The notes beneath the pieces are model-generated. The model made no database searches, had not been told where the DNA came from, and was given only the letters and a program-made list of their open reading frames with translations. Positions 1 through 64,000 of a DNA stretch of 64,000 bases are shown here, one piece after another. Position numbers and translations under genes: made by a program. The number at the start of each line of letters is the position of its first letter. Within the stretch, counting starts at the first letter, position 1. Source of the DNA: Deltaproteobacteria bacterium (GTDB lineage: Bacteria > Desulfobacterota > Binatia > UBA12015); assembly GCA_029262355.1 (NCBI GenBank), contig JAJCZO010000163.1, positions 1 through 64,000 on the forward strand. The letters run 5' to 3'.

Positions 1-1851
<1,851 letters not shown>

Positions 1852-1977
1852 GATTTTCCTTCCACCGACAGGGACAAACAGCGTCTCAAAAAGCGCGCAT
1901 CCCCCGGATTTTGTTGGATTATTGCGGTGCGAGTATGGAGTTAACCACGATCGGGGTCCGTTCAACCCCGGGTCGGG

Positions 1978-2616
1978 TCAATTCCCTTGGCTACCGGGCG
2001 CTTTTGCGACCGTGACCTGCGCGGCTCGTAGGAGGCGCTCGTGCAGCCGGTACCCTGGGAGGTGCTCGTCTAGGACCGAGCCCGGCTCCTTCAGCGTCGT
2101 CTCGACGTGGGCCAGGGCTTCGTGCTCGTTGGGGTCGAACGGTCGGTCGGTTGCCTCGACGCGCGAGACGCCGAATCGGGTCAAGATGTCGTCGAACTGC
2201 CGCGCGACCATGGCGACGCCGTCTCGCAGGGCGTCCGCCTCTCCCGCAACGGGGGGCGGGGCCGCGTTGAGCGCGCGTTCAATGTTGTCGATCACGGGCA
2301 GGAGGTCGCGGATGAGCGGCTCGCTCGCGTAGCGCAGCGCCTCGGATTTCTCGCGGGTCATGCGCTTTTTGAAGTTCTCCAGATCGGCGCGCTCGCGCAG
2401 GAACTGGTCGCGGACCTTGGCGGACTCTTCCTCGTGCCGGACGATGGTCGCGCGGAGCTCAGCCAGCATGGTCAGAGCGTCCGGGAGGTTCGTCGGCTCG
2501 GCGGCGTTTGTCGCTGCGGTCTCCACGTCTCCTTCGGTCTCGCTGGCGGCGGCCGCAGAATCCGGGGGGGCGCTCTCCTCGGGGGGGGCTGCGTTCGGGT
2601 CGTTCTTCTCACTCAT
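1978..2616 (-). CDS. grpE: Nucleotide exchange factor GrpE
   Basis: Nucleotide exchange factor that releases ADP from DnaK. The 212-residue product has an acidic, Ala/Pro-rich disordered N-terminus (about residues 1-50) and then a long helix with the family pattern around LRERADLENFKKRMTREK. The C-terminal beta domain follows, with VSRVEATDRPFDPNEHEALA, matching the conserved FDPNxHEA segment. The length is normal. It is the first gene of a leftward grpE-dnaK pair and diverges from recO. No hrcA gene sits upstream and no CIRCE-type repeat was seen, so heat-shock control by HrcA is not indicated here. Confidence 0.95.
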   Translation of the reverse strand: MSEKNDPNAAPPEESAPPDSAAAASETEGDVETAATNAAEPTNLPDALTMLAELRATIVRHEEESAKVRDQFLRERADLENFKKRMTREKSEALRYASEPLIRDLLPVIDNIERALNAAPPPVAGEADALRDGVAMVARQFDDILTRFGVSRVEATDRPFDPNEHEALAHVETTLKEPGSVLDEHLPGYRLHERLLRAAQVTVAKAPGSQGN

Positions 2617-2646
2617 AAAGTCACTTTTTCGGTCCGAATCGGCGGG

Positions 2647-2675
2647 AACCTAAGCACGACAACTACGCGTGTCAA
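2647..2675 (-). promoter_or_regulatory. Candidate sigma-70 promoter for grpE-dnaK
   Basis: Reading the minus strand, TTGACA (2675-2670) is followed after 17 bases by TAGGTT (2652-2647), about 30 bases before the grpE start. The -35 box is perfect and the -10 box is weak. The site lies in the 89-bp gap shared with the divergent recO. No sigma-32-type CTTGAA/CCCCAT pair was seen. Confidence 0.4.
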
Positions 2676-2705
2676 CGTTGGTTCGACCGTGATAGAGCTT
2701 CAGTC

Positions 2706-3512
2706 GTGCGTGTGGAGTCCACGCCTGCGATCGTCCTTCGAGCGCGGGAGTTCGGTGAGTCCGACAAGATCGTGACCGTACTCTCGCGGGCCGAGGGCAA
2801 ATTCACCGGCATTGCGAAGGGAGCGAAGCGCTCACGGCGGCGGTTTCCGGGCTCCCTCGAACTGTTCTCCCACGTGAACCTCGACTTCAAGCAGAAGAAC
2901 GACACGGCCCTGTGCTTCCTCGAGCGCGCGGTATTGATCCAGCCGTGGAGCCGCCTGGTGACGTCGCTCGAGAGTTACGCGGCGGCGAGCCACGTGATCG
3001 AGCTGGCCGACAAGATGACCGTCGATCGCGAGGTCGGGGACGAGATCTACGCCCTCACCGTCGCCGCTCTGGCCCGTCTCGACGACCGGCCCGCGTCGGC
3101 GACGACCCTTCGCGTGTTCGAGCTCGCCGCGCTTGCCGCGAGCGGTTACCGCCAGGAGTTCAGCCGCTGTACGCGTTGCCAGGAGGAGCTCCTGGCCGTG
3201 GGGGATGCGTTGCGCGTGCCATACTCGGGCACGGGGATCCTGTGCGCGACGTGCTCCGACCCCGAGCAGGGTGGTCCCACGATCTCAGCCGCCGCTGCGG
3301 AGATCCTGCTTCGGCTCGAGGCGGCGGTGTCGCGGGCGTTGCCGCAGGGCGACCCGGACATGGATGCGGCCGCCGCCTTCGTCGGAGACGACGAGATCGA
3401 ATCCGACACACCGCAGCGCGTCGCGACCGAGGTTCGCATTGCCACGATGACGCTCTTGCAGCCACACGTGCGGGGCCGCCTCCGGGCGCTGGAGTCGATG
3501 GGCGTCTTGTAG
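2706..3512 (+). CDS. recO: DNA repair protein RecO
   Basis: Recombination mediator of the RecFOR pathway; it loads RecA on SSB-coated single-stranded DNA and anneals strands. The 268-residue product has the N-terminal OB-fold opening (TPAIVLRAREFGESDKIVTV, then GKFTGIAKGAKRSRRRF). The helical domain carries a four-cysteine zinc site, with CTRC near residues 156-159 and CATC near 187-190. The start is GTG at 2706, which places the family-typical start directly before the OB fold. It stands alone, divergent from grpE and convergent with the deacetylase gene downstream. Confidence 0.95.
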   Translation: MRVESTPAIVLRAREFGESDKIVTVLSRAEGKFTGIAKGAKRSRRRFPGSLELFSHVNLDFKQKNDTALCFLERAVLIQPWSRLVTSLESYAAASHVIELADKMTVDREVGDEIYALTVAALARLDDRPASATTLRVFELAALAASGYRQEFSRCTRCQEELLAVGDALRVPYSGTGILCATCSDPEQGGPTISAAAAEILLRLEAAVSRALPQGDPDMDAAAAFVGDDEIESDTPQRVATEVRIATMTLLQPHVRGRLRALESMGVL

Positions 3513-3530
3513 GGGGTAGAACGCTCGGCG

Positions 3531-4373
3531 TTATCGAGCGAGTTCGGTCGCGAAGACTTCGGTGATTGGCGCGAAGCGGAACGTTGAAAGCAGGCGGGCG
3601 ATCTTCCCTCGCATGCGGCTGCGTCCGACGTTGTTGAACCAGCGCACGTAACCGGGGGTGCCGGGAAGTTTGGGCGACTCGGGGTCGATCTCCCACGGGT
3701 GGGTGTAGACCACCGTTGGCCCAACCTCGGTGTTGAACCGTTCGAGGTAACGACGTGTGATCCAGAAGGGGAGGGCGCGCAGCGAGAAGCCGCCAGCCGC
3801 CGCTGGCAGCACGTGCCCACTCGGCAACCGTGACAACGGGAGGGGGAATTCCCAAAGCCCGTTCTCCAGGCGCACGGCCCCCCCGGCCCCGTCGAGTCGC
3901 GGCACGTCGCCGGGGAAATAGCGCAGTGGCATGTAGCTCGAGTCGTATCGAAAGCCGCTTTCGACCAGGACGTCGAGTGCCCAGAGGTCGGGCGGCTGCA
4001 GGAAGTAGGGTGCGCGAAACCCGAGGACCGCCGTTCCCGCGATGTCCTCGATCGTCTTTCGCGCGGCGAGACAATCGTCGCGCAACTCGTCGTACGTTCT
4101 CCCGCTCACGGGCCGGTGTGCGAGTCCGTGGCAGGCGATCTCATGCCCGAGGGTGCAGGCCTGCTGAACGAGGCCCGGTTGGTCGCGCGCGACGTCCGCG
4201 AGGAAGAACAACGTTGCTCGCGTGTCGTGGGCGGCCAGAATCTCGAACAGTGCCTCGACGTTGCGCTCGACCCGTGAACCGACCGTTTCGATCTCTGCTC
4301 GTGTCGCAGGGCCGGCTGGACGGGTGGCGTCGTGGTGCCAGTCTTCGACGTCGATGCTGAGTGCGTTCTCCAT
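3531..4373 (-). CDS. Polysaccharide deacetylase, DUF3473 (exosortase/EPS-locus) type
   Basis: Predicted metal-dependent carbohydrate esterase (CE4/NodB fold) removing N- or O-acetyl groups from an exopolysaccharide. The 280-residue protein starts with ALSIDVEDWHH, the form seen in deacetylases of PEP-CTERM/exosortase EPS loci. It has metal-binding Asp11 and the H82-G-L-A-H86 pair, then FRAPYF near 119-124. A C-terminal segment with YTHPWEIDPE matches the DUF3473 extension. No signal peptide is obvious. It is the last gene of the leftward chemosensory operon, 15 bp after the methyltransferase-like gene, although its natural partners are EPS genes such as those near 39-50 kb. Function is inferred from family; the substrate is unknown. 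Confidence 0.85.
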   Translation of the reverse strand: MENALSIDVEDWHHDATRPAGPATRAEIETVGSRVERNVEALFEILAAHDTRATLFFLADVARDQPGLVQQACTLGHEIACHGLAHRPVSGRTYDELRDDCLAARKTIEDIAGTAVLGFRAPYFLQPPDLWALDVLVESGFRYDSSYMPLRYFPGDVPRLDGAGGAVRLENGLWEFPLPLSRLPSGHVLPAAAGGFSLRALPFWITRRYLERFNTEVGPTVVYTHPWEIDPESPKLPGTPGYVRWFNNVGRSRMRGKIARLLSTFRFAPITEVFATELAR

Positions 4374-4388
4374 GTCGGAGCCGTCTCT

Positions 4389-4991
4389 CTAGAAGACGCC
4401 GGGTATGAGTCGCCAGGTTCGACTGGCGTAGTCGTCATAGGCCGTTCCGAAGCGATCCGCCAGGAAGGCCTCCTCGCGCACGATGCGGATCGCCGCTGCT
4501 GGGAGCCATACAAGGAGGGAAGCCACGAGCGCGGCGCTGCTGCGTGTCGAGAGCGCGGTGCCCAGCGCGATCAAGCCGAGACTCGAGTAGCTCGGGTGGC
4601 GCAGGACTCGAAACGGTCCGCTCTGTACGAGCGCGTCCGCGGAACTCTGGATTCGCACGGTGAAGTGGCGGCCCATCTCCTCCGATGTCCACCGTCGAAG
4701 CCAGACTCCGGCCGCGATCAGCGCGAGCCCAATCGCCTCGGGAAGGCCGGGGCCGGCGAGGTCGGTCCACCGGCGATTGTCCCAAGCCGCGCCACCCAGC
4801 ACGAGGAGGAATCCGACCTGCATTCCCCAGCCCGTCCAGTCGCTCGAGTCGGCCTCGTCGTGCTCGCGACGGCCCAGGTCGTAGAACGAGATGCCGGCAA
4901 TCACAGCGAGCACCCAGACCGGTGGCGTGGCGAAGCGTCCGGCCGCAGCCACCAGAAGAGTGGCGGCGGCGCCCCGTGCGAGCGGCGTCAC
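4389..4991 (-). CDS. Isoprenylcysteine carboxyl methyltransferase-like membrane protein
   Basis: Polytopic membrane protein of 200 residues with about five hydrophobic segments. The C-terminal half holds the ICMT/PEMT family signature: GPFRVLRHPSYSS (near residues 125-137), then REEAFLADRFGTAYDDYASRTWRLIPGVF-type residues at the end. These form the SAM- and substrate-binding part of the fold. Bacterial members are mostly uncharacterised methyltransferase-like proteins; the true substrate is not known. The GTG start overlaps the stop of the CheA-like gene as GTGA, so translation is likely coupled. Its place at the end of a chemosensory operon may be simple operon packing. Confidence 0.8.
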   Translation of the reverse strand: MTPLARGAAATLLVAAAGRFATPPVWVLAVIAGISFYDLGRREHDEADSSDWTGWGMQVGFLLVLGGAAWDNRRWTDLAGPGLPEAIGLALIAAGVWLRRWTSEEMGRHFTVRIQSSADALVQSGPFRVLRHPSYSSLGLIALGTALSTRSSAALVASLLVWLPAAAIRIVREEAFLADRFGTAYDDYASRTWRLIPGVF

Positions 4992-7900
4992 CCGTTGATT
5001 CTATTCCCCGGGTTGGGGGGAAGTTCAATCGTAGGAGGCTCCGAACTGTGTTCCTCCGAGCACTCGCGCAGGACGGTGGCCAGCGCTTCCTGGGTGAACG
5101 GCTTGGTCAGGTAGCCGTTTGCTCCGGCTTCTCGGGCGCGCCGACGGTGCTTTTCGCTCGAGCGTGAGCTGCAGACGACGACCGGCAAATGGCTCAGCTT
5201 TGGATCGGCTCGGATCTCCTGCAGCAACTCGTAGCCGTGCATTCGGGGCATCTCGAGATCCGTGACGATGATCTGGAAGCATCCGGTCTGGAGCTTCTCC
5301 AGCGCATCCATTCCGTCGACCGCCGTCTCGGCGCTCCACCCTTCGGCGTTGAGGAAGAGCCCTGCGAGCTTTCGCACGCTGATGGAGTCGTCGGCCCAGA
5401 GAACCGTTGCGCTCGCCGGGGCGATGGAGGGGAACTCTCCGGTGTCCGTCGATGGGCACGGCGCGGTCGCTACCGTCTGGCGAGCGAGCGCCGGGAGTCG
5501 TGAAGAGTCGAGTACGAAGACCACTTGTCCGTCGCCGGCGAACGTGGCGCTCGTGATGAAGGGGTGCCCGGAGAAGAGCCGGCCCAGCGGGCGGATGACG
5601 GCCTCGCGCTGAGCCTCGATCCGATCGACGAGCACGGCAACGCGTTCGTCGCCATCCTGCACGACCAACGCGGTCGACGGGTACCCGCTCGATTGGTCCG
5701 TGAGGGCGGTCAGTGACAGCGCCGGCAGCATGCTCTCGCCAACTCGGACACGCGTGGCTCCGGTGTCGTAGACGATCTGTTCGGGCTCGATGCACAGGAC
5801 GGTTTCAATCGGTGCCTGTGAGAGCGCGAAGCTCTGATCGCCGGCTCGGAGCACCAAGACCTGCTCGATCATTGCGGCGAGAGGCAGGGTGATTCCGAAC
5901 GTGGTGCCGGCGCCGTCGCGCGAGTCGACCGACACCGTTCCGCGGAGTTGTTCGACCTCGTTCGCGACGACATCCATGCCGATGCCGCGGCCGGCGAGAT
6001 CGGTGACCTGTTCCTTGGTGGAGAAACCTGGGCGGAAGATCATTCGTGAGAGCTGATCGCGCTCGGCCGTTGCTCCCGGCGCGAGCATGCCCAGTCGCTC
6101 GGCTTTGGCTTGGATCGCCGCGAAGTCGAGGCCACGTCCGTCGTCGCGTACGACGATCTCCACAGATCCTTGACGTTGGAGGGCCTCGAGTGTGATGCGC
6201 CCCGCCGTCGGCTTCCCGACCCGCTCGCGTTCTTCGGGCGGCTCGATGCCGTGGGACACCGCGTTTCGTACGACATGCAGCAGAGGGCCGTAGAGAGCCT
6301 CGATGAGGCCTCGGTCGAGCTGGACGTCGCCGCCGAGCGGCACCACCTCGACCTCGCGCCCCGCGTTGCGTCCGGCGTCGCGGATCGCGCGCTGGAGGCG
6401 TCGGAAGAGCGTGTCGAGCGACTGCAGGCGCATCGCGCTGACCGTGCGCTGCAGGCTCGAGCTGATCTTGGAGATCTGACGTCCTTCGTCGCCCAAGCCG
6501 TCGAGGACCCGGGTCAGCTGCTCCAGCATCTCGCCCGTGTCGGCCGTTAGCTCGACGAGTGTCCGTGTCAGGACGTTGAAGTCGTCGTACTTGTCGAACT
6601 CCAGATCGGTGAACTCGTCTGGACCGTTGGTTGGGCCCGTGTCTGCCTCGTCTCCCGACGACGACACGGAGTTGAATTCGAAGCTGCGGAATCCTTCGAC
6701 CGTTTCGTTCAGCTGAAGTCGGTCGAGGTTCAGCTTGTCACGCATGTCGTTGATGGACAACATCGCGTCGTCCATTCGAGTCCGACTCACGACCAGCTCG
6801 CTGACTCGGTTCATGAGTAGATCGAGCCGGCTTGCGTGCACCTTCACAATCGCCGATTCCGTCTCGGTCGTGAGCGGCGTCGTGTTGGCCGGGGTCTGCT
6901 GGGGGGTGGGTGCCTGCGGCCGGGCGACCTTCGGGGCGTCTTGCGCGGGCGTTTCGGCGAGGATCTCCGCGATGCGCGCGTCCACGTCGGGCAGGATGCG
7001 GTGGTCGTGGTTCGTGCCCCGCGCGTCGTCGATCAGCCCGGTGACGGAGTCGAGCATTTCGAGCAAGAGCTCTGTGAACTGCGCCGGGTCGCCAGGCAGT
7101 CCGTTTTCCACCGCGTTCTCGAGCAAGGTCTCGCCCGCATGCAGCTGTGCGGCGATCCGATCGAGGGCGACGGCCGCTGCGGCGCCCTTCAGGGTGTGGA
7201 ACTGGCGGAACAGGATACGCAGCGGGGCTCGGTCGGTCGGATTCTGTTCGAACGCGATCAGCGCGCCCTCGCATGCCTCGAGGGCGCTGTCCGCGTCGAG
7301 GGCGAATGCCTCCATGATCTCGGGCTCGACCGCGGGGTCGGGCAGTTCGTCTGCCGGCTGGCTCGGAGTGAGGCCGGCGTCGAGGGCGGGCGGGCCCGAA
7401 ACCGCGGGGGCGGCTTCGCCGTCGTCGGAATCCATGACGCTCGCGTTGGCCATGCCCTGCAGAAGCTCGAGCGCTGCGAAGGGTGGCTCGAGGCCGGCCG
7501 TGAGGAAGATGTCCTTGAGGGGCTCGGTGATCTCGCGTGCAAACTCGGGTCGCAGCGGCAGGAGGCCCGGCTCTTCGGTGGGGCGCTCGAAGGCATCCTG
7601 CAAGACTAGGCCGAGATCGCGGGGGCGGTGCTGACCTACGGTGGCGGCGCTGCCTTTTACGGTGTGGAAGATGCGCCCAAGGTCGGCGCACAGGTTCATC
7701 TGCTCAGCCGGGTCGACCAGACCGGTGAGTAGATCGGGAACGTCGGCGAGGAGATCCTTCAGTTCTTCCCGGAAGACCTCGGCCAGGCTGGCTGCGAGTT
7801 CTGGATCGAAGGTGGGCTCGGCTGAGTCGTCCGCGGTCGCCAACGGCACGTCCGGGGAGTCGGCGGCGGCTGCGACCTGGGGTGGCTCCTCGCGGAGGAC

Positions 7901-8410
7901 TTCCGGCGCAACCTCGTCGGCGACCGTGTCGAAATCCTCGCGGAGCCGGCCCTGGTAGGCGGGCGAGAAGGTCTCGTGCATCTCTCGGATGAGCGGCTCG
8001 TCGGCGCCCGCGTATCCCGCGCGCGCATTTTCGACCATGCGTCGCGCTGGGGCCAAGGCGGCGAGCGTCTCGCGGACCAGCGCACGCGCGGTGTCTCGAT
8101 TCTGTTCTGCTTGTCGTGTCGTGAGTTCCGCCGCGCGCTCCAGCACCGCACCGACATGGCTGAGCGTCGGCAGTTCGGCCAGTGCGGCCGAGCCCCGCAG
8201 GGTGTGTCCGCCGGCGGATACTTCGTCTAGGCCGGTCGTGTCCCCGAGGTCTTCCGCGAGGGCCCCAAGCCGTGAGGCCATCTTGGCCAGGATCTCGTCG
8301 GCCTCGTCGAAGAAGACGCTTCGGATGGCCAAGAGGCCGTCATTCGGTTCCGGCATCGCCTTGGGCGGGAGCATCGTCGGGGGAGTGGCTCGTTCTCTCC
8401 AGTCGTCCAT
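4988..8410 (-). CDS. ChpA/PilL-like hybrid CheA histidine kinase with three HPt motifs and a receiver
   Basis: Central kinase of a Pil/Chp-type chemosensory array, expected at the inner membrane with CheW and the chemoreceptor. In the 1140-residue product three histidine phosphotransfer motifs are visible: HTLRGSA (H69), HTVKGSA (H249) and HTLKGAA (H405). The dimerisation/kinase part follows with VSELVVSRTR (about 537-544), an N-box HVVRNAVSHG (712-721), a DDGRG box (756-760) and GRGIGMDVV (807-815). A CheW-like domain spans about 840-985. A C-terminal receiver has the acidic pair 1007-1008, phosphorylatable Asp1051 and Lys1103. Pseudomonas ChpA carries more HPt repeats. Such systems steer twitching motility and pilus levels, which fits the pilus genes at 50-60 kb. 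Confidence 0.92.
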   Translation of the reverse strand: MDDWRERATPPTMLPPKAMPEPNDGLLAIRSVFFDEADEILAKMASRLGALAEDLGDTTGLDEVSAGGHTLRGSAALAELPTLSHVGAVLERAAELTTRQAEQNRDTARALVRETLAALAPARRMVENARAGYAGADEPLIREMHETFSPAYQGRLREDFDTVADEVAPEVLREEPPQVAAAADSPDVPLATADDSAEPTFDPELAASLAEVFREELKDLLADVPDLLTGLVDPAEQMNLCADLGRIFHTVKGSAATVGQHRPRDLGLVLQDAFERPTEEPGLLPLRPEFAREITEPLKDIFLTAGLEPPFAALELLQGMANASVMDSDDGEAAPAVSGPPALDAGLTPSQPADELPDPAVEPEIMEAFALDADSALEACEGALIAFEQNPTDRAPLRILFRQFHTLKGAAAAVALDRIAAQLHAGETLLENAVENGLPGDPAQFTELLLEMLDSVTGLIDDARGTNHDHRILPDVDARIAEILAETPAQDAPKVARPQAPTPQQTPANTTPLTTETESAIVKVHASRLDLLMNRVSELVVSRTRMDDAMLSINDMRDKLNLDRLQLNETVEGFRSFEFNSVSSSGDEADTGPTNGPDEFTDLEFDKYDDFNVLTRTLVELTADTGEMLEQLTRVLDGLGDEGRQISKISSSLQRTVSAMRLQSLDTLFRRLQRAIRDAGRNAGREVEVVPLGGDVQLDRGLIEALYGPLLHVVRNAVSHGIEPPEERERVGKPTAGRITLEALQRQGSVEIVVRDDGRGLDFAAIQAKAERLGMLAPGATAERDQLSRMIFRPGFSTKEQVTDLAGRGIGMDVVANEVEQLRGTVSVDSRDGAGTTFGITLPLAAMIEQVLVLRAGDQSFALSQAPIETVLCIEPEQIVYDTGATRVRVGESMLPALSLTALTDQSSGYPSTALVVQDGDERVAVLVDRIEAQREAVIRPLGRLFSGHPFITSATFAGDGQVVFVLDSSRLPALARQTVATAPCPSTDTGEFPSIAPASATVLWADDSISVRKLAGLFLNAEGWSAETAVDGMDALEKLQTGCFQIIVTDLEMPRMHGYELLQEIRADPKLSHLPVVVCSSRSSEKHRRRAREAGANGYLTKPFTQEALATVLRECSEEHSSEPPTIELPPNPGNRING

Positions 8411-8423
8411 ACCGATGGGCTCG

Positions 8424-10892
8424 TCAGGCGTCCGCCGGCGGTTCGAGGCTGGAACGGAGTTCGTCGGACAGTCTCGAGAGCTCCGCGCTGCTGCGCCGGG
8501 TTCGCTCGCTGGAGCGTTGCACGCCGGTGGCCGCCGTCGCGATCTGCGACACCGCCTCCCCCAGCTTTCCGACTGCCGACGCCTGCGCGTCTGCGGTCTT
8601 GGCGATCTCTTCCATCGTCGAGCTCGCCTCGTTCGTCACGCTGCCCACTTTCTCGAGAGCGTGCTGGGCCTGTGCCGCTGCTGCGGCTTGGACCTCGATT
8701 CGTTCGCCCTGACGTTCCATTCCCCCCACGGCGTCGCCGATGTCGGACTGAATGCCGCCAATGAGGCGCTCGATCTCCTTCGCGGCCGCGGCGGCGCGCT
8801 CTGCCAGCTTGCGGACCTCGTCGGCCACGAGCGTAAAGCCTTGTCCCTGTTCGCCGGCGCGTGAAGCCTCGATGGCTGCGTTCAGCGCCAGCATGTCGGT
8901 CTGTGCCGACATCTTCGAGATCGTGCCGATGATGGCCGAGATCTGCATGGACCGTTCGCCCAAGCGCTTGATCTTCACGGTGGCGGCGCGCGTCTCGCGC
9001 TGGAGCCCCTCCATTCCGGTGAGGAGATCGGTGAGTGCGGCCTGACCAGAGCGCGTCGCCTGCTCGGAGCGTCGGGCGACGTCCAGCGCCTCCGTGCACT
9101 TCTCGGAGATACGACCCCCTTCGGAGAGAAGAGATTGCGCGGAGCTCTCCGTTTCGCTGCAGACGCGCGTCTGCTGCGCCGCGTTCGTCGACGTCTCGTC
9201 GGCCGAAGCGCGGATCTGGGTCGCGGAGGTGCCCACCTCGGACGACGCATGGTGCAGACTTTCCGACAGCGTGCCAATGGTGTCGAGCATCTCGTTCAAT
9301 GCACTCGATACGTTGGAAAGCGCGCCGCCGGTGATTTGAGCGTGGGTGACGGTACCGCCGTTCGCCGCGGCCCGTGCAACCTCGAGGAGCTGCTCCGCGT
9401 CGCGATCCAGGTTCACGCGCTCGGTCTCGGCGCGTTCGATTACGGCGGCCCTGTCCTCGAGAAGTCGGTTGATCGCCGCAGCGAGTTCACCGACGGCACC
9501 TTCCTGGCTCACCTCGAGCCGCGCTTTGCGATCACCCCGCTGCGCTTTCTGGACGACGCTCGAGATCTGGCGAAGCTGACCTGCGAACTGAGCCCAGAGG
9601 CGGGAGCCCAGGATCCATCCCGCGAATGCGGCAATCGCCATGATGCCGAGCAGTACGGGCAGGAGCAGCGAGAGGGGTGCGAGCACCTCCGCCTTTGGCT
9701 GCTCGGCCGCGATGACCCAGCGGTTGCCGCCGAGGTCGATCGGGCTGTACGAGGCCAGCATCGACTCGCCTCCGACTTCGAATGAGCCGGTGGCGGGGGT
9801 GCCCGCCATGGCCTCGCGGAGGCCCGCGGAGGTGGTCGAGACGTTCGCGCCGTGGCGCGGCGTGCTTCGAAGTGCGCCGTCGCCTGCGAGCGCAAGAACC
9901 TGTCCGCCGGCGCCGAGGTCGGCCCGTGTCCACTTTTCGGCCGTGCTGCCGGGTAGCAGCGCGGCATCGATCGCGCTGGTGTTGATGGAGGCAACGACCG
10001 TGCCGGCGCGGCGGTCTCCGGAGAAGATGGGCGCGGAGACGAACACCCGTGGGGTGTCGTCGAGAGCACCGAAGGCGGTATCGGCAAAGAAGTAGTCACC
10101 GGCCTGAGGGTCGGCATTGGCGCGAGACGTGGCCAAGGCGAGTCCGCTGCTGCGGTGCACGCCATCGGTCAGGTTCGTGAACGTCTCGATGCTGGGCTCG
10201 GAGCTGAACACGACGGTGCCCGACGTGTCGTCGATCAGATAGAGGTTCTCCCAGCCATTCGAGCGGGCGGCTTCCCGAAGCCAGGGCGCGTGTCGTCCTG
10301 AGGCTTCCGCGTAGTGAGCGGCCGGGGTGTCTGCGAGATCGAGCGTCCCGCCTTCGGCCTGATCGGCCAGGAACACCGACTGCAGAACGACGGTCGGATT
10401 CGGCGTCTCGAACGATCCGTCATCCGGGTAGAGGCTTTCCAGCGTCGCGGTGCGGCCGGACGCGCGCACTGCCGGTAGGATGTTGCTTTCGTAGAAAGCG
10501 GTCAGGCGGGACTGGTACGACTCGAGCTCGGCCGCCTTCTTTCCGGCGACCTCGACGGCGGCGTTCCGGATTCCGTCCTTGAACGAGGCGAGGGAGGCCG
10601 CGGTGCGAGGGTCGGCTGCCACGAAGGCCGTTGCACCGGCCACGCGCTCGAACAGGGTGGCGAGATCGTGGTGCGCGGCGTCACGAAGGCCTTCGAGGTG
10701 GCGAAGCGTCGTCTGTTCGACGACCCTGCGCGCTCCGAAGAACGCGGCGCCCGACGCCAGGCTGGCCAGTAAGGTCGCGACGACCGCGACCCGCAGCGCT
10801 CCCGCGCGGCGCGGCTCGGTCCTCGAGCGTGCGGCGCTCGCGATGATCGGTCGGCTGGAAGCCGATGTGAGCGGTTTGGATGGGGCGGCCAT
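8424..10892 (-). CDS. Methyl-accepting chemotaxis protein with large periplasmic sensor (PilJ position)
   Basis: Transmembrane chemoreceptor of 822 residues. After a Ser/Arg-rich cytoplasmic lead, TM1 spans about 34-54. A large periplasmic region of about 350 residues follows, likely a double Cache-type sensor (it contains [19 protein letters not shown]). TM2 spans about 406-428 and a HAMP domain about 430-485. The long cytoplasmic helical hairpin has the conserved tip [20 protein letters not shown] and the [12 protein letters not shown] stretch. It lies between the CheW and CheA genes, the place of pilJ in Pil-Chp operons, but the Cache-like sensor differs from PilJ's, so the ligand is unknown. 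No cheR or cheB gene is in the operon. Confidence 0.92.
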
Positions 10893-10895
10893 GCT

Positions 10896-11417
10896 TCAGT
10901 CCTCCTCCGTTCCGGCAGGGGGCGTTGGGCCCGTCTGCTGGGTCGAGGGGTGGCGACGAAAGCCCTCAGCGACACGGTGTACGACGGTGCCGATCAATGT
11001 TTCGCCATCGAGAACGATAAGACGATCTTCCGGGGTTCCGGTGTAACCCCGCACGAGTTCATTGGGTGGTGGCTCGCCCTCGACGTCACGCCGAATCTCC
11101 CAGGGTGAGAAGTGCTTCACGCTGGCGACACGGTCGACGACGGCGGCAAAACGTAGATCTCCCGATGCGACAACCAACAGAGAGTCGCTGCGACTGAGTG
11201 CGCGCGGCGGCAAGTCCAGAAAGGAGTCCAGTGTGACGAGCGGGACGACTTCGCCGCGCAGGTTCAGCGCGCCGAGAAGCTCCGGGGGGGCATGCGGGAC
11301 TTGGGTCAGGGTTCGGCCCTCGATCACTTCCTTCGCAAGATGCGTGGAGATCGCGAAGCCCCGTGGTCCTCGGTGGAAGACGCAGAAGTCGGTCCGGCTC
11401 GAGGCGTCGGTGCTCAT
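10896..11417 (-). CDS. CheW-like coupling protein (PilI position)
   Basis: Scaffold protein linking chemoreceptor and CheA in the signalling array. The 173-residue product is essentially one CheW domain: FCVFHRGPRGFAISTHLAKEVIE (shown here in part) at the N-terminus, then VPHAPPELLGALNLRGEVVP, the hallmark CheW segment at about 40-60. SDSLLVVASGDLRFAAVVDRV follows. Its last codons overlap nothing, and the receptor gene starts 3 bp later. Its start overlaps the stop of the upstream response-regulator gene by 4 bp (ATGA), so the two are likely translationally coupled. Confidence 0.88.
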   Translation of the reverse strand: MSTDASSRTDFCVFHRGPRGFAISTHLAKEVIEGRTLTQVPHAPPELLGALNLRGEVVPLVTLDSFLDLPPRALSRSDSLLVVASGDLRFAAVVDRVASVKHFSPWEIRRDVEGEPPPNELVRGYTGTPEDRLIVLDGETLIGTVVHRVAEGFRRHPSTQQTGPTPPAGTEED

Positions 11418-12571
11418 AGGTTCACGACCTCCAGGCCGATGACGGCCGGCTCGTTTCGGCTCTCCCGGTCGGGCTGTCCGAGTGCGGTCGCCAACCCTTC
11501 GACGCTGGCAATGGCTTCGAACTCCGACCAGACGGATTTCTCGAGTGACGTGTTCGCCTCGACGATTGCGATGCGGCGGTCGGGCGGCGTGGCGATGCGC
11601 CCGATGGCCTCATCGAGCTCGTCGCTGGCCCCGGGGACGCCCGCCAGCAGCTGAGGCTGCATCAGCTGGATGACCCATGGCAGCGAAGTGAATTCGCGGT
11701 CGATGAGGAGGATCTCGCGGCGGGCTGCGGCCAGTTCCGAGAGCGGTTCGTGTAGCGCATGCCCCGCCGGCGCGACGACGATCGCATCGGGGGGCATGGG
11801 CAGCTGGGGTCCGGGCGCCCCCGCGGCGGCCAACGCGAGCGTGGCTTCACACAAGAGTCGATGGGTTTCGAGCAAAGTGCTGGCGATGTTCGAGAACGAG
11901 CCATCGGCGCGCAGCCGGTACGGTGCGACACCGCCGTCTCCGATGTGCTGCCCGATCTCGCGCAGCTGCTCCCGGGCGCGGTTCAACGGATCACCTAGCC
12001 GCGCGAGGGTGCGCGGTGGGCCCGCGTCCCCTCGGGTCTCGGCCGAGACCGCGTCCTCGAGCTGACCGAGAAGGGCCGAGAAGGTTTCCTCGAGTGTCGC
12101 CGCGCGGAGCTGCGGCAGAGTCGCTTGGGGCGGGGGCGCGGCCGCGGTGGTCGTCGAGGTCGGTTCGGCTTCCGGGGCTGGCCCGACGGGCGCCTTCTGT
12201 CCCCGGGACAGCGCGTTGTCGACTACGGAGAGGACGACCTGCGGCTTGAACGGCTTGGTGATGTAGCTCACCACGTTCTGCGCGTCTTGGTAGGCTTGGC
12301 GGATCGAGGCGCCTTTGGCCGAGACGAGGATTACGGGAGTCTGCGCCGTGGCAGGGATCGCCGAGAGCGCAGCGCAGACGTCTGGGCCGCGCATGTCGGG
12401 CAGAACGTAGTCGAGGAGTATGAGATCCGGGTTGAACGATTTGGCGCGGTCGAGAGCTTCTCGGCCATCGCCTGCGAACTCGAGCGCGTAACCGCGTGGC
12501 TTCAAGATGAACTCGAGCGCGCGCCGAATGGTCAACGAGTCATCGACGACGAGGAGACGAGCCGAGTCCAT
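11414..12571 (-). CDS. Response regulator: receiver domain plus unrecognised 260-residue C-terminal part
   Basis: The first 125 residues are a canonical CheY-like receiver: LLVVDDSLTIRRALEFIL with the acidic pocket, DLILLDYVLPDMRG with the phosphorylatable Asp near residue 54, VILVSAKG, and ITKPF with the conserved Lys. This is the PilG/PilH slot of a Pil-Chp operon, but those proteins are receiver-only. Here a Pro/Thr-rich linker (about 130-155) leads to roughly 230 residues I do not recognise. That region includes a helical stretch (LEETFSALLGQLEDAV, REQLREIGQHIG) and a C-terminal part beginning near APAGHALHEPLSELAAAR. The added region may be the output for pilus motors or a scaffold for the array. 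It overlaps the downstream CheW gene by 4 bp. Confidence 0.88.
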   Translation of the reverse strand: MDSARLLVVDDSLTIRRALEFILKPRGYALEFAGDGREALDRAKSFNPDLILLDYVLPDMRGPDVCAALSAIPATAQTPVILVSAKGASIRQAYQDAQNVVSYITKPFKPQVVLSVVDNALSRGQKAPVGPAPEAEPTSTTTAAAPPPQATLPQLRAATLEETFSALLGQLEDAVSAETRGDAGPPRTLARLGDPLNRAREQLREIGQHIGDGGVAPYRLRADGSFSNIASTLLETHRLLCEATLALAAAGAPGPQLPMPPDAIVVAPAGHALHEPLSELAAARREILLIDREFTSLPWVIQLMQPQLLAGVPGASDELDEAIGRIATPPDRRIAIVEANTSLEKSVWSEFEAIASVEGLATALGQPDRESRNEPAVIGLEVVNL

Positions 12572-12574
12572 CGG

Positions 12575-13066
12575 TCAGCCTTCCACTGCCGCGTGCGGAG
12601 CGAGCGCGGCGATGCCGGTCGGCCCGGCGGGTGTCGCGCCGCGTTGCTCGACCGCGCGCGTGAGAGCCTGTGGCTCGATCAGAAAATGGGGCTGCCGATC
12701 GACGAGAAGGAGATAGCAGAGCGGACGGCCTTCCTTCTCGAGGAGTCGTGTCGGGATCGGGGGTGATTCAAGAAAGGAAATGTCTCGTACGCCCAGGCAT
12801 GCATCCGTTCGAAGCCCGACGGGCCCCGACGCGGTGCGCACGAGCACGAGCGATCCGCCCGTGCTCGTTCCGAGGTCACGCCCGACGCCTGAGACGTCCG
12901 TCCAGTCCACGACCTCGACCGATGCTTGGCGCGAGCCCTCTTGGGCCGGATGTGCGAACACGCCCTCGACGACGTCGAGCGCTACGCACAACAGGCAACC
13001 CTCGGCCCGGAGCAAGAGCATCCGCGCCCCTGCCGAGCCGCCATCGCGACTTTTCTCTCCACCCAT
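12575..13066 (-). CDS. Divergent CheW-like protein, first gene of the chemosensory operon
   Basis: Small 163-residue soluble protein. The pattern MLLLRAEGCLLCVALDVVEG, then VEVVDWTDVSGVGR, then GGSLVLVRTASGPVGLRTDA, resembles the beta-strand order of a CheW domain: an I/V-D-L strand pair, then a 'regulated value' strand and a 'v-D-V'-like strand. The usual G-x-x-N-L-R-G element is not preserved, so this is a weak family match. It heads the leftward operon, only 3 bp before the response-regulator gene, and diverges from the GAF/receiver gene with a 164-bp gap that should hold both promoters. It could be a second, specialised coupling protein. Confidence 0.6.
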   Translation of the reverse strand: MGGEKSRDGGSAGARMLLLRAEGCLLCVALDVVEGVFAHPAQEGSRQASVEVVDWTDVSGVGRDLGTSTGGSLVLVRTASGPVGLRTDACLGVRDISFLESPPIPTRLLEKEGRPLCYLLLVDRQPHFLIEPQALTRAVEQRGATPAGPTGIAALAPHAAVEG

Positions 13067-13230
13067 TGACGAACCCCACCCGGCGCACGAGGCGCCTTCT
13101 TCCTCATCGATTCGACGGGATCGCGCGAGGACTTGAACCTCGATGTGTTCACTTGCCCATCAAGTCCTGCGGCGGGAAGGCCGATGCTTGAGGTTGGACG
13201 GCCCGAGGGCCGTGGAGGGGCGCAAGAACC

Positions 13231-15108
13231 ATGTCGGCCGAGGGAGCGACCGCCACACCGACCGCGATACCGGGTCGGCTGGGCGACGATGACGCAAGAC
13301 AGAACGACCCGTATCGATTCCTCTCGACCAGGCTCGTCCGCGAATTGATCGCGGCCGATTCCGTCGCCGAGGCGGCAGGCGAGGAGGCGGAGGCGATCGC
13401 CTCCCGCTTGATCGAGGCGGTGGCGGATGGACTATCGCAGCCCGGAGTCGCGTTGCTAAACACTGCGACGCTTGGCGTGGTCGCGGTGCGGGGGTTGGAG
13501 GCGGAGGAGCAGTCGCTCCTTCAAGTCCCGCCTCCGGGCGGAGGCACTCCGGTTGCGCGGCGCGCGCTCGAGGAGCGGCGGGTTTTTCTCTTGGGACAGG
13601 GAAGTCGCGAGCCACTGCTGCCCGCGCTGCGCGAGGTCCGCGCCGACCGGACCGGGTTGGTCGTCGTGCCGCTCTGTGATCGGGAGCAGTGCGCGGGCGT
13701 ACTGATCCTCGCATCGGCCGAGACGACGTTGCCTGCGGCATTCCTACGCTCGCTTGCACCCGCGTTCCGCTTGTTGACCCTGCTTCTGCATCCGGGGCGC
13801 TGGACCGACCCGAGCAGTGGGGATGCGCCGGTCGGCGATGCCGAGCGACTCACCGTAGACATCGAAGAGCTACGCTCGCAGCTCGCCGAGGCACGCGATC
13901 AGTGCAGGTCGCTCGAAGATCAGGACTCCAGCTCGCAGGCGGCGCAGCGTGCAGCGGGCGAGGGCTTGCGTGCTCGGGTCTCGGAGCTCGAAGCGACTCT
14001 CGCCGCGGGCGGGACCGAGCGAGGCATGCTCGATGAGGTCGAGTCGGAGCTTGGGCGCCGCGATCGTGAGCTGGAAGAGCGCGTCAAACGGGTCGCGGAA
14101 CTCGAAGGTGAGAACCAGGATCTCGCCGAGCAGCTGGCCCGTGCCGAACGCACTTGCCGAGATGCGGAGTCGCGCGCTCTAGCGAGCTCTTCCGCCGAAG
14201 AGGCGCTGCGCGACGCGATGAGCCAGCCCGGATTGGGAGACGCGGAGCCCGCAGCCGCTCTCCCGCTGCTCGACGAAGGAGACGTGGAGCTCGGGGAGAT
14301 CGCCGAGGCGGCTGCCGCGGCGATCGGCGACACCGAGGGGCCGTGCGAGGTCGGCCCGGAAGCTCTGGTCGACACCAGCGACGACGCCGTCTCGGTCGAA
14401 GTGCCGCCGGACGACGGACCTGCGCTGGGTATATGGCATCTCGATACCGACCCGACATCGCGTGCGTGGGCCAGCGAGCTGGCCGAGCGTTCCGGCGCGG
14501 TGTTCTGGACCGGAGAAGGCGAGCCGCCGCATGCCGCCAAGAGCATGTTGGTCATCAACTTGTTCGACGAATCGGTCGGTCGAACGGCAGATCTCGCCGA
14601 GAACGACATCGACAGTCTGGTCTACGCGACCGACGGCGAGACGGGGCAAGGGTTCGAGATTGGCCGAGTCGGCTGGGTGCGTCGCCCCCTCGACCCAGCG
14701 GTGGCGCTGGAGCGAATCCAGAGCCGGGTTCCTCGCCGGCTCGGTGGAATCGTCATCGTGAGCGCTCAACTTCGAGAGTTGGCCGGCCTACGTCAGGCAT
14801 TGGCCGATGTAGACGCGGCCGGCTCGGTGGCCTGCGACTCGCGACAGGCTACGGACCTTCTCGAGATCGTGAGGCGGCCGGATGCCGTGCTGATCGATCT
14901 CAGCCTCGAAGGTGGCCAGGGGCTCGCCGTGGCCCGTCAGCTGCGAACGACACCCGAGACCAGCGACGTTCCCCTGCTGTTTCTCCTTCCGGAGACTCTG
15001 CAGGCCGAGACGTTGCGCGCGGATGCGGAGCGGGGCGGCGTGCTGGGGCCCTATGGGTCCGAGGATGCGCGGCGCTTGCTGAACGGCGCGCTCGCTCATC
15101 CGTCCTGA
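13231..15108 (+). CDS. GAF / coiled-coil / degenerate receiver protein
   Basis: Soluble 625-residue protein of unknown role. Residues about 25-190 look like a GAF sensor domain (YRFLSTRLVRELIAAD, then VALLNTATLGVVAVRGLEAE, then GLVVVPLCDREQCAGVLILAS). Residues about 208-320 are strongly coiled-coil, rich in Glu, Arg, Leu and Ala. Residues about 390-480 are acidic and unassigned. The last 120 residues fold like a response-regulator receiver (GGIVIVSAQLRELAGLRQAL; DAVLIDLSLEGGQGLAVARQL). It keeps the central Asp but lacks the first acidic pair and the conserved Lys, so it is probably not phosphorylated. It starts ATG after GGAGGGG and diverges from the chemosensory operon, suggesting a linked role. 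Confidence 0.75.
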   Translation: MSAEGATATPTAIPGRLGDDDARQNDPYRFLSTRLVRELIAADSVAEAAGEEAEAIASRLIEAVADGLSQPGVALLNTATLGVVAVRGLEAEEQSLLQVPPPGGGTPVARRALEERRVFLLGQGSREPLLPALREVRADRTGLVVVPLCDREQCAGVLILASAETTLPAAFLRSLAPAFRLLTLLLHPGRWTDPSSGDAPVGDAERLTVDIEELRSQLAEARDQCRSLEDQDSSSQAAQRAAGEGLRARVSELEATLAAGGTERGMLDEVESELGRRDRELEERVKRVAELEGENQDLAEQLARAERTCRDAESRALASSSAEEALRDAMSQPGLGDAEPAAALPLLDEGDVELGEIAEAAAAAIGDTEGPCEVGPEALVDTSDDAVSVEVPPDDGPALGIWHLDTDPTSRAWASELAERSGAVFWTGEGEPPHAAKSMLVINLFDESVGRTADLAENDIDSLVYATDGETGQGFEIGRVGWVRRPLDPAVALERIQSRVPRRLGGIVIVSAQLRELAGLRQALADVDAAGSVACDSRQATDLLEIVRRPDAVLIDLSLEGGQGLAVARQLRTTPETSDVPLLFLLPETLQAETLRADAERGGVLGPYGSEDARRLLNGALAHPS

Positions 15109-15186
15109 CCGGCCACCGGTACCGGCGTGGGAACTGGCCCGCCTCGGGGGCGCGTGGTAGCTCGGACGTTCTAAGGAGCACCGCGA

Positions 15187-16515
15187 ATGTCCAAAGCAGA
15201 CAAGAAGAAAGCGCCGGATCGAATGGAGCGGATCGTCAACCTCGCCAAGCGGCGTGGGTTGGTCTTCCAGTCGAGTGAGATCTACGGTGGTCTGAACAGC
15301 TGCTGGGATTATGGGCCCATCGGGGTCGAGCTTCGCCGCAACGTGAAGGAGGCGTGGTGGCGCGAGATGGTGTGGTCGCGCGGCGACATCGTAGGCCTCG
15401 ATTGCTCCATCCTCATGCACCCCAGGGTCTGGGAGGCGTCTGGCCACGTGTCGGGTTTCACCGATCCGCTGGTCGACTGCAAGAAATGCAAGAGTCGCTT
15501 CCGTGCCGATCATCCCGACGTGCTCGCGAAGCACGCCGAGACGTGCGACGGCGAGCTGACGGACTCGCGACAGTTCAACCTGATGTTTCGCACGTTCATG
15601 GGCCCGGTCGAAGAGTCCGCGAATGTAGTTTTCCTTCGTCCCGAGACCGCACAGGGCATGTTCGTGAACTTCGGCAACGTGCTCGATACCCAGCGCCGCA
15701 AGCTCCCATTCGGGATCGCGCAGCAGGGCAAGTCGTTTCGAAACGAGATCACTCCCGGCAACTTCCTGTTCCGGACGCGCGAGTTCGAGCAGATGGAGAT
15801 GGAGTTCTTCGTCAAGCCCGGCGAGGAGGCGCAGTGGTACGACTACTGGAAGAAGGAGCGATTCGACTGGTACCTCCGTCTCGGCATCAAGCCGGACAAT
15901 CTCCGTATGCGTGAGCACGAGTCCGACGAGCTCGCCCACTATGCCAAGGGGTGTGCCGATGTGGAGTACAAGTTCCCCTTTGGCTGGTCGGAGCTCGAGG
16001 GCATCGCCAGCCGCACCGACTTCGATCTGAAGCAACACGCGGAGTGGAGCAAGAAGGACCTCTCGTATTTCGATGAGGAGAGCCGCGAGCGCTACGTGCC
16101 GTACGTGATTGAGCCGGCTGCTGGCGCCGATCGCGCGACGCTCGCATTCTTGGTCGATGCGTACGACGAGGACGAGGTCGAGGGCGAGACTCGTGTCGTG
16201 CTTCGCCTTCATCCGCGGTTGGCGCCCGTGAAGGTCGCGGTCTTGCCGCTGATGCGAAAGGACGGGCAACCCGAGAAGGCTCAGGAGATCTTTGCGCAGC
16301 TTCGACCGCACATGGTGGCGCAATACGATCAGGCCGGGTCCATCGGCCGTCGCTATCGACGCCAAGACGAGATCGGGACGCCGTTCGCACTGACGATCGA
16401 TCATCAGACGATGGAGGACGGGACCGTGACCGTGCGTGATCGCGACAAGACGTCGCAGGAGCGTGTGCACGAATCCGACCTCCTGGCCGAGCTGCTCCGG
16501 CGGATCACGGGCTGA
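15187..16515 (+). CDS. glyS: Glycyl-tRNA synthetase, single-chain class II type
   Basis: Charges tRNA-Gly with glycine in the cytosol. The 442-residue product is the homodimeric (alpha2, eukaryote/Gram-positive-like) form, not the GlyQ/GlyS tetramer. It opens with a GlyRS signature ([19 protein letters not shown]). A zinc-binding insertion follows (DCKKCKSR near 97-104, CDGEL near 122-126), then [12 protein letters not shown] and [20 protein letters not shown], the class II motif 2 region. A C-terminal anticodon-binding domain begins near [14 protein letters not shown]. The start follows AAGGAG-like bases just upstream. The downstream LLM gene begins 7 bp later, so the two are likely co-transcribed. 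Confidence 0.96.
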
Positions 16516-16522
16516 GGCGTAG

Positions 16523-17416
16523 GTGCGCTTCGGGCTGACCTCGCCGGTCGTTACGCTGACGCCGCGCGGTCATGCGCCCTGGGAAGAGGATGCCGGCCCC
16601 GACGAGCTCCGTCGGGTGGCAGAGGCGGCCGATCGGCTCGGCTACTACCACCTGACGTGTAGCGAGCACGTCGGGATTCCCACCGATGTCGCGCCGCTCC
16701 GGGGTGCCCGGTACTACGACCCTCTGTCGACCTTCGGATTTCTCGCGGCTTTCACGGAGCGAATCCGACTCGCGACACACGTGCTCGTCCTGCCGTATCA
16801 TCACCCTCTCGAGGTCGCGAAGCGCTACGGGACCCTCGATCGTCTCTCGAAGGGACGCTTGATTCTGGGCCTCGGCGTCGGAAGTCTCGAAGAGGAGTTT
16901 CGAATGATCGGGGCCGAGTTCGAGAATCGCGGACCCCTGTATGAGGATGCCCTGCGCGCCCTTCGGGCCGCGTTGCGCGGCCGGCAACCCTCGTACGCGG
17001 GAACCCATTTTTCGTTCCAGGGATTCACCATCGACCCGTGTGCCGTGCAGGAGCGAGTGCCTTTGTGGCTCGGCGGGCGAACGGAGCGATCGTTGCGGCG
17101 CGCTCTGGAGTTCGCGGACGGGTGGGATCCCTTCGGGCTCGGGCTCGACGAGCTGCGAGTCCTGCTCGAGCGCTACCAGACCAAGCCTGCGTGGAGGGAG
17201 CGAGAGGAGCGCGGAGAGCCCCTCGAGCTGATCTTTCAACCCCAACGCGCGTTCGATCTCACGACCTCGGATGGGCTCGAGACGGCGAGGCGGCTCTGCG
17301 AGGGCTACGCCGGCCTCGGGGCGAGTGTTTTGTCTCTTCGCTTCAAGAGCGCGAGTCTCGAGCAGTTCGTGGAGCAGTTGGAGATCTGCGCGGCTGAGCT
17401 ATTCTCCGAGTTCTAG
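16523..17416 (+). CDS. LLM-class flavin/F420-dependent oxidoreductase
   Basis: TIM-barrel oxidoreductase of the luciferase-like monooxygenase class, probably using F420 or FMN. The 297-residue product has the family features: MRFGLTSP start, EAADRLGYYHLTCSEHVGIP, TERIRLATHVLVLPYHHPLEVAK, and LDRLSKGRLILGLGVGSLEEEF, which matches the F420-type subfamilies. The GTG start at 16523 is followed directly by the first strand. The substrate cannot be told from sequence. It sits 7 bp after glyS, likely only by operon packing. Confidence 0.85.
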   Translation: MRFGLTSPVVTLTPRGHAPWEEDAGPDELRRVAEAADRLGYYHLTCSEHVGIPTDVAPLRGARYYDPLSTFGFLAAFTERIRLATHVLVLPYHHPLEVAKRYGTLDRLSKGRLILGLGVGSLEEEFRMIGAEFENRGPLYEDALRALRAALRGRQPSYAGTHFSFQGFTIDPCAVQERVPLWLGGRTERSLRRALEFADGWDPFGLGLDELRVLLERYQTKPAWREREERGEPLELIFQPQRAFDLTTSDGLETARRLCEGYAGLGASVLSLRFKSASLEQFVEQLEICAAELFSEF

Positions 17417-17508
17417 CTCGGAACGCGGGTGCGAGTCGTGAATCGAGGCGGCTCGGGCGGCCGAGGAGCTGTTGGCGATCGTGCCGAGGATTCAGTAATC
17501 GTCCATCT

Positions 17509-18300
17509 GTGAACCGGCATCCCAACAACGAGTCCTTCGAGTGGGCAATGCATCCGGGGCCCCATCGGCGTATCACGGCGGAGCAGGCTCGCGCCTATGA
17601 TGAGGATGGTGCCTTCATCTTGGAGGACGCGTTCGACGCAGAGACCATCGCCAGCGTCATTCGCGAGATCGATCCACTCGAGGCACGCACGACCGAGTTT
17701 CTGAGAACGCAAAAGGACGGCACGATGTTCATCGCGACCGCCGACGCGATCACGTTCTCGGTCCACTTAGTTCTCCAGTCGCAGTTCTTGCGTGAGTTCG
17801 TCGCTGGGCCGGTGTTCCAAGATCTGGGTCATGATCTCATCGGTCCAAAGGTGCGGCTGTACTGGGACCAGGCGGTCTACAAGAAGCCGTCTCCGGATCG
17901 CGAGTTCCCGTGGCATCAGGACAACGGCTACACGTACATCGAACCGCAGGCCTACCTGACCTGTTGGGTCGCCCTCACAGACGCCGATGAGAGCAACGGA
18001 TGTCCGTGGATCGTGCCCGGTCGCCATAAGGACGGCACGTTGGCGCACGCGCGTACGGATCTCGGTTTTCGGTGTCTCGAGGATGCGCCGAACGCTGTGC
18101 CGCTACCGGTGCGCGCGGGGAGCATCGCGGTCTTCTCGTCCCTGACGCCGCATCATACAGGCCCGAACCGAACGAACGATGTGCGCAAGTCCTACATCGT
18201 GCAGTTTGCCCCGGACGGAGCGGCCCGCATCGACGTTACCGCCGAGGGGTCCCGTCACGCGACTCTCCAAGATGCAGCGGGCCGGCAGTTCGAGATCTAG
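17509..18300 (+). CDS. Phytanoyl-CoA dioxygenase (PhyH) family protein
   Basis: Non-haem Fe(II)/2-oxoglutarate-dependent dioxygenase, 263 residues. The double-stranded beta-helix iron site is visible as WHQDNGYTYI (His and Asp of the HxD motif near residues 140-142) and the distal histidine in SLTPHHTGPN (near 220). An Arg in DVRKSYIVQF probably contacts 2-oxoglutarate. ITAEQARAYDEDGAFILED at the N-terminus is the standard opening of the family. The start is GTG at 17509, but ATG at 17548 (before HPGPHRRITAEQ) is an equal candidate. Members hydroxylate many lipids and small metabolites; no substrate can be inferred here. Confidence 0.88.
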   Translation: MNRHPNNESFEWAMHPGPHRRITAEQARAYDEDGAFILEDAFDAETIASVIREIDPLEARTTEFLRTQKDGTMFIATADAITFSVHLVLQSQFLREFVAGPVFQDLGHDLIGPKVRLYWDQAVYKKPSPDREFPWHQDNGYTYIEPQAYLTCWVALTDADESNGCPWIVPGRHKDGTLAHARTDLGFRCLEDAPNAVPLPVRAGSIAVFSSLTPHHTGPNRTNDVRKSYIVQFAPDGAARIDVTAEGSRHATLQDAAGRQFEI

Positions 18301-18309
18301 CGTGTCGCG

Positions 18310-18642
18310 CTAGATCTCGAAGTCGTCCACGTCGTCCTCCCATCGGTAGCGCTCGAGGTCGATGCGCCCGGCGGGGGAGAACTCGATGCCCTCTTCCTCC
18401 AGCAGTTGGCGCTGAATCTCATCGAAGCTGGGGACCGCCCTGGGGCTGACCTCACCCCGGGAGTTCAAAATGCGATGCCACGGAACCTTCGATCGCTCGG
18501 GGAGGGCCCTCAGCGCGAAGCCGACGTGGCGCGCGTGACGAGGAAATCCCGCCATCATCGCCACTTGGCCATACGTCGCGACTCTGCCACGCGGGACGCG
18601 TCGGACCACGGCGTAGATCTTCTCATGGAGCGTCGAAGGCAC
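18310..18642 (-). CDS. Alkyltransferase-like protein (ATL, MGMT fold without active cysteine)
   Basis: DNA-binding protein related to O6-alkylguanine-DNA alkyltransferases. The 110-residue product has the helix-turn-helix VPRGRVATYGQVAMMAG and the recognition part RHVGFALRALPE. The active-site PCHR of true transferases is replaced by PWHR (Trp55). That change defines ATL proteins, which bind and flip alkylated guanine and hand it to nucleotide excision repair instead of repairing it directly. It is convergent with the PhyH gene, 9 bp apart, and divergent from the SDR gene. A UvrC-like GIY-YIG protein is encoded at 35.4 kb, an interesting but distant link to excision repair. Confidence 0.88.
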   Translation of the reverse strand: MPSTLHEKIYAVVRRVPRGRVATYGQVAMMAGFPRHARHVGFALRALPERSKVPWHRILNSRGEVSPRAVPSFDEIQRQLLEEEGIEFSPAGRIDLERYRWEDDVDDFEI

Positions 18643-18732
18643 CGCGTGGCACCATATCAGGGTGGCTCGCGAAGGTCCGGCATCCTAAGCTCTGTGACGA
18701 GTCGGCGAGGTCGCCGGGCATGAGGAGAGGCA

Positions 18733-19578
18733 ATGAGCTCACGGGCACTGGCAGGAAAGACGGCGTTCATCACGGGGGGCGGCACGGGCATTGGCTACGG
18801 GTGTGCGCTTGCACTGCTGCGCGACGGGGCCACGGTGACCATCGCCGGGCGTCGGGCCGAGGTGCTCGACGAGGCGGCTGCCAAGCTCAGGTCGGAAGCT
18901 CCGGAGGGGGCGGAGGTCCGCACGACGCCGTGCGACGTTACCTCGGAGGAGGACGTGACCGCGTCGGTCGGCAAGGCGGTTGACGCGACGGGTCACCTCG
19001 ACATCGCGATCGCGAACGCGGGCGGCGGCTTCGGCACCTACATTTTGCTCACCGATGCGGCGACGTTTCGCCAGTCGCTCGATCTCAACGTGCTTGGCTC
19101 TTACAACACGATTCGAGCAGCGGCCCTCGCGATGAAGGATGGCGGTGGTGGATCGATCGTCGCGATGTCGTCCATCGCCGGCGCCATCACCCACCAGGCG
19201 ATGCCCGCCTACTGCACGGCGAAGGCGGGGCTCGACATGCTCGTGCGTTGCGCCGCCGACGAGTTGGGCCACTTCGGGATCCGCGTGAACTCGATCCAGC
19301 CGGGGATCACCGCTACCGACATGATGAAGGGCCTGGTCATCCCGAACGAAGAAGTCGTCGAGGACTACGTCGAGAACATGCCGCTGGGGCGCATCGGTGA
19401 GGTGGAGGACGTCGGACAGCTCGCGCGATTCCTCGCAGGGCCGGAGTCTTCGTGGATCACCGGACAATCGATCGCGGTCGATGGCGGACACACATTGCGC
19501 CGCGGCCCGAGCTACGATCCGCTGTTCCGCCCCGCACTCGGCGAAGAGGTCTGGAAGTTCGTGAAGGGCGACTCGTAA
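18733..19578 (+). CDS. Short-chain dehydrogenase/reductase (SDR)
   Basis: NAD(P)-dependent oxidoreductase with a Rossmann fold, 281 residues. The cofactor motif TGGGTGIGYG is at about 15-24, the NAG-type motif in IANAGGGFG near 92-100, catalytic Ser in SIVAMSSIAG, and the Tyr-x3-Lys pair in YCTAKAGL near 156-163. ITGQSIAVDGGHTLRRGPSY near the end is the usual classical-SDR C-terminus. The ATG follows a strong GAGGAGAGG ribosome binding site. Members of this kind act on fatty acyl, steroid or quinone substrates; none can be chosen here. The DUF4198 gene begins 5 bp after the stop. Confidence 0.92.
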   Translation: MSSRALAGKTAFITGGGTGIGYGCALALLRDGATVTIAGRRAEVLDEAAAKLRSEAPEGAEVRTTPCDVTSEEDVTASVGKAVDATGHLDIAIANAGGGFGTYILLTDAATFRQSLDLNVLGSYNTIRAAALAMKDGGGGSIVAMSSIAGAITHQAMPAYCTAKAGLDMLVRCAADELGHFGIRVNSIQPGITATDMMKGLVIPNEEVVEDYVENMPLGRIGEVEDVGQLARFLAGPESSWITGQSIAVDGGHTLRRGPSYDPLFRPALGEEVWKFVKGDS

Positions 19579-19583
19579 CGTCC

Positions 19584-20405
19584 ATGCGCAGTTCTCTCGC
19601 GTTCGGATCGGCCCTCACTGTGGTTCTGCTTGTGGCGGGGACGGCGTGCGCGCACGAATTCTGGATTGAGCCCGCGAGCTTCACGCCGCGCGCCGGCGAC
19701 AGCGTGGCGGTTCGTCTGCTCGTGGGGGGGGCAGGGGAGCGCGACGAGCTCCCGCGTCGTAGTGACCACTTGCTGCGATTCGAAGCTCTGGGCCCCGGTG
19801 GGGTGGTGCCGGTGGTCGGACGCTTGGGTCGCGCGCCTGCGGGCCTTCTTCAGCCCGCGCTGGCCGGGCTGTGGGTCGTCACCTACCAGGGTCGTCACAC
19901 GTTTCTCGAGCTGCCGGCGGAGAAGTTCGAGAGCTATCTTCAAGAGGAGGCTCTCTCCCGCGTCATCGAGGATCGGGTGAGGCGCAACGAGAGTCTGTCG
20001 GCCGGGCGTGAGAGCTATGCCCGCTACGCGAAGTCGCTCGTGAACGTGCGCGGGGCCGAATCCTCGGGGCCGCAGCAGTTCGATCGCGAGATCGGGCTGC
20101 CGATTGAGCTGGTTCCCGAGACCGATCCGCGTACCTGGTCCGACGGTGATCCGTTCGCAGTCCGTTTGCTCTACGACGGGCAACCGTTGGCGGATCAGCA
20201 GATCAAACTCATCCATCTGCGTGACAGCGGCCTGCGAATCGTCGCGAGAACCGACGCCGATGGTCGGGTGGAACTCCTTTTCCCGCAGTCCGGCCCGTGG
20301 CTCGCAGCGACGGTGTTCATGCGCCGCGCTCCCCAGGAAGTGGAAGGTGACTGGGAGAGTTTTTGGGGAAGCCTCACGTTCGAGCTTCCCGCGGGAGCGA
20401 GCTGA
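19584..20405 (+). CDS. Secreted DUF4198-family protein
   Basis: Periplasmic or membrane-anchored protein of 273 residues. Starting at ATG 19584 gives a clean signal peptide (LTVVLLVAGTACAHEFWIEP, cleavage expected near ACA/HE). The frame is open further upstream to 19452, but that part overlaps the SDR gene. The HEFWIEP opening, followed by a beta-rich domain and VRLLYDGQPLADQQIKL with TDADGRVELLFPQSGPWL, is typical of DUF4198, a family often found near metal-uptake genes. No transporter is adjacent here, so a metal role is only a family-based guess. The next gene starts 1 bp after the stop. Confidence 0.82.
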   Translation: MRSSLAFGSALTVVLLVAGTACAHEFWIEPASFTPRAGDSVAVRLLVGGAGERDELPRRSDHLLRFEALGPGGVVPVVGRLGRAPAGLLQPALAGLWVVTYQGRHTFLELPAEKFESYLQEEALSRVIEDRVRRNESLSAGRESYARYAKSLVNVRGAESSGPQQFDREIGLPIELVPETDPRTWSDGDPFAVRLLYDGQPLADQQIKLIHLRDSGLRIVARTDADGRVELLFPQSGPWLAATVFMRRAPQEVEGDWESFWGSLTFELPAGAS

Positions 20406-20406
20406 G

Positions 20407-20814
20407 ATGGGGACGATCTCGCCTCTGCCGCCCGGTCTCGTATCGGGCGAGACGTTCACGACCAGGCTCGGCGGCATCGCGATTGCGCGATCCGAGTCTC
20501 CTGCGGTGTTTTGGGTTCGGGCCGAGGGGATTATTACGCCGTCGCTCCTGCGCGAGGATCTCGCTCGGGCCGAGATCTTTGCCGCAGCTCACACGTCGGG
20601 TTGGGTGTACGTGGCCGATGTGACTGCGGTGCAAGCGGCGCACCCGATGAATGTGCTCGAGCTCCGGAGGATCCCGTCGCTTGCCCATCTGCAGCGATAC
20701 GTCGTGGTGACCTCGTCGAGGATTCAGCGCTGGCTCATTCGCGGCGGGCGTCGCTTCGTCAAGCCGGATGCGATCGTCGCCACCGTCGATGAGGCCTGGG
20801 CGCTCTGCACCTAG
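20407..20814 (+). CDS. Small protein of unknown function, possibly STAS-like
   Basis: Soluble 135-residue protein with no recognised motif. The pattern of short beta strands and helices (AVFWVRAEGIITPSLLRED, then SGWVYVADVTAV, then HLQRYVVVTSSRIQRWLI, then PDAIVATVDEAW) resembles the SpoIIAA/STAS fold in layout, but no signature is certain. It starts 1 bp after the stop of the DUF4198 gene, so the two are translationally coupled and may act together. Its stop lies 1 bp before the CTAG end of a palindromic repeat. Reported as a real gene because of the tight coupling and coding-like composition. Confidence 0.6.
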   Translation: MGTISPLPPGLVSGETFTTRLGGIAIARSESPAVFWVRAEGIITPSLLREDLARAEIFAAAHTSGWVYVADVTAVQAAHPMNVLELRRIPSLAHLQRYVVVTSSRIQRWLIRGGRRFVKPDAIVATVDEAWALCT

Positions 20815-20815
20815 C

Positions 20816-21000
20816 CTAGCAGGCTGTTGAAAAGCTCCTCCCGTCGCCAGGCCCCGCGTTGCGAAAACCAGCGAGAGTGCCCGACTATCGCGTCGTTTTC
20901 GCGCCTTGGCCTCGGGTGCGAATGGACGCACCTGGCTCGGTTCGGAGCTTTTCAACAACCTGCTAGCGCACCGCCGTTCACCCTAGGTCGATGGCGGTAC
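20816..21000. mobile_element. CTAG-bounded palindromic repeat, copy 1 (MITE-like)
   Basis: Non-coding palindromic element filling the gap between two convergent gene ends. It begins CTAGCAGGCTGTTGAAAAGC at 20816 and its first part ends GCTTTTCAACAACCTGCTAG at 20966, giving imperfect terminal inverted repeats. The inside is about 90% identical to copy 2 at 36205 but lacks 18 bases. A second, short hairpin follows with ACCGCC (20970-20975) pairing GGCGGT (20993-20998); it looks like an internally deleted form of the second part of copy 2. No open reading frame is inside, so any transposase would act in trans. It may also end transcription from both sides. Confidence 0.8.
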
Positions 21001-21016
21001 GCTCGTGTGGTGTGAA

Positions 21017-24000
21017 TCAGTTCGGGATGGTTGCCAAGGTCTCTCTCGTCCGTTCCTCGTGGCCGAACGCGCCCATGGCTTCCCATTGCCGAAGGGCCTC
21101 CTCGTAGCCTGATCGTGTGCCTGCGAGATCCGCGCCCTCCCGTGCGATCTCGGCTCGCGCTTCCGCCACGAAGGGAAGGTAGCCGCGTAAGCCGGCGGTC
21201 CTCAGGATCTCATGTGCTTCCTCGAGTGCCGCGATCGCCTGGTCGGGTCGGCTCGTGCGCGCAACGACCAGAAGGCTCAGGGCGAGAAGCGGGGCGTGGC
21301 CGGTGCGTTTCGTCAACTCCACACTGGCGCGCGCGGCACGTCCTGCCGCATCGGGGTCGACGGAAAGCTGTGCCGCGCACAGGATGTGGCCCCACTCGGG
21401 TCGGATGCCCTCGAGCCCGTACGCCACGATCGTACCTTCTGCTTCACGCGCGTGCTCGATGGCCAACCCGGCCTGGCCGGCCAACGTGTGCGCTTGTGCA
21501 GCGGCACAGTGAGCCAGTCCGACATACACCGGCGCGCCATGGCGCGCTGCCAGGTCGAGTGCCTGCTCGGCGTCGCGGACGGCGCCCGCCGCGTTGCCGG
21601 CATCGAATCGAATCTCGCCGGCGGACAGAAGTGCCGAGAGCCGGGCTTCGGTGCGACCGTCGTGGGTCGCCTCCTCCGTGGCGGCATCTGCGTCCGCGCG
21701 GGCCGCAGCGAACTCGCCGAGTCGCGAGCGGGCGAGGCCGCGCATCCCGATGAGGTAGGTGCGGGCGGAGAAGTCCCAGAAGCTGTGGTCTTCGTTGGTG
21801 GGCGCCAGGTGAGGCGCGTGGAGGTCGAGCAGCGCGGTTAGGTTGGCGAGCTTGCCTAGGTAGAGCAGCGAGGTGGTGAGTGGGACGAGAGCCATGAGCG
21901 CCAGCTCGGGTTCTCCGAGCGCCATGGCTCGGTCGTACGTCTCGCGTCCTAGGCGCTCGCGTCCCAGATGGTCCCCGCGCATCGAGAGGCAGACGCCGAA
22001 CCCTACGGCGATGCGGGCGCGCAGCCGCTCGTCACCGAGTCGTTCGGCGATGCGGGTGCCTTCGGCATATAAGCGGTCCTCCTCCTCGGCGTCCATTCCG
22101 GCGCGCCAGGCGAGGTGAAGGAGGCGGGCTCGTGCGTGTACGGCGAGCGTGTTGGTCTCGGGGCTCTCCGGGCCCCGGTCGAGGATCTCGACGGCGCGCC
22201 GATCGTGGCGCAGCGCCTCCGGAATGTCCTTGGTCCCGACCCAGATTGCTGCCCGGGAGTGCCAGCGTGCTGCGTCGAGTAGCTCGCCTCCTTGCTCGTA
22301 GTGTTGCGCGAGGAGCGCGGCCCGTTCGTCGAGCTTATCCGAATGCAGATCGGCGATCGCGCGCGCCGCGGCCCGGTGGGTCCTCGCTCGCCGCTCCTGC
22401 AGTTGCGAGTGGTAGGCGACTTCCTGCGTGAGCGGATGCTTGAAGGCAAACCGGCGCACGGGGTAGAGCGCTTCTTCGAAGATCATCTCCCCGGACTGGA
22501 GTGAGGCGAGAGGCGCAGCGAGTTGGCTGCGGGGCAGGCCCGTCGTCTTCTCCAGCACCGGTTCCTCGAAGAACTTGCCGAGCACGGACGCTGTTTGGAG
22601 GAGGGACTTCTGCCCGTCGTTCAGACGATCGATGCGCGCGGCGAGAACCGCCCGTACGCTGCCCGGGATCGCGAGGGACCGCACCGCGGTTCTCAACTTG
22701 TACGCGCCCCGTTTGCCCCGCAGGTCGCCACTCTCGATCAGGGATTGCACGACCTCCTCGATGAAGAACGGATTGCCGCGGGTGCGTTCCTCGATCATGC
22801 GTGGCAGCGCGTATACGGTGTGGTCGTCGCCGAGGAGGTCGGTGAGCAGGGTCCGTGCCTGTGAGGATTCGAGTGGACGGAGTCGCGCGGCGGTGTGGTT
22901 CGCCCAGCCGTGCCAGCGGCCGTTGTACTCCGGTCGGTAGTTCGTCACGACGAGCGTTCGCGTGCCCGCGATGGCCGCAAGCCAACCCGCCAGCATCTCG
23001 TCGCTTGCGGCATCGAGCCAGTGCAGGTCTTCCCACAAGAGCACGCCGCCCTGTTGGCGATTTCGCGCTTCGGATGCGCGGCAAACGAACTCGAGAAGTT
23101 GGCGCTTCCTTGCGTCGGGATCCATTTCGACCGGAGGTGAATCCGGATCGGCGATCCCCATGAACTCGAACACGACGGGGAGGGACTCGGACAGCGTGGG
23201 GTCCCACAGAACCGCCCGCCCGGCGACCTTCTCTCGCGCTTTGGCGGGGTCGTCGCGCTCGTCGACGTCGAATGAGCTCCGGAAGACCGACAGCCACGGA
23301 AGCAGAGGGGTCGACCGGCCATGCGAGACGGCGCTGCCTTCGGCAACCCGGATGCCGCGGGCGCGGCACCGCTCCAGAAACTCGAACGAGAGGCGGCTCT
23401 TGCCCACGCCGGCTTCGCCGATGAGGCTGACGATTTGCGCCTCCCCGTCGAGGGAGCGCTCCAATTTTCCTTCGAGCAGCTTCATCTCGTCGGCACGGCC
23501 GACGAAGAGGGACAGACCGCGCGTCCGTGACAGGTCGAAACGGGTGCGCAGGGCACCCACGCCCTGGAGCTCGTAGGCGTGGATGGGCTCCGCGACCCCG
23601 CGGATCTCGAACTCGCCCAGATCGCGCAACTGAAGGAAACCTTCGACGAGCTTCGCCGTGCTCTCGGTGAGGTAGGCATTGCCGGGCGCGGCGAGCTGCT
23701 CCATCCGTTGGGCGAGTCCGACCGTATGGCCCTGCGCGGTGTAGTCCATGCGCAAGTCGTCACCGATCTTGCCGACCACGACTTCGCCCGAATGAAGGCC
23801 CATGCGAACCGAGAAATTGAGCCCGCGCGAGCGCTTGAGCTCTTCGGCGTAGCCGCGGAGGTCCGTGCGCAGGGCGAGCGCCGCATAGCAGGCACGACGC
23901 GCATGGTCTTCGTGGGCAATCGGCGCCCCGAAGAGCGCCATGATACCGTCGCCGGTGTACTGATTGATCGTCCCCTCGAAGCGGTGGACGCCGTCGCCGA

Positions 24001-24283
24001 GGATGCCGAAGAAGCGGTCCAGGATGACGTGCCAGCTCTCTGCCTCGACCTCCTCGGCGAGAGCCATTGATCCCTTGATGTCGGCGAACAGTACCGTGAC
24101 TTGCTTCCGTTCGCCTTCGAGTGCACTTCGCGAGTTCAGGATGCGTTCGGCGAGATGTTTCGGCGTGTAGCTGCGTGGGTGAAACCCATCGCTCGGCGCC
24201 GGCTGCGCGGGGAGGCGTGTGCCGCACTCCTCGCAGAACTTCGCGCGGGTGCTGTTGGTGTGTTCGCAGCTGGGACACGTCAT
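21017..24283 (-). CDS. Class III nucleotide cyclase with zinc ribbon, AAA ATPase and TPR-like C-terminus
   Basis: Large cytosolic regulator, 1088 residues. An N-terminal zinc ribbon (CPSCEH at 3-8, CEECG near 17-21) precedes a class III adenylate/guanylate cyclase domain at about 60-230. That domain shows TVLFADIKGSMALAEE with the metal Asp and YTGDGIMALFGAP with the second Asp. Next is an NTPase domain of the STAND type with P-loop GEAGVGKSR near 290, a FVGRADEMKLL lead-in, and LLWEDLHWLDAAS as Walker B. The last 450 residues are helical repeats of TPR kind, rich in Ala and Leu. Proteins of this layout are common in environmental bacteria and are thought to couple cNMP synthesis to a signal; the ligand is unknown. 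Confidence 0.9.
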   Translation of the reverse strand: MTCPSCEHTNSTRAKFCEECGTRLPAQPAPSDGFHPRSYTPKHLAERILNSRSALEGERKQVTVLFADIKGSMALAEEVEAESWHVILDRFFGILGDGVHRFEGTINQYTGDGIMALFGAPIAHEDHARRACYAALALRTDLRGYAEELKRSRGLNFSVRMGLHSGEVVVGKIGDDLRMDYTAQGHTVGLAQRMEQLAAPGNAYLTESTAKLVEGFLQLRDLGEFEIRGVAEPIHAYELQGVGALRTRFDLSRTRGLSLFVGRADEMKLLEGKLERSLDGEAQIVSLIGEAGVGKSRLSFEFLERCRARGIRVAEGSAVSHGRSTPLLPWLSVFRSSFDVDERDDPAKAREKVAGRAVLWDPTLSESLPVVFEFMGIADPDSPPVEMDPDARKRQLLEFVCRASEARNRQQGGVLLWEDLHWLDAASDEMLAGWLAAIAGTRTLVVTNYRPEYNGRWHGWANHTAARLRPLESSQARTLLTDLLGDDHTVYALPRMIEERTRGNPFFIEEVVQSLIESGDLRGKRGAYKLRTAVRSLAIPGSVRAVLAARIDRLNDGQKSLLQTASVLGKFFEEPVLEKTTGLPRSQLAAPLASLQSGEMIFEEALYPVRRFAFKHPLTQEVAYHSQLQERRARTHRAAARAIADLHSDKLDERAALLAQHYEQGGELLDAARWHSRAAIWVGTKDIPEALRHDRRAVEILDRGPESPETNTLAVHARARLLHLAWRAGMDAEEEDRLYAEGTRIAERLGDERLRARIAVGFGVCLSMRGDHLGRERLGRETYDRAMALGEPELALMALVPLTTSLLYLGKLANLTALLDLHAPHLAPTNEDHSFWDFSARTYLIGMRGLARSRLGEFAAARADADAATEEATHDGRTEARLSALLSAGEIRFDAGNAAGAVRDAEQALDLAARHGAPVYVGLAHCAAAQAHTLAGQAGLAIEHAREAEGTIVAYGLEGIRPEWGHILCAAQLSVDPDAAGRAARASVELTKRTGHAPLLALSLLVVARTSRPDQAIAALEEAHEILRTAGLRGYLPFVAEARAEIAREGADLAGTRSGYEEALRQWEAMGAFGHEERTRETLATIPN

Positions 24284-24319
24284 CGGACGATCGAGTCTAC
24301 CGTAGACGAGGGCGGAGCG

Positions 24320-25552
24320 TCAGGTCGCCCGTGTCTTTGCGCGCGCCCACGCGATGGCGGGCTCTTCGATGAAGCGCCGCGACAGCCAACCCGCAAAGAG
24401 CGCGCTGGGGATGACGAGCGCAGTCAGGCAGAGGAACTGGGCGTCGCCAGACCCCTCGATCCACCCAAAGGTGTGCGAGAAGAGCAGAATGAGTGGGAAG
24501 TGCCAGAGAAATGCGCCGTAGCTGACGTCGCCGAGCCACCGAGCCAGGGGATTGGCCATGAACCATTGCGCACGGGGCGAGCCCAGCGAGGTGGTGAGCA
24601 TCAGGGCGGCGAATGCGAACGCGGGGATCAGGTCGTCGAAATATCTGGCGTAGATCCCGACCGGGGCCCCCTTGGAGACGCTTCCGTACCCCACCATCGA
24701 GCCGATCAGCAGAATCAGGACGCCGACCTGAAGTGGGGCGGGACGCCGCGTCCACGACGGGGCGTCCGCACCGTCGGGTGCGACCCTTGCCTGGACGTAG
24801 AGGTACGCGGCGCTCATTCCGAATGCGAAGTGGCCGAGGTAGCCCGGGAATTGCTCGAGCAGCCGCGGTGCGTTCCCGCCGACCGCATTTCCCGCCCCGA
24901 CTGCCGCGGCTACCGACGGCAGATGAAAGGCCAGCCAGCGCCAGCCGAGGCCGGCGCCGAGCCCGAGCGCCAGCCCCAGGCGCGGGTTTCGGAAGAAGAG
25001 CCCGGCGACCAGGGGAAGGAAGACGTAGAAGATCGCTTCGACCGACAGCGACCACAGGGCACCGTTCACGCCAAAACCCATTACACTTGCGTGGAAATCG
25101 AATTGTCGCAGCAGCCAGCGGGGCGCGGAGTGCTGCAGGAACAGGACGTGCAGCAGCAGGACGATCCAGCCCCCGATGCTCGCGAACGGAGACGCGAACC
25201 GGGTCAAGAACGGGGTCGCTGCGCCCTGGACGATCAGAGCCACGTAGTAGGCCGGCATGATCCGGGCGGCCCGGCGGATCGCATAGCTCCACAGGGACCC
25301 GAACGCGCCCCCCCGGCGTACGACCGGCAAGAACAGCACGAAGCCACTGATCACGAAGAAGAAATCGACCCCCATCCCGGCGGCGACGATCAGTGCTCGC
25401 AATGGCCCGCCATCCAGCGGGGGGTCGGTGTAGAGCCAACAATGGAAGACCGCGACCAGGAGGGCGGACGTTCCGCGGAACCCGTCGATCACGGGTACAT
25501 GAGCTGGAACGGCCGCGGATGCGTCGCCGTACGTCGGTCGGGCCTCGGCCAT
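24320..25552 (-). CDS. Acyltransferase family 3 membrane protein (OafA/YrhL type)
   Basis: Polytopic inner-membrane acyltransferase that adds acyl groups to surface sugars or lipids. With the start at 25552 (MAEARPTYG) the protein is 410 residues with about ten membrane segments. Family landmarks are HVPVIDGFRGTSALLVAVFH with the catalytic His in the first segment, GVDFFFVISGFVLF, and NGALWSLSVEAIFYVFLPL. The open frame extends upstream to 26077, but that part lies antisense to ppdK and has no family match, so it was left out. The gene diverges from ppdK with a 129-bp gap. The acyl acceptor is not known. Confidence 0.88.
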   Translation of the reverse strand: MAEARPTYGDASAAVPAHVPVIDGFRGTSALLVAVFHCWLYTDPPLDGGPLRALIVAAGMGVDFFFVISGFVLFLPVVRRGGAFGSLWSYAIRRAARIMPAYYVALIVQGAATPFLTRFASPFASIGGWIVLLLHVLFLQHSAPRWLLRQFDFHASVMGFGVNGALWSLSVEAIFYVFLPLVAGLFFRNPRLGLALGLGAGLGWRWLAFHLPSVAAAVGAGNAVGGNAPRLLEQFPGYLGHFAFGMSAAYLYVQARVAPDGADAPSWTRRPAPLQVGVLILLIGSMVGYGSVSKGAPVGIYARYFDDLIPAFAFAALMLTTSLGSPRAQWFMANPLARWLGDVSYGAFLWHFPLILLFSHTFGWIEGSGDAQFLCLTALVIPSALFAGWLSRRFIEEPAIAWARAKTRAT

Positions 25553-25665
25553 CTCGCAAAGGGGGTTGCCGATTTCGTCTCCGGAAGTCCAGGCCGGTCG
25601 TGGCAGGTGTGGAGGTTGGGTGGTAGGGATCTGCCTTTCCACGCCCCGGGACGCGGGCGAAATTC

Positions 25666-25684
25666 GGAGGAGATCCACACCATG
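25666..25684 (+). promoter_or_regulatory. Strong ribosome binding site fixing the ppdK start
   Basis: GGAGGAG at 25666-25672 lies 9 bases before the ATG at 25682. It is the best Shine-Dalgarno match near the gene and decides that the Lys/Ala-rich tail is translated. There is no Met or good site at the usual PPDK start position about 76 codons later. Confidence 0.8.
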
Positions 25685-28618
25685 GCACGTGCGAAGAAGC
25701 TCGCGAAGGGCAAGAAGGCCGACGGGCGCAAGAAGACCGTCAAGAAGGGCGCCGCGAGCAAGGCTCGAGCTGGATCCTCCAAGAAGGCGGGCGCTGTGAA
25801 GAAGAAGAAATCGGCTTCGGAGAAGAAGGCCGCAGCCAAGAAAAAGCCGACAAAGGCCGCGAAGAAGCTGGTCCGGAAGGCCAAAAAGAAGGCTGGCGCG
25901 AAGGGGAAGGTCAAGTACCTGTATGCCTTCGGCGGCGGCCGGGCGGATGGCCAGGCGAAGATGAAGAATCTTCTCGGCGGCAAGGGTGCAAACCTCGCTG
26001 AGATGGCATCTCTCGGTCTGCCGGTTCCTCCGGGCTTCACGATTTCGACGGACGTCTGCACCTACTTCTACGATCACAAGCGCACATACCCGCGTGAGCT
26101 CGCCGGTGCGGTTCAGCAGGCTGTCGCGAAGGTCGAGCGTCTCATGGGCAAGGGCTTTGGTGACGGTGCGAACCCGCTGCTCGTTTCGGTTCGCTCGGGT
26201 GCGCGTACATCGATGCCGGGCATGATGGACACCGTTCTGAACCTAGGGCTGAACGACAAGACGGTCGTCGGGTTGGCTGAAGTCTCCGGGAACGAGCGCT
26301 TTGCGTACGATTCGTATCGTCGTTTCATTCAGATGTACGGCGACGTCGTCATGGAGATGGAGCCGGAGAGCAAGACGGAGCGGGATCCGTTCGAGCTCTT
26401 GATCGAAGACAAGAAGGCCAAGCGCGGCACCGAGAACGACCTCGACCTCACGACCCAGGACTTGAAGGAGCTCGTCGTCGAGTTCAAAGCCCTCGTGCGC
26501 AAGCGCACCGGGAAGCAGTTCCCCGACGATCCCTGGGAGCAGCTTTGGGGCGCGATCGGCGCGGTCTTCGGTTCGTGGATGAACCAGCGCGCCATCACCT
26601 ATCGTCGACTGTATTCCATCCCTGCCGACTGGGGTACCGCGGTCAACGTGCAGGCGATGGTCTTCGGCAACCTAGGCGAGGATTGTGCGACGGGCGTTGC
26701 CTTCACGCGAGATCCCGGCAACGGAAACAAAGACTTCTATGGCGAGTTCCTCGTGAACGCGCAGGGTGAGGACGTGGTTGCCGGTACTCGTACCCCGCAG
26801 AAGATCACGCTGAAGGCGTCGCGTGAGCTCGCGAAGGCGAGCGACCAGCGCGAGGCCGACCGCAAGAAGGACGCTCCCTCTCTCGAGGAGGTCATGCCGA
26901 AGGCCTACAAGGAGCTGCGCAAAATCGCAGCCACGCTCGAGAAGCACTACCGCGACATGCAGGACATCGAGTTCACCATCGAGAACAAGAGCCTCTTCAT
27001 GCTGCAGACCCGCAACGGGAAGCGGACCGCGGCATCGGCGCTCAAGGTCGCGGTCGACATGGTGAAGGAGAAGTTGATCAAGCCGAAGGTCGCCGTCACT
27101 CGGGTGCCTGCGGCGGCACTCGACGCGCTCCTCCATCCCCAGGTCGATCCGAAGGCGAAGAAAGATCTGCTCGCGAAGGGACTGCCGGCCTCGCCGGGGG
27201 CCGCCGCCGGTGAGATCGTGTTTTCGGCCGACGACGCGGCCGAAGCCGCAGAGGCCGGCCGCAAAACCATCCTGGTCAGGGTGGAGACTTCGCCCGAGGA
27301 CATCCACGGGATGAACGCGGCCGAGGGCATCCTCACCGCGCGCGGCGGTGCCACCTCTCATGCCGCAGTGGTCGGTCGCGGTATGGGCAAGCCCTGCGTC
27401 GTCGGGTGCGGCGCGCTGCGGATCAACTACGAGAAGGGCACGATGCACGCCGGGGATCGCGAGCTGAAGGCCGGCGATGAGATCACGCTCGACGGCGCTA
27501 CGGGCGAGATCTTCGTTGGTCTCGTGCCGACGGTCGAAGCGGAACTCTCGGGTGATTTCGACAAGCTGATGAAGTGGGCCGATTCCGTGCGCTCGCTCAA
27601 CGTGCGCGCCAACGCCGATACTCCGCACGATGCCAAGGTGGCGCGGGAGTTCGGTGCTGAGGGCATCGGGCTCTGTCGTACCGAGCACATGTTCTTCGAG
27701 GGCGATCGTATCGATGCCGTTCGCGAGATGATTCTGGCGGAGGACACCGACGGCCGACGTCGCGCACTCGCGAAGATTCTTCCGATGCAGAAGAAGGACT
27801 TCGTGGGCATTCTCGAGGCCATGAAGGGGTTGCCGGTCACGATCCGACTCCTCGACCCGCCGCTGCATGAGTTCATTCCGCACACCGATGCCGAGATTTC
27901 CGATTTGGCTCTCAAGATCGGTGTTTCCGCCGAGGTGCTGTTGCAGAAGCGCGACTCACTGCACGAGTTGAATCCGATGCTCGGGCACCGCGGCTGTCGC
28001 CTCGGGGTCACCTTCCCCGAGATCTACGAGGTCCAGGTGCGCGCGATCATGGAGGCGGCGTGTGAGCTCGTAGGTCGTAAGGTGAAGGTCCTGCCGGAGA
28101 TCATGATTCCGTTGGTTGGTGTCGACACGGAGTTGGAGCGGCTCCGCGCTCTCGCCGAGCGCATCGCCCAAGAGGTCGTGGCCGAGTACAAGGTCAAGGT
28201 GCCCTACACCATCGGTACGATGATCGAGGTCCCGCGCGCCGCGATTACCGCAGGAGAGATCGCGGCTCACGCGGACTTCTTCTCCTTCGGCACGAACGAT
28301 CTGACCCAGATGACGATGGGGCTGTCGCGCGACGATGCCGGCAAGTTCCTGCCGTACTACGTCGAGAGCGGTGTTCTCGAGAACGATCCTTTCGTTTCGG
28401 TCGATCAGACCGGCGTTGGCTTCTTGATGGCCCACGCGGTGAAGGCGGGCCGGTCTGCCCGACCAGGTCTGAAGTGCGGCATCTGCGGCGAGCACGGCGG
28501 TGACCCTGCCTCCGTGGTCTTTTGCCACGAAATCGGGCTCGACTACGTCTCGTGTTCGCCGTTTCGGGTGCCGATCGCCCGACTCGCGGCGGCCCAGGCC
28601 GCGCTTGCCGAAGACTGA
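25682..28618 (+). CDS. ppdK: Pyruvate, phosphate dikinase with histone-H1-like N-terminal tail
   Basis: Interconverts pyruvate, ATP and phosphate with PEP, AMP and PPi in central carbon metabolism. Of 978 residues, 77-978 match the family along their length. The N-terminal nucleotide-binding part has YLYAFGGG, GGKGANLAEM and MPGMMDTVLNLGLN. The central phospho-His is in GGATSHAAVVGRGMGKPC. The C-terminal PEP/pyruvate barrel has TEHMFF, PMLGHRGCRLG, FFSFGTNDLTQM and CGICGEHGGDP with its catalytic Cys. Residues 1-76 are an extra tail with 30 Lys, 19 Ala and 4 Arg but only 2 acidic residues, like bacterial histone-H1-like proteins. Normal PPDK starts right at the K-x-Y-L-F-G-G segment. The tail may bind nucleic acid or polyphosphate; this is a guess. 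Confidence 0.95.
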   Translation: MARAKKLAKGKKADGRKKTVKKGAASKARAGSSKKAGAVKKKKSASEKKAAAKKKPTKAAKKLVRKAKKKAGAKGKVKYLYAFGGGRADGQAKMKNLLGGKGANLAEMASLGLPVPPGFTISTDVCTYFYDHKRTYPRELAGAVQQAVAKVERLMGKGFGDGANPLLVSVRSGARTSMPGMMDTVLNLGLNDKTVVGLAEVSGNERFAYDSYRRFIQMYGDVVMEMEPESKTERDPFELLIEDKKAKRGTENDLDLTTQDLKELVVEFKALVRKRTGKQFPDDPWEQLWGAIGAVFGSWMNQRAITYRRLYSIPADWGTAVNVQAMVFGNLGEDCATGVAFTRDPGNGNKDFYGEFLVNAQGEDVVAGTRTPQKITLKASRELAKASDQREADRKKDAPSLEEVMPKAYKELRKIAATLEKHYRDMQDIEFTIENKSLFMLQTRNGKRTAASALKVAVDMVKEKLIKPKVAVTRVPAAALDALLHPQVDPKAKKDLLAKGLPASPGAAAGEIVFSADDAAEAAEAGRKTILVRVETSPEDIHGMNAAEGILTARGGATSHAAVVGRGMGKPCVVGCGALRINYEKGTMHAGDRELKAGDEITLDGATGEIFVGLVPTVEAELSGDFDKLMKWADSVRSLNVRANADTPHDAKVAREFGAEGIGLCRTEHMFFEGDRIDAVREMILAEDTDGRRRALAKILPMQKKDFVGILEAMKGLPVTIRLLDPPLHEFIPHTDAEISDLALKIGVSAEVLLQKRDSLHELNPMLGHRGCRLGVTFPEIYEVQVRAIMEAACELVGRKVKVLPEIMIPLVGVDTELERLRALAERIAQEVVAEYKVKVPYTIGTMIEVPRAAITAGEIAAHADFFSFGTNDLTQMTMGLSRDDAGKFLPYYVESGVLENDPFVSVDQTGVGFLMAHAVKAGRSARPGLKCGICGEHGGDPASVVFCHEIGLDYVSCSPFRVPIARLAAAQAALAED

Positions 28619-28729
28619 GCTCCCACAGCGCATTGGGTCCCGTCCGTAGCCGAGATCGCCGCCCTATAGAGTGGTCCGTCTTGACTTTTCGGGCGGGATG
28701 ACGACCAGTCTGCCGAAGCGGCAAGGCCG

Positions 28730-30220
28730 GTGCGTCAGGATGCGCGGGAAGGCCGTCGTCTTGGGAATCCCGATTCTGTGCGCGATCTGATCTCACGGCT
28801 GGGCGGCATTGGAGCCTCGTTGGCCGATCCGTTCATCCCGCGCTCCATCCGAGTGACGGGCGTGGAGGCCGTGCGTCGCGCGCGTCTGGTCATCGGTGTC
28901 AGTCTGTCCAGCGCCGTCCTGCTCATCGTGGGTTCGGTAAACGCCTACCTCGATGGCGCTGCGTGGGTCGCGCACTGGCCACTGATGGCGATGGCGTACC
29001 TGCTCACGGTACCCTTCATCCTGCGGTTTACGGGATCGGTAGGTCTCGCGGCGAATCTCGTCGTCGCGGCCGTCGCCGTTACGATCGGCTTCGGTAACGC
29101 GGCTCGCTATGCCGGGGGGCATGCTCCGTTGATCGCAACGGCGATGATCCCGATGGTTGCCGTGCTGCTCGGCGGGTGGCGGACGGGGCTGGTGTGGGGC
29201 GGGCTCAGCGTTGCTCAGATCACGCTTCTTGCGGCCGCGCATACGGGCGAGATCGAACTCGCCGCATTCCTCGTTCCATCGGAAGCGGTGATTCAAGGAA
29301 CCAGCCGGATGCGCGCCTCCGGTGTGCTGACCGTCATCCTCATCTTGGCGCTGGTTTACGATTTCCTGAAGGCGCGCTCGCTCCGGGAGGCGGCCGAGGC
29401 GAGAGACCGCGCCGAGCTTGCGGATCGGGCCAAGACCGAGTTCGTGGCCAGCCTGAGTCACGAGGTGCGGACGCCGATCTCCGTGATCATCGGCATCACC
29501 GACATGCTTCTCGATTCTGATCTCGACCGGGATCAACGAGAACTCGTTCGTACCCTGCGAAGGTCTGGTGGCAATCTCCTTGGCTTGGTGAACGACCTGC
29601 TCGACCTGTCGAAGATCGAAGCCGGCCGCTTGGAGATCGAGTCGATCCCATTCGATGTTGCCGTGGTTGCGAGTGACGTGCGCCGACAGCTCGACCAGGC
29701 GGCTGCTGCCAAGGGGATTGCGTTCGACGCCAAGATCCCCGCGGATCTTCCTCGGGTCATGGGCGACCCGGGCCGACTGCGTCAGGTCCTCCTCAACCTG
29801 GTCGGGAACGCCATCAAGTTCACGTCCGAGGGGGGCGTCGAGCTCGAGGTGGTTCTCGGAAGACGCCGCGGCGACAAGGTTACGGTTGGTTTCGCGGTGA
29901 GCGACACCGGCGTTGGAATGCCGGCCGACCAACTGCCCCGCCTGTTCGAGCGCTACGCGCAGCTCGATGCGTCTACCGCGCGCGTCTCAGGCGGGAGCGG
30001 GTTGGGGCTGCCCATCAGCCAGGAGCTGGTGAAGCAGATGAAGGGGAAGCTCTCGGCGACCAGCCAGCCGGGACTCGGTTCGCGATTTTCCTTCTCGCTG
30101 TCGATGCAGGTCGTCGCCGTTCAGAATGCCGGGCGCCCCGGGACGCTCCTCGCCGTCGAGGCCGACGAGCGGCCCGTGGTGGCAGACGAGCGCGCGAAGC
30201 ACTCGATCGTCGCCTCCTGA
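28730..30220 (+). CDS. Orphan membrane sensor histidine kinase
   Basis: Inner-membrane histidine kinase, up to 496 residues. About six hydrophobic segments occupy residues 50-220, with little periplasmic loop, so it probably senses within the membrane. A short coiled linker (EAAEARDRAELADRAKTEF) leads to the HisKA domain with FVASLSHEVRTPISVIIG, carrying the phospho-His. The ATPase domain follows with N-box LNLVGNAIKFTSEGG, DTGVGMP and GGSGLGLPISQELV. No response regulator is adjacent, so its partner is elsewhere. The start may be GTG 28730 or GTG 28778. It follows ppdK by 111 bp on the same strand. Confidence 0.9.
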   Translation: MRQDAREGRRLGNPDSVRDLISRLGGIGASLADPFIPRSIRVTGVEAVRRARLVIGVSLSSAVLLIVGSVNAYLDGAAWVAHWPLMAMAYLLTVPFILRFTGSVGLAANLVVAAVAVTIGFGNAARYAGGHAPLIATAMIPMVAVLLGGWRTGLVWGGLSVAQITLLAAAHTGEIELAAFLVPSEAVIQGTSRMRASGVLTVILILALVYDFLKARSLREAAEARDRAELADRAKTEFVASLSHEVRTPISVIIGITDMLLDSDLDRDQRELVRTLRRSGGNLLGLVNDLLDLSKIEAGRLEIESIPFDVAVVASDVRRQLDQAAAAKGIAFDAKIPADLPRVMGDPGRLRQVLLNLVGNAIKFTSEGGVELEVVLGRRRGDKVTVGFAVSDTGVGMPADQLPRLFERYAQLDASTARVSGGSGLGLPISQELVKQMKGKLSATSQPGLGSRFSFSLSMQVVAVQNAGRPGTLLAVEADERPVVADERAKHSIVAS

Positions 30221-30258
30221 AGCTTGCGCTCTTCGGTGCCGCCCGGCATTCACGGGGT

Positions 30259-30750
30259 ATGAACGGTTCGATGCCCTTGCGAAGTCGACTTCTGATCTTG
30301 GCGCTCGTGTGGCCGCTCCTGGTGTCTCCGGCTTTTGCGGGAGGTGATTGGAACGACGACGGTGTGGCCTGGCGCTCCTACGAGGAAGGACTGGCGGAGG
30401 CCAAGAGCGACGGCAAACCGATCTGCTTGATCGTCTACACGCAGACGTGCCCGCACTGCACGAACTACTCTCGCGTCTTTCACGACGACCAGGTCGAGGA
30501 ACTCTCCAAGGGGTTCGTGATGATCCGCCTCGATCAGCGCAACGACGGCCGCGTCGCGCGGAAGTACGGCCCGGATGGCCACTACATCCCGCGGACGATG
30601 TTCCTGAACTCTGACGGCGAGGTCGCTACCGAGATCAAGGCGCCGCGTGACAAGTATCTGTACTTCTACGACGAACACGACCCGGCGCAGCTGCGGGACG
30701 CGATGACCGGGGCTCACCAGAAGCTTCAGAAGAAGTCCGGTGGCTCGTAG
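30259..30750 (+). CDS. Periplasmic thioredoxin-fold protein resembling AGR/TXNDC12
   Basis: Exported thioredoxin-like protein, 163 residues. A signal peptide (about 1-28, ending SPAFA) precedes a thioredoxin fold with the redox motif CPHC in VYTQTCPHCTNYSRVF. The segment YGPDGHYIPRTMFLNSDGEV, with cis-proline before Arg, and then YLYFYDEHDPAQLRDAM, resemble the animal ER proteins AGR2 and TXNDC12 more than classic thioredoxin, DsbA or TlpA. I recall the same PDGxYxPRxMF order in AGR2. It probably reduces or isomerises disulfides in the periplasm. aroE starts on the last base of its stop codon (TAGTG). Confidence 0.85.
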   Translation: MNGSMPLRSRLLILALVWPLLVSPAFAGGDWNDDGVAWRSYEEGLAEAKSDGKPICLIVYTQTCPHCTNYSRVFHDDQVEELSKGFVMIRLDQRNDGRVARKYGPDGHYIPRTMFLNSDGEVATEIKAPRDKYLYFYDEHDPAQLRDAMTGAHQKLQKKSGGS

Positions 30751-31631
30751 TGGCCGCGCGCGGCTCTTCGGTTCCGATTACGGCCGCTACGAAGCTCGTT
30801 GGCCTCATCGGAGATCCGGTTGATCACTCGCGCTCGCCGGCGATGCACAACGCCGCCTTTCGCGCACTCGACCTGCCATGGGCGTATCTCGCGTTTGCCG
30901 TTCCCGGCGAGCGAGTGGGGGAGGCGGTCGCCGCGGTGCCGGCGTTGGGTCTCGTGGGGTTGAACGTCACGATCCCGCACAAGCAGGCGGTGATTCCACA
31001 CCTCGACAAGCTCTCACGTCGGGCTCTTGCTTGCGGGGCGGTGAACACGATCGTGTATCGACGAGGCGTTCTGCGCGGTGAGAATACCGATGTCATCGGC
31101 CTCGAGCGTGATTGGGGTGAGCTCGGGGTAGAGCCGCGGTTGCGCGACTCGGTGGTCTTGGGCGCGGGAGGTTCGGCTCGCGCCGTGGCCGTCGCGCTCG
31201 CGGCTCGGAGTCGTCGCGTGATCGTAGCGGCCCGGCGTCCGGAGAGGGCGGAAGCTCTCGTACGCGATCTCCGCAAGAGCGTCGCCACGAAACTCGAGGC
31301 CATCGACCTGGCGGAGCTCACGCCAGGCGCGGGCGATGCGGAGTCGGTCCTGGGGCGTGCAGGCCTGGTCGTCAACGCAACCTCCGCGGGAATGAAGGGC
31401 GAGCCATTCTTCGGCTTCGCGTTCGGGGCAACGCCCCGATCGTGCTTCTTCTACGATTTGATCTACACGGCTCGGCGCACGCCGTTTCTCGCCGCGGCGG
31501 CGCGCCTGCGGCGGCCGGGCTCGAACGGGCTTGGGATGCTTCTCCACCAGGGCGCGGCTGCGTTCGAGATCTGGACCGGTGTTTCGCCGCCATTGGACGT
31601 GATGCGCCGCGCGCTCTCTCGGAAGCCTTGA
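30750..31631 (+). CDS. aroE: Shikimate dehydrogenase
   Basis: Reduces 3-dehydroshikimate to shikimate with NADPH in aromatic amino acid synthesis. The 293-residue product has the substrate site GLIGDPVDHSRSPAMHNAAF, the catalytic Lys in GLNVTIPHKQAV, and Asp in GENTDVIG. The Rossmann motif is GAGGSARAV, and NATSAGMKG and GLGMLLHQGAAAFEIWTG close the fold as in AroE. The start is GTG at 30750, sharing a base with the stop of the thioredoxin gene. The ABC-class ATPase starts 2 bp after its stop, so a three-gene transcription unit is likely. Confidence 0.95.
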   Translation: MAARGSSVPITAATKLVGLIGDPVDHSRSPAMHNAAFRALDLPWAYLAFAVPGERVGEAVAAVPALGLVGLNVTIPHKQAVIPHLDKLSRRALACGAVNTIVYRRGVLRGENTDVIGLERDWGELGVEPRLRDSVVLGAGGSARAVAVALAARSRRVIVAARRPERAEALVRDLRKSVATKLEAIDLAELTPGAGDAESVLGRAGLVVNATSAGMKGEPFFGFAFGATPRSCFFYDLIYTARRTPFLAAAARLRRPGSNGLGMLLHQGAAAFEIWTGVSPPLDVMRRALSRKP

Positions 31632-31633
31632 GC

Positions 31634-33388
31634 GTGCCCGCGGAACCGGGACTACGCGACGCGATCCGAGCACTCGACGGACGCTCGTACGGCGAGTACC
31701 GACGGATTGGGCGCCGGACGTGGGCGCTCGCTGGGCTGGATCTGACGCTCGAGCACGTGCAGGGAGATCCGTTTGCCGCACCAAGCCGAGTGTTACTCGA
31801 CATTCCGTCGGGGGCTCTCGGACTGCCGGCGTTCGCGATCGGGACGCGGGATGCTCGTCGTGCCACTGCCGACTTCTTGCATCGGGTGACCGCGAGCGCG
31901 CTTCGAGCGACTGCAGGTGGCGCGGTGCCGACCGGGTCGATCCGAGGGCGGGGCGGTGGTCGCCGGAGCGGTGGCTCGGGCAAGCTCGACATGCTGCGGG
32001 TTGGACAAGAGGTTCTCGAACGGACGGCGCTGGTGGTCGATGATGATGGTGCCGCCCGTGTTCGACTCACGGCGGGGTTGCCCGCGGCGGGGCGTCGAAT
32101 CCTCGGCCGAGCCGCGGCCGAGCTGTTGGCCGACCGGCTGCCGGCAATCGTCCTGAATGCGATCGGCGCCGGCCGATTCCGCATCGAGGCTCTGCGCCGC
32201 CACGTCGAGGCGGTCGAAGACCAGGTTGCGCTCCGCGCGAGCCTTCCAGAACACGGTCTGATCGCGTTTCTCGCCGAAGGTGCCGTCTTGCCTCGTGCGA
32301 GTGGAGTCGACGATCGGCCCCTGCTCGAAGCGTTGCCGCTCGCCGTGCCCGGTACGCTCTGCGCGGAGATCGACGCGCCGCACCGCGGGCGGCTCCGTGG
32401 GCTGGGGGTGCGCGCTGGCGTAACGCTTATCGCGGGTGGTGGGTATCACGGCAAGTCGACCCTGCTCGATGCTCTGGCGCGGTCGGTCTATGACCACGTG
32501 CCGGGAGATGGTCGCGACGCATGTGTCACGCGCGAGGATGCCGTATGCATCCGGGCCGAGGACGGGCGGTCGGTGCGCGGGGTCGATCTCCGGCCTTTCA
32601 TCCGCAACCTTCCCCTCGATCGGTCGACCGAGAGCTTCGAGACCGATGATGCGTCGGGCTCGACGTCACAGGCTGCGGCCATCGTCGAAGCGCTCGAGGC
32701 CGGAGCGCGCACCCTCCTCATCGACGAGGACACGGCGGCGACGAACTTCATGATTCGGGATGCACGGATGCGGCGGCTCGTGCCGGCAGTGCGGGAGCCC
32801 ATCACGCCCTTTCTCGATCGAGTCCGCCAACTCTTCGACGAACGCGGCATTTCGTCGATTCTCGTCGTCGGTGGCGCGGGGGACTACCTCGACGTTGCCG
32901 ATTCGGTCGTACGGATGGACACCTACGAGCCGCAAGATGCGACCGACGAGGCCCGGAAGGTCGCGGTCGAATTGCCGCTGGCGTCGGGCGCCGCGCCGGC
33001 TGCGCCCGACACCTGGGCGGACGCGGCACCTCGCCGGCCTCGACCAGAGTCGTTGGACGCGAGCCGTGGTCCGAAGGCCGAGCGTGTCCGCAGCCGCAGT
33101 ACCCGCGCGATCGAGTTTGGCAGCGAGGAGATCGACGTGTCGCTGGTGGCGCAGCTCGTCGACCCGGCGCAGTGTCGGCTTATCGGCGACGTCTTGCTCG
33201 CACTCAGCCGCGGCCGGTGCGACGGGCGGGCGAGCGTCGTCGAACTCCTCGACCGGGTTGAAGAATCGTATCGGGTGTCTGGCATCGAGGAGGTCGCGGA
33301 GCGAACCTTCGGGGATCGCGCCTCCGTGCGGCGATACGAGCTGGCGGCCGCCATCAACCGATTGCGGAGCCTCCGCGTCGACCATTGA
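31634..33388 (+). CDS. Predicted ATPase of the ABC class
   Basis: Soluble P-loop protein of 584 residues matching the uncharacterised 'ABC-class ATPase' family along its length. After an unassigned N-terminal half with a Gly/Arg/Ser patch (about 102-116), the P-loop is IAGGGYHGKSTLLDAL near 266-280. FIRNLP precedes the ABC-signature-like ASGSTSQAAAIVEALEAG. Walker B is LLIDEDTAATNFMIRD, followed by EPITPFLDRVRQL and SILVVGGAGDYLDVADSV. No membrane domain or transporter partner is present. The real function of this family is not known. The open frame extends upstream into aroE, but GTG 31634, 2 bp after the aroE stop, is the sensible start. Confidence 0.88.
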   Translation: MPAEPGLRDAIRALDGRSYGEYRRIGRRTWALAGLDLTLEHVQGDPFAAPSRVLLDIPSGALGLPAFAIGTRDARRATADFLHRVTASALRATAGGAVPTGSIRGRGGGRRSGGSGKLDMLRVGQEVLERTALVVDDDGAARVRLTAGLPAAGRRILGRAAAELLADRLPAIVLNAIGAGRFRIEALRRHVEAVEDQVALRASLPEHGLIAFLAEGAVLPRASGVDDRPLLEALPLAVPGTLCAEIDAPHRGRLRGLGVRAGVTLIAGGGYHGKSTLLDALARSVYDHVPGDGRDACVTREDAVCIRAEDGRSVRGVDLRPFIRNLPLDRSTESFETDDASGSTSQAAAIVEALEAGARTLLIDEDTAATNFMIRDARMRRLVPAVREPITPFLDRVRQLFDERGISSILVVGGAGDYLDVADSVVRMDTYEPQDATDEARKVAVELPLASGAAPAAPDTWADAAPRRPRPESLDASRGPKAERVRSRSTRAIEFGSEEIDVSLVAQLVDPAQCRLIGDVLLALSRGRCDGRASVVELLDRVEESYRVSGIEEVAERTFGDRASVRRYELAAAINRLRSLRVDH

Positions 33389-33407
33389 CCGTGCTAGGCA
33401 TACTCCC

Positions 33408-34190
33408 ATGTCAGGACGGGTACGGACGGAGAAGGGGGATGGCCTCGGGTGGATCATTTTCGACCATGTCGAGCGCCGCAACGCGATCACGAACGACATG
33501 TGGAAGGCGATTCCGATTGCCGCCCGAGAGATGGACGAGGACCCGGACGTTCGAGTCGTCCTCCTGCGCGGCGCGGGTGACGTGGCTTTCGTGTCGGGGG
33601 CAGACATCTCGGAGTTCGACCAACTTCGCTCCGGCGTGGGTGCGCGCTCGTACGACGACGACAATGGCCGCGCGTTCGACGCGCTCTTGGGCATTGGCAA
33701 ACCGACGATCGCCATGATCCACGGTTTCTGCGTGGGTGGGGGGTGCGCCATCTCACTCACTGCTGACCTGCGGTACACGGCGGACGACGGAGTGTTCGCG
33801 ATTCCGGCCGCTCGACTCGGCCTCGGGTACGGGACCGGCGGACTGGAGACGTTGGCGCGTATCGTTGGCGTCTCGTCGGCGAAGGAGATCTTCTTCACGG
33901 CCCGACGATTCGATGCGGCCGAGGCGCTTCGCCTGGGCCTGGTCAGCGAAGTCCTGCCCAAGGCCGATCTCGAAGAACATGTACGCGAGGTCGCCACCGC
34001 CATTGCGTCGAATGCCCCGCTCACGTTGCGCAGTGCGAAGCTGTCGTTCCGAGAGATCGAGAAGCCGCCCGAGGCGCGTGACCACCGAGCGCTCGGAGAG
34101 GCGATCAAGGCGTGCTACGAGAGCGACGATTACGCGGAGGGCGTTCGCGCGTTTCTCGAGAAGAGACGGGCGAACTTCCAGGGGAAGTGA
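33408..34190 (+). CDS. Enoyl-CoA hydratase/isomerase (crotonase) family
   Basis: Crotonase-fold enzyme acting on acyl-CoA thioesters, 260 residues. The oxyanion hole and CoA site are visible as FVSGADISEF (about 63-72) and the second element IHGFCVGGGCAISLTADLRY (about 104-123). The catalytic Glu positions typical of hydratases (A-x-x-G-x-x-x-x-E) are not clear: the region reads IPAARLGLGYGTGGLETLAR. So it could be a hydratase, isomerase or other crotonase. It overlaps the CoA-transferase gene by 1 bp (TGATG), which suggests a shared acyl-CoA pathway. Confidence 0.88.
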   Translation: MSGRVRTEKGDGLGWIIFDHVERRNAITNDMWKAIPIAAREMDEDPDVRVVLLRGAGDVAFVSGADISEFDQLRSGVGARSYDDDNGRAFDALLGIGKPTIAMIHGFCVGGGCAISLTADLRYTADDGVFAIPAARLGLGYGTGGLETLARIVGVSSAKEIFFTARRFDAAEALRLGLVSEVLPKADLEEHVREVATAIASNAPLTLRSAKLSFREIEKPPEARDHRALGEAIKACYESDDYAEGVRAFLEKRRANFQGK

Positions 34191-35365
34191 TGCCAGGTCC
34201 ACTCGACGGCATTCGGGTCATCGATCTCACGCGGTATCTTGCCGGGCCCTTCGGCTCGATGCTGCTCGCCGACTACGGCGCCGACGTTGTGAAGGTCGAG
34301 TCGCCGGGGGGGCGGGAGTTTCGCAGCGATCCGGCCGCGCCAGACGACTACTTTTTTCTTGTGGCCAATCGAGGCAAGCGGTCCATCACGGTCGACATCA
34401 AGAAACCGGAGGGCCGCGAGCTGTTGGCGCGCCTGCTCGAAGACGCCGACGTGCTGATCGAGAACTTCCGGCCTGGCGTCATGGACGAGCTTGGTCTGGG
34501 GGCAGAGAGCCTGACGAAGCGGTTCCCCCGTCTCGTGTACTGTGGGATTTCTGGCTTCGGGGCCGACGGGCCCTACAAGGATCGCCCCGGCTTCGATCAG
34601 ATCGCTCAGGGAATGAGTGGGTTCATGAGTCTCACCGGGACACACGAGAGCGGACCAACCAGGGCCGGTATTGCGATTGCCGACCTGCTCGCCGGTGTGT
34701 TCGCTGCTCACGGCATTCAGCTCGCGCTTCTGGCGCGGCACCGGACTGGCCGGGGGCAGGTGGTTCATACCTCCTTGCTCGAGTCGATGATCAGTATCCT
34801 CTCGTGGGGTGCAGGGATGTACTTCGAGTCTGGGACGGCACCGGGCCCCAGCGGGCAGCACCATCCCCTGTCGTCGCCGTATGGGCGTTTTCGCGCGTCG
34901 GATGGGTTTCTCAACATCGCGGCGGGCAACGACGCGATGTGGGAGAAGTTGGCGCGAGTGCTCGAGTGCGAGGAGTGGCTCGCAGACGAGCGGTTCTCGT
35001 CGGTCGGTGGGCGCGTGAAGCACCGCGATGCATTGACGGTCGAGATCGAGGCGGCTCTGGCCTCGGCTGAGGTAGACTCGTGGGTCGAGCGCATCAACGC
35101 GGCCGGCGTTCCCTGCGGGCCGGTGCTCGACCTGGAGCAGGTGTTCGCAGACCCTCAGGTTCTCTGGCGCGAAATGGTCGTGGAGCTCCCGCACCCGCAG
35201 CGGGGCACGATCAAGACGACCGGACTTCCGGTGAAGCTCTCAGAAACCCGGGGCGGGTTTGATCGGCCGCCGCCTCTGCACGGCGAGCACACCGAGGAGG
35301 TTCTCTGCGCTGCCGGGTTCTCCGATGAGCAGATCGCTGCCCTGCGGTCCCGCGGCATCTTGTAG
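34190..35365 (+). CDS. CaiB/BaiF family (class III) CoA-transferase
   Basis: Transfers CoA between acyl-CoA and a free acid, 391 residues. The start MPGPLDGIRVIDLTRYLAGP and then MLLADYGADVVKVESPGG are classic for family III. NRGKRSITVDIKKPEGRELL, ADVLIENFRPGVMDELGL and the catalytic Asp region DRPGFDQIAQGMSGFMSLTG follow. A C-terminal PVLDLEQVFADPQV and HGEHTEEVL complete the fold. Its ATG overlaps the stop of the crotonase gene, so the two are translationally coupled and likely degrade or activate the same carboxylic acid. The substrate is not evident. Confidence 0.93.
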   Translation: MPGPLDGIRVIDLTRYLAGPFGSMLLADYGADVVKVESPGGREFRSDPAAPDDYFFLVANRGKRSITVDIKKPEGRELLARLLEDADVLIENFRPGVMDELGLGAESLTKRFPRLVYCGISGFGADGPYKDRPGFDQIAQGMSGFMSLTGTHESGPTRAGIAIADLLAGVFAAHGIQLALLARHRTGRGQVVHTSLLESMISILSWGAGMYFESGTAPGPSGQHHPLSSPYGRFRASDGFLNIAAGNDAMWEKLARVLECEEWLADERFSSVGGRVKHRDALTVEIEAALASAEVDSWVERINAAGVPCGPVLDLEQVFADPQVLWREMVVELPHPQRGTIKTTGLPVKLSETRGGFDRPPPLHGEHTEEVLCAAGFSDEQIAALRSRGIL

Positions 35366-35380
35366 GCTATACTGTGCGCG

Positions 35381-36208
35381 GTGGCGGAGCGGAAGTTCGA
35401 TCAGAAGTTCGGGAAGGACCTGGTGGCGGGGCTCCCGACTTCGCCCGGGGTATATCTCTTCCGGGACGAGGAGCACCAAGTCCTTTACGTCGGCAAGGCA
35501 AAGGACATTCGTCGCCGTCTCGCGAGCTACCGAAATGCGACCCGTCGCAAGGCGCATCGCAAGATGCGCACGATCGTGCGCGAGGCGAGTACCGTCGAGG
35601 TGCGTTTGCAGGAATCCGAGCGTACGGCGCTTCTCGCCGAGAACGAACTCATCCGGGAACTCCGGCCCCCCTACAACGTGGACGGCGCCTACTCGTTTCT
35701 CTATCCGTCGATCGGCGTGTGGCAGCGCGATGGCCAGGCGCTCTTCTGCTTCACCACGAGCATCGAGGCGTGGGAAGGGATCGGCTTTCATTGGTACGGC
35801 AGTTTTCGGTCACGTCTTCGTACCAAGGATGCCTTCGATGCGCTGATCGATCTCTCGACCCGCCTCGGCCACCTCGAGCCGCGCACGCGTCTGCCCGAGC
35901 TGCCGCGGGTGCGGGGGTCCCGCGTCGTCGGAGTGCGCCGGCTCGGGTCGGCTCGCATCTCGTCGGTCCGTCGGTTCCTCGCAGGCGATTCGATGGATGC
36001 GCTGGGCGGGCTCGCCGTGGACCTCCTCGAGAAACCGCGGGCACGGCGGGATGCCGCAGACGTGCAGGAGGCGCTCGATCGCCTCGCTGCATTCTACCAA
36101 AGTGACATCGAGAAGCTCCGTATCGCCCAAGACCGGCTGGGTCGGAAGCCGGACTACGTGCCGCAGCAGGAGCGTGACGCGCTCTTCATTACGAGCCGGC
36201 ATTCCTAG
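35381..36208 (+). CDS. GIY-YIG nuclease domain protein (UvrC/Cho-like)
   Basis: Probable endonuclease related to the N-terminal incision domain of UvrC, 275 residues. The GIY-YIG core is GVYLFRDEEHQVLYVGKAKDIRRRL (quoted in part: SPGVYLFRD and LYVGKAKDIRRRL, near 22-52), with Glu in the later AENELIRELRPPYNV segment. The C-terminal 150 residues are Arg-rich and unassigned; UvrC's helicase-binding and RNase H-like domains are absent. Cho has a similar length. The stop codon TAG at 36206-36208 is formed by the CTAG end of the palindromic repeat, so the C-terminus may have been changed by its insertion. The start is GTG. Confidence 0.82.
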   Translation: MAERKFDQKFGKDLVAGLPTSPGVYLFRDEEHQVLYVGKAKDIRRRLASYRNATRRKAHRKMRTIVREASTVEVRLQESERTALLAENELIRELRPPYNVDGAYSFLYPSIGVWQRDGQALFCFTTSIEAWEGIGFHWYGSFRSRLRTKDAFDALIDLSTRLGHLEPRTRLPELPRVRGSRVVGVRRLGSARISSVRRFLAGDSMDALGGLAVDLLEKPRARRDAADVQEALDRLAAFYQSDIEKLRIAQDRLGRKPDYVPQQERDALFITSRHS

Positions 36209-36373
36209 CAGGCTGTTGAAAAGCTCCTCCCGTCGCCAGGCACGCCCCTTCGACCCGATCCCCGCGTTGCGAAAACTAGCGAGAGTGCCCGACTATCGCG
36301 TCGTTTTCGCGCCTTGGCCTCGGGTCGACGGGACGCACCTGGCGACGGGAGGAGCTTTTCAACAACCTGCTAG
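36205..36373. mobile_element. CTAG-bounded palindromic repeat, copy 2, first part (MITE-like)
   Basis: 169-bp element with 36-base terminal inverted repeats differing at one position: 36205-36240 begins CTAGCAGGCTGTTGAAAAGC, and 36338-36373 ends GCTTTTCAACAACCTGCTAG. Inner inverted repeats (GCGAAAAC against GTTTTCGC, CGACCCGA against TCGGGTCG) would make one long folded hairpin. It is closely similar to copy 1 at 20816. No coding frame is inside. The ends recall known transposon ends with CAGGCTGTTGAAAA, from memory only. Its first bases supply the stop codon of the GIY-YIG gene. Confidence 0.82.
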
Positions 36374-36531
36374 TGCACCGCCGTCGACATGGCGTCAACG
36401 CCTTGTCGCCCCTCGACGTCCGTCGCCGCGTCTCGTCTCCTCGGAAGATCGCCTATATTCCTGCGTCGCCGTTCCTTGCGACGAACACCGATAGACGGCG
36501 TTCCGTTACCCTATGTCGACGACGGTGCTAG
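36370..36531. repeat. Second CTAG-bounded palindromic unit joined to repeat copy 2
   Basis: A second unit shares the CTAG at 36370-36373. Its left end GCACCGCCGTCGAC (36375-36388) pairs with GTCGACGACGGTGC (36515-36528) at 13 of 14 positions, and CTAG follows again at 36528-36531. Parts of both ends recur just after repeat copy 1 (20967-21000) with the middle removed. The right end touches the GGAGG ribosome binding site of the serine hydrolase gene. With the first unit it fills the whole 333-bp gap. Confidence 0.65.
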
Positions 36532-36541
36532 GAGGTCATCT

Positions 36542-37561
36542 GTGAGCGGCGAGATCGACACGAGGGCGCTCGAGGCGACAGTCGAGGAAGAGGTTCGCGC
36601 CGGTCTCACGGCCTGCCAGGTCGCGGTCGGCTTCAACGGCGAAGTGGTGTGGAGCCGATCGTTCGGTAGCGCGACGGACACGACGCGGTTCTGGATCGCG
36701 TCCGCCACCAAGCCGGTCTTCTCGTCGGCCGTATTGCTCTTGATCGGTGACGGCATGCTCGACGTCTGGCGGCCCGTCGCAGACTATGTTCCTGAATTCG
36801 CTGCGGGCGGAAAGGGCGAGGTCACGGTCGAGCAGGTGCTCGTGATGACGAGCGGGTTTCCGAACGCACCGATGTCTTCCGCCGACGGTCGCGATCCCGC
36901 TCGTCGGGTCGCACAGTTCGAGCAATGGCGGCTCGAGTCGGAGCCCGGGGCGCAATACGTCTACCACCCGGCTTCGGCACATTGGGTTCTGGCGGAGATC
37001 GTGGAGCGTCAGAGTGGGATGGGGTTCTGCGACTTCCTCGAGCAGCGCGTGACGCGACCGCTGGGTCTGCCGAGATCGCTCGGCCTGTCGCGCATCGAGC
37101 AGCTGGACATCGCGCAGTTCTCCGACGCGGCCGACGCGGAAACGAAGGGGTTGTTCGACTACGCCGCGAAGATCGAGGCTGGCGAGCCGGGCGGTGGTGG
37201 GGTGATGACGGCGGCGACCCTCGCTTCATTCTACCAGGGGCTGCTGCACAACCCCGCAGAGCTGTGGAAGCCCGAGGTTCTCGCCGACGGGCTGGGAAAC
37301 GTCCGGTGCACGCTGCCGGATCCGCTGATGAAGCTCCCTGCGAACCGCACGTTGGCGGTCGTGGTCGGCGCTGGATTTGGCGCGCCCTGGGCGGCGTCCC
37401 CGACTGCGTTTGGTTGGCCGGGGGTCGGTGGGCAGATCGCGTTCGCCGAGCCCGCGACCGGCATCTCTCTCGCCTTCCTGCAGATGGGTGACATGGACGA
37501 GATGAGCCAGTTCGTGCGCGGCACAAGGATGTCGAACCTCGCGCTCGCACTGGCGCGTTGA
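36542..37561 (+). CDS. Serine hydrolase, beta-lactamase/penicillin-binding class C family
   Basis: Predicted esterase or peptidase with the serine beta-lactamase fold, 339 residues. The nucleophile motif S-x-x-K is SATK at 54-57, in FWIASATKPVFSSAVLLL. A second catalytic Tyr is probably in YVYHPASAHWVLAEIV. VEQVLVMTSGFPNAP is the usual next landmark, and the end GWPGVGGQIAFAEPATGISL carries the third-motif region. No signal peptide is seen, so it is likely cytosolic. The GTG start follows GGAGGT with 5-base spacing; the frame is open further upstream into the palindromic repeat, but without a good start. Confidence 0.87.
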   Translation: MSGEIDTRALEATVEEEVRAGLTACQVAVGFNGEVVWSRSFGSATDTTRFWIASATKPVFSSAVLLLIGDGMLDVWRPVADYVPEFAAGGKGEVTVEQVLVMTSGFPNAPMSSADGRDPARRVAQFEQWRLESEPGAQYVYHPASAHWVLAEIVERQSGMGFCDFLEQRVTRPLGLPRSLGLSRIEQLDIAQFSDAADAETKGLFDYAAKIEAGEPGGGGVMTAATLASFYQGLLHNPAELWKPEVLADGLGNVRCTLPDPLMKLPANRTLAVVVGAGFGAPWAASPTAFGWPGVGGQIAFAEPATGISLAFLQMGDMDEMSQFVRGTRMSNLALALAR

Positions 37562-37631
37562 ACCGTTCGCTGCCATCGTGGTGCTCGGCCGCCACCCCAT
37601 GAACCGCGAGACAGCAACTACGGGCGGAGGT

Positions 37632-38552
37632 TCAGGCCACAGGCTTTCTGCCTTCGCGCTCTGCCCAGGGGCTCGGCTGGATCGGAACTCCGAGCTTGCG
37701 GGCCGTCACCTGGGTGAGCTCCGCGCCGAAGAGCACGATCTGCGCCGAGTAGTAGACCCAGACCAAGAGGACCGCGAGAGATCCGGCTGCGCCGAACACG
37801 GAGGAGATGGACGAGCGGCCGAGGTACAGGCCGATCATCATCTTGCCCAGCGCAAACAAGACGGCCGTTGCGAAGCCGCCCGCCAACGCCTCCTTCCAGC
37901 GGATCTCCGCATCCGGAAGGACGCGGAAGATGAGCGCGAAGAGGGCAGTGGCCATCGCGAGCGAGACCAACCCGCTCACGGCCTGCGCGCCAACCTCTCC
38001 GGCGGCCCCGACCGTGCGCATCTGATCCGCGACCGCGGCGACGGTCGCGCTCGCGACCAGTGAGACGAGAAGCAGGAATCCGACCGACACGACGATCCCG
38101 AGCGAGACGAGCCGGGCCCGAACGAAACGGCCTACGCCCGAGCGGCTCGGGTTCGGTTTGAGGTCGAAGATCTGGTTCAGCGCCGCCTGGAGTTGCGCGA
38201 ACACGCCCGAGGCACCGAACATCGCCGTTGCCAGGCCAATCATGCCAGCCCAGCTCGCGGTGTCGCCCTGGGCCGCACGGGCGATCAGGTCTTCGATCAG
38301 GCCGCCGCTCTCTTCGCCAACGAGACCGCGGAACTGTTCAGAGAGGTGGCCGCCGGCTGCCTCGGAGCCGAGGAAGAAGGCGGTTAGCGACAGGATCACC
38401 AGCACGAGTGGCGCGATCGCGAACACGGTATAGTACGCGAGCGCCGCGCCGAGTTGGAGTCCGCGGTCCTCGCCGTACTCTCTAAAGGTCTCGCGTAGAA
38501 CGTCCCAGGTCCATCGCCACCCGGTCAGGGTTTCGTCGTCCGAGGGGCCCAC
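37632..38552 (-). CDS. YihY/BrkB-family inner membrane protein
   Basis: Polytopic membrane protein of the YihY (formerly 'RNase BN'/BrkB) family, about six membrane helices, role unknown. From GTG 38552 the protein is 306 residues, the usual family length. The core begins DRGLQLGAALAYYTVFAIAP, followed by GLIEDLIARAAQGDT, then FGASGVFAQLQAALNQIFDL, and ends with YYSAQIVLFGAELTQVTA. The frame is open up to 38729, but that extra part overlaps the Slp lipoprotein gene and is low complexity, so the start 4 bp after the slp stop was chosen. GTG 38594 is another option. Confidence 0.85.
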   Translation of the reverse strand: MGPSDDETLTGWRWTWDVLRETFREYGEDRGLQLGAALAYYTVFAIAPLVLVILSLTAFFLGSEAAGGHLSEQFRGLVGEESGGLIEDLIARAAQGDTASWAGMIGLATAMFGASGVFAQLQAALNQIFDLKPNPSRSGVGRFVRARLVSLGIVVSVGFLLLVSLVASATVAAVADQMRTVGAAGEVGAQAVSGLVSLAMATALFALIFRVLPDAEIRWKEALAGGFATAVLFALGKMMIGLYLGRSSISSVFGAAGSLAVLLVWVYYSAQIVLFGAELTQVTARKLGVPIQPSPWAEREGRKPVA

Positions 38553-38556
38553 CGTG

Positions 38557-39321
38557 TCAGCGTCGCCTGACCGGGACCCGTTGCCCTCCACCACTCCCGA
38601 CGTTCCCACGGCTTCCTCCTCGCACCATTCGGGCGGCCCGGTGGGGCGCGCGTCCGCGACCGCCGCCTCCCCGGTAGCCGTACCGGTACGGGTAGCGATA
38701 TCGGTAGCCGTATCCAGAACCATAACCATAGTAGGGCGCGCCCCAGCCGGCGCCGATCCAGGGGCCTCCCCAGTAGGGGCCCCACCCGTACGGGTAACCG
38801 TAGCCGTAACCGCCGTACCCGTATGGTCCGCCCCAGCCGTACCCGAAGAACGGGTACGCGGGGTAGGGTGCGTAGTACGCCCGCCGAGGCCACAAGTACA
38901 CGACGTCGGCGGCCACTTCGGGAACCCGAAGGTCGAACGACTCGAAGCGCTGCGTAGCCTCTCGGGCGATCACGCCCGTGGTCGTGATGGAGCGGCCCTT
39001 CTCGTAGACCTCGGGGTCGTAGAAGCCGGGGGCGCACGCACGATAGCGTCCGTCGACCGCATCGGACTGCTCGGGCTTTGCACGTGAGTCCAGCGGCCGC
39101 CCCAGCACGTTGAAGCACGTGTGATGCTTCGTGTGTGAGACGGAGACGATCTGCCCGCCCCAGCGCACGTACGCGCCGGTGCGCTGTTCCAACGCCGCCT
39201 CGGTCGGCGAGATCGGGGTGTAGAAATCACCCCGCAGTGCCTGCGGGGTGCTCGCACAGGCCGCGAGCAGCGCCCCTGCCGCTACGGCGAGGACGCACGG
39301 GATGGCTGGGGTCTTGGGCAT
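38557..39321 (-). CDS. Slp-family outer membrane lipoprotein with Gly/Tyr-rich tail
   Basis: Lipoprotein of 254 residues. From ATG 39321 it has a lipoprotein signal ending LLAAC. The body matches the Slp (starvation-inducible) family: TGAYVRWGGQIVSVSHTKHH, TCFNVLGRPLDSRAKPEQSD, GRYRACAPGFYDPEVYEKGR, and SFDLRVPEVAADVVYLWP. After that, about residues 175-235 are a low-complexity run of Gly, Tyr, Trp and Pro (GYGWGGPYGYGGYGYGYPYG), then an Arg/Gly-rich end. The tail is unusual for Slp and could be surface-sticky or membrane-associated. The upstream open frame to 39600 has no start signal. The YihY gene follows 4 bp after the stop. Confidence 0.85.
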   Translation of the reverse strand: MPKTPAIPCVLAVAAGALLAACASTPQALRGDFYTPISPTEAALEQRTGAYVRWGGQIVSVSHTKHHTCFNVLGRPLDSRAKPEQSDAVDGRYRACAPGFYDPEVYEKGRSITTTGVIAREATQRFESFDLRVPEVAADVVYLWPRRAYYAPYPAYPFFGYGWGGPYGYGGYGYGYPYGWGPYWGGPWIGAGWGAPYYGYGSGYGYRYRYPYRYGYRGGGGRGRAPHRAARMVRGGSRGNVGSGGGQRVPVRRR

Positions 39322-39803
39322 GGCTCCTCTTTGAGTATGAACGCCCGGTTCGTTCCGAGCAACGTGTCGCGGCCCGGGCGCAGCCGGACCTCCCTTCGTG
39401 CGGTAGCAACACGTTTGGTCGAGCTTTAGGCCCTCGAAGTTCTCGTCCCGGTTCCCGGTCGTCTCGGGGGCCCTGAGGAGGGGGTGGCCGGCCGGCGAAG
39501 TCCCGACGGCCACGGTGGTTCGATCGACGGCGGACGCCGTCCCAGGAAGGTCTTCGGATGTCTCTGTTTCTTCCGTCGTGCGCATTCGACCTATCTGCAC
39601 GATGGGTGAAAGAGGCTCGGCAGTCGTCGTCAGGCGATGTCGTCGGAAAACGGAGTCCGGAGAAACCGTCCGGCGCCTTGATGTCGGGCGAGACGATTTG
39701 TCACTCGCGATGTCAGAAAAATTTGTGCTTTAGGGCGGCCAGCAGGTCGTCGATTACCGCACTAGGCACGGCTGTGCAGTTAGGGCTTGCCTGGACCGAC
39801 GCG
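39322..39803. other. Non-coding region between slp and the glycan operon
   Basis: 482 bp between divergent genes. No convincing gene was found; the short open frames lack family matches. It should carry the promoters of slp (leftward) and the glycan operon (rightward). A perfect 16-base palindrome sits at 39526-39541, and an A/T-rich patch (AAAAATTTGTGCTTTAG near 39716-39734) stands out from the GC-rich surroundings. TTGTCA at 39698-39703 is a possible -35 box with no good -10 partner. Confidence 0.5.
39526..39541. promoter_or_regulatory. Perfect palindrome upstream of the glycan operon
   Basis: GACGGCGGACGCCGTC has two 7-base arms around GA. It could be an operator for a dimeric regulator or a short hairpin. 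At this GC content such palindromes occur by chance fairly often, so the assignment is weak. Confidence 0.25.
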
Positions 39804-41660
39804 ATGACGAACCGCAGGGCGACACGACGAACGGACAGCCTCGATCGGAGATCGAGCGGGCAGCTCTCGACCCTGCTGCACGTCGCCACCGTACCGTTGA
39901 CCCTTCGATTCCTGCGCGATCAGATCTGCCGTCTGCCAGCGGAAGGACTCGTGCCGCATGTCGCATCGGCACCCGGTGACGCCGATGAGCTGGCCCACTT
40001 CGAGCGGACGGAACGGGTTTTCACGCATCCCGTGCCCATGACGAGGAAAGTCAGCCCGTTTCGGGACCTGCGTTCCCTGATCCATCTCAGCGCGCTCGTG
40101 CAGCGCCTCGCGCCGACGGTGGTGCACGCACATACGCCGAAAGCGGGGTTGCTCGGCATGGTGGCGGCCGCGGTGACGGCCACGCCGGTTCGGATCTATC
40201 AGCTGCGGGGTTTGCCCCACCTCACGAGCGGCAGAGTCGGGGGGGCGATCCTCCGTGCCGCCGACCGGCTCGCATGCCGCCTGGCCCACCGAGTGATCTG
40301 CGTCAGTCCCTCGCTCCGTGCTCAGGCCATCACCGACGGAGTCTGCGCGCCGGCCAAGATCGAGGTTCTGGGCTCCGGAAGTGGCCAGGGGGTGGATCTT
40401 GGGCACTTCGCCCCGGAACGATTCGACACCGATGCGCGAGGTAGGCTCCTCGATGGGCTCGGTATCCCCCACGACGCCGAGATTCTTGGATTCGTCGGTC
40501 GTCTGGTGCGCGACAAGGGCGTGGTGGAGCTTGCGGCCGCCTGGGCCGGGCTGCGCGTGGACTTCCCGAAGGCACACCTGCTGATGCTGGGGCCTTCCGA
40601 GGATCGGGATGCGACTCCGGCCGCGGTCCTGCGCGATCTGCGGGCGGATTCGCGGGTCCACGTTCTTGGCCTCGTGGCCGATCCCGCTCCGTACTACGCG
40701 ATCATGGACGTCGTTGCGCTGCCCACCGCGCGCGAGGGCTTCCCCAACGTGCTGCTCGAGGCGGCGGCCATGGAAGTGGCGGTCGTCGCGAGCGCCGTCG
40801 ACGGGTGCACGGATGCCGTACGACACCGCGAAACGGGATGGCTCGTGGAGCCCGGTTCCGCAGCTGCCGTTCGCGAGGCACTCGAGCGCTACCTTCGCGA
40901 TCCCGAGCTACGCGCTCGGCACGGCCGAGCGGCCCGCGCTCGGGTAGAGGCCGAGTTCTCCCAAGACGTCATGACTGCGCGTGTCCACGCGCGGTACCGG
41001 ACGCTGGTGCGCTCGGTGCCGCGGTTGCGGCGTCGGCGCCGTGCGCGAAATGCGTGGATGAAGCGAGCGTTCGACGTGTGGGCCGCCGCCGCCGCGCTCG
41101 CGCTCTCGTTGCCGATCGCTCTCGTCGTCGCGGTCGTCGTGGCCGCGTCGATGGGCCGTCCGATCTTCTTCCGGCAACTGCGGCCAGGGCTCCACGGGAA
41201 GATCTTTCGTGTTTGCAAGTTTCGCACGATGAGTGACGAGCACGATCGCGACGGCATGCTCCTGCCGGATGAACGCCGGCTGGGACGCGTGGGGCGCTGG
41301 CTTCGCTCGACCGGTCTCGACGAGTTGCCACAGCTCTGGAGCGTTCTGCGGGGCGACATGAGCATCGTCGGGCCGCGGCCCCTTCTTGTGCAATACCTCG
41401 ATCGCTACACGCCGGACCAGGCGAAGCGACACGACGTCAAGCCAGGGCTCACTGGATGGGCCCAGATCCACGGCCGAAACGCGCCACCCTGGGACGTCAA
41501 ATTCGCCTACGATCAGTGGTACGCCGAGCACGGCTCCTTTCTGCTGGATCTCTGGATTCTGGCCAGAAGCGCGACCGTCCTTCTGAGCCGTGCTGGCGTT
41601 GGACATGGTGACCTCGACACGATGCCGGAGTTCCAAGGCAGCGCACCGGGAGGACTCTGA
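39804..41660 (+). CDS. Fusion of GT4 glycosyltransferase and PglC-type phosphoglycosyl transferase
   Basis: Bifunctional enzyme for building a lipid-linked glycan at the inner membrane, about 618 residues. The N-terminal 410 residues form a GT4 (GT-B fold) glycosyltransferase: VVHAHTPKAGLLG, GSGSGQGVDLGHFAPE, FVGRLVRDKGVVELA, and the donor-site Glu pair in TAREGFPNVLLEAAAM. The C-terminal 200 residues are a small monotopic phosphoglycosyl transferase of PglC type: membrane hairpin MKRAFDVWAAAAALALSLP, CKFRTM, the catalytic Asp-Glu in GLDELPQLW, and GDMSIVGPRPLL with LTGWAQIHGR. In Campylobacter these are separate PglA and PglC proteins. The start is uncertain; the frame is open back to 39558. 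pglD starts 2 bp after the stop. Confidence 0.9.
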   Translation: MTNRRATRRTDSLDRRSSGQLSTLLHVATVPLTLRFLRDQICRLPAEGLVPHVASAPGDADELAHFERTERVFTHPVPMTRKVSPFRDLRSLIHLSALVQRLAPTVVHAHTPKAGLLGMVAAAVTATPVRIYQLRGLPHLTSGRVGGAILRAADRLACRLAHRVICVSPSLRAQAITDGVCAPAKIEVLGSGSGQGVDLGHFAPERFDTDARGRLLDGLGIPHDAEILGFVGRLVRDKGVVELAAAWAGLRVDFPKAHLLMLGPSEDRDATPAAVLRDLRADSRVHVLGLVADPAPYYAIMDVVALPTAREGFPNVLLEAAAMEVAVVASAVDGCTDAVRHRETGWLVEPGSAAAVREALERYLRDPELRARHGRAARARVEAEFSQDVMTARVHARYRTLVRSVPRLRRRRRARNAWMKRAFDVWAAAAALALSLPIALVVAVVVAASMGRPIFFRQLRPGLHGKIFRVCKFRTMSDEHDRDGMLLPDERRLGRVGRWLRSTGLDELPQLWSVLRGDMSIVGPRPLLVQYLDRYTPDQAKRHDVKPGLTGWAQIHGRNAPPWDVKFAYDQWYAEHGSFLLDLWILARSATVLLSRAGVGHGDLDTMPEFQGSAPGGL

Positions 41661-41662
41661 GC

Positions 41663-42319
41663 GTGCGCGAGTTGCTGATCTTCGGCGCCGGCGGGCACGG
41701 CAAGGTGCTGCTCGATACGGCCCGCGCTGCTGGATGGAGGGTCGTTGCCGTTGCCGACGGTGCGGAGGAACGCCGCGGAGACACGCTACTGCGATCGTCG
41801 ATCAACGTGATTGGCGTCGAGGAGGCGGTGGGTTGTTGCAGGGAGCGGGGAGCTCTTGCGGTCGTCGCCGTCGGCGACAATCGTCGCCGCGCCGTCCTCT
41901 TTGCGAGTTTCGTCGTCGCCGGAGTGGAGATGGCGAGTGTGGTTCATCCGGGGGCGCAGGTGTCCGCCCACGCGAAGATCGGAGCCGGCGCGGTCATTTA
42001 CGCCGGAGCCATCGTCCAGACCGGTGCCTGTGTCGGTGACGACGTGATCCTCAATACGGCGAGCAGTGTGGATCACGACGGTGTCGTGGAGGCGCACGCT
42101 CACGTGGGTCCGGGAGCCCACCTCGGCGGCTGCGCGCGGATCGGCCCGGGAGCGCATCTCGGTCTCGGTGCCCTGATTCGAGATGGGGTCTCGGTCGGAG
42201 AGTGGAGCGTGGTCGGTATGGGTGCGGTGGTCGTCGCCGACGTCCCCGATCACGTCGTTGCGTACGGCTGTCCGGCCTCCGTCGTCGGTCCGAACCCCGC
42301 GCAGGTGCAAGCAGCATGA
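41663..42319 (+). CDS. pglD: PglD/NeuD-type sugar N-acetyltransferase
   Basis: Acetyl-CoA-dependent transferase that acetylates the 4-amino group of a UDP-sugar. The 218-residue protein has the N-terminal Rossmann-like part (ELLIFGAGGHGKVLLDTA) that binds the UDP-sugar. The left-handed beta-helix of hexapeptide repeats runs from about 90 to 205 (VHPGAQVSAHAKIGAGAVIY). The catalytic His lies in SVDHDGVVEAHAHVGPGAHL, as in PglD. The start is GTG at 41663. It overlaps the next gene by 4 bp (ATGA). With the PglE- and PglF-like enzymes it completes a UDP-diacetylbacillosamine-type route; product identity is inferred. Confidence 0.88.
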   Translation: MRELLIFGAGGHGKVLLDTARAAGWRVVAVADGAEERRGDTLLRSSINVIGVEEAVGCCRERGALAVVAVGDNRRRAVLFASFVVAGVEMASVVHPGAQVSAHAKIGAGAVIYAGAIVQTGACVGDDVILNTASSVDHDGVVEAHAHVGPGAHLGGCARIGPGAHLGLGALIRDGVSVGEWSVVGMGAVVVADVPDHVVAYGCPASVVGPNPAQVQAA

Positions 42320-43446
42320 AGCAGATTCTTCTCTCGCCACCGCACATGTCGGCCATCGCGCGAAGCCTTCTTCTGGACGCCTTCGACTCGAACTGGGTGG
42401 CCCCGGAAGGCCCACACGTCGAGGCGTTCGAGCGGGAGAACGCGGCCCTTGCGCGCCGCGAGAGAGCCGTGGCGCTCACCAGCGGAACCGCGGGTCTTCA
42501 TCTCTCCTTGGTGCTGTTGGGAATGGAGCCGGGCGACGAGGTGTACACGTCGACCCTGACGTTTGCCGCGACGGCCAACGCGATTCGGTACGTCGGGGCG
42601 ACCCCGGTCTTCGTCGATAGTGACCCCGCGAGTTGGAACATGGATCCGGACCTGCTGGCCGAGGCGCTTGCGGACGCAGATCGCCGCGGGAAGCTTCCGA
42701 AGGCGGTCCTGGTGGTCGATCTCTACGGCCAGTGCGCCGAGTACGATCGAATTCTTCCGGTGTGCGAGCGCTACGGCATTCCGGTGATCGAGGACGCCGC
42801 GGAGGCACTGGGCGCGCGCTATCAAGCGCGCCCCGCCGGTAGCTTCGGCGACCTCTCCGTCTTCTCCTTCAACGGCAACAAGATCATCACCGCCGGTGGC
42901 GGGGGGATGCTCGTCACCGATCGTCACGACTGGGCCGATCGCGCTCGATTCCTGGCGCGCCAGGCGCGCGATCCCGCGCCGCACTACGAGCACTCTACCC
43001 TGGGCTTCAACTATGCGATGAGCAATCTCCTCGCGGCCACGGGGCGTGGCCAGCTGCAGGTGTTGCCCCAGCGCGTTCGTGCTCGTCGCGCGAACAACGC
43101 CTTCTACCGAGACGCCCTGAAGTGCGCCCCGGGCTTGGAGTTCATGCCGGCGCTTCCCGACAGCGAGAGCACCTTCTGGCTCTCGGTGATGATGGTCGAC
43201 CCCGAGGCCTTCGGAGCCACCCGTAACGACGTTCGCGAGAAGCTCGCCGGTCACGACATCGAGTCGCGTCCGGCCTGGAAACCCATGCACCTTCAGCCTG
43301 TCTATCGAGATTGCCGCTTCATCGGGGGCGGGGTTGCGGAGGCGATCTTCGAGGCCGGGCTCTGCCTACCGAGCGGATCCGACCTCACCACACCGCAGCT
43401 CGAAGTGGTGTGCGATCTGATTCTGAGAACCGGAAGAGGTCTGTAG
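42316..43446 (+). CDS. pglE: DegT/DnrJ-type sugar aminotransferase (PglE-like)
   Basis: PLP-dependent aminotransferase converting a UDP-4-keto-sugar to the 4-amino sugar, 376 residues. The family features are LTSGTAGLHLSLVLLGMEPG for PLP phosphate binding, VYTSTLTFAATANAIRYVG, VDLYGQCAEYDRI and IEDAAEALGARY. The PLP Lys is in SFNGNKIITAGGGGMLVT, nearly as in PglE. The end, RPAWKPMHLQPVYRD, is typical. It overlaps pglD by 4 bp; pglF starts directly after its stop. The upstream open frame (to 42202) lies inside pglD and was not used. Confidence 0.92.
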   Translation: MKQILLSPPHMSAIARSLLLDAFDSNWVAPEGPHVEAFERENAALARRERAVALTSGTAGLHLSLVLLGMEPGDEVYTSTLTFAATANAIRYVGATPVFVDSDPASWNMDPDLLAEALADADRRGKLPKAVLVVDLYGQCAEYDRILPVCERYGIPVIEDAAEALGARYQARPAGSFGDLSVFSFNGNKIITAGGGGMLVTDRHDWADRARFLARQARDPAPHYEHSTLGFNYAMSNLLAATGRGQLQVLPQRVRARRANNAFYRDALKCAPGLEFMPALPDSESTFWLSVMMVDPEAFGATRNDVREKLAGHDIESRPAWKPMHLQPVYRDCRFIGGGVAEAIFEAGLCLPSGSDLTTPQLEVVCDLILRTGRGL

Positions 43447-45462
43447 ATGACTCCAACACGCGCACGCGCGATGCACGACCTGGTCGACCTGAGTCTGCTG
43501 TTCGCGGCTTTCGTCGGGGCCTATCTCTTGCGGTTCGACAGCGGGATTCCCCCCGGGCACGTGGAGTTTGGCGTCGCCGCGGCACCGTACGTGATTCTGC
43601 TGCAATACTGCATGTTGATTGGCGCCGGCGTGCCCCGCTTTGCCTGGCGCTTCGTCGGGATACGGGAGGCGGGGCGGATTCTCCTTGCGACGGGACTCGC
43701 GACGGCGGTTCTTCTATTCGTCCGCTTCGCCGTCCCGTGGTTGGCGCCGTCGGTGCCGATTTACCCGGTGTTGCCGCTGGGCGTGATCGTCTTCGACGGA
43801 GTTCTGGCATTCCTGTTCGTGGTGGGCATCCGAGTGGCTCGGCGCGGCGTTCTGGACATGTGGGCGCGCCGGTCCCGCGCGGTCCCGACGCGCCAGGCCC
43901 CGACGCTCTTGATCGGCGCCGGGGAGGTCGGTGCGCGGGTTGCGCGCGAGCTGCTTGCGCGTCCTGAGCTCGGCATGCGCCCCATCGGCTTCGTCGACGA
44001 CGACCCGCTCAAGCAGGGTCTGGACATCAATGGACTTCCGGTACTCGGGGTGACAGCGGCAATCGCGGAGCTGGCCGACGATCGGCTGGTGCGGCGCGCG
44101 GTCATCAGCATCGCGAACGTCGATGGTTCGACGGTTCGTCGGCTGAAAGAGCTCTGCGAGACCGCGGGCGTGAAGCCCCAGATCGTGCCGAGCCTCCACG
44201 AGCTCCTCATCGACGAGATCGACGTCATCCGGATGCGCGACGTGTCGATCGAGGATCTTCTGCGGCGTGAGGTCGTTTCTCTCGACGAGGCATCGGCGCG
44301 CCGGTCCTACGCGGGCAAAGTGGTTCTGGTGACGGGGGCCGCAGGCTCCATTGGCTCCGAGATTTGTCGGCAGATCGCCCGGCTTGGCCCCGCGAAGCTG
44401 ATTCTCGCCGAACGGGCCGAACCCAGCCTGTTCGCGGTCGACCGTGAGCTCCGCAAGGCGGGATATGGCCATCTGCTGGAGGCGGTCCTCTGTGATGTTT
44501 GCGATGCCGACCGGATGCGGATGGTGTTCGAAAAGCACCGACCGCAGGTGGTCTTTCACGCGGCCGCCCACAAGCACGTGCCGATGGTCGAGGCGAACAT
44601 CTCCGAGGCGGTGCGGAATAACGTGTTCGGAACCCGGGTGGTCGCCGATGCGGCACACGACCTCGGAGTGGAAGCCTTCGTCCTGATCAGCTCGGACAAG
44701 GCCGTGAATCCGACTTCAATCATGGGTGGCACCAAGCGACTGGCCGAGATGTACCTGCAGGCGCGGTGGCAGGACTCCAAGACCCGATTCATGGCGGTGC
44801 GCTTCGGCAATGTCCTCGACTCGGCTGGCTCGGTCTTGCCGATCTTCCGCGAACAGATCGCGGCTGGTGGTCCGGTCACGGTCACGCACTCCGCGATGAC
44901 CCGCTACTTCCTGACCATCCCGGAGGCGACCCAGCTCGTTCTCGAGGCTGGTGCGATGGGCGAGGGGGGCGAGGTCTTTCTGCTCGACATGGGCGAGCCG
45001 GTACGAATCGCCGACCTCGCCAGCGACCTGATCCGCCTCTCCGGGTTCGAGCCGGGCAAGGACATCGAGATCGAATACACCGGGATTCGCCCCGGTGAGA
45101 AGCTATTCGAAGAACTCAGCTTCGACCCTGAGAACATGGCACGAACGCAGAACGAGAAGGTGTTCGTCGCCAAGCTGATGTCGGTTCGGTACGCGTACAT
45201 GCAGAGGAGCCTGCGCCTGTTACGTGATGTTCTGTACTCACGCGACGAGGCAGACATCCGGCGTCTGCTCCACAGTCTCATTCCCGAGATGCAGGTGGGT
45301 CCCCCGGTTGGGCTCGGCGAGTTGTCGGCGCTGTTCGGCGAGCACGAGGCCGAGGATGCGACGACGGAAGAGCCGGCGGCGGAGGATCGTCGCTTGCGTC
45401 TCCGACTCGTGGAGAGCGGCGTGCGCGGCGCGTCGCCTCGCTCGGGGCACGCGGCATCCTAA
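43447..45462 (+). CDS. pglF: Membrane UDP-sugar 4,6-dehydratase (PglF/WbpM/CapD type)
   Basis: NAD-dependent 4,6-dehydratase acting on UDP-GlcNAc, first step of the bacillosamine-type pathway. The 671-residue protein has four N-terminal membrane segments (about 12-32, 45-65, 78-98, 108-128). A first Rossmann domain follows (LLIGAGEVGARVARELL), then the catalytic SDR domain with VLVTGAAGSIGSEICRQI near 295. HAAAHKHVPMVEANISEAV and the active-site SSDKAVNPTSIMGGTKRLAE come next. The last 60 residues are an acidic/Arg-rich extension. Order in the operon is PGT fusion, pglD, pglE, pglF, all coupled. The next gene's ATG shares a base with its TAA. Confidence 0.93.
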   Translation: MTPTRARAMHDLVDLSLLFAAFVGAYLLRFDSGIPPGHVEFGVAAAPYVILLQYCMLIGAGVPRFAWRFVGIREAGRILLATGLATAVLLFVRFAVPWLAPSVPIYPVLPLGVIVFDGVLAFLFVVGIRVARRGVLDMWARRSRAVPTRQAPTLLIGAGEVGARVARELLARPELGMRPIGFVDDDPLKQGLDINGLPVLGVTAAIAELADDRLVRRAVISIANVDGSTVRRLKELCETAGVKPQIVPSLHELLIDEIDVIRMRDVSIEDLLRREVVSLDEASARRSYAGKVVLVTGAAGSIGSEICRQIARLGPAKLILAERAEPSLFAVDRELRKAGYGHLLEAVLCDVCDADRMRMVFEKHRPQVVFHAAAHKHVPMVEANISEAVRNNVFGTRVVADAAHDLGVEAFVLISSDKAVNPTSIMGGTKRLAEMYLQARWQDSKTRFMAVRFGNVLDSAGSVLPIFREQIAAGGPVTVTHSAMTRYFLTIPEATQLVLEAGAMGEGGEVFLLDMGEPVRIADLASDLIRLSGFEPGKDIEIEYTGIRPGEKLFEELSFDPENMARTQNEKVFVAKLMSVRYAYMQRSLRLLRDVLYSRDEADIRRLLHSLIPEMQVGPPVGLGELSALFGEHEAEDATTEEPAAEDRRLRLRLVESGVRGASPRSGHAAS

Positions 45463-46733
45463 TGGAACCGGAGCGCCACTGTTGGACCGCCGAGCGCCTG
45501 AGTGAACAGCTCGCGAGGCTCGAGGTCCGGTGGCGGCGTGCCGACGGGGTCTACGCGACGACCTACCGCGGTCCCGACTGCATCGATCCCACCCCGCTCG
45601 TCGCCGACCTGGGAGACGTCGCGAGCTTTCTCGTGAAGTTCGACCGCGCCGAGGCGGCCCTCGAACAGGCGCGCTGCGCGCGAGCTCACCTGTGGCGCGG
45701 CCTCTTCGCGGCGCAAGGGCGCGTGCGGCTCTTCGAGAACCACGACTACCTGCTGGGGCTGATCGACCTGTACGAGGCGACCGGGGAGCCCTGGCTCCAG
45801 GGAGAGATCGAGTCGGCGATTGGAACCCTCGTTGGGTGCTTCGAGCGCGACGGTCTCCTCGTCGACGAGTACGACGGCACTCGTCGTTGGATCGAGTTCG
45901 CGAGCCCTTTCAACGGCGGCTTCATCGAGGGATTGATCGATCTGCACGCGATGACCGGGGAGGAGCGATTGCTCGAGATCGCCTCGCGCTGGGCCGAAGC
46001 ATGGATCGCGACCCCGTACTTCACCAAGCATGGTTTGTTCGCGCGGTTCAACACGCCTATGTGGCCGGCGGTGGGGTACCTCAGCAGCCGGTTCAGTAGG
46101 CACGGCCCCGTACGGCTCTTCAAGGACAACACGAACATGGTCTGGGCGCTGATGGCCCTGTACCGGGTTCGCCCCACTGAGGCACTGCGACGCGCGTTGG
46201 TGCAGTTCGTGGACGGGTACGAGCGCCTGCTTTGGAACGGTGGCCTCGTGCGCCAGGCGGTGGCGGATGACGCGGCAGAGTTTCGACTCGTGCCGTCGGC
46301 GTTCTCCGTGGACCTGCTGTGCGATCTCACGGATTTGGGGCTGATCCCCGAGCGCACCGTCCAGTTGGCACGGGGAGTGGCTGAGGAGTGCCTCAGGCGC
46401 CAATGGCCGGGGGGGGCGTTCCCGGTCTCGGATCATGATGGTTTCGATCACGTTGATGTCGCGACCGACATCGGTATTGCGCTGTGGAAGCTCTCCGAGC
46501 TCACCGGCGAGCAGCGTTACGCGGAGGCCGCTCGCAGGAGCTGGGAGTCGGTGCAGGCCACACACTGGACCGAAGACGGCCTCGTGCTGTCGGTGGATTC
46601 GACGGGCCATCCGGTCGACGACCGCATCGTCGTGAAGTACCAGGCGCTGGCGCTCAAGTCGGCGATCCTCGAACGCTCGTCGGTCGGGATCTACGAAGAC
46701 CGGGATCTCTGGAGCGTGCTGCGTGATCGCTGA
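45462..46733 (+). CDS. Predicted helical-barrel glycan-processing protein
   Basis: Cytosolic 423-residue protein without a clear family assignment. The pattern of paired helices with aromatic and acidic residues at turns (LFENHDYLLGLIDLYEATGE; SPFNGGFIEGLIDLHAMTGE; LFKDNTNMVWALMALYR; VDVATDIGIALWKLSELTGE) is that of an (alpha/alpha)6-type six-hairpin barrel. Such barrels occur in glycoside hydrolases, lyases and sugar epimerases. No catalytic residues can be named. No signal peptide is present. It is the last gene of the rightward glycan operon, coupled to pglF by a 1-bp overlap, which strongly suggests a role in the same sugar pathway. It converges on the Wzc gene, 14 bp away. Confidence 0.75.
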   Translation: MEPERHCWTAERLSEQLARLEVRWRRADGVYATTYRGPDCIDPTPLVADLGDVASFLVKFDRAEAALEQARCARAHLWRGLFAAQGRVRLFENHDYLLGLIDLYEATGEPWLQGEIESAIGTLVGCFERDGLLVDEYDGTRRWIEFASPFNGGFIEGLIDLHAMTGEERLLEIASRWAEAWIATPYFTKHGLFARFNTPMWPAVGYLSSRFSRHGPVRLFKDNTNMVWALMALYRVRPTEALRRALVQFVDGYERLLWNGGLVRQAVADDAAEFRLVPSAFSVDLLCDLTDLGLIPERTVQLARGVAEECLRRQWPGGAFPVSDHDGFDHVDVATDIGIALWKLSELTGEQRYAEAARRSWESVQATHWTEDGLVLSVDSTGHPVDDRIVVKYQALALKSAILERSSVGIYEDRDLWSVLRDR

Positions 46734-46747
46734 CGGGCCGGATCGGA

Positions 46748-48970
46748 TCAGGTCCCGGCGCTCGGGTCGGCTTCGGGATAGCTCGTCGAATAGTAGGTGT
46801 CGTCGTAGTCGGTCGCGTACAGCGGGCTCTCCGGATCGACTCGGTTTAGGATGACGCCCAGCATCCTGGCGTGGGCCTGCTCGAGGCGCTTGCGGGTGCG
46901 TTGCAGGAGCGGGCGCGGCGTGCGGTGGGCATCGACGACCAAAATTACCCCGTCGACGAACGGGGCGAGGACGACTGCGTCGTTGATGGCCAAGGCGTTC
47001 GACGCGTCGATGATCACGTAGTCGTAGTCGTGCGAGACGTCGCCGAGAAGGTCCTGCATCGATCGGGAGCCCAGCAGCTCTGTCGGGTTGGGCGGGATCG
47101 TTCCCGCGGGGAGCAGAGACATGTTCTCGACGGCCGTCGGATAAATCACGTTCATCAGGCTCTCTTGGCCTGCCAGTACGTGCGTCAGGCCGCGTGGCGC
47201 CTCGACGCCGAGTCGGCGGTCACAGGTTGGACGCCGGAGGTCGGCATCGACTAGGAGCACTCGGGCGCCCAGGCGTGCGAAGAGAATCGATAGATTGACG
47301 CTGCTGGTCGTCTTCCCCTCGGCCGGCTGCGCGCTGGTGATCAGGATCGTCTTTGGTGGTGAGTCTGACTGCGAAAGAAGGATGGATGTCCGCAGGGTGC
47401 GGTACGCCTCGGTCACCATCGAGAACGGATTTTTGGTGACAACGAGTCCTGTGTATTCTTCCTGGGGAGGCAGAGCCATCGGGTCGGGCTCGATCCCATC
47501 GGTCCCACGGACCCGCTCGAAGTCGGGAACGGTGCCCAAGTGGGCGAGCTGCAGGACTCGGCCGACATCGTCCGCGTTCTTCAGGGATCCGTCGAGCAGA
47601 TCTCGTCCGATCACGAACGCGAGTCCGAGAAGGAGCCCGATCGCCCCCGCCAGCTCCAAGATTCGGGTCGTTTGGGGCTCCGACGGCTTGGGCGGCGGGA
47701 CCGACTTCTCCACCATGAATACGTTCGACGGCTGTGCCGAGGCGACGCCCATTTCCTTCATCCGCTGAAGCACGCTGTCGTACAGCGTCTGGTTGCCGTC
47801 CGCCTCGCGCTTCAGAATTGCGTATTGGACTGCTTCATCCTTGAAGCCCATGACCTTGGCCTTCTCGGCTTCGGTCTGGGCTCGTAGTCGGCGCACTTTT
47901 TCCTTGGCGCCGAGATACGAAGACTCGATGGACTGGATCGTATTCTTCACTTCCTGGTCGAGCCGCGCCCTCATCTCCGCAAGGCGTTCTTCGACGTGGC
48001 GAACCCCCGCGTAGGTCGGCTTGAAGCGCGAGCGCATCTCGTCGTACTCCTGCTCGAGCGATCCGAGCTGGACTTTGAGAGCGCGAATCAAGTGGCTTCG
48101 ATTGACCTCGGGAAGGGCGTGGTACTCGCGGATCTGGATGAGGTGCATCTCGGCTTCGAGGGCGATCATGTCGGTCTCGGCGTCGGAGAGGCGATTGTTG
48201 AACGCGGTGAGGCGGCTGATGATCAGATTCTCGCGTTCGTCGATCGACGAGATGATTCCGGCCTGGCGCCGGTAGTCGTTCAGTGCGGCTTCGGATTGCT
48301 CGAGGCGCATCTTCAGGCCGACGAGCTTTTCCTCGAGAAATCCCTTCGCGTCGTCGCTGGCCTGCGCGCGAAGCCGAAAAGACTGCTGGATGTAGGCCTC
48401 GACGTGCTGATTGGCGATCTTCGCGGATAGCTCGGGGTCCTTTGTCGTCATGTAGATGTTGACGAGTCGGGTGCCTTCGACGGGCTTGATCATCAGCGCG
48501 TCGAGGTAGATCGAGGCCGTGGCAAGATTGGCGCGCTCGGGATCTCTGTCGTAGCCGTTCGCCGCGGAAAGGCCGACGAACGTCGGGTCGCGCGCCAAAT
48601 CCAGGGAGCGAATCACGTCGAGCGCGAGGTCGCGATTCTTCAAGATCGCGTATTGGGTCTTGTAGTAGTTCTTCTCGTTCCCCACCTCGCCCAGAACGTC
48701 GCGGACGTCGAGAATAGGGGAGGGGCGCCGCTCGATCAGGATCTTGGCGCGCGCGGTATACATCGGGCTCTTCAGCGAGACGTACACGCCTGCAAGCGCG
48801 ATCCCGGCGAGCAACATGGCCAGGACGATCCAGCGGCCGTTCTTGAGCGCGCGGATCGCATCCTTCGGCCGCCAGGCGAGGAGTCCCTCCGGAGTCTCGA
48901 TGAGAGTATCCGGTGGCAGGAACGGGCCCGGGATGGGGCTGGGGGTCGTCGGTGCGGGGGGAGAGGCCAC
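46748..48970 (-). CDS. Wzc-like polysaccharide co-polymerase fused to BY-kinase
   Basis: Inner-membrane protein controlling chain length and export of a surface polysaccharide, 740 residues. The Wzz domain has a first membrane helix (about 48-68, WIVLAMLLAGIALAGVYVSL), a long periplasmic coiled-coil part (about 195-395), and a second helix near 440-460. The cytosolic BY-kinase has Walker A SAQPAEGKTTSSVNLS, Walker A' LLVDADLRRPTCDRRLG and Walker B YDYVIIDA. The C-terminus is a tyrosine cluster (LYATDYDDTYYSTSYPEA), the usual autophosphorylation site. It is transcribed after the Wza gene with a 12-bp gap. Confidence 0.93.
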   Translation of the reverse strand: MASPPAPTTPSPIPGPFLPPDTLIETPEGLLAWRPKDAIRALKNGRWIVLAMLLAGIALAGVYVSLKSPMYTARAKILIERRPSPILDVRDVLGEVGNEKNYYKTQYAILKNRDLALDVIRSLDLARDPTFVGLSAANGYDRDPERANLATASIYLDALMIKPVEGTRLVNIYMTTKDPELSAKIANQHVEAYIQQSFRLRAQASDDAKGFLEEKLVGLKMRLEQSEAALNDYRRQAGIISSIDERENLIISRLTAFNNRLSDAETDMIALEAEMHLIQIREYHALPEVNRSHLIRALKVQLGSLEQEYDEMRSRFKPTYAGVRHVEERLAEMRARLDQEVKNTIQSIESSYLGAKEKVRRLRAQTEAEKAKVMGFKDEAVQYAILKREADGNQTLYDSVLQRMKEMGVASAQPSNVFMVEKSVPPPKPSEPQTTRILELAGAIGLLLGLAFVIGRDLLDGSLKNADDVGRVLQLAHLGTVPDFERVRGTDGIEPDPMALPPQEEYTGLVVTKNPFSMVTEAYRTLRTSILLSQSDSPPKTILITSAQPAEGKTTSSVNLSILFARLGARVLLVDADLRRPTCDRRLGVEAPRGLTHVLAGQESLMNVIYPTAVENMSLLPAGTIPPNPTELLGSRSMQDLLGDVSHDYDYVIIDASNALAINDAVVLAPFVDGVILVVDAHRTPRPLLQRTRKRLEQAHARMLGVILNRVDPESPLYATDYDDTYYSTSYPEADPSAGT

Positions 48971-48982
48971 GGACGCCGTCCT

Positions 48983-50056
48983 TCAGAAGATCGGCACTGT
49001 CGCGCCGACCCGGAACAGAGTCGTGAAGAAGGCGTAAAAGCCGTACGCAGCGAGCTTCCCGCCGGTTCCGTCGATCTGGATCACGTCTCCATCATGGAGC
49101 AGGGGGTCCAGCTCATTGCCCGCCTGGATGTCGTCGATGTTCGCGAGGAGAACGGCTTTCTCGTTGTCGTCCTCCCGATAGACCTTCACTTCGTTCACGT
49201 CGGCCGGGAACAACGGGCCGCCAGCACCCGCGATCGCACCGAGCAGACGCATGCCTGTAGCGAGGCGGTACGTTCCGGGCTTCTCGATCCAGCCCTGCAC
49301 GTAGATTTGCCCCCCGCCGAGAGCGACGATCACGTCGCCCGGTCGGACCGGGACGCTCAGCACGATCGGGCGAGCCGAGTGGTTGAGTTTGGCGAGGTCG
49401 ATCTCGATCGTGCCGGGGGTGTCGCGAAGCTTGGCGGTGGATGTCGACTCCGTCACCGCCGCCGAGATTGGGCTCGCCGCGTGGATCGGGATCGTGCCCG
49501 TCGGAACGAACAGGATCTTGTCCGACGCCTGATCGGTGAGGCCGCCGGCGGCGGCGATCATGTCGAGAATCGTCTCGTTCGTACCCTTCAGGTCGTAGGT
49601 GCCCGCGGACTTCACCATCCCGACCACCGCGACCTGGCGGTTGTGGTACTCTCGGATCAGCAGCTCGATCTCCGGGTCGTGCATGTAATGGCGAAGTCGC
49701 CGGATCAGATCGGTCGTGAGGGCTCCCTCGGACAGACCCGCCGCCGGTACGTCTCCGAGGACGGGTAGTGAGATCGTCCCGCTCGCAGAAACGCGGACCG
49801 CCACCTCCCGAAGCTCGGGCATGTCCGCGACCGACAACTCCACGAGATCACCGGGCCCGATGGGATATTCCACGTATCCATCCTGGAGTGTTCGGAGCTT
49901 GTAGAGGTGTTCGAGGTGCGTGAGGTCCTCCGAGGTCATCGGGGACTGCGGATCGGATCGGCTGCCAGGGCGAGGGGGCTGGGCTACGGAGCTCGCACAG
50001 GCCGAAACAGTCAGGGCGACGACGAGGCTGGCGCACGCAAGAGAGACCTTCTCCAT
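48983..50056 (-). CDS. Wza-like polysaccharide export outer membrane lipoprotein
   Basis: Outer-membrane channel for capsule or exopolysaccharide export, 357 residues. From ATG 50056 it begins with a lipoprotein signal ending VALTVSAC (lipidated Cys20). The Poly_export domain is YPIGPGDLVELSVADMPELR, followed by VSASGTISLPVLGDVPAAGL. SLBB-type domains follow: REYHNRQVAVVGMVKSAGTY and GGQIYVQGWIEKPGTYRLA. The frame is open to 50206, but the lipoprotein start fixes the N-terminus. It is divergent from pilB, with 176 bp between the starts, and forms a two-gene unit with the Wzc gene. Confidence 0.92.
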   Translation of the reverse strand: MEKVSLACASLVVALTVSACASSVAQPPRPGSRSDPQSPMTSEDLTHLEHLYKLRTLQDGYVEYPIGPGDLVELSVADMPELREVAVRVSASGTISLPVLGDVPAAGLSEGALTTDLIRRLRHYMHDPEIELLIREYHNRQVAVVGMVKSAGTYDLKGTNETILDMIAAAGGLTDQASDKILFVPTGTIPIHAASPISAAVTESTSTAKLRDTPGTIEIDLAKLNHSARPIVLSVPVRPGDVIVALGGGQIYVQGWIEKPGTYRLATGMRLLGAIAGAGGPLFPADVNEVKVYREDDNEKAVLLANIDDIQAGNELDPLLHDGDVIQIDGTGGKLAAYGFYAFFTTLFRVGATVPIF

Positions 50057-50232
50057 CGCTTGTGTATCGGCGCCTGCCCGCTGAGAATATAGGCCTTTCG
50101 TTGGGCCTTGATGCTGCGCAAACGCCATGGCGCTCGACATGTGGCCCGACGGCGCCGCGCATGTGGGGACAGGCGGTGGGTCGAGGTCTTGGCGCTTTGC
50201 CAACAAGGAACGCGCTCGATGTCGCCTACGAC

Positions 50233-52185
50233 ATGGCGTCCACGGAGAATGGCGCTACGAATTTGGGGGCCGCACCGGATTTCGTAAAGCGGGGCGCACG
50301 GCTCGCCGATATGCAGGCCAGATACTCTCCTCGACGTTGGTTCCGTTCCGGGGCCGAGGAGCGCGTGCGCGCCAGGCCCCAGCGCGTGCCTTCCGACTTA
50401 CGGGCAGCGGAGAACTACTTGGGTTTGGGTGGCGTAGAAGCCTTCACGAGAGAGTCGAACGAGCCGGGTGGCGGCAAGGCCCAAGCTGTCGGCAGTCGCA
50501 TCGGAGACCTCCTGCTCAAACAGGGGGTCATCAGTTCGTCCGACCTTCGCGTCGCGACGAGCCGGCTGCGCGAGGCGGGAGGCGCGCTCACGACCTGGAT
50601 CGTGAAGCTCTGCGGGATTCCCGAAGCGGAACTCCTCACGGTTCTTCAAGAGGAGTATCACCTCCCGGTGGTCGACCCGGCGGCGCTCGACATCGCGCCC
50701 GAGGTGATCGACGTTCTGCCGGCCGTTCTCGCCAACAAGTATCACGTCGTTCCGGTCAGCCTCAGCCGCACGACGCTGACGCTGGCCATGGCTGACCCGT
50801 CGAACCTCGTGGCGATCAACGAGGTGAAGTTCCTCACGGGTTTCGACGTTCGCGCTGCCATCGCGGGTCCCGGATCGATCGAGCGCGCGATCGAGCGCTA
50901 CTACGAGCACAACGTCAACTACGGCGACGTTCTCTCGGAACTCGGCTCGGAGGAGATGGAGGTCATCCGCGGCGAGGAAGACCTCGATCTCAAGCAGCTG
51001 GAGAAGGCGACGGAAGAAGCGCCCGTCGTCAAGCTCGTCAACGCGCTGTTGACCGACGCGATCAAGAAGCGGGCTTCGGATATCCACATCGAGCCGTACG
51101 AGAAGGTCCTTCGCGTCCGGTTCCGCATCGACGGTGTGTTGTACGAGATCATGCAACCGCCGGTGAAGCTCAAGAACGCGATCATCTCGCGTATCAAGGT
51201 CATGGCGTCGCTCGATATCGCCGAGCGGCGGTTGCCACAGGACGGACGCATCAAGGTCAAGATGGGCCACGGGCGGGAGATGGACTTGCGCGTATCCACG
51301 TTGCCCACCTTGTTCGGAGAGAAGGTCGTTCTCCGACTGCTCGATAAGGGCGGCGTCCAGCTCGACCTGAAGACTCTGGGCTTCGAGCCCGAGTCGCTCG
51401 GAAAGTTCGAGGAGGCGATTCTGCGACCCTACGGAATGATCCTCGTCACTGGCCCGACGGGATCGGGCAAGACGACTACGTTGTACTCGGCGCTCTCCGA
51501 GTTGAATAAGATCACGACCAACATCTCGACCGCCGAGGATCCCGTCGAGTACAACCTCGTCGGGATCAACCAGCTGCAGGTGCACGAAGATATCGGCCTG
51601 AACTTCGCCTCGGCGCTTCGCGCCTTCCTCCGTCAGGATCCCGACGTCATCATGGTCGGTGAGATTCGTGATTTCGAGACGGCGGAGATCGCCGTGAAGT
51701 CCGCACTGACGGGGCACCTCGTGCTTTCGACGGTCCACACCAACGACGCGCCGTCGACCATCAACCGGATGCTCAACATGGGCATCGAGCCGTTTCTGAT
51801 CGCGTCGTCGGTGAACCTCATCATGGCTCAGCGCCTCGCGCGCGTGGTGTGCCCCAAATGCCGGGAGCCCCAAGAGCTGGCTGCGGCGGTGATGGTCGGT
51901 CTCGGCGTGCCGGAAGACGAGGCGAAGCCGATCACCTCGTATCACGGCACGGGCTGCCAGAACTGCGGAGATACCGGGTACCGCGGCCGAACGGCTCTCT
52001 ACGAGATCATGACGATGAGTGATGCCCTACGGGAGCTGATCTTGTCTGGAGCCTCCTCGACGGAGTTGAAGCGCCAGGCGATGGACGACGGCATGAAAAC
52101 GCTGCGTCAGAGTGGGGTCGAGAAGATCGTCGAAGGGCTGACGACGGTCGAAGAGGTGATGCGCGTCACCATGGCCGACTCCTGA
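50233..52185 (+). CDS. pilB: Type IV pilus extension ATPase PilB
   Basis: Cytosolic hexameric motor ATPase that drives pilus assembly. From ATG 50233 it is 650 residues. The GspE N-domain begins at VGSRIGDLLLKQGVISSSDL, so about 85 residues lie before it, longer than usual; a later start such as ATG 50311 is possible. The ATPase core has Walker A GPTGSGKTTTLYSAL, the Asp box IHIEPYEK, Walker B LRQDPDVIMVGEIRD, and the His box LSTVHTNDAPSTINRM. The zinc tetracysteine is CPKC with CQNCGDTGYRGR. It heads the pilus locus and diverges from the Wza gene. Confidence 0.93.
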   Translation: MASTENGATNLGAAPDFVKRGARLADMQARYSPRRWFRSGAEERVRARPQRVPSDLRAAENYLGLGGVEAFTRESNEPGGGKAQAVGSRIGDLLLKQGVISSSDLRVATSRLREAGGALTTWIVKLCGIPEAELLTVLQEEYHLPVVDPAALDIAPEVIDVLPAVLANKYHVVPVSLSRTTLTLAMADPSNLVAINEVKFLTGFDVRAAIAGPGSIERAIERYYEHNVNYGDVLSELGSEEMEVIRGEEDLDLKQLEKATEEAPVVKLVNALLTDAIKKRASDIHIEPYEKVLRVRFRIDGVLYEIMQPPVKLKNAIISRIKVMASLDIAERRLPQDGRIKVKMGHGREMDLRVSTLPTLFGEKVVLRLLDKGGVQLDLKTLGFEPESLGKFEEAILRPYGMILVTGPTGSGKTTTLYSALSELNKITTNISTAEDPVEYNLVGINQLQVHEDIGLNFASALRAFLRQDPDVIMVGEIRDFETAEIAVKSALTGHLVLSTVHTNDAPSTINRMLNMGIEPFLIASSVNLIMAQRLARVVCPKCREPQELAAAVMVGLGVPEDEAKPITSYHGTGCQNCGDTGYRGRTALYEIMTMSDALRELILSGASSTELKRQAMDDGMKTLRQSGVEKIVEGLTTVEEVMRVTMADS

Positions 52186-52193
52186 GCTAGGTG

Positions 52194-52224
52194 CGCTGCA
52201 CCCATGCGCAGCGACTAGCGTTTT
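52194..52224 (+). terminator. Weak terminator-like hairpin after pilB
   Basis: CGCTGC (52194-52199) pairs with GCAGCG (52208-52213), with an 8-base loop, and TTTT follows at 52221-52224. It lies 9 bp after the pilB stop. The stem is short and the T-run brief, so partial termination at most. Confidence 0.3.
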
Positions 52225-52291
52225 CGATTGAGTGCCTCAGCGTCAGAATGGTACTTCAAGGTGAGTACCAACCGACTCTGGGAGATTGCTC

Positions 52292-54106
52292 ATGGCCACA
52301 TCGATTCGCTCTATCCTCCGTTCTTCGTGTCTCGGATTCTCTGCTCTGCTGATCGCCGGACCGGTCCTCGCGGCCGACCCCGTCAAGGTCGGTGCCGAGT
52401 TGCAGGTGAGCGACGGCGTGGACAACTACGCCTATACGCCGCGCGTCGCATCGGACCCTGCCGGCAACTTTCTCGTGGCGTGGCAGGACTCGGATAATGG
52501 CGTCATCAAGGCGCACGCGTTCTGGTCGACCGGGAACTCCCAGGGCCCAGTGTTCCAGATGAGTGACTTGGCCGACGATATCTATGTCTCGGTTGGGAAC
52601 TTCGACGAGGACGAGCTCCTCGACGTCCAGGCCGACGCCGCCGGCAACTTCGTAGTCGCGTACAACGCCTACGATCAGGATATTGGCTACGCCTACTATG
52701 GCGCTTGCTACGGGTCGCCGTGTATCTGGACGAAACGCCGCAACGCGAATGGAACCGTTGCGCCGGCGTCGTTCATCGTCGGTGATCCGCGGCTCAACAC
52801 GTATTACGCAGGGCCTGGCTACTACAACCAGACCGCGAACCCCGAGCTCGCCGTGGACGGTGAGGGCAACTTCGTCGTTGCCTGGGAGGGCTACGATCAG
52901 AGAGCGAACCTCGAGCTCGATGAGGGAGTTTGGGCGCGTAAGCTCGTGGGGGTCGGCCAGATCAACGGAGGGCAGTTCCGAGCAAACGAACACACCGATG
53001 GCTACCAGGGGGACGGCGGTGAGCTCGATGTCGCAGCCGACGCCGAAGGCAACTTCGTCATCGTCTGGCAGGATGAGAACTACACATACGGTGGTATCGT
53101 GTTCCGGCAGTTCGACAAGGCGAAGAACCCGATCGGGACCCAGACCGCGATCGTCCCCACGGGCGACGGCACCGATCCGCACGTAGCGCAGCTTCCCGAC
53201 GGCACCTTCATGGTCGTTTGGGTAGACGACTTCGGCGGCGTCGACGGTCAGGTGTTTAGCTCGGGCGGCGTGGGCGTGGGGCCGACATTCGAGGTTACAC
53301 CGGACGGGGAGTACCCGGAGATCGCCGCTTCGGCGGCCGGATCGTTCATCGTCGTCTTCGACGGCGACACGGGCCTGCAGGGCCGCACCTTCGACGCCAC
53401 CGGGACGGCGACGAGCAACGAGTTCGAGATCGACCCGACCGGTTTCACACCGCACGTTTCGGCAGCGGAGGACGGAAACTTCGTCGTGACGTGGAACGAT
53501 GGCGGTGGGTACACCGCCGCGCAGCGCTTCCAGGTCGCGACGCCGGCCGTTCAGGACATTCCGCTCGTAGGTAAGGTCGCCGTCCTGTCGAACAAGGACC
53601 CCGATGATTTCGAGAAGAGCAAGGGCTCGTGGAAAGCTTCGGGCGACACGATCGTGTCGCCCCTGCGTGGCTCGGTCAATGACCCGCGCTGCAACGGGGA
53701 TCCCGTCGGTACCGTAAAGGCGACGGCGCGATTCCTGAGTACGACGTCTGGGCAAGACCACACGTTCGATCTGCCGTGCCAAAATTGGTCGGTGACGGGC
53801 GGTGACAAGGTCAAGTCCGTCTTGAAGCGTGGCTATAAGTACAAGGATTCCAAGCGTGTGGACGGCCCGTGCAACTCGGTGAAAATCAAGGGCACGAAGA
53901 GCCTGAGCGTGAGCTGTAAAGGTAAGTCCGGGGTCGCCGCGTTCCCCTACGACTTGGTATTCGGGTCGAGTCAGGGGGAGGTGACGGCGGTTCTCGAAAC
54001 CGGTCTCATCAAGCACTGCGCTCAGTTCCAGGCGCTCTTCGACGGCAGCGACGGCAAGAAGTACAAGGGCAAGTCGCTGCTTGCGCCGCCTGTGTCCTGC
54101 CCGTAG
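52292..54106 (+). CDS. Secreted beta-propeller-like protein with Cys-rich C-terminal domain
   Basis: Exported 604-residue protein of unknown function. A signal peptide (about 1-27, ending GPVLA) is followed by seven repeats, each with a D/S-x-x-G-N/S-F-x-V-x-W/Y/F core. The cores centre near residues 59, 119, 192, 253, 304, 351 and 395 (for example DPAGNFLVAWQD, GEGNFVVAWEGYD, AEDGNFVVTWND). Seven such units fit a seven-bladed beta-propeller. Residues 425-604 form another domain with six Cys (467, 496, 527, 542, 576, 603), rich in Lys, Gly and Ser. The ATG follows GGGAG at 7 bases. It lies between pilB and pilT, so it may be a pilus-linked adhesin or surface protein; this is inferred from position only. 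Confidence 0.85.
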   Translation: MATSIRSILRSSCLGFSALLIAGPVLAADPVKVGAELQVSDGVDNYAYTPRVASDPAGNFLVAWQDSDNGVIKAHAFWSTGNSQGPVFQMSDLADDIYVSVGNFDEDELLDVQADAAGNFVVAYNAYDQDIGYAYYGACYGSPCIWTKRRNANGTVAPASFIVGDPRLNTYYAGPGYYNQTANPELAVDGEGNFVVAWEGYDQRANLELDEGVWARKLVGVGQINGGQFRANEHTDGYQGDGGELDVAADAEGNFVIVWQDENYTYGGIVFRQFDKAKNPIGTQTAIVPTGDGTDPHVAQLPDGTFMVVWVDDFGGVDGQVFSSGGVGVGPTFEVTPDGEYPEIAASAAGSFIVVFDGDTGLQGRTFDATGTATSNEFEIDPTGFTPHVSAAEDGNFVVTWNDGGGYTAAQRFQVATPAVQDIPLVGKVAVLSNKDPDDFEKSKGSWKASGDTIVSPLRGSVNDPRCNGDPVGTVKATARFLSTTSGQDHTFDLPCQNWSVTGGDKVKSVLKRGYKYKDSKRVDGPCNSVKIKGTKSLSVSCKGKSGVAAFPYDLVFGSSQGEVTAVLETGLIKHCAQFQALFDGSDGKKYKGKSLLAPPVSCP

Positions 54107-54498
54107 CCCGGGCGGTTCGAGTGATCTCACCCGCCTGGCCAGGCGTTTTCGCATCGGTCGGGGGGCGGGGACGGCGGCTTCGTCGGCCGGCCCAGTGAGG
54201 AGTCTCTCACCCATCGGGCTTCCGCCGGGCCGGCGGCTCCGCGCAAGGTTGCTCGACCAGGATTCGATGGGGGCAGTCCTAATGCCCGCGCTGTAGGCTT
54301 CGCTGTGCGAAGCATCTCGCTGCGCGCTCCTAGCGAGATGATGCATGCGTTGTTGCGTCTGAAGGCCCGCTAGAGGTCAAGCCGCGCCCGAAAACCGCCG
54401 AACGTCTTCGTAAGAACGACCGGTGAGTGGTGGTACCGCGTTTGCGTGGGCGCATGCGGTGATCCACGCGACAGCGTCGTTGGGGAGGTTCTGAGCGC
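54107..54498. other. Non-coding region before pilT with stacked hairpins
   Basis: 392 bp without a convincing gene. Two adjacent hairpins stand out. GCTTCGC (54297-54303) pairs with GCGAAGC (54307-54313). Sharing its last base, CATCTCGCT (54313-54321) pairs with AGCGAGATG (54332-54340). They may end transcription of the propeller gene, or be a remnant of another dispersed repeat. A possible sigma-54 promoter lies at 54431-54446, and the pilT ribosome binding site GGGGAGG at 54482-54488. Confidence 0.5.
54431..54446 (+). promoter_or_regulatory. Possible sigma-54 (-24/-12) promoter for pilT-pilC-regulator
   Basis: TGGTACCGCGTTTGCG has GG and GC spaced by exactly 10 bases, and it matches TGG-x-AC and TTGC of the consensus. 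It ends 52 bases before the pilT start. The match is less complete than that at pilA, and GG-N10-GC alone is common in GC-rich DNA. Confidence 0.4.
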
Positions 54499-55602
54499 AT
54501 GCAGATGCACGAGTTGTTTCACGAGATGGCAGGGCACGAGGCGTCGGATTTGCACATCACATCGGGAGCGCCTCCGATGATTCGCGTACATGGCTCGGTT
54601 ACCCCGCTGCCGTACGACCCGCTTGGTGCGAACGACACGAAGCAGCTCTGCTATAGCGTTCTTACTGAGCAGCAGAAGAAGAAGTTCGAGGAAGAAAACG
54701 AGCTCGACTTCTCCTTCGGCGTCCAGGGCCTCTCTCGCTTTCGTGGCAATCTGTTCGTCCAGAAGGGCGCCGTCGGCGCAGTATTTCGGGCGATTCCGCA
54801 CACCGCACCGCCTCTGAAATCGTTGGGGCTGCCGGCCACAGCCGAGGCGCTGATTCAGCTCCCCCGCGGTCTGATTCTCGTCACCGGGCCCACGGGTAGC
54901 GGTAAGTCGACGACGATGGCCGCGATGGTCGACGAGATCAATGAGACTCGGGCGGAACATATCGTCACGATCGAGGATCCGATCGAGTTTCTGCACGACC
55001 ACAAGCGCTGCATCGTGAACCAACGCGAGGTCTTCGCCGATACGCAGACGTTTACGCAGGCGTTGAAGCACATTCTTCGTCAGGATCCCGACGTCGTTCT
55101 CATTGGCGAAATGCGAGACCTCGAGACAATCGAGGCGGCTTTGACCATCGCCGAGACCGGTCACCTCGTGTTCGCGACATTGCACACGAACTCGGCCGTC
55201 CAGACCGTAAACCGCGTGATCGACGTTTTCCCCGCTCATCAGCAATCGCAGGTGCGGGCGCAGCTCTCGCTGGTCGTCGAAGCCGTGATCTCGCAGACGC
55301 TTCTGCCTCGTGTCGATGGACGCGGGCGGGTCATGGCGTGTGAGCTCATGATTCCAAACCCCGCCATTCGGAATCTCATCCGCGAGGAGAAGGTCCATCA
55401 GCTCTACTCACAGATGCAGGTCGGCCAGAAGAAATACGGCATGGTCACGCTGTCGCAGTCACTCCTCGACATGGTCTCACGCAACATCATCTCGCAGGAG
55501 ACGGCGCTGAACGCGGCGACCGAGCCTGAAGAGCTGAAGCAGATGTTGGGACTCGGCCAGGATGGCTCGGCGCAGGCCGGCCGTATGATCCTCGCAAAGT
55601 AG
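54499..55602 (+). CDS. pilT: Type IV pilus retraction ATPase PilT
   Basis: Hexameric motor that depolymerises pili and powers twitching, 367 residues. It starts with the family opening (ASDLHITSGAPPMIRVHG). Walker A is VTGPTGSGKSTTMAAM, the Asp box follows with VTIEDPIEFLH, Walker B is LRQDPDVVLIGEMRD, and the His box is TGHLVFATLHTNSAVQ. The AIRNLIRE motif essential for retraction is present as NPAIRNLIREEK near 290. The ATG at 54499 follows GGGGAGG; ATG 54505 is an alternative. pilC begins 15 bp after the stop. Confidence 0.96.
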   Translation: MQMHELFHEMAGHEASDLHITSGAPPMIRVHGSVTPLPYDPLGANDTKQLCYSVLTEQQKKKFEEENELDFSFGVQGLSRFRGNLFVQKGAVGAVFRAIPHTAPPLKSLGLPATAEALIQLPRGLILVTGPTGSGKSTTMAAMVDEINETRAEHIVTIEDPIEFLHDHKRCIVNQREVFADTQTFTQALKHILRQDPDVVLIGEMRDLETIEAALTIAETGHLVFATLHTNSAVQTVNRVIDVFPAHQQSQVRAQLSLVVEAVISQTLLPRVDGRGRVMACELMIPNPAIRNLIREEKVHQLYSQMQVGQKKYGMVTLSQSLLDMVSRNIISQETALNAATEPEELKQMLGLGQDGSAQAGRMILAK

Positions 55603-55617
55603 GCGGGAGCGATATCG

Positions 55618-56837
<1,220 letters not shown>

Positions 56838-56841
<4 letters not shown>

Positions 56842-59036
56842 CGTTGGGGAGCCATACGGGAACACGCACGGAGTCCCCGCTGCGCGAGCGACTTCGCGTC
56901 CTGCTTCTCGCGCGGGTGCTCATCATGAGCGTTTTCCTCGCGGGGGCTGGCGCACTGTGGTTCGGAAAGCCGCAGGTGACTCGCGCTCTCCTGGGGAACG
57001 CCACTTTCAGCGTGATCGCGCTCGCATATGTGGGGACGCTTCTTTCCGCGTTCCTGGTGCGATCGATCTCGAGGCCGGTTCTGCTCGCGTATCTGCAGAT
57101 CGTCTTCGACGTGCTCCTCATCACGGGAGCGGTGGGTGCAATGCGTGGGGCCAGCGGGCCCATGGCCTTGCTCTACGTTCTCCCGATCGCGAACGCCGCG
57201 GGGCTTCTCCTGGTGCCCGGCGCTATCGCGGCGGCTGTTGCGTCGAGCGCGGCGTACGCGGCGCTGCTTCTGCACGGGCAGCATGTCGTCATGGCGATCG
57301 GCGGGCTTCCCGTTCCGGAGGTGGCCTGGCCGATCACGCTCGCCTCGATCTGCTTTGCGTTGACCGCGGTCGGAGTGGGTGGTGCTGCTCGTCGGCTCGC
57401 GTCGGCCGAGGGCGAGCTGCAGAGTCACAGGGCAGAGGTCGGACGCCTCGAGGATCTCCATCGGACTCTCGCCAACGGGCTCGAGTGCGGAATTCTCGTC
57501 GTGGACTGCGACGGTAGGGTCCGCTCGGCGAATCCCGCGGCGCAGCAGATTCTCGCCCTGCCGATTGGGTCGATCCACGGCCGCGAGATCTCGTGGCTCT
57601 TGCCGCTGCTCGATTCGGCCGAGCGCGACACAGAGCCTGGCGGGTTCGTCGAGTGCGCGCAGCGGGTGGGGGCGGGTGATTCGCGCCGCCTCCGGGTCGG
57701 CCGCAATTCCCTTCACGACACGTACGGCAATACGATGGGTGAGCTGGTGATGCTGCAGGACGTCACGCGCATCGAGCAGCTCGAAGCGCGCCTGGCCGAG
57801 AATGAAGGGGCCCCGCTGGTACTGGATGACGATGCGGAGACCGACGAAGAAGGTGCGAACAAAGAAGGCTCCGGCGGCGAGGATGGTCTCATCGGTAGCT
57901 GCGCCGAGATGGCGCAGATCTCACGACTGATCGACAAGGTGGCAGCGGCCGACGCGACGGTCCTCGTTACCGGTGAGAGCGGCACGGGTAAGGAGTTGGT
58001 CGCCCGTGCGATCCACCGCCGGAGCCCCCGTTCGGAAGGGCCGTTCGTCGTGGTGAACTGTGGCGCCATTCCCGAGTCGTTGATCGAGAGCGAGCTCTTC
58101 GGTCACGTCCGAGGGGCGTTCACTGGCGCCATCGCCGACCGCGCTGGGCTCTTCCGCCGCGCGCACGGCGGCACGATCTTCCTCGACGAGATCGGTGAGC
58201 TCTCGGCGGCACTCCAGGTCCGTCTGCTTCGGGTGTTGCAGGACCACCGGGTTCTGCCGGTCGGGTCGACGACCGCGACGGACGTCGACGTGCGCGTGGT
58301 GGCGGCGACCAATCGCGTGCTGGAAGACCTCGTGAAGTCGGGGGAGTACCGCGAGGACCTGTACTATCGCCTCGCCGTCATCTCGATCGATGTTCTGCCC
58401 CTTCGTGAGCGCGGCAAGGATCTGGCCCAGTTGATCGAGTATTTCCTGCGCCAAGGGGCCGAGCGTCACGGAAAGAACGTGAAGGGGGTCAGCGCGCGGG
58501 CAATGGCGCTTCTCCTTCGCCACCCATACGCCGGGAACGTCCGCGAGCTCGAGAACGTGATCGAGCACGCAATCACCCTGGCCGACCGCGACACGGTCCA
58601 AGAGAGAGACTTGCCGGAATCGGTGCGCGGCGTGATGCCGGCGCGCTCGGCCCGACCCAGTGCCGCGGAAGCCACGGTGTTGGCCATGTCTGGCAGCTTG
58701 CCGCCAAGCGACGAGCTCGTCGCGGCGGCCGGGCCGGATCCGTGGAGCGATGAAGCGGGAGCGGGCGTCTCCGAGCAGTCTGGAGAGCCGGTCCGGCTGC
58801 CGATCGACGAGGGGGAAGGCGCGAGCCTGGATGAGCAGCTCGCTCGCCAGGAGAAGGAGATGCTCCTTGCTGCGCTCGATCGGGCTTCGGGCGTCAAGAA
58901 GAAGGCGGCGGCTCTGCTCGGGATCAACTACCGCTCGTTCCGCCACCGGCTTCAGAAGTATGCGCTCGATTCGCACGGCGATTCCGTGCTGAGTCGGGCC
59001 GACCGTGGCACGCTGCCGCGCGAAACCCCGCACTGA
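56838..59036 (+). CDS. Membrane-bound sigma-54 activator: PilS-like sensor fused to PilR-like output
   Basis: Predicted activator of pilA transcription in one polypeptide, 732 residues. About six membrane helices lie in residues 20-182, as in PilS. A PAS-like domain spans about 205-310 ([20 protein letters not shown]). After an acidic linker comes the AAA+ sigma-54 interaction domain (350-590): Walker A GESGTGKE 379-386, GAFTGA 426-431 for sigma-54 contact, Walker [10 protein letters not shown] 447-455. A Fis-type helix-turn-helix spans about 675-710 ([20 protein letters not shown]). There is no HisKA or HATPase domain and no receiver, so the phosphorelay of PilS-PilR is missing. It overlaps pilC and stands directly before pilA, where relatives carry pilS and pilR. 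The signal is probably passed straight from membrane/PAS to AAA+. Confidence 0.92.
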
Positions 59037-59467
59037 GCGGGGCATCGCTCCGTGCTTCTATCTCGTTTCGCGCCGGCGTTTGTGGCGCTGTGCCGTCCGC
59101 GCGTGCCCGGGCTTTGTTCCGGACCTTGTCGGATGAACTACGTCGCGCCGAACCTCGGGCTCGCGATGGCGTCAGATGGCGATACGCCTAGCCGCCGCCG
59201 TGTTTCGTCACTCTCTCGGTACGGTGTTGCAGACTCGTCGGGACACGAAACGGAACGGCGAGAGCGCCGGTGTCGTGGATTGACGTTGGGCGTCCGCGTC
59301 GTGATCGATCGTCAAGATACTGTCGCCGTCGCGGCGCGAACGAGGATGCTCTTGCGTATGCGGTTGCGGGGGCGGAGCGGATGGCGTCTCAGGGGCGCTC
59401 ACAGACAAGCCCGTAGTTGCATGGCTTTTGTCGATCAGCCGGTGGCGGCGAGTCGGGTGTGGCGCCG
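59037..59467. other. Long upstream region of pilA, likely regulatory
   Basis: The gap from the activator stop to the pilA start is 561 bp. This part shows no convincing gene; a 147-codon open frame (59052-59495) is Arg-rich and has no family match. GACAC (59242-59246) and GTGTC (59270-59274) face each other about 200 bp before the promoter. GTGTC-type sites resemble what I recall of PilR binding sites in Pseudomonas, so this could be the enhancer, with low certainty. Space for DNA bending between enhancer and promoter is normal for sigma-54 systems. Confidence 0.45.
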
Positions 59468-59484
59468 CTGGCATCCGCGTTGCT
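59468..59484 (+). promoter_or_regulatory. Sigma-54 (-24/-12) promoter of pilA
   Basis: CTGGCATCCGCGTTGCT matches the consensus Y-TGGCA at -24 and TTGCW at -12, with GG (59470-59471) and GC (59482-59483) exactly 10 bases apart. Transcription should begin near 59495, giving a leader of about 100 bases before the pilA start. The neighbouring gene encodes a sigma-54 activator with an intact GAFTGA motif, which supports the call. Confidence 0.72.
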
Positions 59485-59597
59485 CTCGGTCCTAGTCGTC
59501 GACGCGCTTCACGCGGAGACGCGAAATGAAACAGGCAACAACGCTACCGCGCGGGGCGGTCGCTCAAAATGGGTTGGATCTCAGGAGGTTCGTAGGA

Positions 59598-59957
59598 ATG
59601 ATTAAGGCGAAAGACGAAAAGGGTTTCACGCTCATCGAGCTTCTGGTGGTCGTTGCGATCATCGGCATTCTTGCTGCAATCGCGATTCCGCAGTTCTCAG
59701 CGTATCGTGCCCAGGGCTTCAACGCGCGTGCTTCCTCTGATCTGCGCAACCTGGCTACGGCGGCCGAGGCCTACTTCGCCGCGAATGCTGCGTACAGCGC
59801 GAACATCGGAAGCCTCACCGGCTTCAAACAGTCGCCTGGTGTTACCATCACCCTTACGCCGGCCGGCACCACCTTCACGGCGGTGGCCAGTCACTCGAGT
59901 GGTGACAAGACATACAACTGGGATTCCGCCAACGGCGGTCTTCAGAACGCGCCGTAA
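59598..59957 (+). CDS. pilA: Major type IV pilin PilA
   Basis: Pilus subunit, 119 residues as prepilin. The start at ATG 59598 follows AGGAGGT (59583-59589) and gives a 9-residue leader, MIKAKDEKG, cut before FTLIELLVVVAIIGILAAIA by prepilin peptidase. Glu5 of the mature protein is present, and Phe1 would be N-methylated. The mature protein is about 110 residues with a small C-terminal domain and no Cys, so it lacks the disulfide loop of Pseudomonas-type pilins. It resembles short deltaproteobacterial pilins. The frame is open upstream to 59526, but the leader and the ribosome binding site fix the start. Confidence 0.95.
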   Translation: MIKAKDEKGFTLIELLVVVAIIGILAAIAIPQFSAYRAQGFNARASSDLRNLATAAEAYFAANAAYSANIGSLTGFKQSPGVTITLTPAGTTFTAVASHSSGDKTYNWDSANGGLQNAP

Positions 59958-60003
59958 GGACGGGGCGGCAGGCAGCCTGAAATACGGCTGAAACACGAAG
60001 GGC

Positions 60004-60035
60004 GATGGCGCCGCTCCACCCGGGGCGGCGCCATC
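60004..60035 (+). terminator. Hairpin after pilA
   Basis: GATGGCGCCGC (60004-60014) pairs perfectly over 11 bases with GCGGCGCCATC (60025-60035), with a 10-base loop. No T-run follows, so it is either a weak terminator or an mRNA-stabilising hairpin. It would allow high pilA transcript levels with lower read-through into the next genes. Confidence 0.6.
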
Positions 60036-60054
60036 CTCACGTAGGAGCGAAGAC

Positions 60055-61716
60055 TTGGCATTTGAGGAGGCGGGCGCAGTGCGGAACACGACGAAGGGCA
60101 TCACAGGACTAGCGGTGCTTTTGGTCGTGGGCGCAGCGCTCCACTTCTTCGGCGGCAACGTCGCAGACCCGGATCTTTGGGCGCACCTGCAGTACGGCCG
60201 CAGTATCCTCGAAGGTAACGGTCTGCCGACGGTCGAGATCTATTCGTACACGGCGGCGGGCGCGCCTTTCTACGATCACGAGTGGCTCATGGATCTGGTG
60301 ACGGCGGGCGTGTTCGACACGCTCGGCCCGGCGGGGCTGGCGGTGGGGAAGCTCTTCCTCCTCGGAGCGATGCTCCTGTTCTTGGTCGACAGCGCGCGCG
60401 TATCGCGCGATCTGTTCGCGCCTGGCCGAGCCATTCATCCGATCACGGGTGCGCTGGTGCTCGTGTTGGGCCTCGCGGTCATCGGTCCCGGCGCCACATT
60501 TCGCGCCCAGCTCTTTACGATGGTGTTTCTGGCGATGGAGGGAGCACTCCTAGCGCGGGCGGAGCGGCGTCTTCGGACGAAGGAGGGTGCACCGGTCGTA
60601 TCGTGGGAGATCGCCGTCGTACCGGTCCTCCTCTTGGTCTGGGCCAATCTGCATGGGGGCTTTCTCGTTGGCCTCGGGATGTTTGGGCTGTACGCCGCGT
60701 CGGTGGTGGTGCGAGAGGCCCTCGCGTGGCGCGAAGGAAGCCCGGTCGCTCCGGCGATTCGGCGCGTCGCCGGCCTCGGAGTCGTCTGCGTTGCAGCCGT
60801 GCTCGCGCCCATCGCGAACCCCTACGGGATCGAGTTGTACACCTACCTCGCGCGGACGCTCGATATGCACGACCAGATTTCGGAGTGGTATCCGGTCGAG
60901 CTCTTCAGCGATCACTTCCTGCGTTTCAAGGTGATGGTGGTCTTGTCGATTCTGGGCGTGGCTACGTTGTGGCCGGGACGCGGATTCGCGGCGGCGCCGC
61001 GGGCCGCCTTGCCGAGTCTATCGTGGCGCGTCGCGTTCTACGCGGTCGCCGCGTACATGGCGTTCAAGCACCAGCGTCACACGGTGCTGTTCTCCATCGT
61101 CGTGACGCCGTTCCTGGTCGTGGTCGTCGAGGAGTTGCGGTTGCTCGTCGTGGAGCGATTCCCCGGGATTCGTCCACGGCGCCCGGTCTTCGCGGCCTTG
61201 GCCGCCGGTGCGGCGGCGGTCGCCCTGTTTCAGATTGGAGGCTGGGCGCGGCAGGTGAGCGAGCACGGTGCGGCGATTCGATACGGTCGGATGGACTATC
61301 CGGTCGACGCGATCGAGTTTCTGAAGAAGCATGGCTTCGAAGGGAACATCGCGATGCCGTTCGAATGGGGGGCGTACGCGATCACGAAGATGGCGCCGGA
61401 GTCTCGTGTCTTCATCGATGGGCGCTTCGAGGCGGTTTACCCCAAGCAGGTCATTGACGACTACTTCGCGTTCATGAACGGCACCGGAGACTGGGAGCGC
61501 CTTCTCGACCAGTATCCGACGGACATCGTCGTCGTGCAGCGCTGGCGCGAGATACATCCACGTCTTTTCGCGCGTGACGATCTTCAGTATGTGTACTCAG
61601 ACCCTGCCTCCCTGGTGTTTGTGCGCTCGGGGCCGAATACGGAGCCCGCGCTTGCCCGCCTGGCCGCGGTGCAGGATCGAAACGACTTCCCGAGGCTCGC
61701 GACCTATTTCCCATGA
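60055..61716 (+). CDS. GT-C-type polytopic membrane protein
   Basis: Membrane protein of 553 residues with about ten helices. An early loop, ADPDLWAHLQYGRSILEG, then YSYTAAGAPFYDHEWLMDL, fits the acidic first loop of GT-C glycosyltransferases that use lipid-linked sugars. The C-terminal 150 residues are a soluble domain (YPVDAIEFLKKHGFEGNIA; SRVFIDGRFEAVYP). No acceptor or donor can be read from sequence. The TTG start at 60055 follows AGGAGC by 6 bases; GTG 60079 is an alternative. It lies 97 bp after pilA and overlaps the next gene by 4 bp, so a role in pilin or surface glycosylation is possible. Confidence 0.8.
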   Translation: MAFEEAGAVRNTTKGITGLAVLLVVGAALHFFGGNVADPDLWAHLQYGRSILEGNGLPTVEIYSYTAAGAPFYDHEWLMDLVTAGVFDTLGPAGLAVGKLFLLGAMLLFLVDSARVSRDLFAPGRAIHPITGALVLVLGLAVIGPGATFRAQLFTMVFLAMEGALLARAERRLRTKEGAPVVSWEIAVVPVLLLVWANLHGGFLVGLGMFGLYAASVVVREALAWREGSPVAPAIRRVAGLGVVCVAAVLAPIANPYGIELYTYLARTLDMHDQISEWYPVELFSDHFLRFKVMVVLSILGVATLWPGRGFAAAPRAALPSLSWRVAFYAVAAYMAFKHQRHTVLFSIVVTPFLVVVVEELRLLVVERFPGIRPRRPVFAALAAGAAAVALFQIGGWARQVSEHGAAIRYGRMDYPVDAIEFLKKHGFEGNIAMPFEWGAYAITKMAPESRVFIDGRFEAVYPKQVIDDYFAFMNGTGDWERLLDQYPTDIVVVQRWREIHPRLFARDDLQYVYSDPASLVFVRSGPNTEPALARLAAVQDRNDFPRLATYFP

Positions 61717-63215
61717 GTGAGCTGGGGGGGGGCTCCGGAGGGTTGCGTTCGATGGGGGCGGGTCTCGCGGCTGCGGCGGTGGTGGTGCAAGGCCTGTGGC
61801 TCGCGTGGCTGTACCCGAACGCTCATCTGGATGCCGACCTTCTCTCGTACCTCACGTACTTCCGCGACTGGCACGCAGGCGCGGCGACGCCGTTCGGCTA
61901 CACCGTGCCGAAGGTCTTGCCGGTGGCGCTCTTCGGGCCCACGGGGAGTCCCGAGGTGTCGTTCTGGATGAGTCTCGCCGTCGCCGCTGCCGGAGGCTCC
62001 CTCGTCTTTCTGCTCGCGGCTCGCCTCTTTGGGCTGGGGGTCGCTCTGCTCGCGGCTCTCGCCTACGTGTGCGATCCATTGCGCAGCATTCTGACGCTCC
62101 GCTCGAGCGCAGACCTCTATGTGGGCGTCGGATTGCTCGCCGCGATGTATGCGCTGTCGGTCCGGGCCGTCCTGTGGGCAGGCGTCGCAATTCTGATCGC
62201 TTCCCTCGCCAAGCCGGTGGCGCTCGTGTGCGGCGTGGCAGTGCTGGTGGTCCCACGCGTACCTCTGTTGCGTCGCGTCGTGGCCGCAGCGCTGCCGTTT
62301 CTCGCCATCCCCGCGGTCGCCGCACTGGATGCGGCGCTCGACGGGCGCTCGGTGACCGCTGGCATCTTCGCGCTGGGTCTGCCGGACGATCACAACGCGT
62401 TCGTGCGAGTTGCGCAGGCGCCGCCTCTGGGCTGGCTCGCGTCGCTCGAGATGCTGTTCGTCGATTGGTTCGGGTCGCTTCTCTTCGCACGGACGTGGCC
62501 TCTCATGCTGATCGGCGTGGGCCTGTACGCCGGCCGTTCGTTTCTGGCCTGGCGAGATCGGGCGCCGACGACCGGGAGCGACGAGCCACAGGTGGATTCA
62601 CAGCTCGTCGTTCTCGCGATCCCGATCTTGCTCACAGTCGCATACGTGGGGCTCGCGCTGGTTGAGCCGTTCGTGTTCTTCACGCGGTTCCTTTGGATCC
62701 TTTCGGCCGCGCTCACGATCCTCGCCGCCTACGGTGCCACGGCGGTGGCATCGTACGCGCCGTTGCCGTACTGGGGGCGCGGAATCCTCGTCGGGATCTT
62801 CGCGTTGGCGTTGCTCGCCGATCGGTGGGACGACTTCGCATGGCGCAAGCAGTTGATGCTCGATCCGTTCGAGACTCACGCGTCGCTGGCCGAACGCGGC
62901 GTCGCAGTGATCGCGGATGAGAGTCGGTGCGAGGGGGCCGCTGTCGTTCCGCTCGCGTACTTGCCGCTGGCCGCGTGGCGCGTGCCGGGGAAGCTTCGGC
63001 GGGGCGAGCTGTGTGCGACCGAAGACTGGGCGGCGGGTCGAGGCTGTGCGGGTGCGACCTGCGTACTGGTCATGCCGGCGGCTCCGACGACCAAGGTTGC
63101 GCGTGACGCGTCGAATCGATTGCTCGAGGCGGGTTGGACAGTCGAGGTTTCCGATGGGCAAGGCGCGCTCGTTCGAGAGACCGAGCGCGGGACACAAGGG
63201 GGGACTCACACATGA
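61713..63215 (+). CDS. Second polytopic membrane protein, likely GT-C glycosyltransferase
   Basis: Membrane protein of 500 residues with about ten to eleven hydrophobic helices and a soluble C-terminus (about 390-500). The first loop after TM1 has LYPNAHLDADLLSYLTYF, acidic residues placed as in the GT-C/ArnT-PMT class. DPLRSILTLRSSADLYVGVG resembles the second conserved loop of that class. No specific family name can be given. The C-terminal part has several Cys (near ESRCEG, ELCATED, GCAGATC). It overlaps its neighbours on both sides by 4 bp, which makes this a tightly coupled membrane operon downstream of pilA. Confidence 0.72.
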   Translation: MSELGGGSGGLRSMGAGLAAAAVVVQGLWLAWLYPNAHLDADLLSYLTYFRDWHAGAATPFGYTVPKVLPVALFGPTGSPEVSFWMSLAVAAAGGSLVFLLAARLFGLGVALLAALAYVCDPLRSILTLRSSADLYVGVGLLAAMYALSVRAVLWAGVAILIASLAKPVALVCGVAVLVVPRVPLLRRVVAAALPFLAIPAVAALDAALDGRSVTAGIFALGLPDDHNAFVRVAQAPPLGWLASLEMLFVDWFGSLLFARTWPLMLIGVGLYAGRSFLAWRDRAPTTGSDEPQVDSQLVVLAIPILLTVAYVGLALVEPFVFFTRFLWILSAALTILAAYGATAVASYAPLPYWGRGILVGIFALALLADRWDDFAWRKQLMLDPFETHASLAERGVAVIADESRCEGAAVVPLAYLPLAAWRVPGKLRRGELCATEDWAAGRGCAGATCVLVMPAAPTTKVARDASNRLLEAGWTVEVSDGQGALVRETERGTQGGTHT

Positions 63216-64000
63216 GCCAAGGTTTGGATCTCGCCGCAGGGGCGAGTGGTGGGCGATCGGATGCAGGCTTCCAGTCTTACGTGACGGGCACTTCCGCCTG
63301 GACCTGGCGGGTTCTGGGCCTCGTCGGAGTCTACGTCGCGGTTGGTTATGTGGTGGCCCTGTCTCTTGGCCTGCCCCTGCATTGGCCGATGGCGCACTTG
63401 ATCGCTCAGATCCAGACGGTGACGGTGCTCGCCTACGGTTCGCTCCTTCTCGCGTACGTGATCGACAGGATCGCCGGGCCGAAGCTTCGGCTCGGCGATG
63501 TGGCGGCCCGGCTCCTGTCGGTGCGGGTGCTGTTCGAGTTCGCGGCGGCGATGGTGGCGATTCACGTGACGCTTGTCGTCTTCGTGAATCTAAAGCAGTA
63601 CATTCCGGCGCTGAACCCGATTCTGTACGACTCGCCGCTCTGGCGGCTCGATGCGTGGATGCACTTCGGTGTGGACCCCGCTGTCTGGGCGACGAACTTC
63701 GCAGCGGAACACGGGCTGCTTCCCTTCCTCGACCGGGCGTATCTCGCGTTCTTCCCGGTGCAGGTGCTGGTGCCGCTTCTCTTCCTCTTCTCCGGGCGTC
63801 TTCGCCCGCTGCGCGGCACCTTCTTCGCCGCGTACTGCTTGCTGTGGATGCTCGGGAGCGCGATCTACATTCTGTGGCCGGCGCTGGGACCCGTCTATTA
63901 TCGTCCGATGCGCTTCCTGTCGCTCGATCTCGCCCCCCACGCCGAGCACCTGCAATGGACGCTGATTCAGGACTACGTCCGGTTTCGTTCCGGGCCCGAG
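63212..64000 (+). CDS. PAP2-superfamily (inositolphosphotransferase-like) membrane protein, 3' end cut
   Basis: Partial gene: ATG 63212 overlaps the previous stop (ATGA), and the frame is open for 263 codons to the window end. About five membrane helices are visible (near 31-53, 65-85, 105-127, 163-187, 195-220). The segment YCLLWMLGSAIYILWPALGP followed by YY is typical of the PAP2_3 (Aur1/Ipt1-like) branch just before the first catalytic motif. The His motifs would lie beyond the edge. Such enzymes hydrolyse or transfer phosphate or phospho-headgroups of lipids. Here it could recycle the lipid carrier of a glycan pathway, an inference from context. Confidence 0.7.
   Translation, partial: MSQGLDLAAGASGGRSDAGFQSYVTGTSAWTWRVLGLVGVYVAVGYVVALSLGLPLHWPMAHLIAQIQTVTVLAYGSLLLAYVIDRIAGPKLRLGDVAARLLSVRVLFEFAAAMVAIHVTLVVFVNLKQYIPALNPILYDSPLWRLDAWMHFGVDPAVWATNFAAEHGLLPFLDRAYLAFFPVQVLVPLLFLFSGRLRPLRGTFFAAYCLLWMLGSAIYILWPALGPVYYRPMRFLSLDLAPHAEHLQWTLIQDYVRFRSGPE

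Follow-up and report, generated by a model that had tools for sequence, protein, structure and literature searches.

A GT4 glycosyltransferase fused to a PglC-type phosphoglycosyl transferase in a probable bacillosamine operon of a Binatia bacterium

Introduction

The first two steps of lipid-linked glycan assembly are usually carried out by separate membrane proteins. Bacillosamine is the first sugar of Neisseria pilin glycans and of Campylobacter N-glycans. In Campylobacter, the phosphoglycosyl transferase (PGT) PglC and the glycosyltransferase PglA are separate proteins, and the pathway feeds the PglB oligosaccharyltransferase. In Neisseria, the PglB protein combines an N,N'-diacetylbacillosamine (diNAcBac) PGT with a second enzyme of the pathway, a C-terminal acetyltransferase. 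Glycosyltransferase fusions were reportedly named among the common types of bifunctional monotopic PGT (Bi-PGT) by O'Toole et al. in 2021. In proteins of this class, a functional domain is fused N- or C-terminally to a monotopic PGT core (PMC10942596). The biochemical precedent for exopolysaccharide initiation is the EpsCNM, EpsL and EpsD set of B. subtilis (PMC10653937), in which EpsC, EpsN, EpsM, EpsL and EpsD act as dehydratase, aminotransferase, acetyltransferase, diNAcBac PGT and second-sugar GT4.

The same five activities are predicted from an operon in the window analysed here, a 64,000-nucleotide stretch of contig JAJCZO010000163.1 from a Binatia bacterium. In contrast to the B. subtilis system, PGT and GT4 are joined in one protein with the GT4 first, and there is an additional coupled fifth gene. 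The Campylobacter Pgl enzymes are the nearest solved homologues for most parts, and the predicted chemistry is alike. As in Neisseria PglB, a diNAcBac-type PGT has a fused partner, but here the partner is an N-terminal GT4. No description of a PglA-PglC fusion was found in the literature searched. The protein does not differ in kind from the Bi-PGT class: it is a new example of the already recognised PGT-GT fusions, and its GT4 is one of several fused subfamilies.

Results

Operon layout

The operon consists of five genes on the + strand, encoding the fusion, PglD-, PglE- and PglF-like proteins and a fifth protein. The features of the locus are:

39804..41660, + strand: GT4-PGT fusion protein, 618 aa, single uninterrupted frame
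39861..40997, + strand: GT4 half, with the E-x7-E (EGFPNVLLE) and the GR..K motif preserved
40998..41057, + strand: Arg-rich linker of ~20 codons, VRSVPRLRRRRRARNAW
41058..41657, + strand: PglC-type monotopic PGT half, with MKR..D start, DE dyad and PRP
41232..41276, + strand: mobile loop SDEHDRDGMLLPDER (PglC: SDERDANGELLPDDQ), LLP present, same length as the PglC loop
41319..41324, + strand: catalytic Asp-Glu dyad (GLDELPQL)
41663..42319, + strand: PglD/NeuD-type sugar N-acetyltransferase, GTG start, Pfam/TIGR profiles
42316..43446, + strand: PglE/LegC-type aminotransferase, PF01041, PLP lysine
43447..45462, + strand: PglF-type membrane-bound UDP-GlcNAc 4,6-dehydratase, PF02719 and CoA_binding_3
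45462..46733, + strand: fifth operon gene, 423 aa, putative (alpha/alpha)-toroid sugar-active enzyme, weak GH127 match
46748..48970, - strand: Wzc-type chain-length regulator/BY-kinase, Wzz, GNVR and AAA_31, convergent with the operon
48983..50206, - strand: Wza-type polysaccharide export protein, Poly_export and SLBB

Read from the DNA, the stop codon of the fusion is followed by a 2 bp gap and the GTG start of PglD. PglD and PglE overlap in an ATGA, PglE and PglF meet at TAG and ATG with 0 bp between them, and PglF and the fifth gene overlap in a TAATG. Both the domain matches and these junctions agree with the first-pass annotation, which had placed the PglF-, PglE- and PglD-like genes in one coupled operon behind the fusion. 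The extent it gave (39804-45462) holds for four genes on the + strand; the end coordinate does not, as the overlapping fifth gene at 45462-46733 was omitted. Among the class, phylum and plasmid sequences sampled, no homologue of this gene was found. The fold match to (alpha/alpha)-toroid sugar-active enzymes is only a hint, because the single-sequence structure prediction is poor (pLDDT 51).

The fusion protein

Within the fusion frame, a GT4 module (Pfam PF13579/PF13439 and PF00534/PF13692) precedes a Bac_transf module (PF02397, E 6e-57). No clear Shine-Dalgarno sequence was found ahead of the internal ATG at 41058. The start at 39804 is plausible because homologous GT4s begin ~6-25 residues ahead of the same LLHVATVP motif. 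An alternative in-frame ATG lies upstream at 39558 and would give a 700-aa fusion.

Separate neighbouring GT4 and PGT genes are common among relatives, and in several the two are adjacent with a short gap or an ATGA overlap, so that one indel could join them. With the assembly of this genome also being fragmentary, an assembly or sequencing artefact uniting two adjacent genes was considered. This is highly improbable: the genome has, on a different contig, a homologue of the fusion (L047) that is 56% identical. Although this second copy is decayed, it keeps an in-frame join with a linker of equal length (RTLVRSVPRLRRRRRARNAW followed by MKRAFDV versus RLLLRSVPRLHRRSRGIGYA followed by MKRGLDI), which makes a fusion by sequencing error unlikely, and other genomes carry full-length GT4-PGT fusions. 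As judged from sequence, the GT4-PGT fusion is real.

The PGT half has one reentrant hydrophobic segment and a PF02397 core with the Asp-Glu dyad and the PRP motif, and is 49% identical to C. concisus PglC. In the PGT tree the two fall within an 18-row clade (UFBoot/aLRT 96/93), as expected of a PglC-type enzyme, and the genome's five further PGTs fall outside it. An LLP loop together with a C-terminal Phe has been described as predictive of UDP-diNAcBac use by PGTs (PMC10942596). Both are present in the fusion (the Phe, in PEFQG, being the only aromatic-box residue compared) and missing in the five other PGTs.

The GT4 half carries the retaining motifs of the GT4 fold family, and C. concisus PglA is its nearest solved structure with the family profile. 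In the GT4 tree, C. concisus PglA, itself on a long branch, groups with the GT4s of Deinococcus KNUC1210, G274 and Sphingobium (99/99), and the GT4 half of this fusion falls outside that clade. By sequence comparison it is therefore PglA-like at the family level only. The initial description of a fused PglA-PglC-like enzyme thus stands for the PglC part (clade and loop), and for PglA it has to be reduced to family likeness.

The sugar product

PglD matches PF17836 (PglD_N) and TIGR03570 above cut-off, belongs to the left-handed beta helix fold and conserves the catalytic His of VDHD. The nearest solved protein is the acetyltransferase domain of Neisseria PglB (121 bits), followed by a small margin by perosamine N-acetyltransferase (117). 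PglE has the DegT fold, with the PLP lysine within FNGNKIIT. Its best solved match is C. jejuni PglE (265 bits), with a moderate margin over other C4 aminotransferases (the sugar aminotransferase 7b0m, 250; perosamine synthase, 240). PglF has N-terminal hydrophobic segments, and C. jejuni PglF (WlaL) is the nearest solved protein. In the alignment, ISSDKAVNPTSIMG retains the catalytic Asp, Lys and Met (not Tyr) positions of PglF. The dehydratase, aminotransferase and acetyltransferase thus agree with PglF, PglE and PglD in their active-site residues.

PglF and WbpM produce the same keto sugar. Placement with WbpM/FlaA1 alone is not discriminating for this reason, and the Met/Asp/Lys pattern does not tell PglF from WbpM. 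PglE, PglD and the PGT loop point to diacetylbacillosamine, and the complete bacillosamine-type pathway proposed at first reading is supported.

A related 4-amino sugar as the product, such as a 2-acetamido-4-amino-6-deoxy sugar that is unacetylated, carries a different acyl group or has the galacto configuration, is unlikely. Closely similar PglD-type acyltransferases and DegT aminotransferases do produce N-acyl amino sugars of other kinds, the scores of perosamine enzymes come close in the PglD and PglE comparisons, and the decayed L047 copy has LLA where the fusion has LLP. However, a membrane dehydratase of the UDP-GlcNAc type does not fit GDP-perosamine, and the PGT has the diNAcBac loop, the C-terminal Phe and its place in the PglC clade. 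Supply of a nonulosonic acid (legionaminate or pseudaminate) is far less probable still: the scores of PglE and PglF against the LegC and PseC/PseB models stay below the cut-offs, and a PGT is part of the operon. No NeuB-family synthase was found in the genome (93% complete), while 9 of the 14 control genomes have a match.

The end product and a proposed mechanism

The adjacent wza and wzc genes point to exopolysaccharide rather than protein glycosylation. No Wzx, Wzy or other glycosyltransferase gene was found adjoining the operon; Wzx and Wzy candidates are encoded elsewhere in the genome. It is likely that the operon makes UDP-N,N'-diacetylbacillosamine and uses it to start a Wzx/Wzy-type exopolysaccharide or a similar surface glycan. 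A smaller probability is given to protein glycosylation (of pilin or general), as in Neisseria and Campylobacter, whose pilin glycans and N-glycans begin with bacillosamine. The type IV pilus genes pilB, pilT, pilC and pilR lie 4-13 kb downstream (pilus ATPase, PilC- and PilR-type genes within 50062-59036), but Wza and Wzc stand between them and the operon, and the syntenic Deinococcus and Sphingobium operons are polysaccharide clusters. An oligosaccharyltransferase search of the genome returned Wzy_C proteins, which may be either PglL or Wzy, and a sole STT3-family match, which is partial, atypical, at a contig end and without the WWD motif.

For exopolysaccharide initiation we infer the following substrates and order of reactions. 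UDP-GlcNAc would be dehydrated at the membrane by PglF and aminated at C4 by PglE, and PglD would acetylate the new amine. The PGT half would then use its Asp-Glu dyad to move phospho-diNAcBac onto undecaprenyl phosphate. The second sugar, probably a HexNAc, would be added with retention by the GT4 half of this one polypeptide. Further glycosyltransferases, flippase and polymerase would be supplied from elsewhere in the genome, and Wza and Wzc, next to the operon, may serve polymer export and length regulation. Channelling of Und-PP-diNAcBac between the two halves is hypothetical. Natural fusions and the separate orthologues of sister genomes offer a clean test of direct handover of the intermediate.

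Fusions in other genomes

A plasmid of Deinococcus sp. KNUC1210 (NZ_CP092189.1, L107) encodes a 614-aa GT4-PGT in a single frame, of which RefSeq annotates the PGT half only, followed in like manner by PglD-PglE-PglF-Wzz-CpsD. This cluster lacks the fifth gene, and its GT4, unlike that of the fusion described here, falls within the Campylobacter PglA clade. Deinococcus sp. NW-56 has an annotated single GT4-PGT of 581 aa (WP_158679946.1, L106), 42% identical over 96% of this fusion. Only a PglD-like gene was found within the 14 kb read there, without PglE or PglF. In Sphingobium the order is GT4-PGT-PglD-PglE-ligase-Wza-Wzc. The GT4-PGT-PglD-PglE-PglF cassette marks probable bacillosamine-started polysaccharides in further phyla; to our knowledge none has been chemically described in the phyla that bear it.

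A contig scan with the fusion as query matched only three distant Clostridia GT4s. Spurious GC-rich frames upstream, and no fused glycosyltransferase, account for the PGT frames of more than 600 aa in G060, G146, G147, G145, G064, G095 and G096, which were left out of the fusion count (Pfam check done for G145).

The two Deinococcus fusions have sister PGT halves and unrelated GT4 halves. As the GT4 halves of different fusions come from different subfamilies, the fusion probably arose repeatedly. Chances are about even that it evolved several times independently in bacillosamine polysaccharide operons, which would imply selection for joining the first two lipid-linked steps physically.

Organization of the operon

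The first-pass annotation placed PglF-, PglE- and PglD-like genes in one coupled operon behind a fusion of a family 4 glycosyltransferase (GT4) and a phosphoglycosyl transferase (PGT). These four genes are indeed coupled, with successive junctions of 2 bp (fusion/PglD), ATGA (PglD/PglE), TAG abutting ATG (PglE/PglF) and TAATG (PglF/fifth gene), but an overlapping fifth gene (45462-46733) had been omitted.

Features of the operon and its neighbourhood
39804-41660, plus strand: fusion, GT4 first, then Bac_transf (PF02397) PGT, single frame (domain search)
41663-42319, plus strand: PglD-type gene, reading frame directly after the fusion
42316-43446, plus strand: PglE-type gene, reading frame after PglD
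43447-45462, plus strand: PglF-type gene, reading frame after PglE
45462-46733, plus strand: fifth gene, 423 aa, overlapping the PglF stop
46748-48970, convergent with the operon: wzc
48983-50206, convergent with the operon: wza
50062-59036: type IV pilus genes pilB, pilT, pilC and PilS/PilR-like, adjoining wza/wzc and the bacillosamine operon

Judged by position, the fifth gene would belong to the same transcription unit as the other four. Its predicted model, all-helical and of low confidence, resembles alpha/alpha-toroid epimerases and glycosidases, and the product is probably a sugar-active enzyme of this fold. Apart from the genome's own truncated copy (contig C167), no homologue was found in 148 genomes of the class, 395 of the phylum or the plasmid collection.

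Enzyme identity and PGT substrate

Nearest solved structures were sought by phmmer. The PGT half hit C. concisus PglC first (E 6.5e-59), and the first-ranked structures for the other enzymes were C. jejuni PglE (aminotransferase), C. jejuni PglF (dehydratase) and the Neisseria PglB acetyltransferase domain (PglD). The active sites expected of these enzymes are retained throughout: the D-K and Met positions of the PglF-type protein in ISSDKAVNPTSIMG, the PglE-type PLP lysine in NGNKIIT, the PglD-type catalytic His in VDHD, and the DELP dyad and PRP of the PGT half. With a profile of 11 close relatives, the GT4 half matched C. concisus PglA better than any other solved structure (E 8e-41; runner-up 9e-35), while in the GT4 tree it sits among unfused relatives, outside the Campylobacter PglA clade.

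Two features are reported to mark small PGTs that use UDP-N,N'-diacetylbacillosamine (UDP-diNAcBac): an extended GLLP-motif loop, and an aromatic box containing a C-terminal Phe (PMC10942596). The loop is SDEHDRDGMLLPDER in the window PGT and SDERDANGELLPDDQ in PglC, and the window PGT ends in PEFQG; both loop motif and Phe are missing from all five other full PGTs compared in the genome. The PGT tree places the window PGT with PglC (UFBoot/aLRT 96/93), the five outside. Structures, catalytic residues, loop and clade together make the bacillosamine pathway, as originally read, likely. A nonulosonic acid product is disfavoured because NeuB was not found in the genome.

End product

In B. subtilis, EpsC/EpsN/EpsM make UDP-diNAcBac, EpsL is the PGT and EpsD a GT4 adding GlcNAc, as shown biochemically, and these enzymes serve an exopolysaccharide (PMC10653937). 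A bacillosamine-started exopolysaccharide is already known, and the window operon matches this gene content. An exopolysaccharide is the best reading of the end product here too, because wza/wzc adjoin and other phyla hold syntenic polysaccharide clusters; candidate Wzx and Wzy lie on other contigs. That the glycan instead serves protein glycosylation is improbable, as the genome's sole STT3-like membrane protein (contig C58, L105 1-1866) is partial, with DHH present but LWPLGH where WWDYG is expected.

A damaged second copy

Contig C167 (L047 8642-12059) carries the cluster a second time, in damaged form. This copy retains an intact PglE (72%) but has lost most of its GT4, carries a frameshift in PglD and has LLA in place of LLP in the PGT. 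In addition, a deletion that preserves the reading frame fuses the first ~24 PglF codons to the fifth gene at its codon 204. This may be a paralogue in decay; alternatively, the contig may be a foreign one placed in the bin, or a misassembly. The GT4 remnant continues into the PGT through a linker of the same length as in the window, so the fusion was already present before the two copies diverged, and sequencing error is unlikely; the single-frame fusion claimed at first therefore stands. Channelling of the intermediate between the two halves, also suggested at first, is a hypothesis.

Occurrence and evolution of the fusion

O'Toole et al. reportedly described PGT-glycosyltransferase fusions (Bi-PGT) in 2021. 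Such proteins are a described class, Bi-PGT (PMC10942596). The 148 class genomes yielded one further true GT4-PGT fusion, in G016 (L048), with PglD, PglE and PglF behind. Across 395 phylum genomes the GT4 orthologue is frequently encoded on its own, immediately upstream of a PglC-type PGT in G285, G404 and G447; in G274 the adjoining GT4 belongs to another subfamily. In Sphingobium yanoikuyae GT4 and PGT are unfused, and the genes run GT4, PGT, PglD, PglE, ligase, Wza, Wzc.

The same architecture is already present in public Deinococcus plasmid records. In strain NW-56 (L106) a fusion of 581 aa is annotated (42% identity); KNUC1210 has one of 614 aa, with PglD, PglE, PglF, Wzz and CpsD behind it. 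For the latter (NZ_CP092189.1, L107, 8824-10668) RefSeq calls only 10039-10668 a sugar transferase; the open frame reaches back to 8824 and includes the PglA-like GT4, and the annotated start looks wrong. 3' of the NW-56 fusion, at L106 5383-10771, lie genes for an acyl carrier protein, SDR, AMP-binding protein, acyl-protein synthetase and LuxC-like acyl-CoA reductase, an acyl-modification set unusual for a polysaccharide cluster.

The GT4 tree separates the four fusions: the KNUC1210 half groups with Campylobacter PglA (99/99), the NW-56 half pairs with an unfused Deinococcus GT4 (100/99), the G016 half falls in a distant group and the window half lies among its unfused relatives. Well-supported branches require at least three changes between fused and unfused states. 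The two Deinococcus PGT halves are sisters (99/95) but their GT4 halves are not; therefore a partner was exchanged or newly fused. The GT4 and PGT genes lie next to each other in the same direction, so losing a single stop codon would easily fuse them. Repeated fusion is compatible with selection, short of proving it.

Other fusions

Contig C94 of the same genome (L110) encodes a 452-aa protein (2140-3498) joining a degenerate PGT-like domain, which retains PRP and has no Asp-Glu dyad, to a WecG/TagA-like glycosyltransferase; this domain is possibly a dead PGT serving as a membrane anchor. A 492-aa protein (4243-5721) there, adjoining an intact PGT (3342-4241), combines an NDP-sugar pyrophosphorylase-like/beta-helix part with a degenerate PGT-like C-terminus, again without the dyad. 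Two genomes of the genus join GT4 to a Caps_synth/DXD glycosyltransferase domain (L056 10049-12172; L055 11246-13462).
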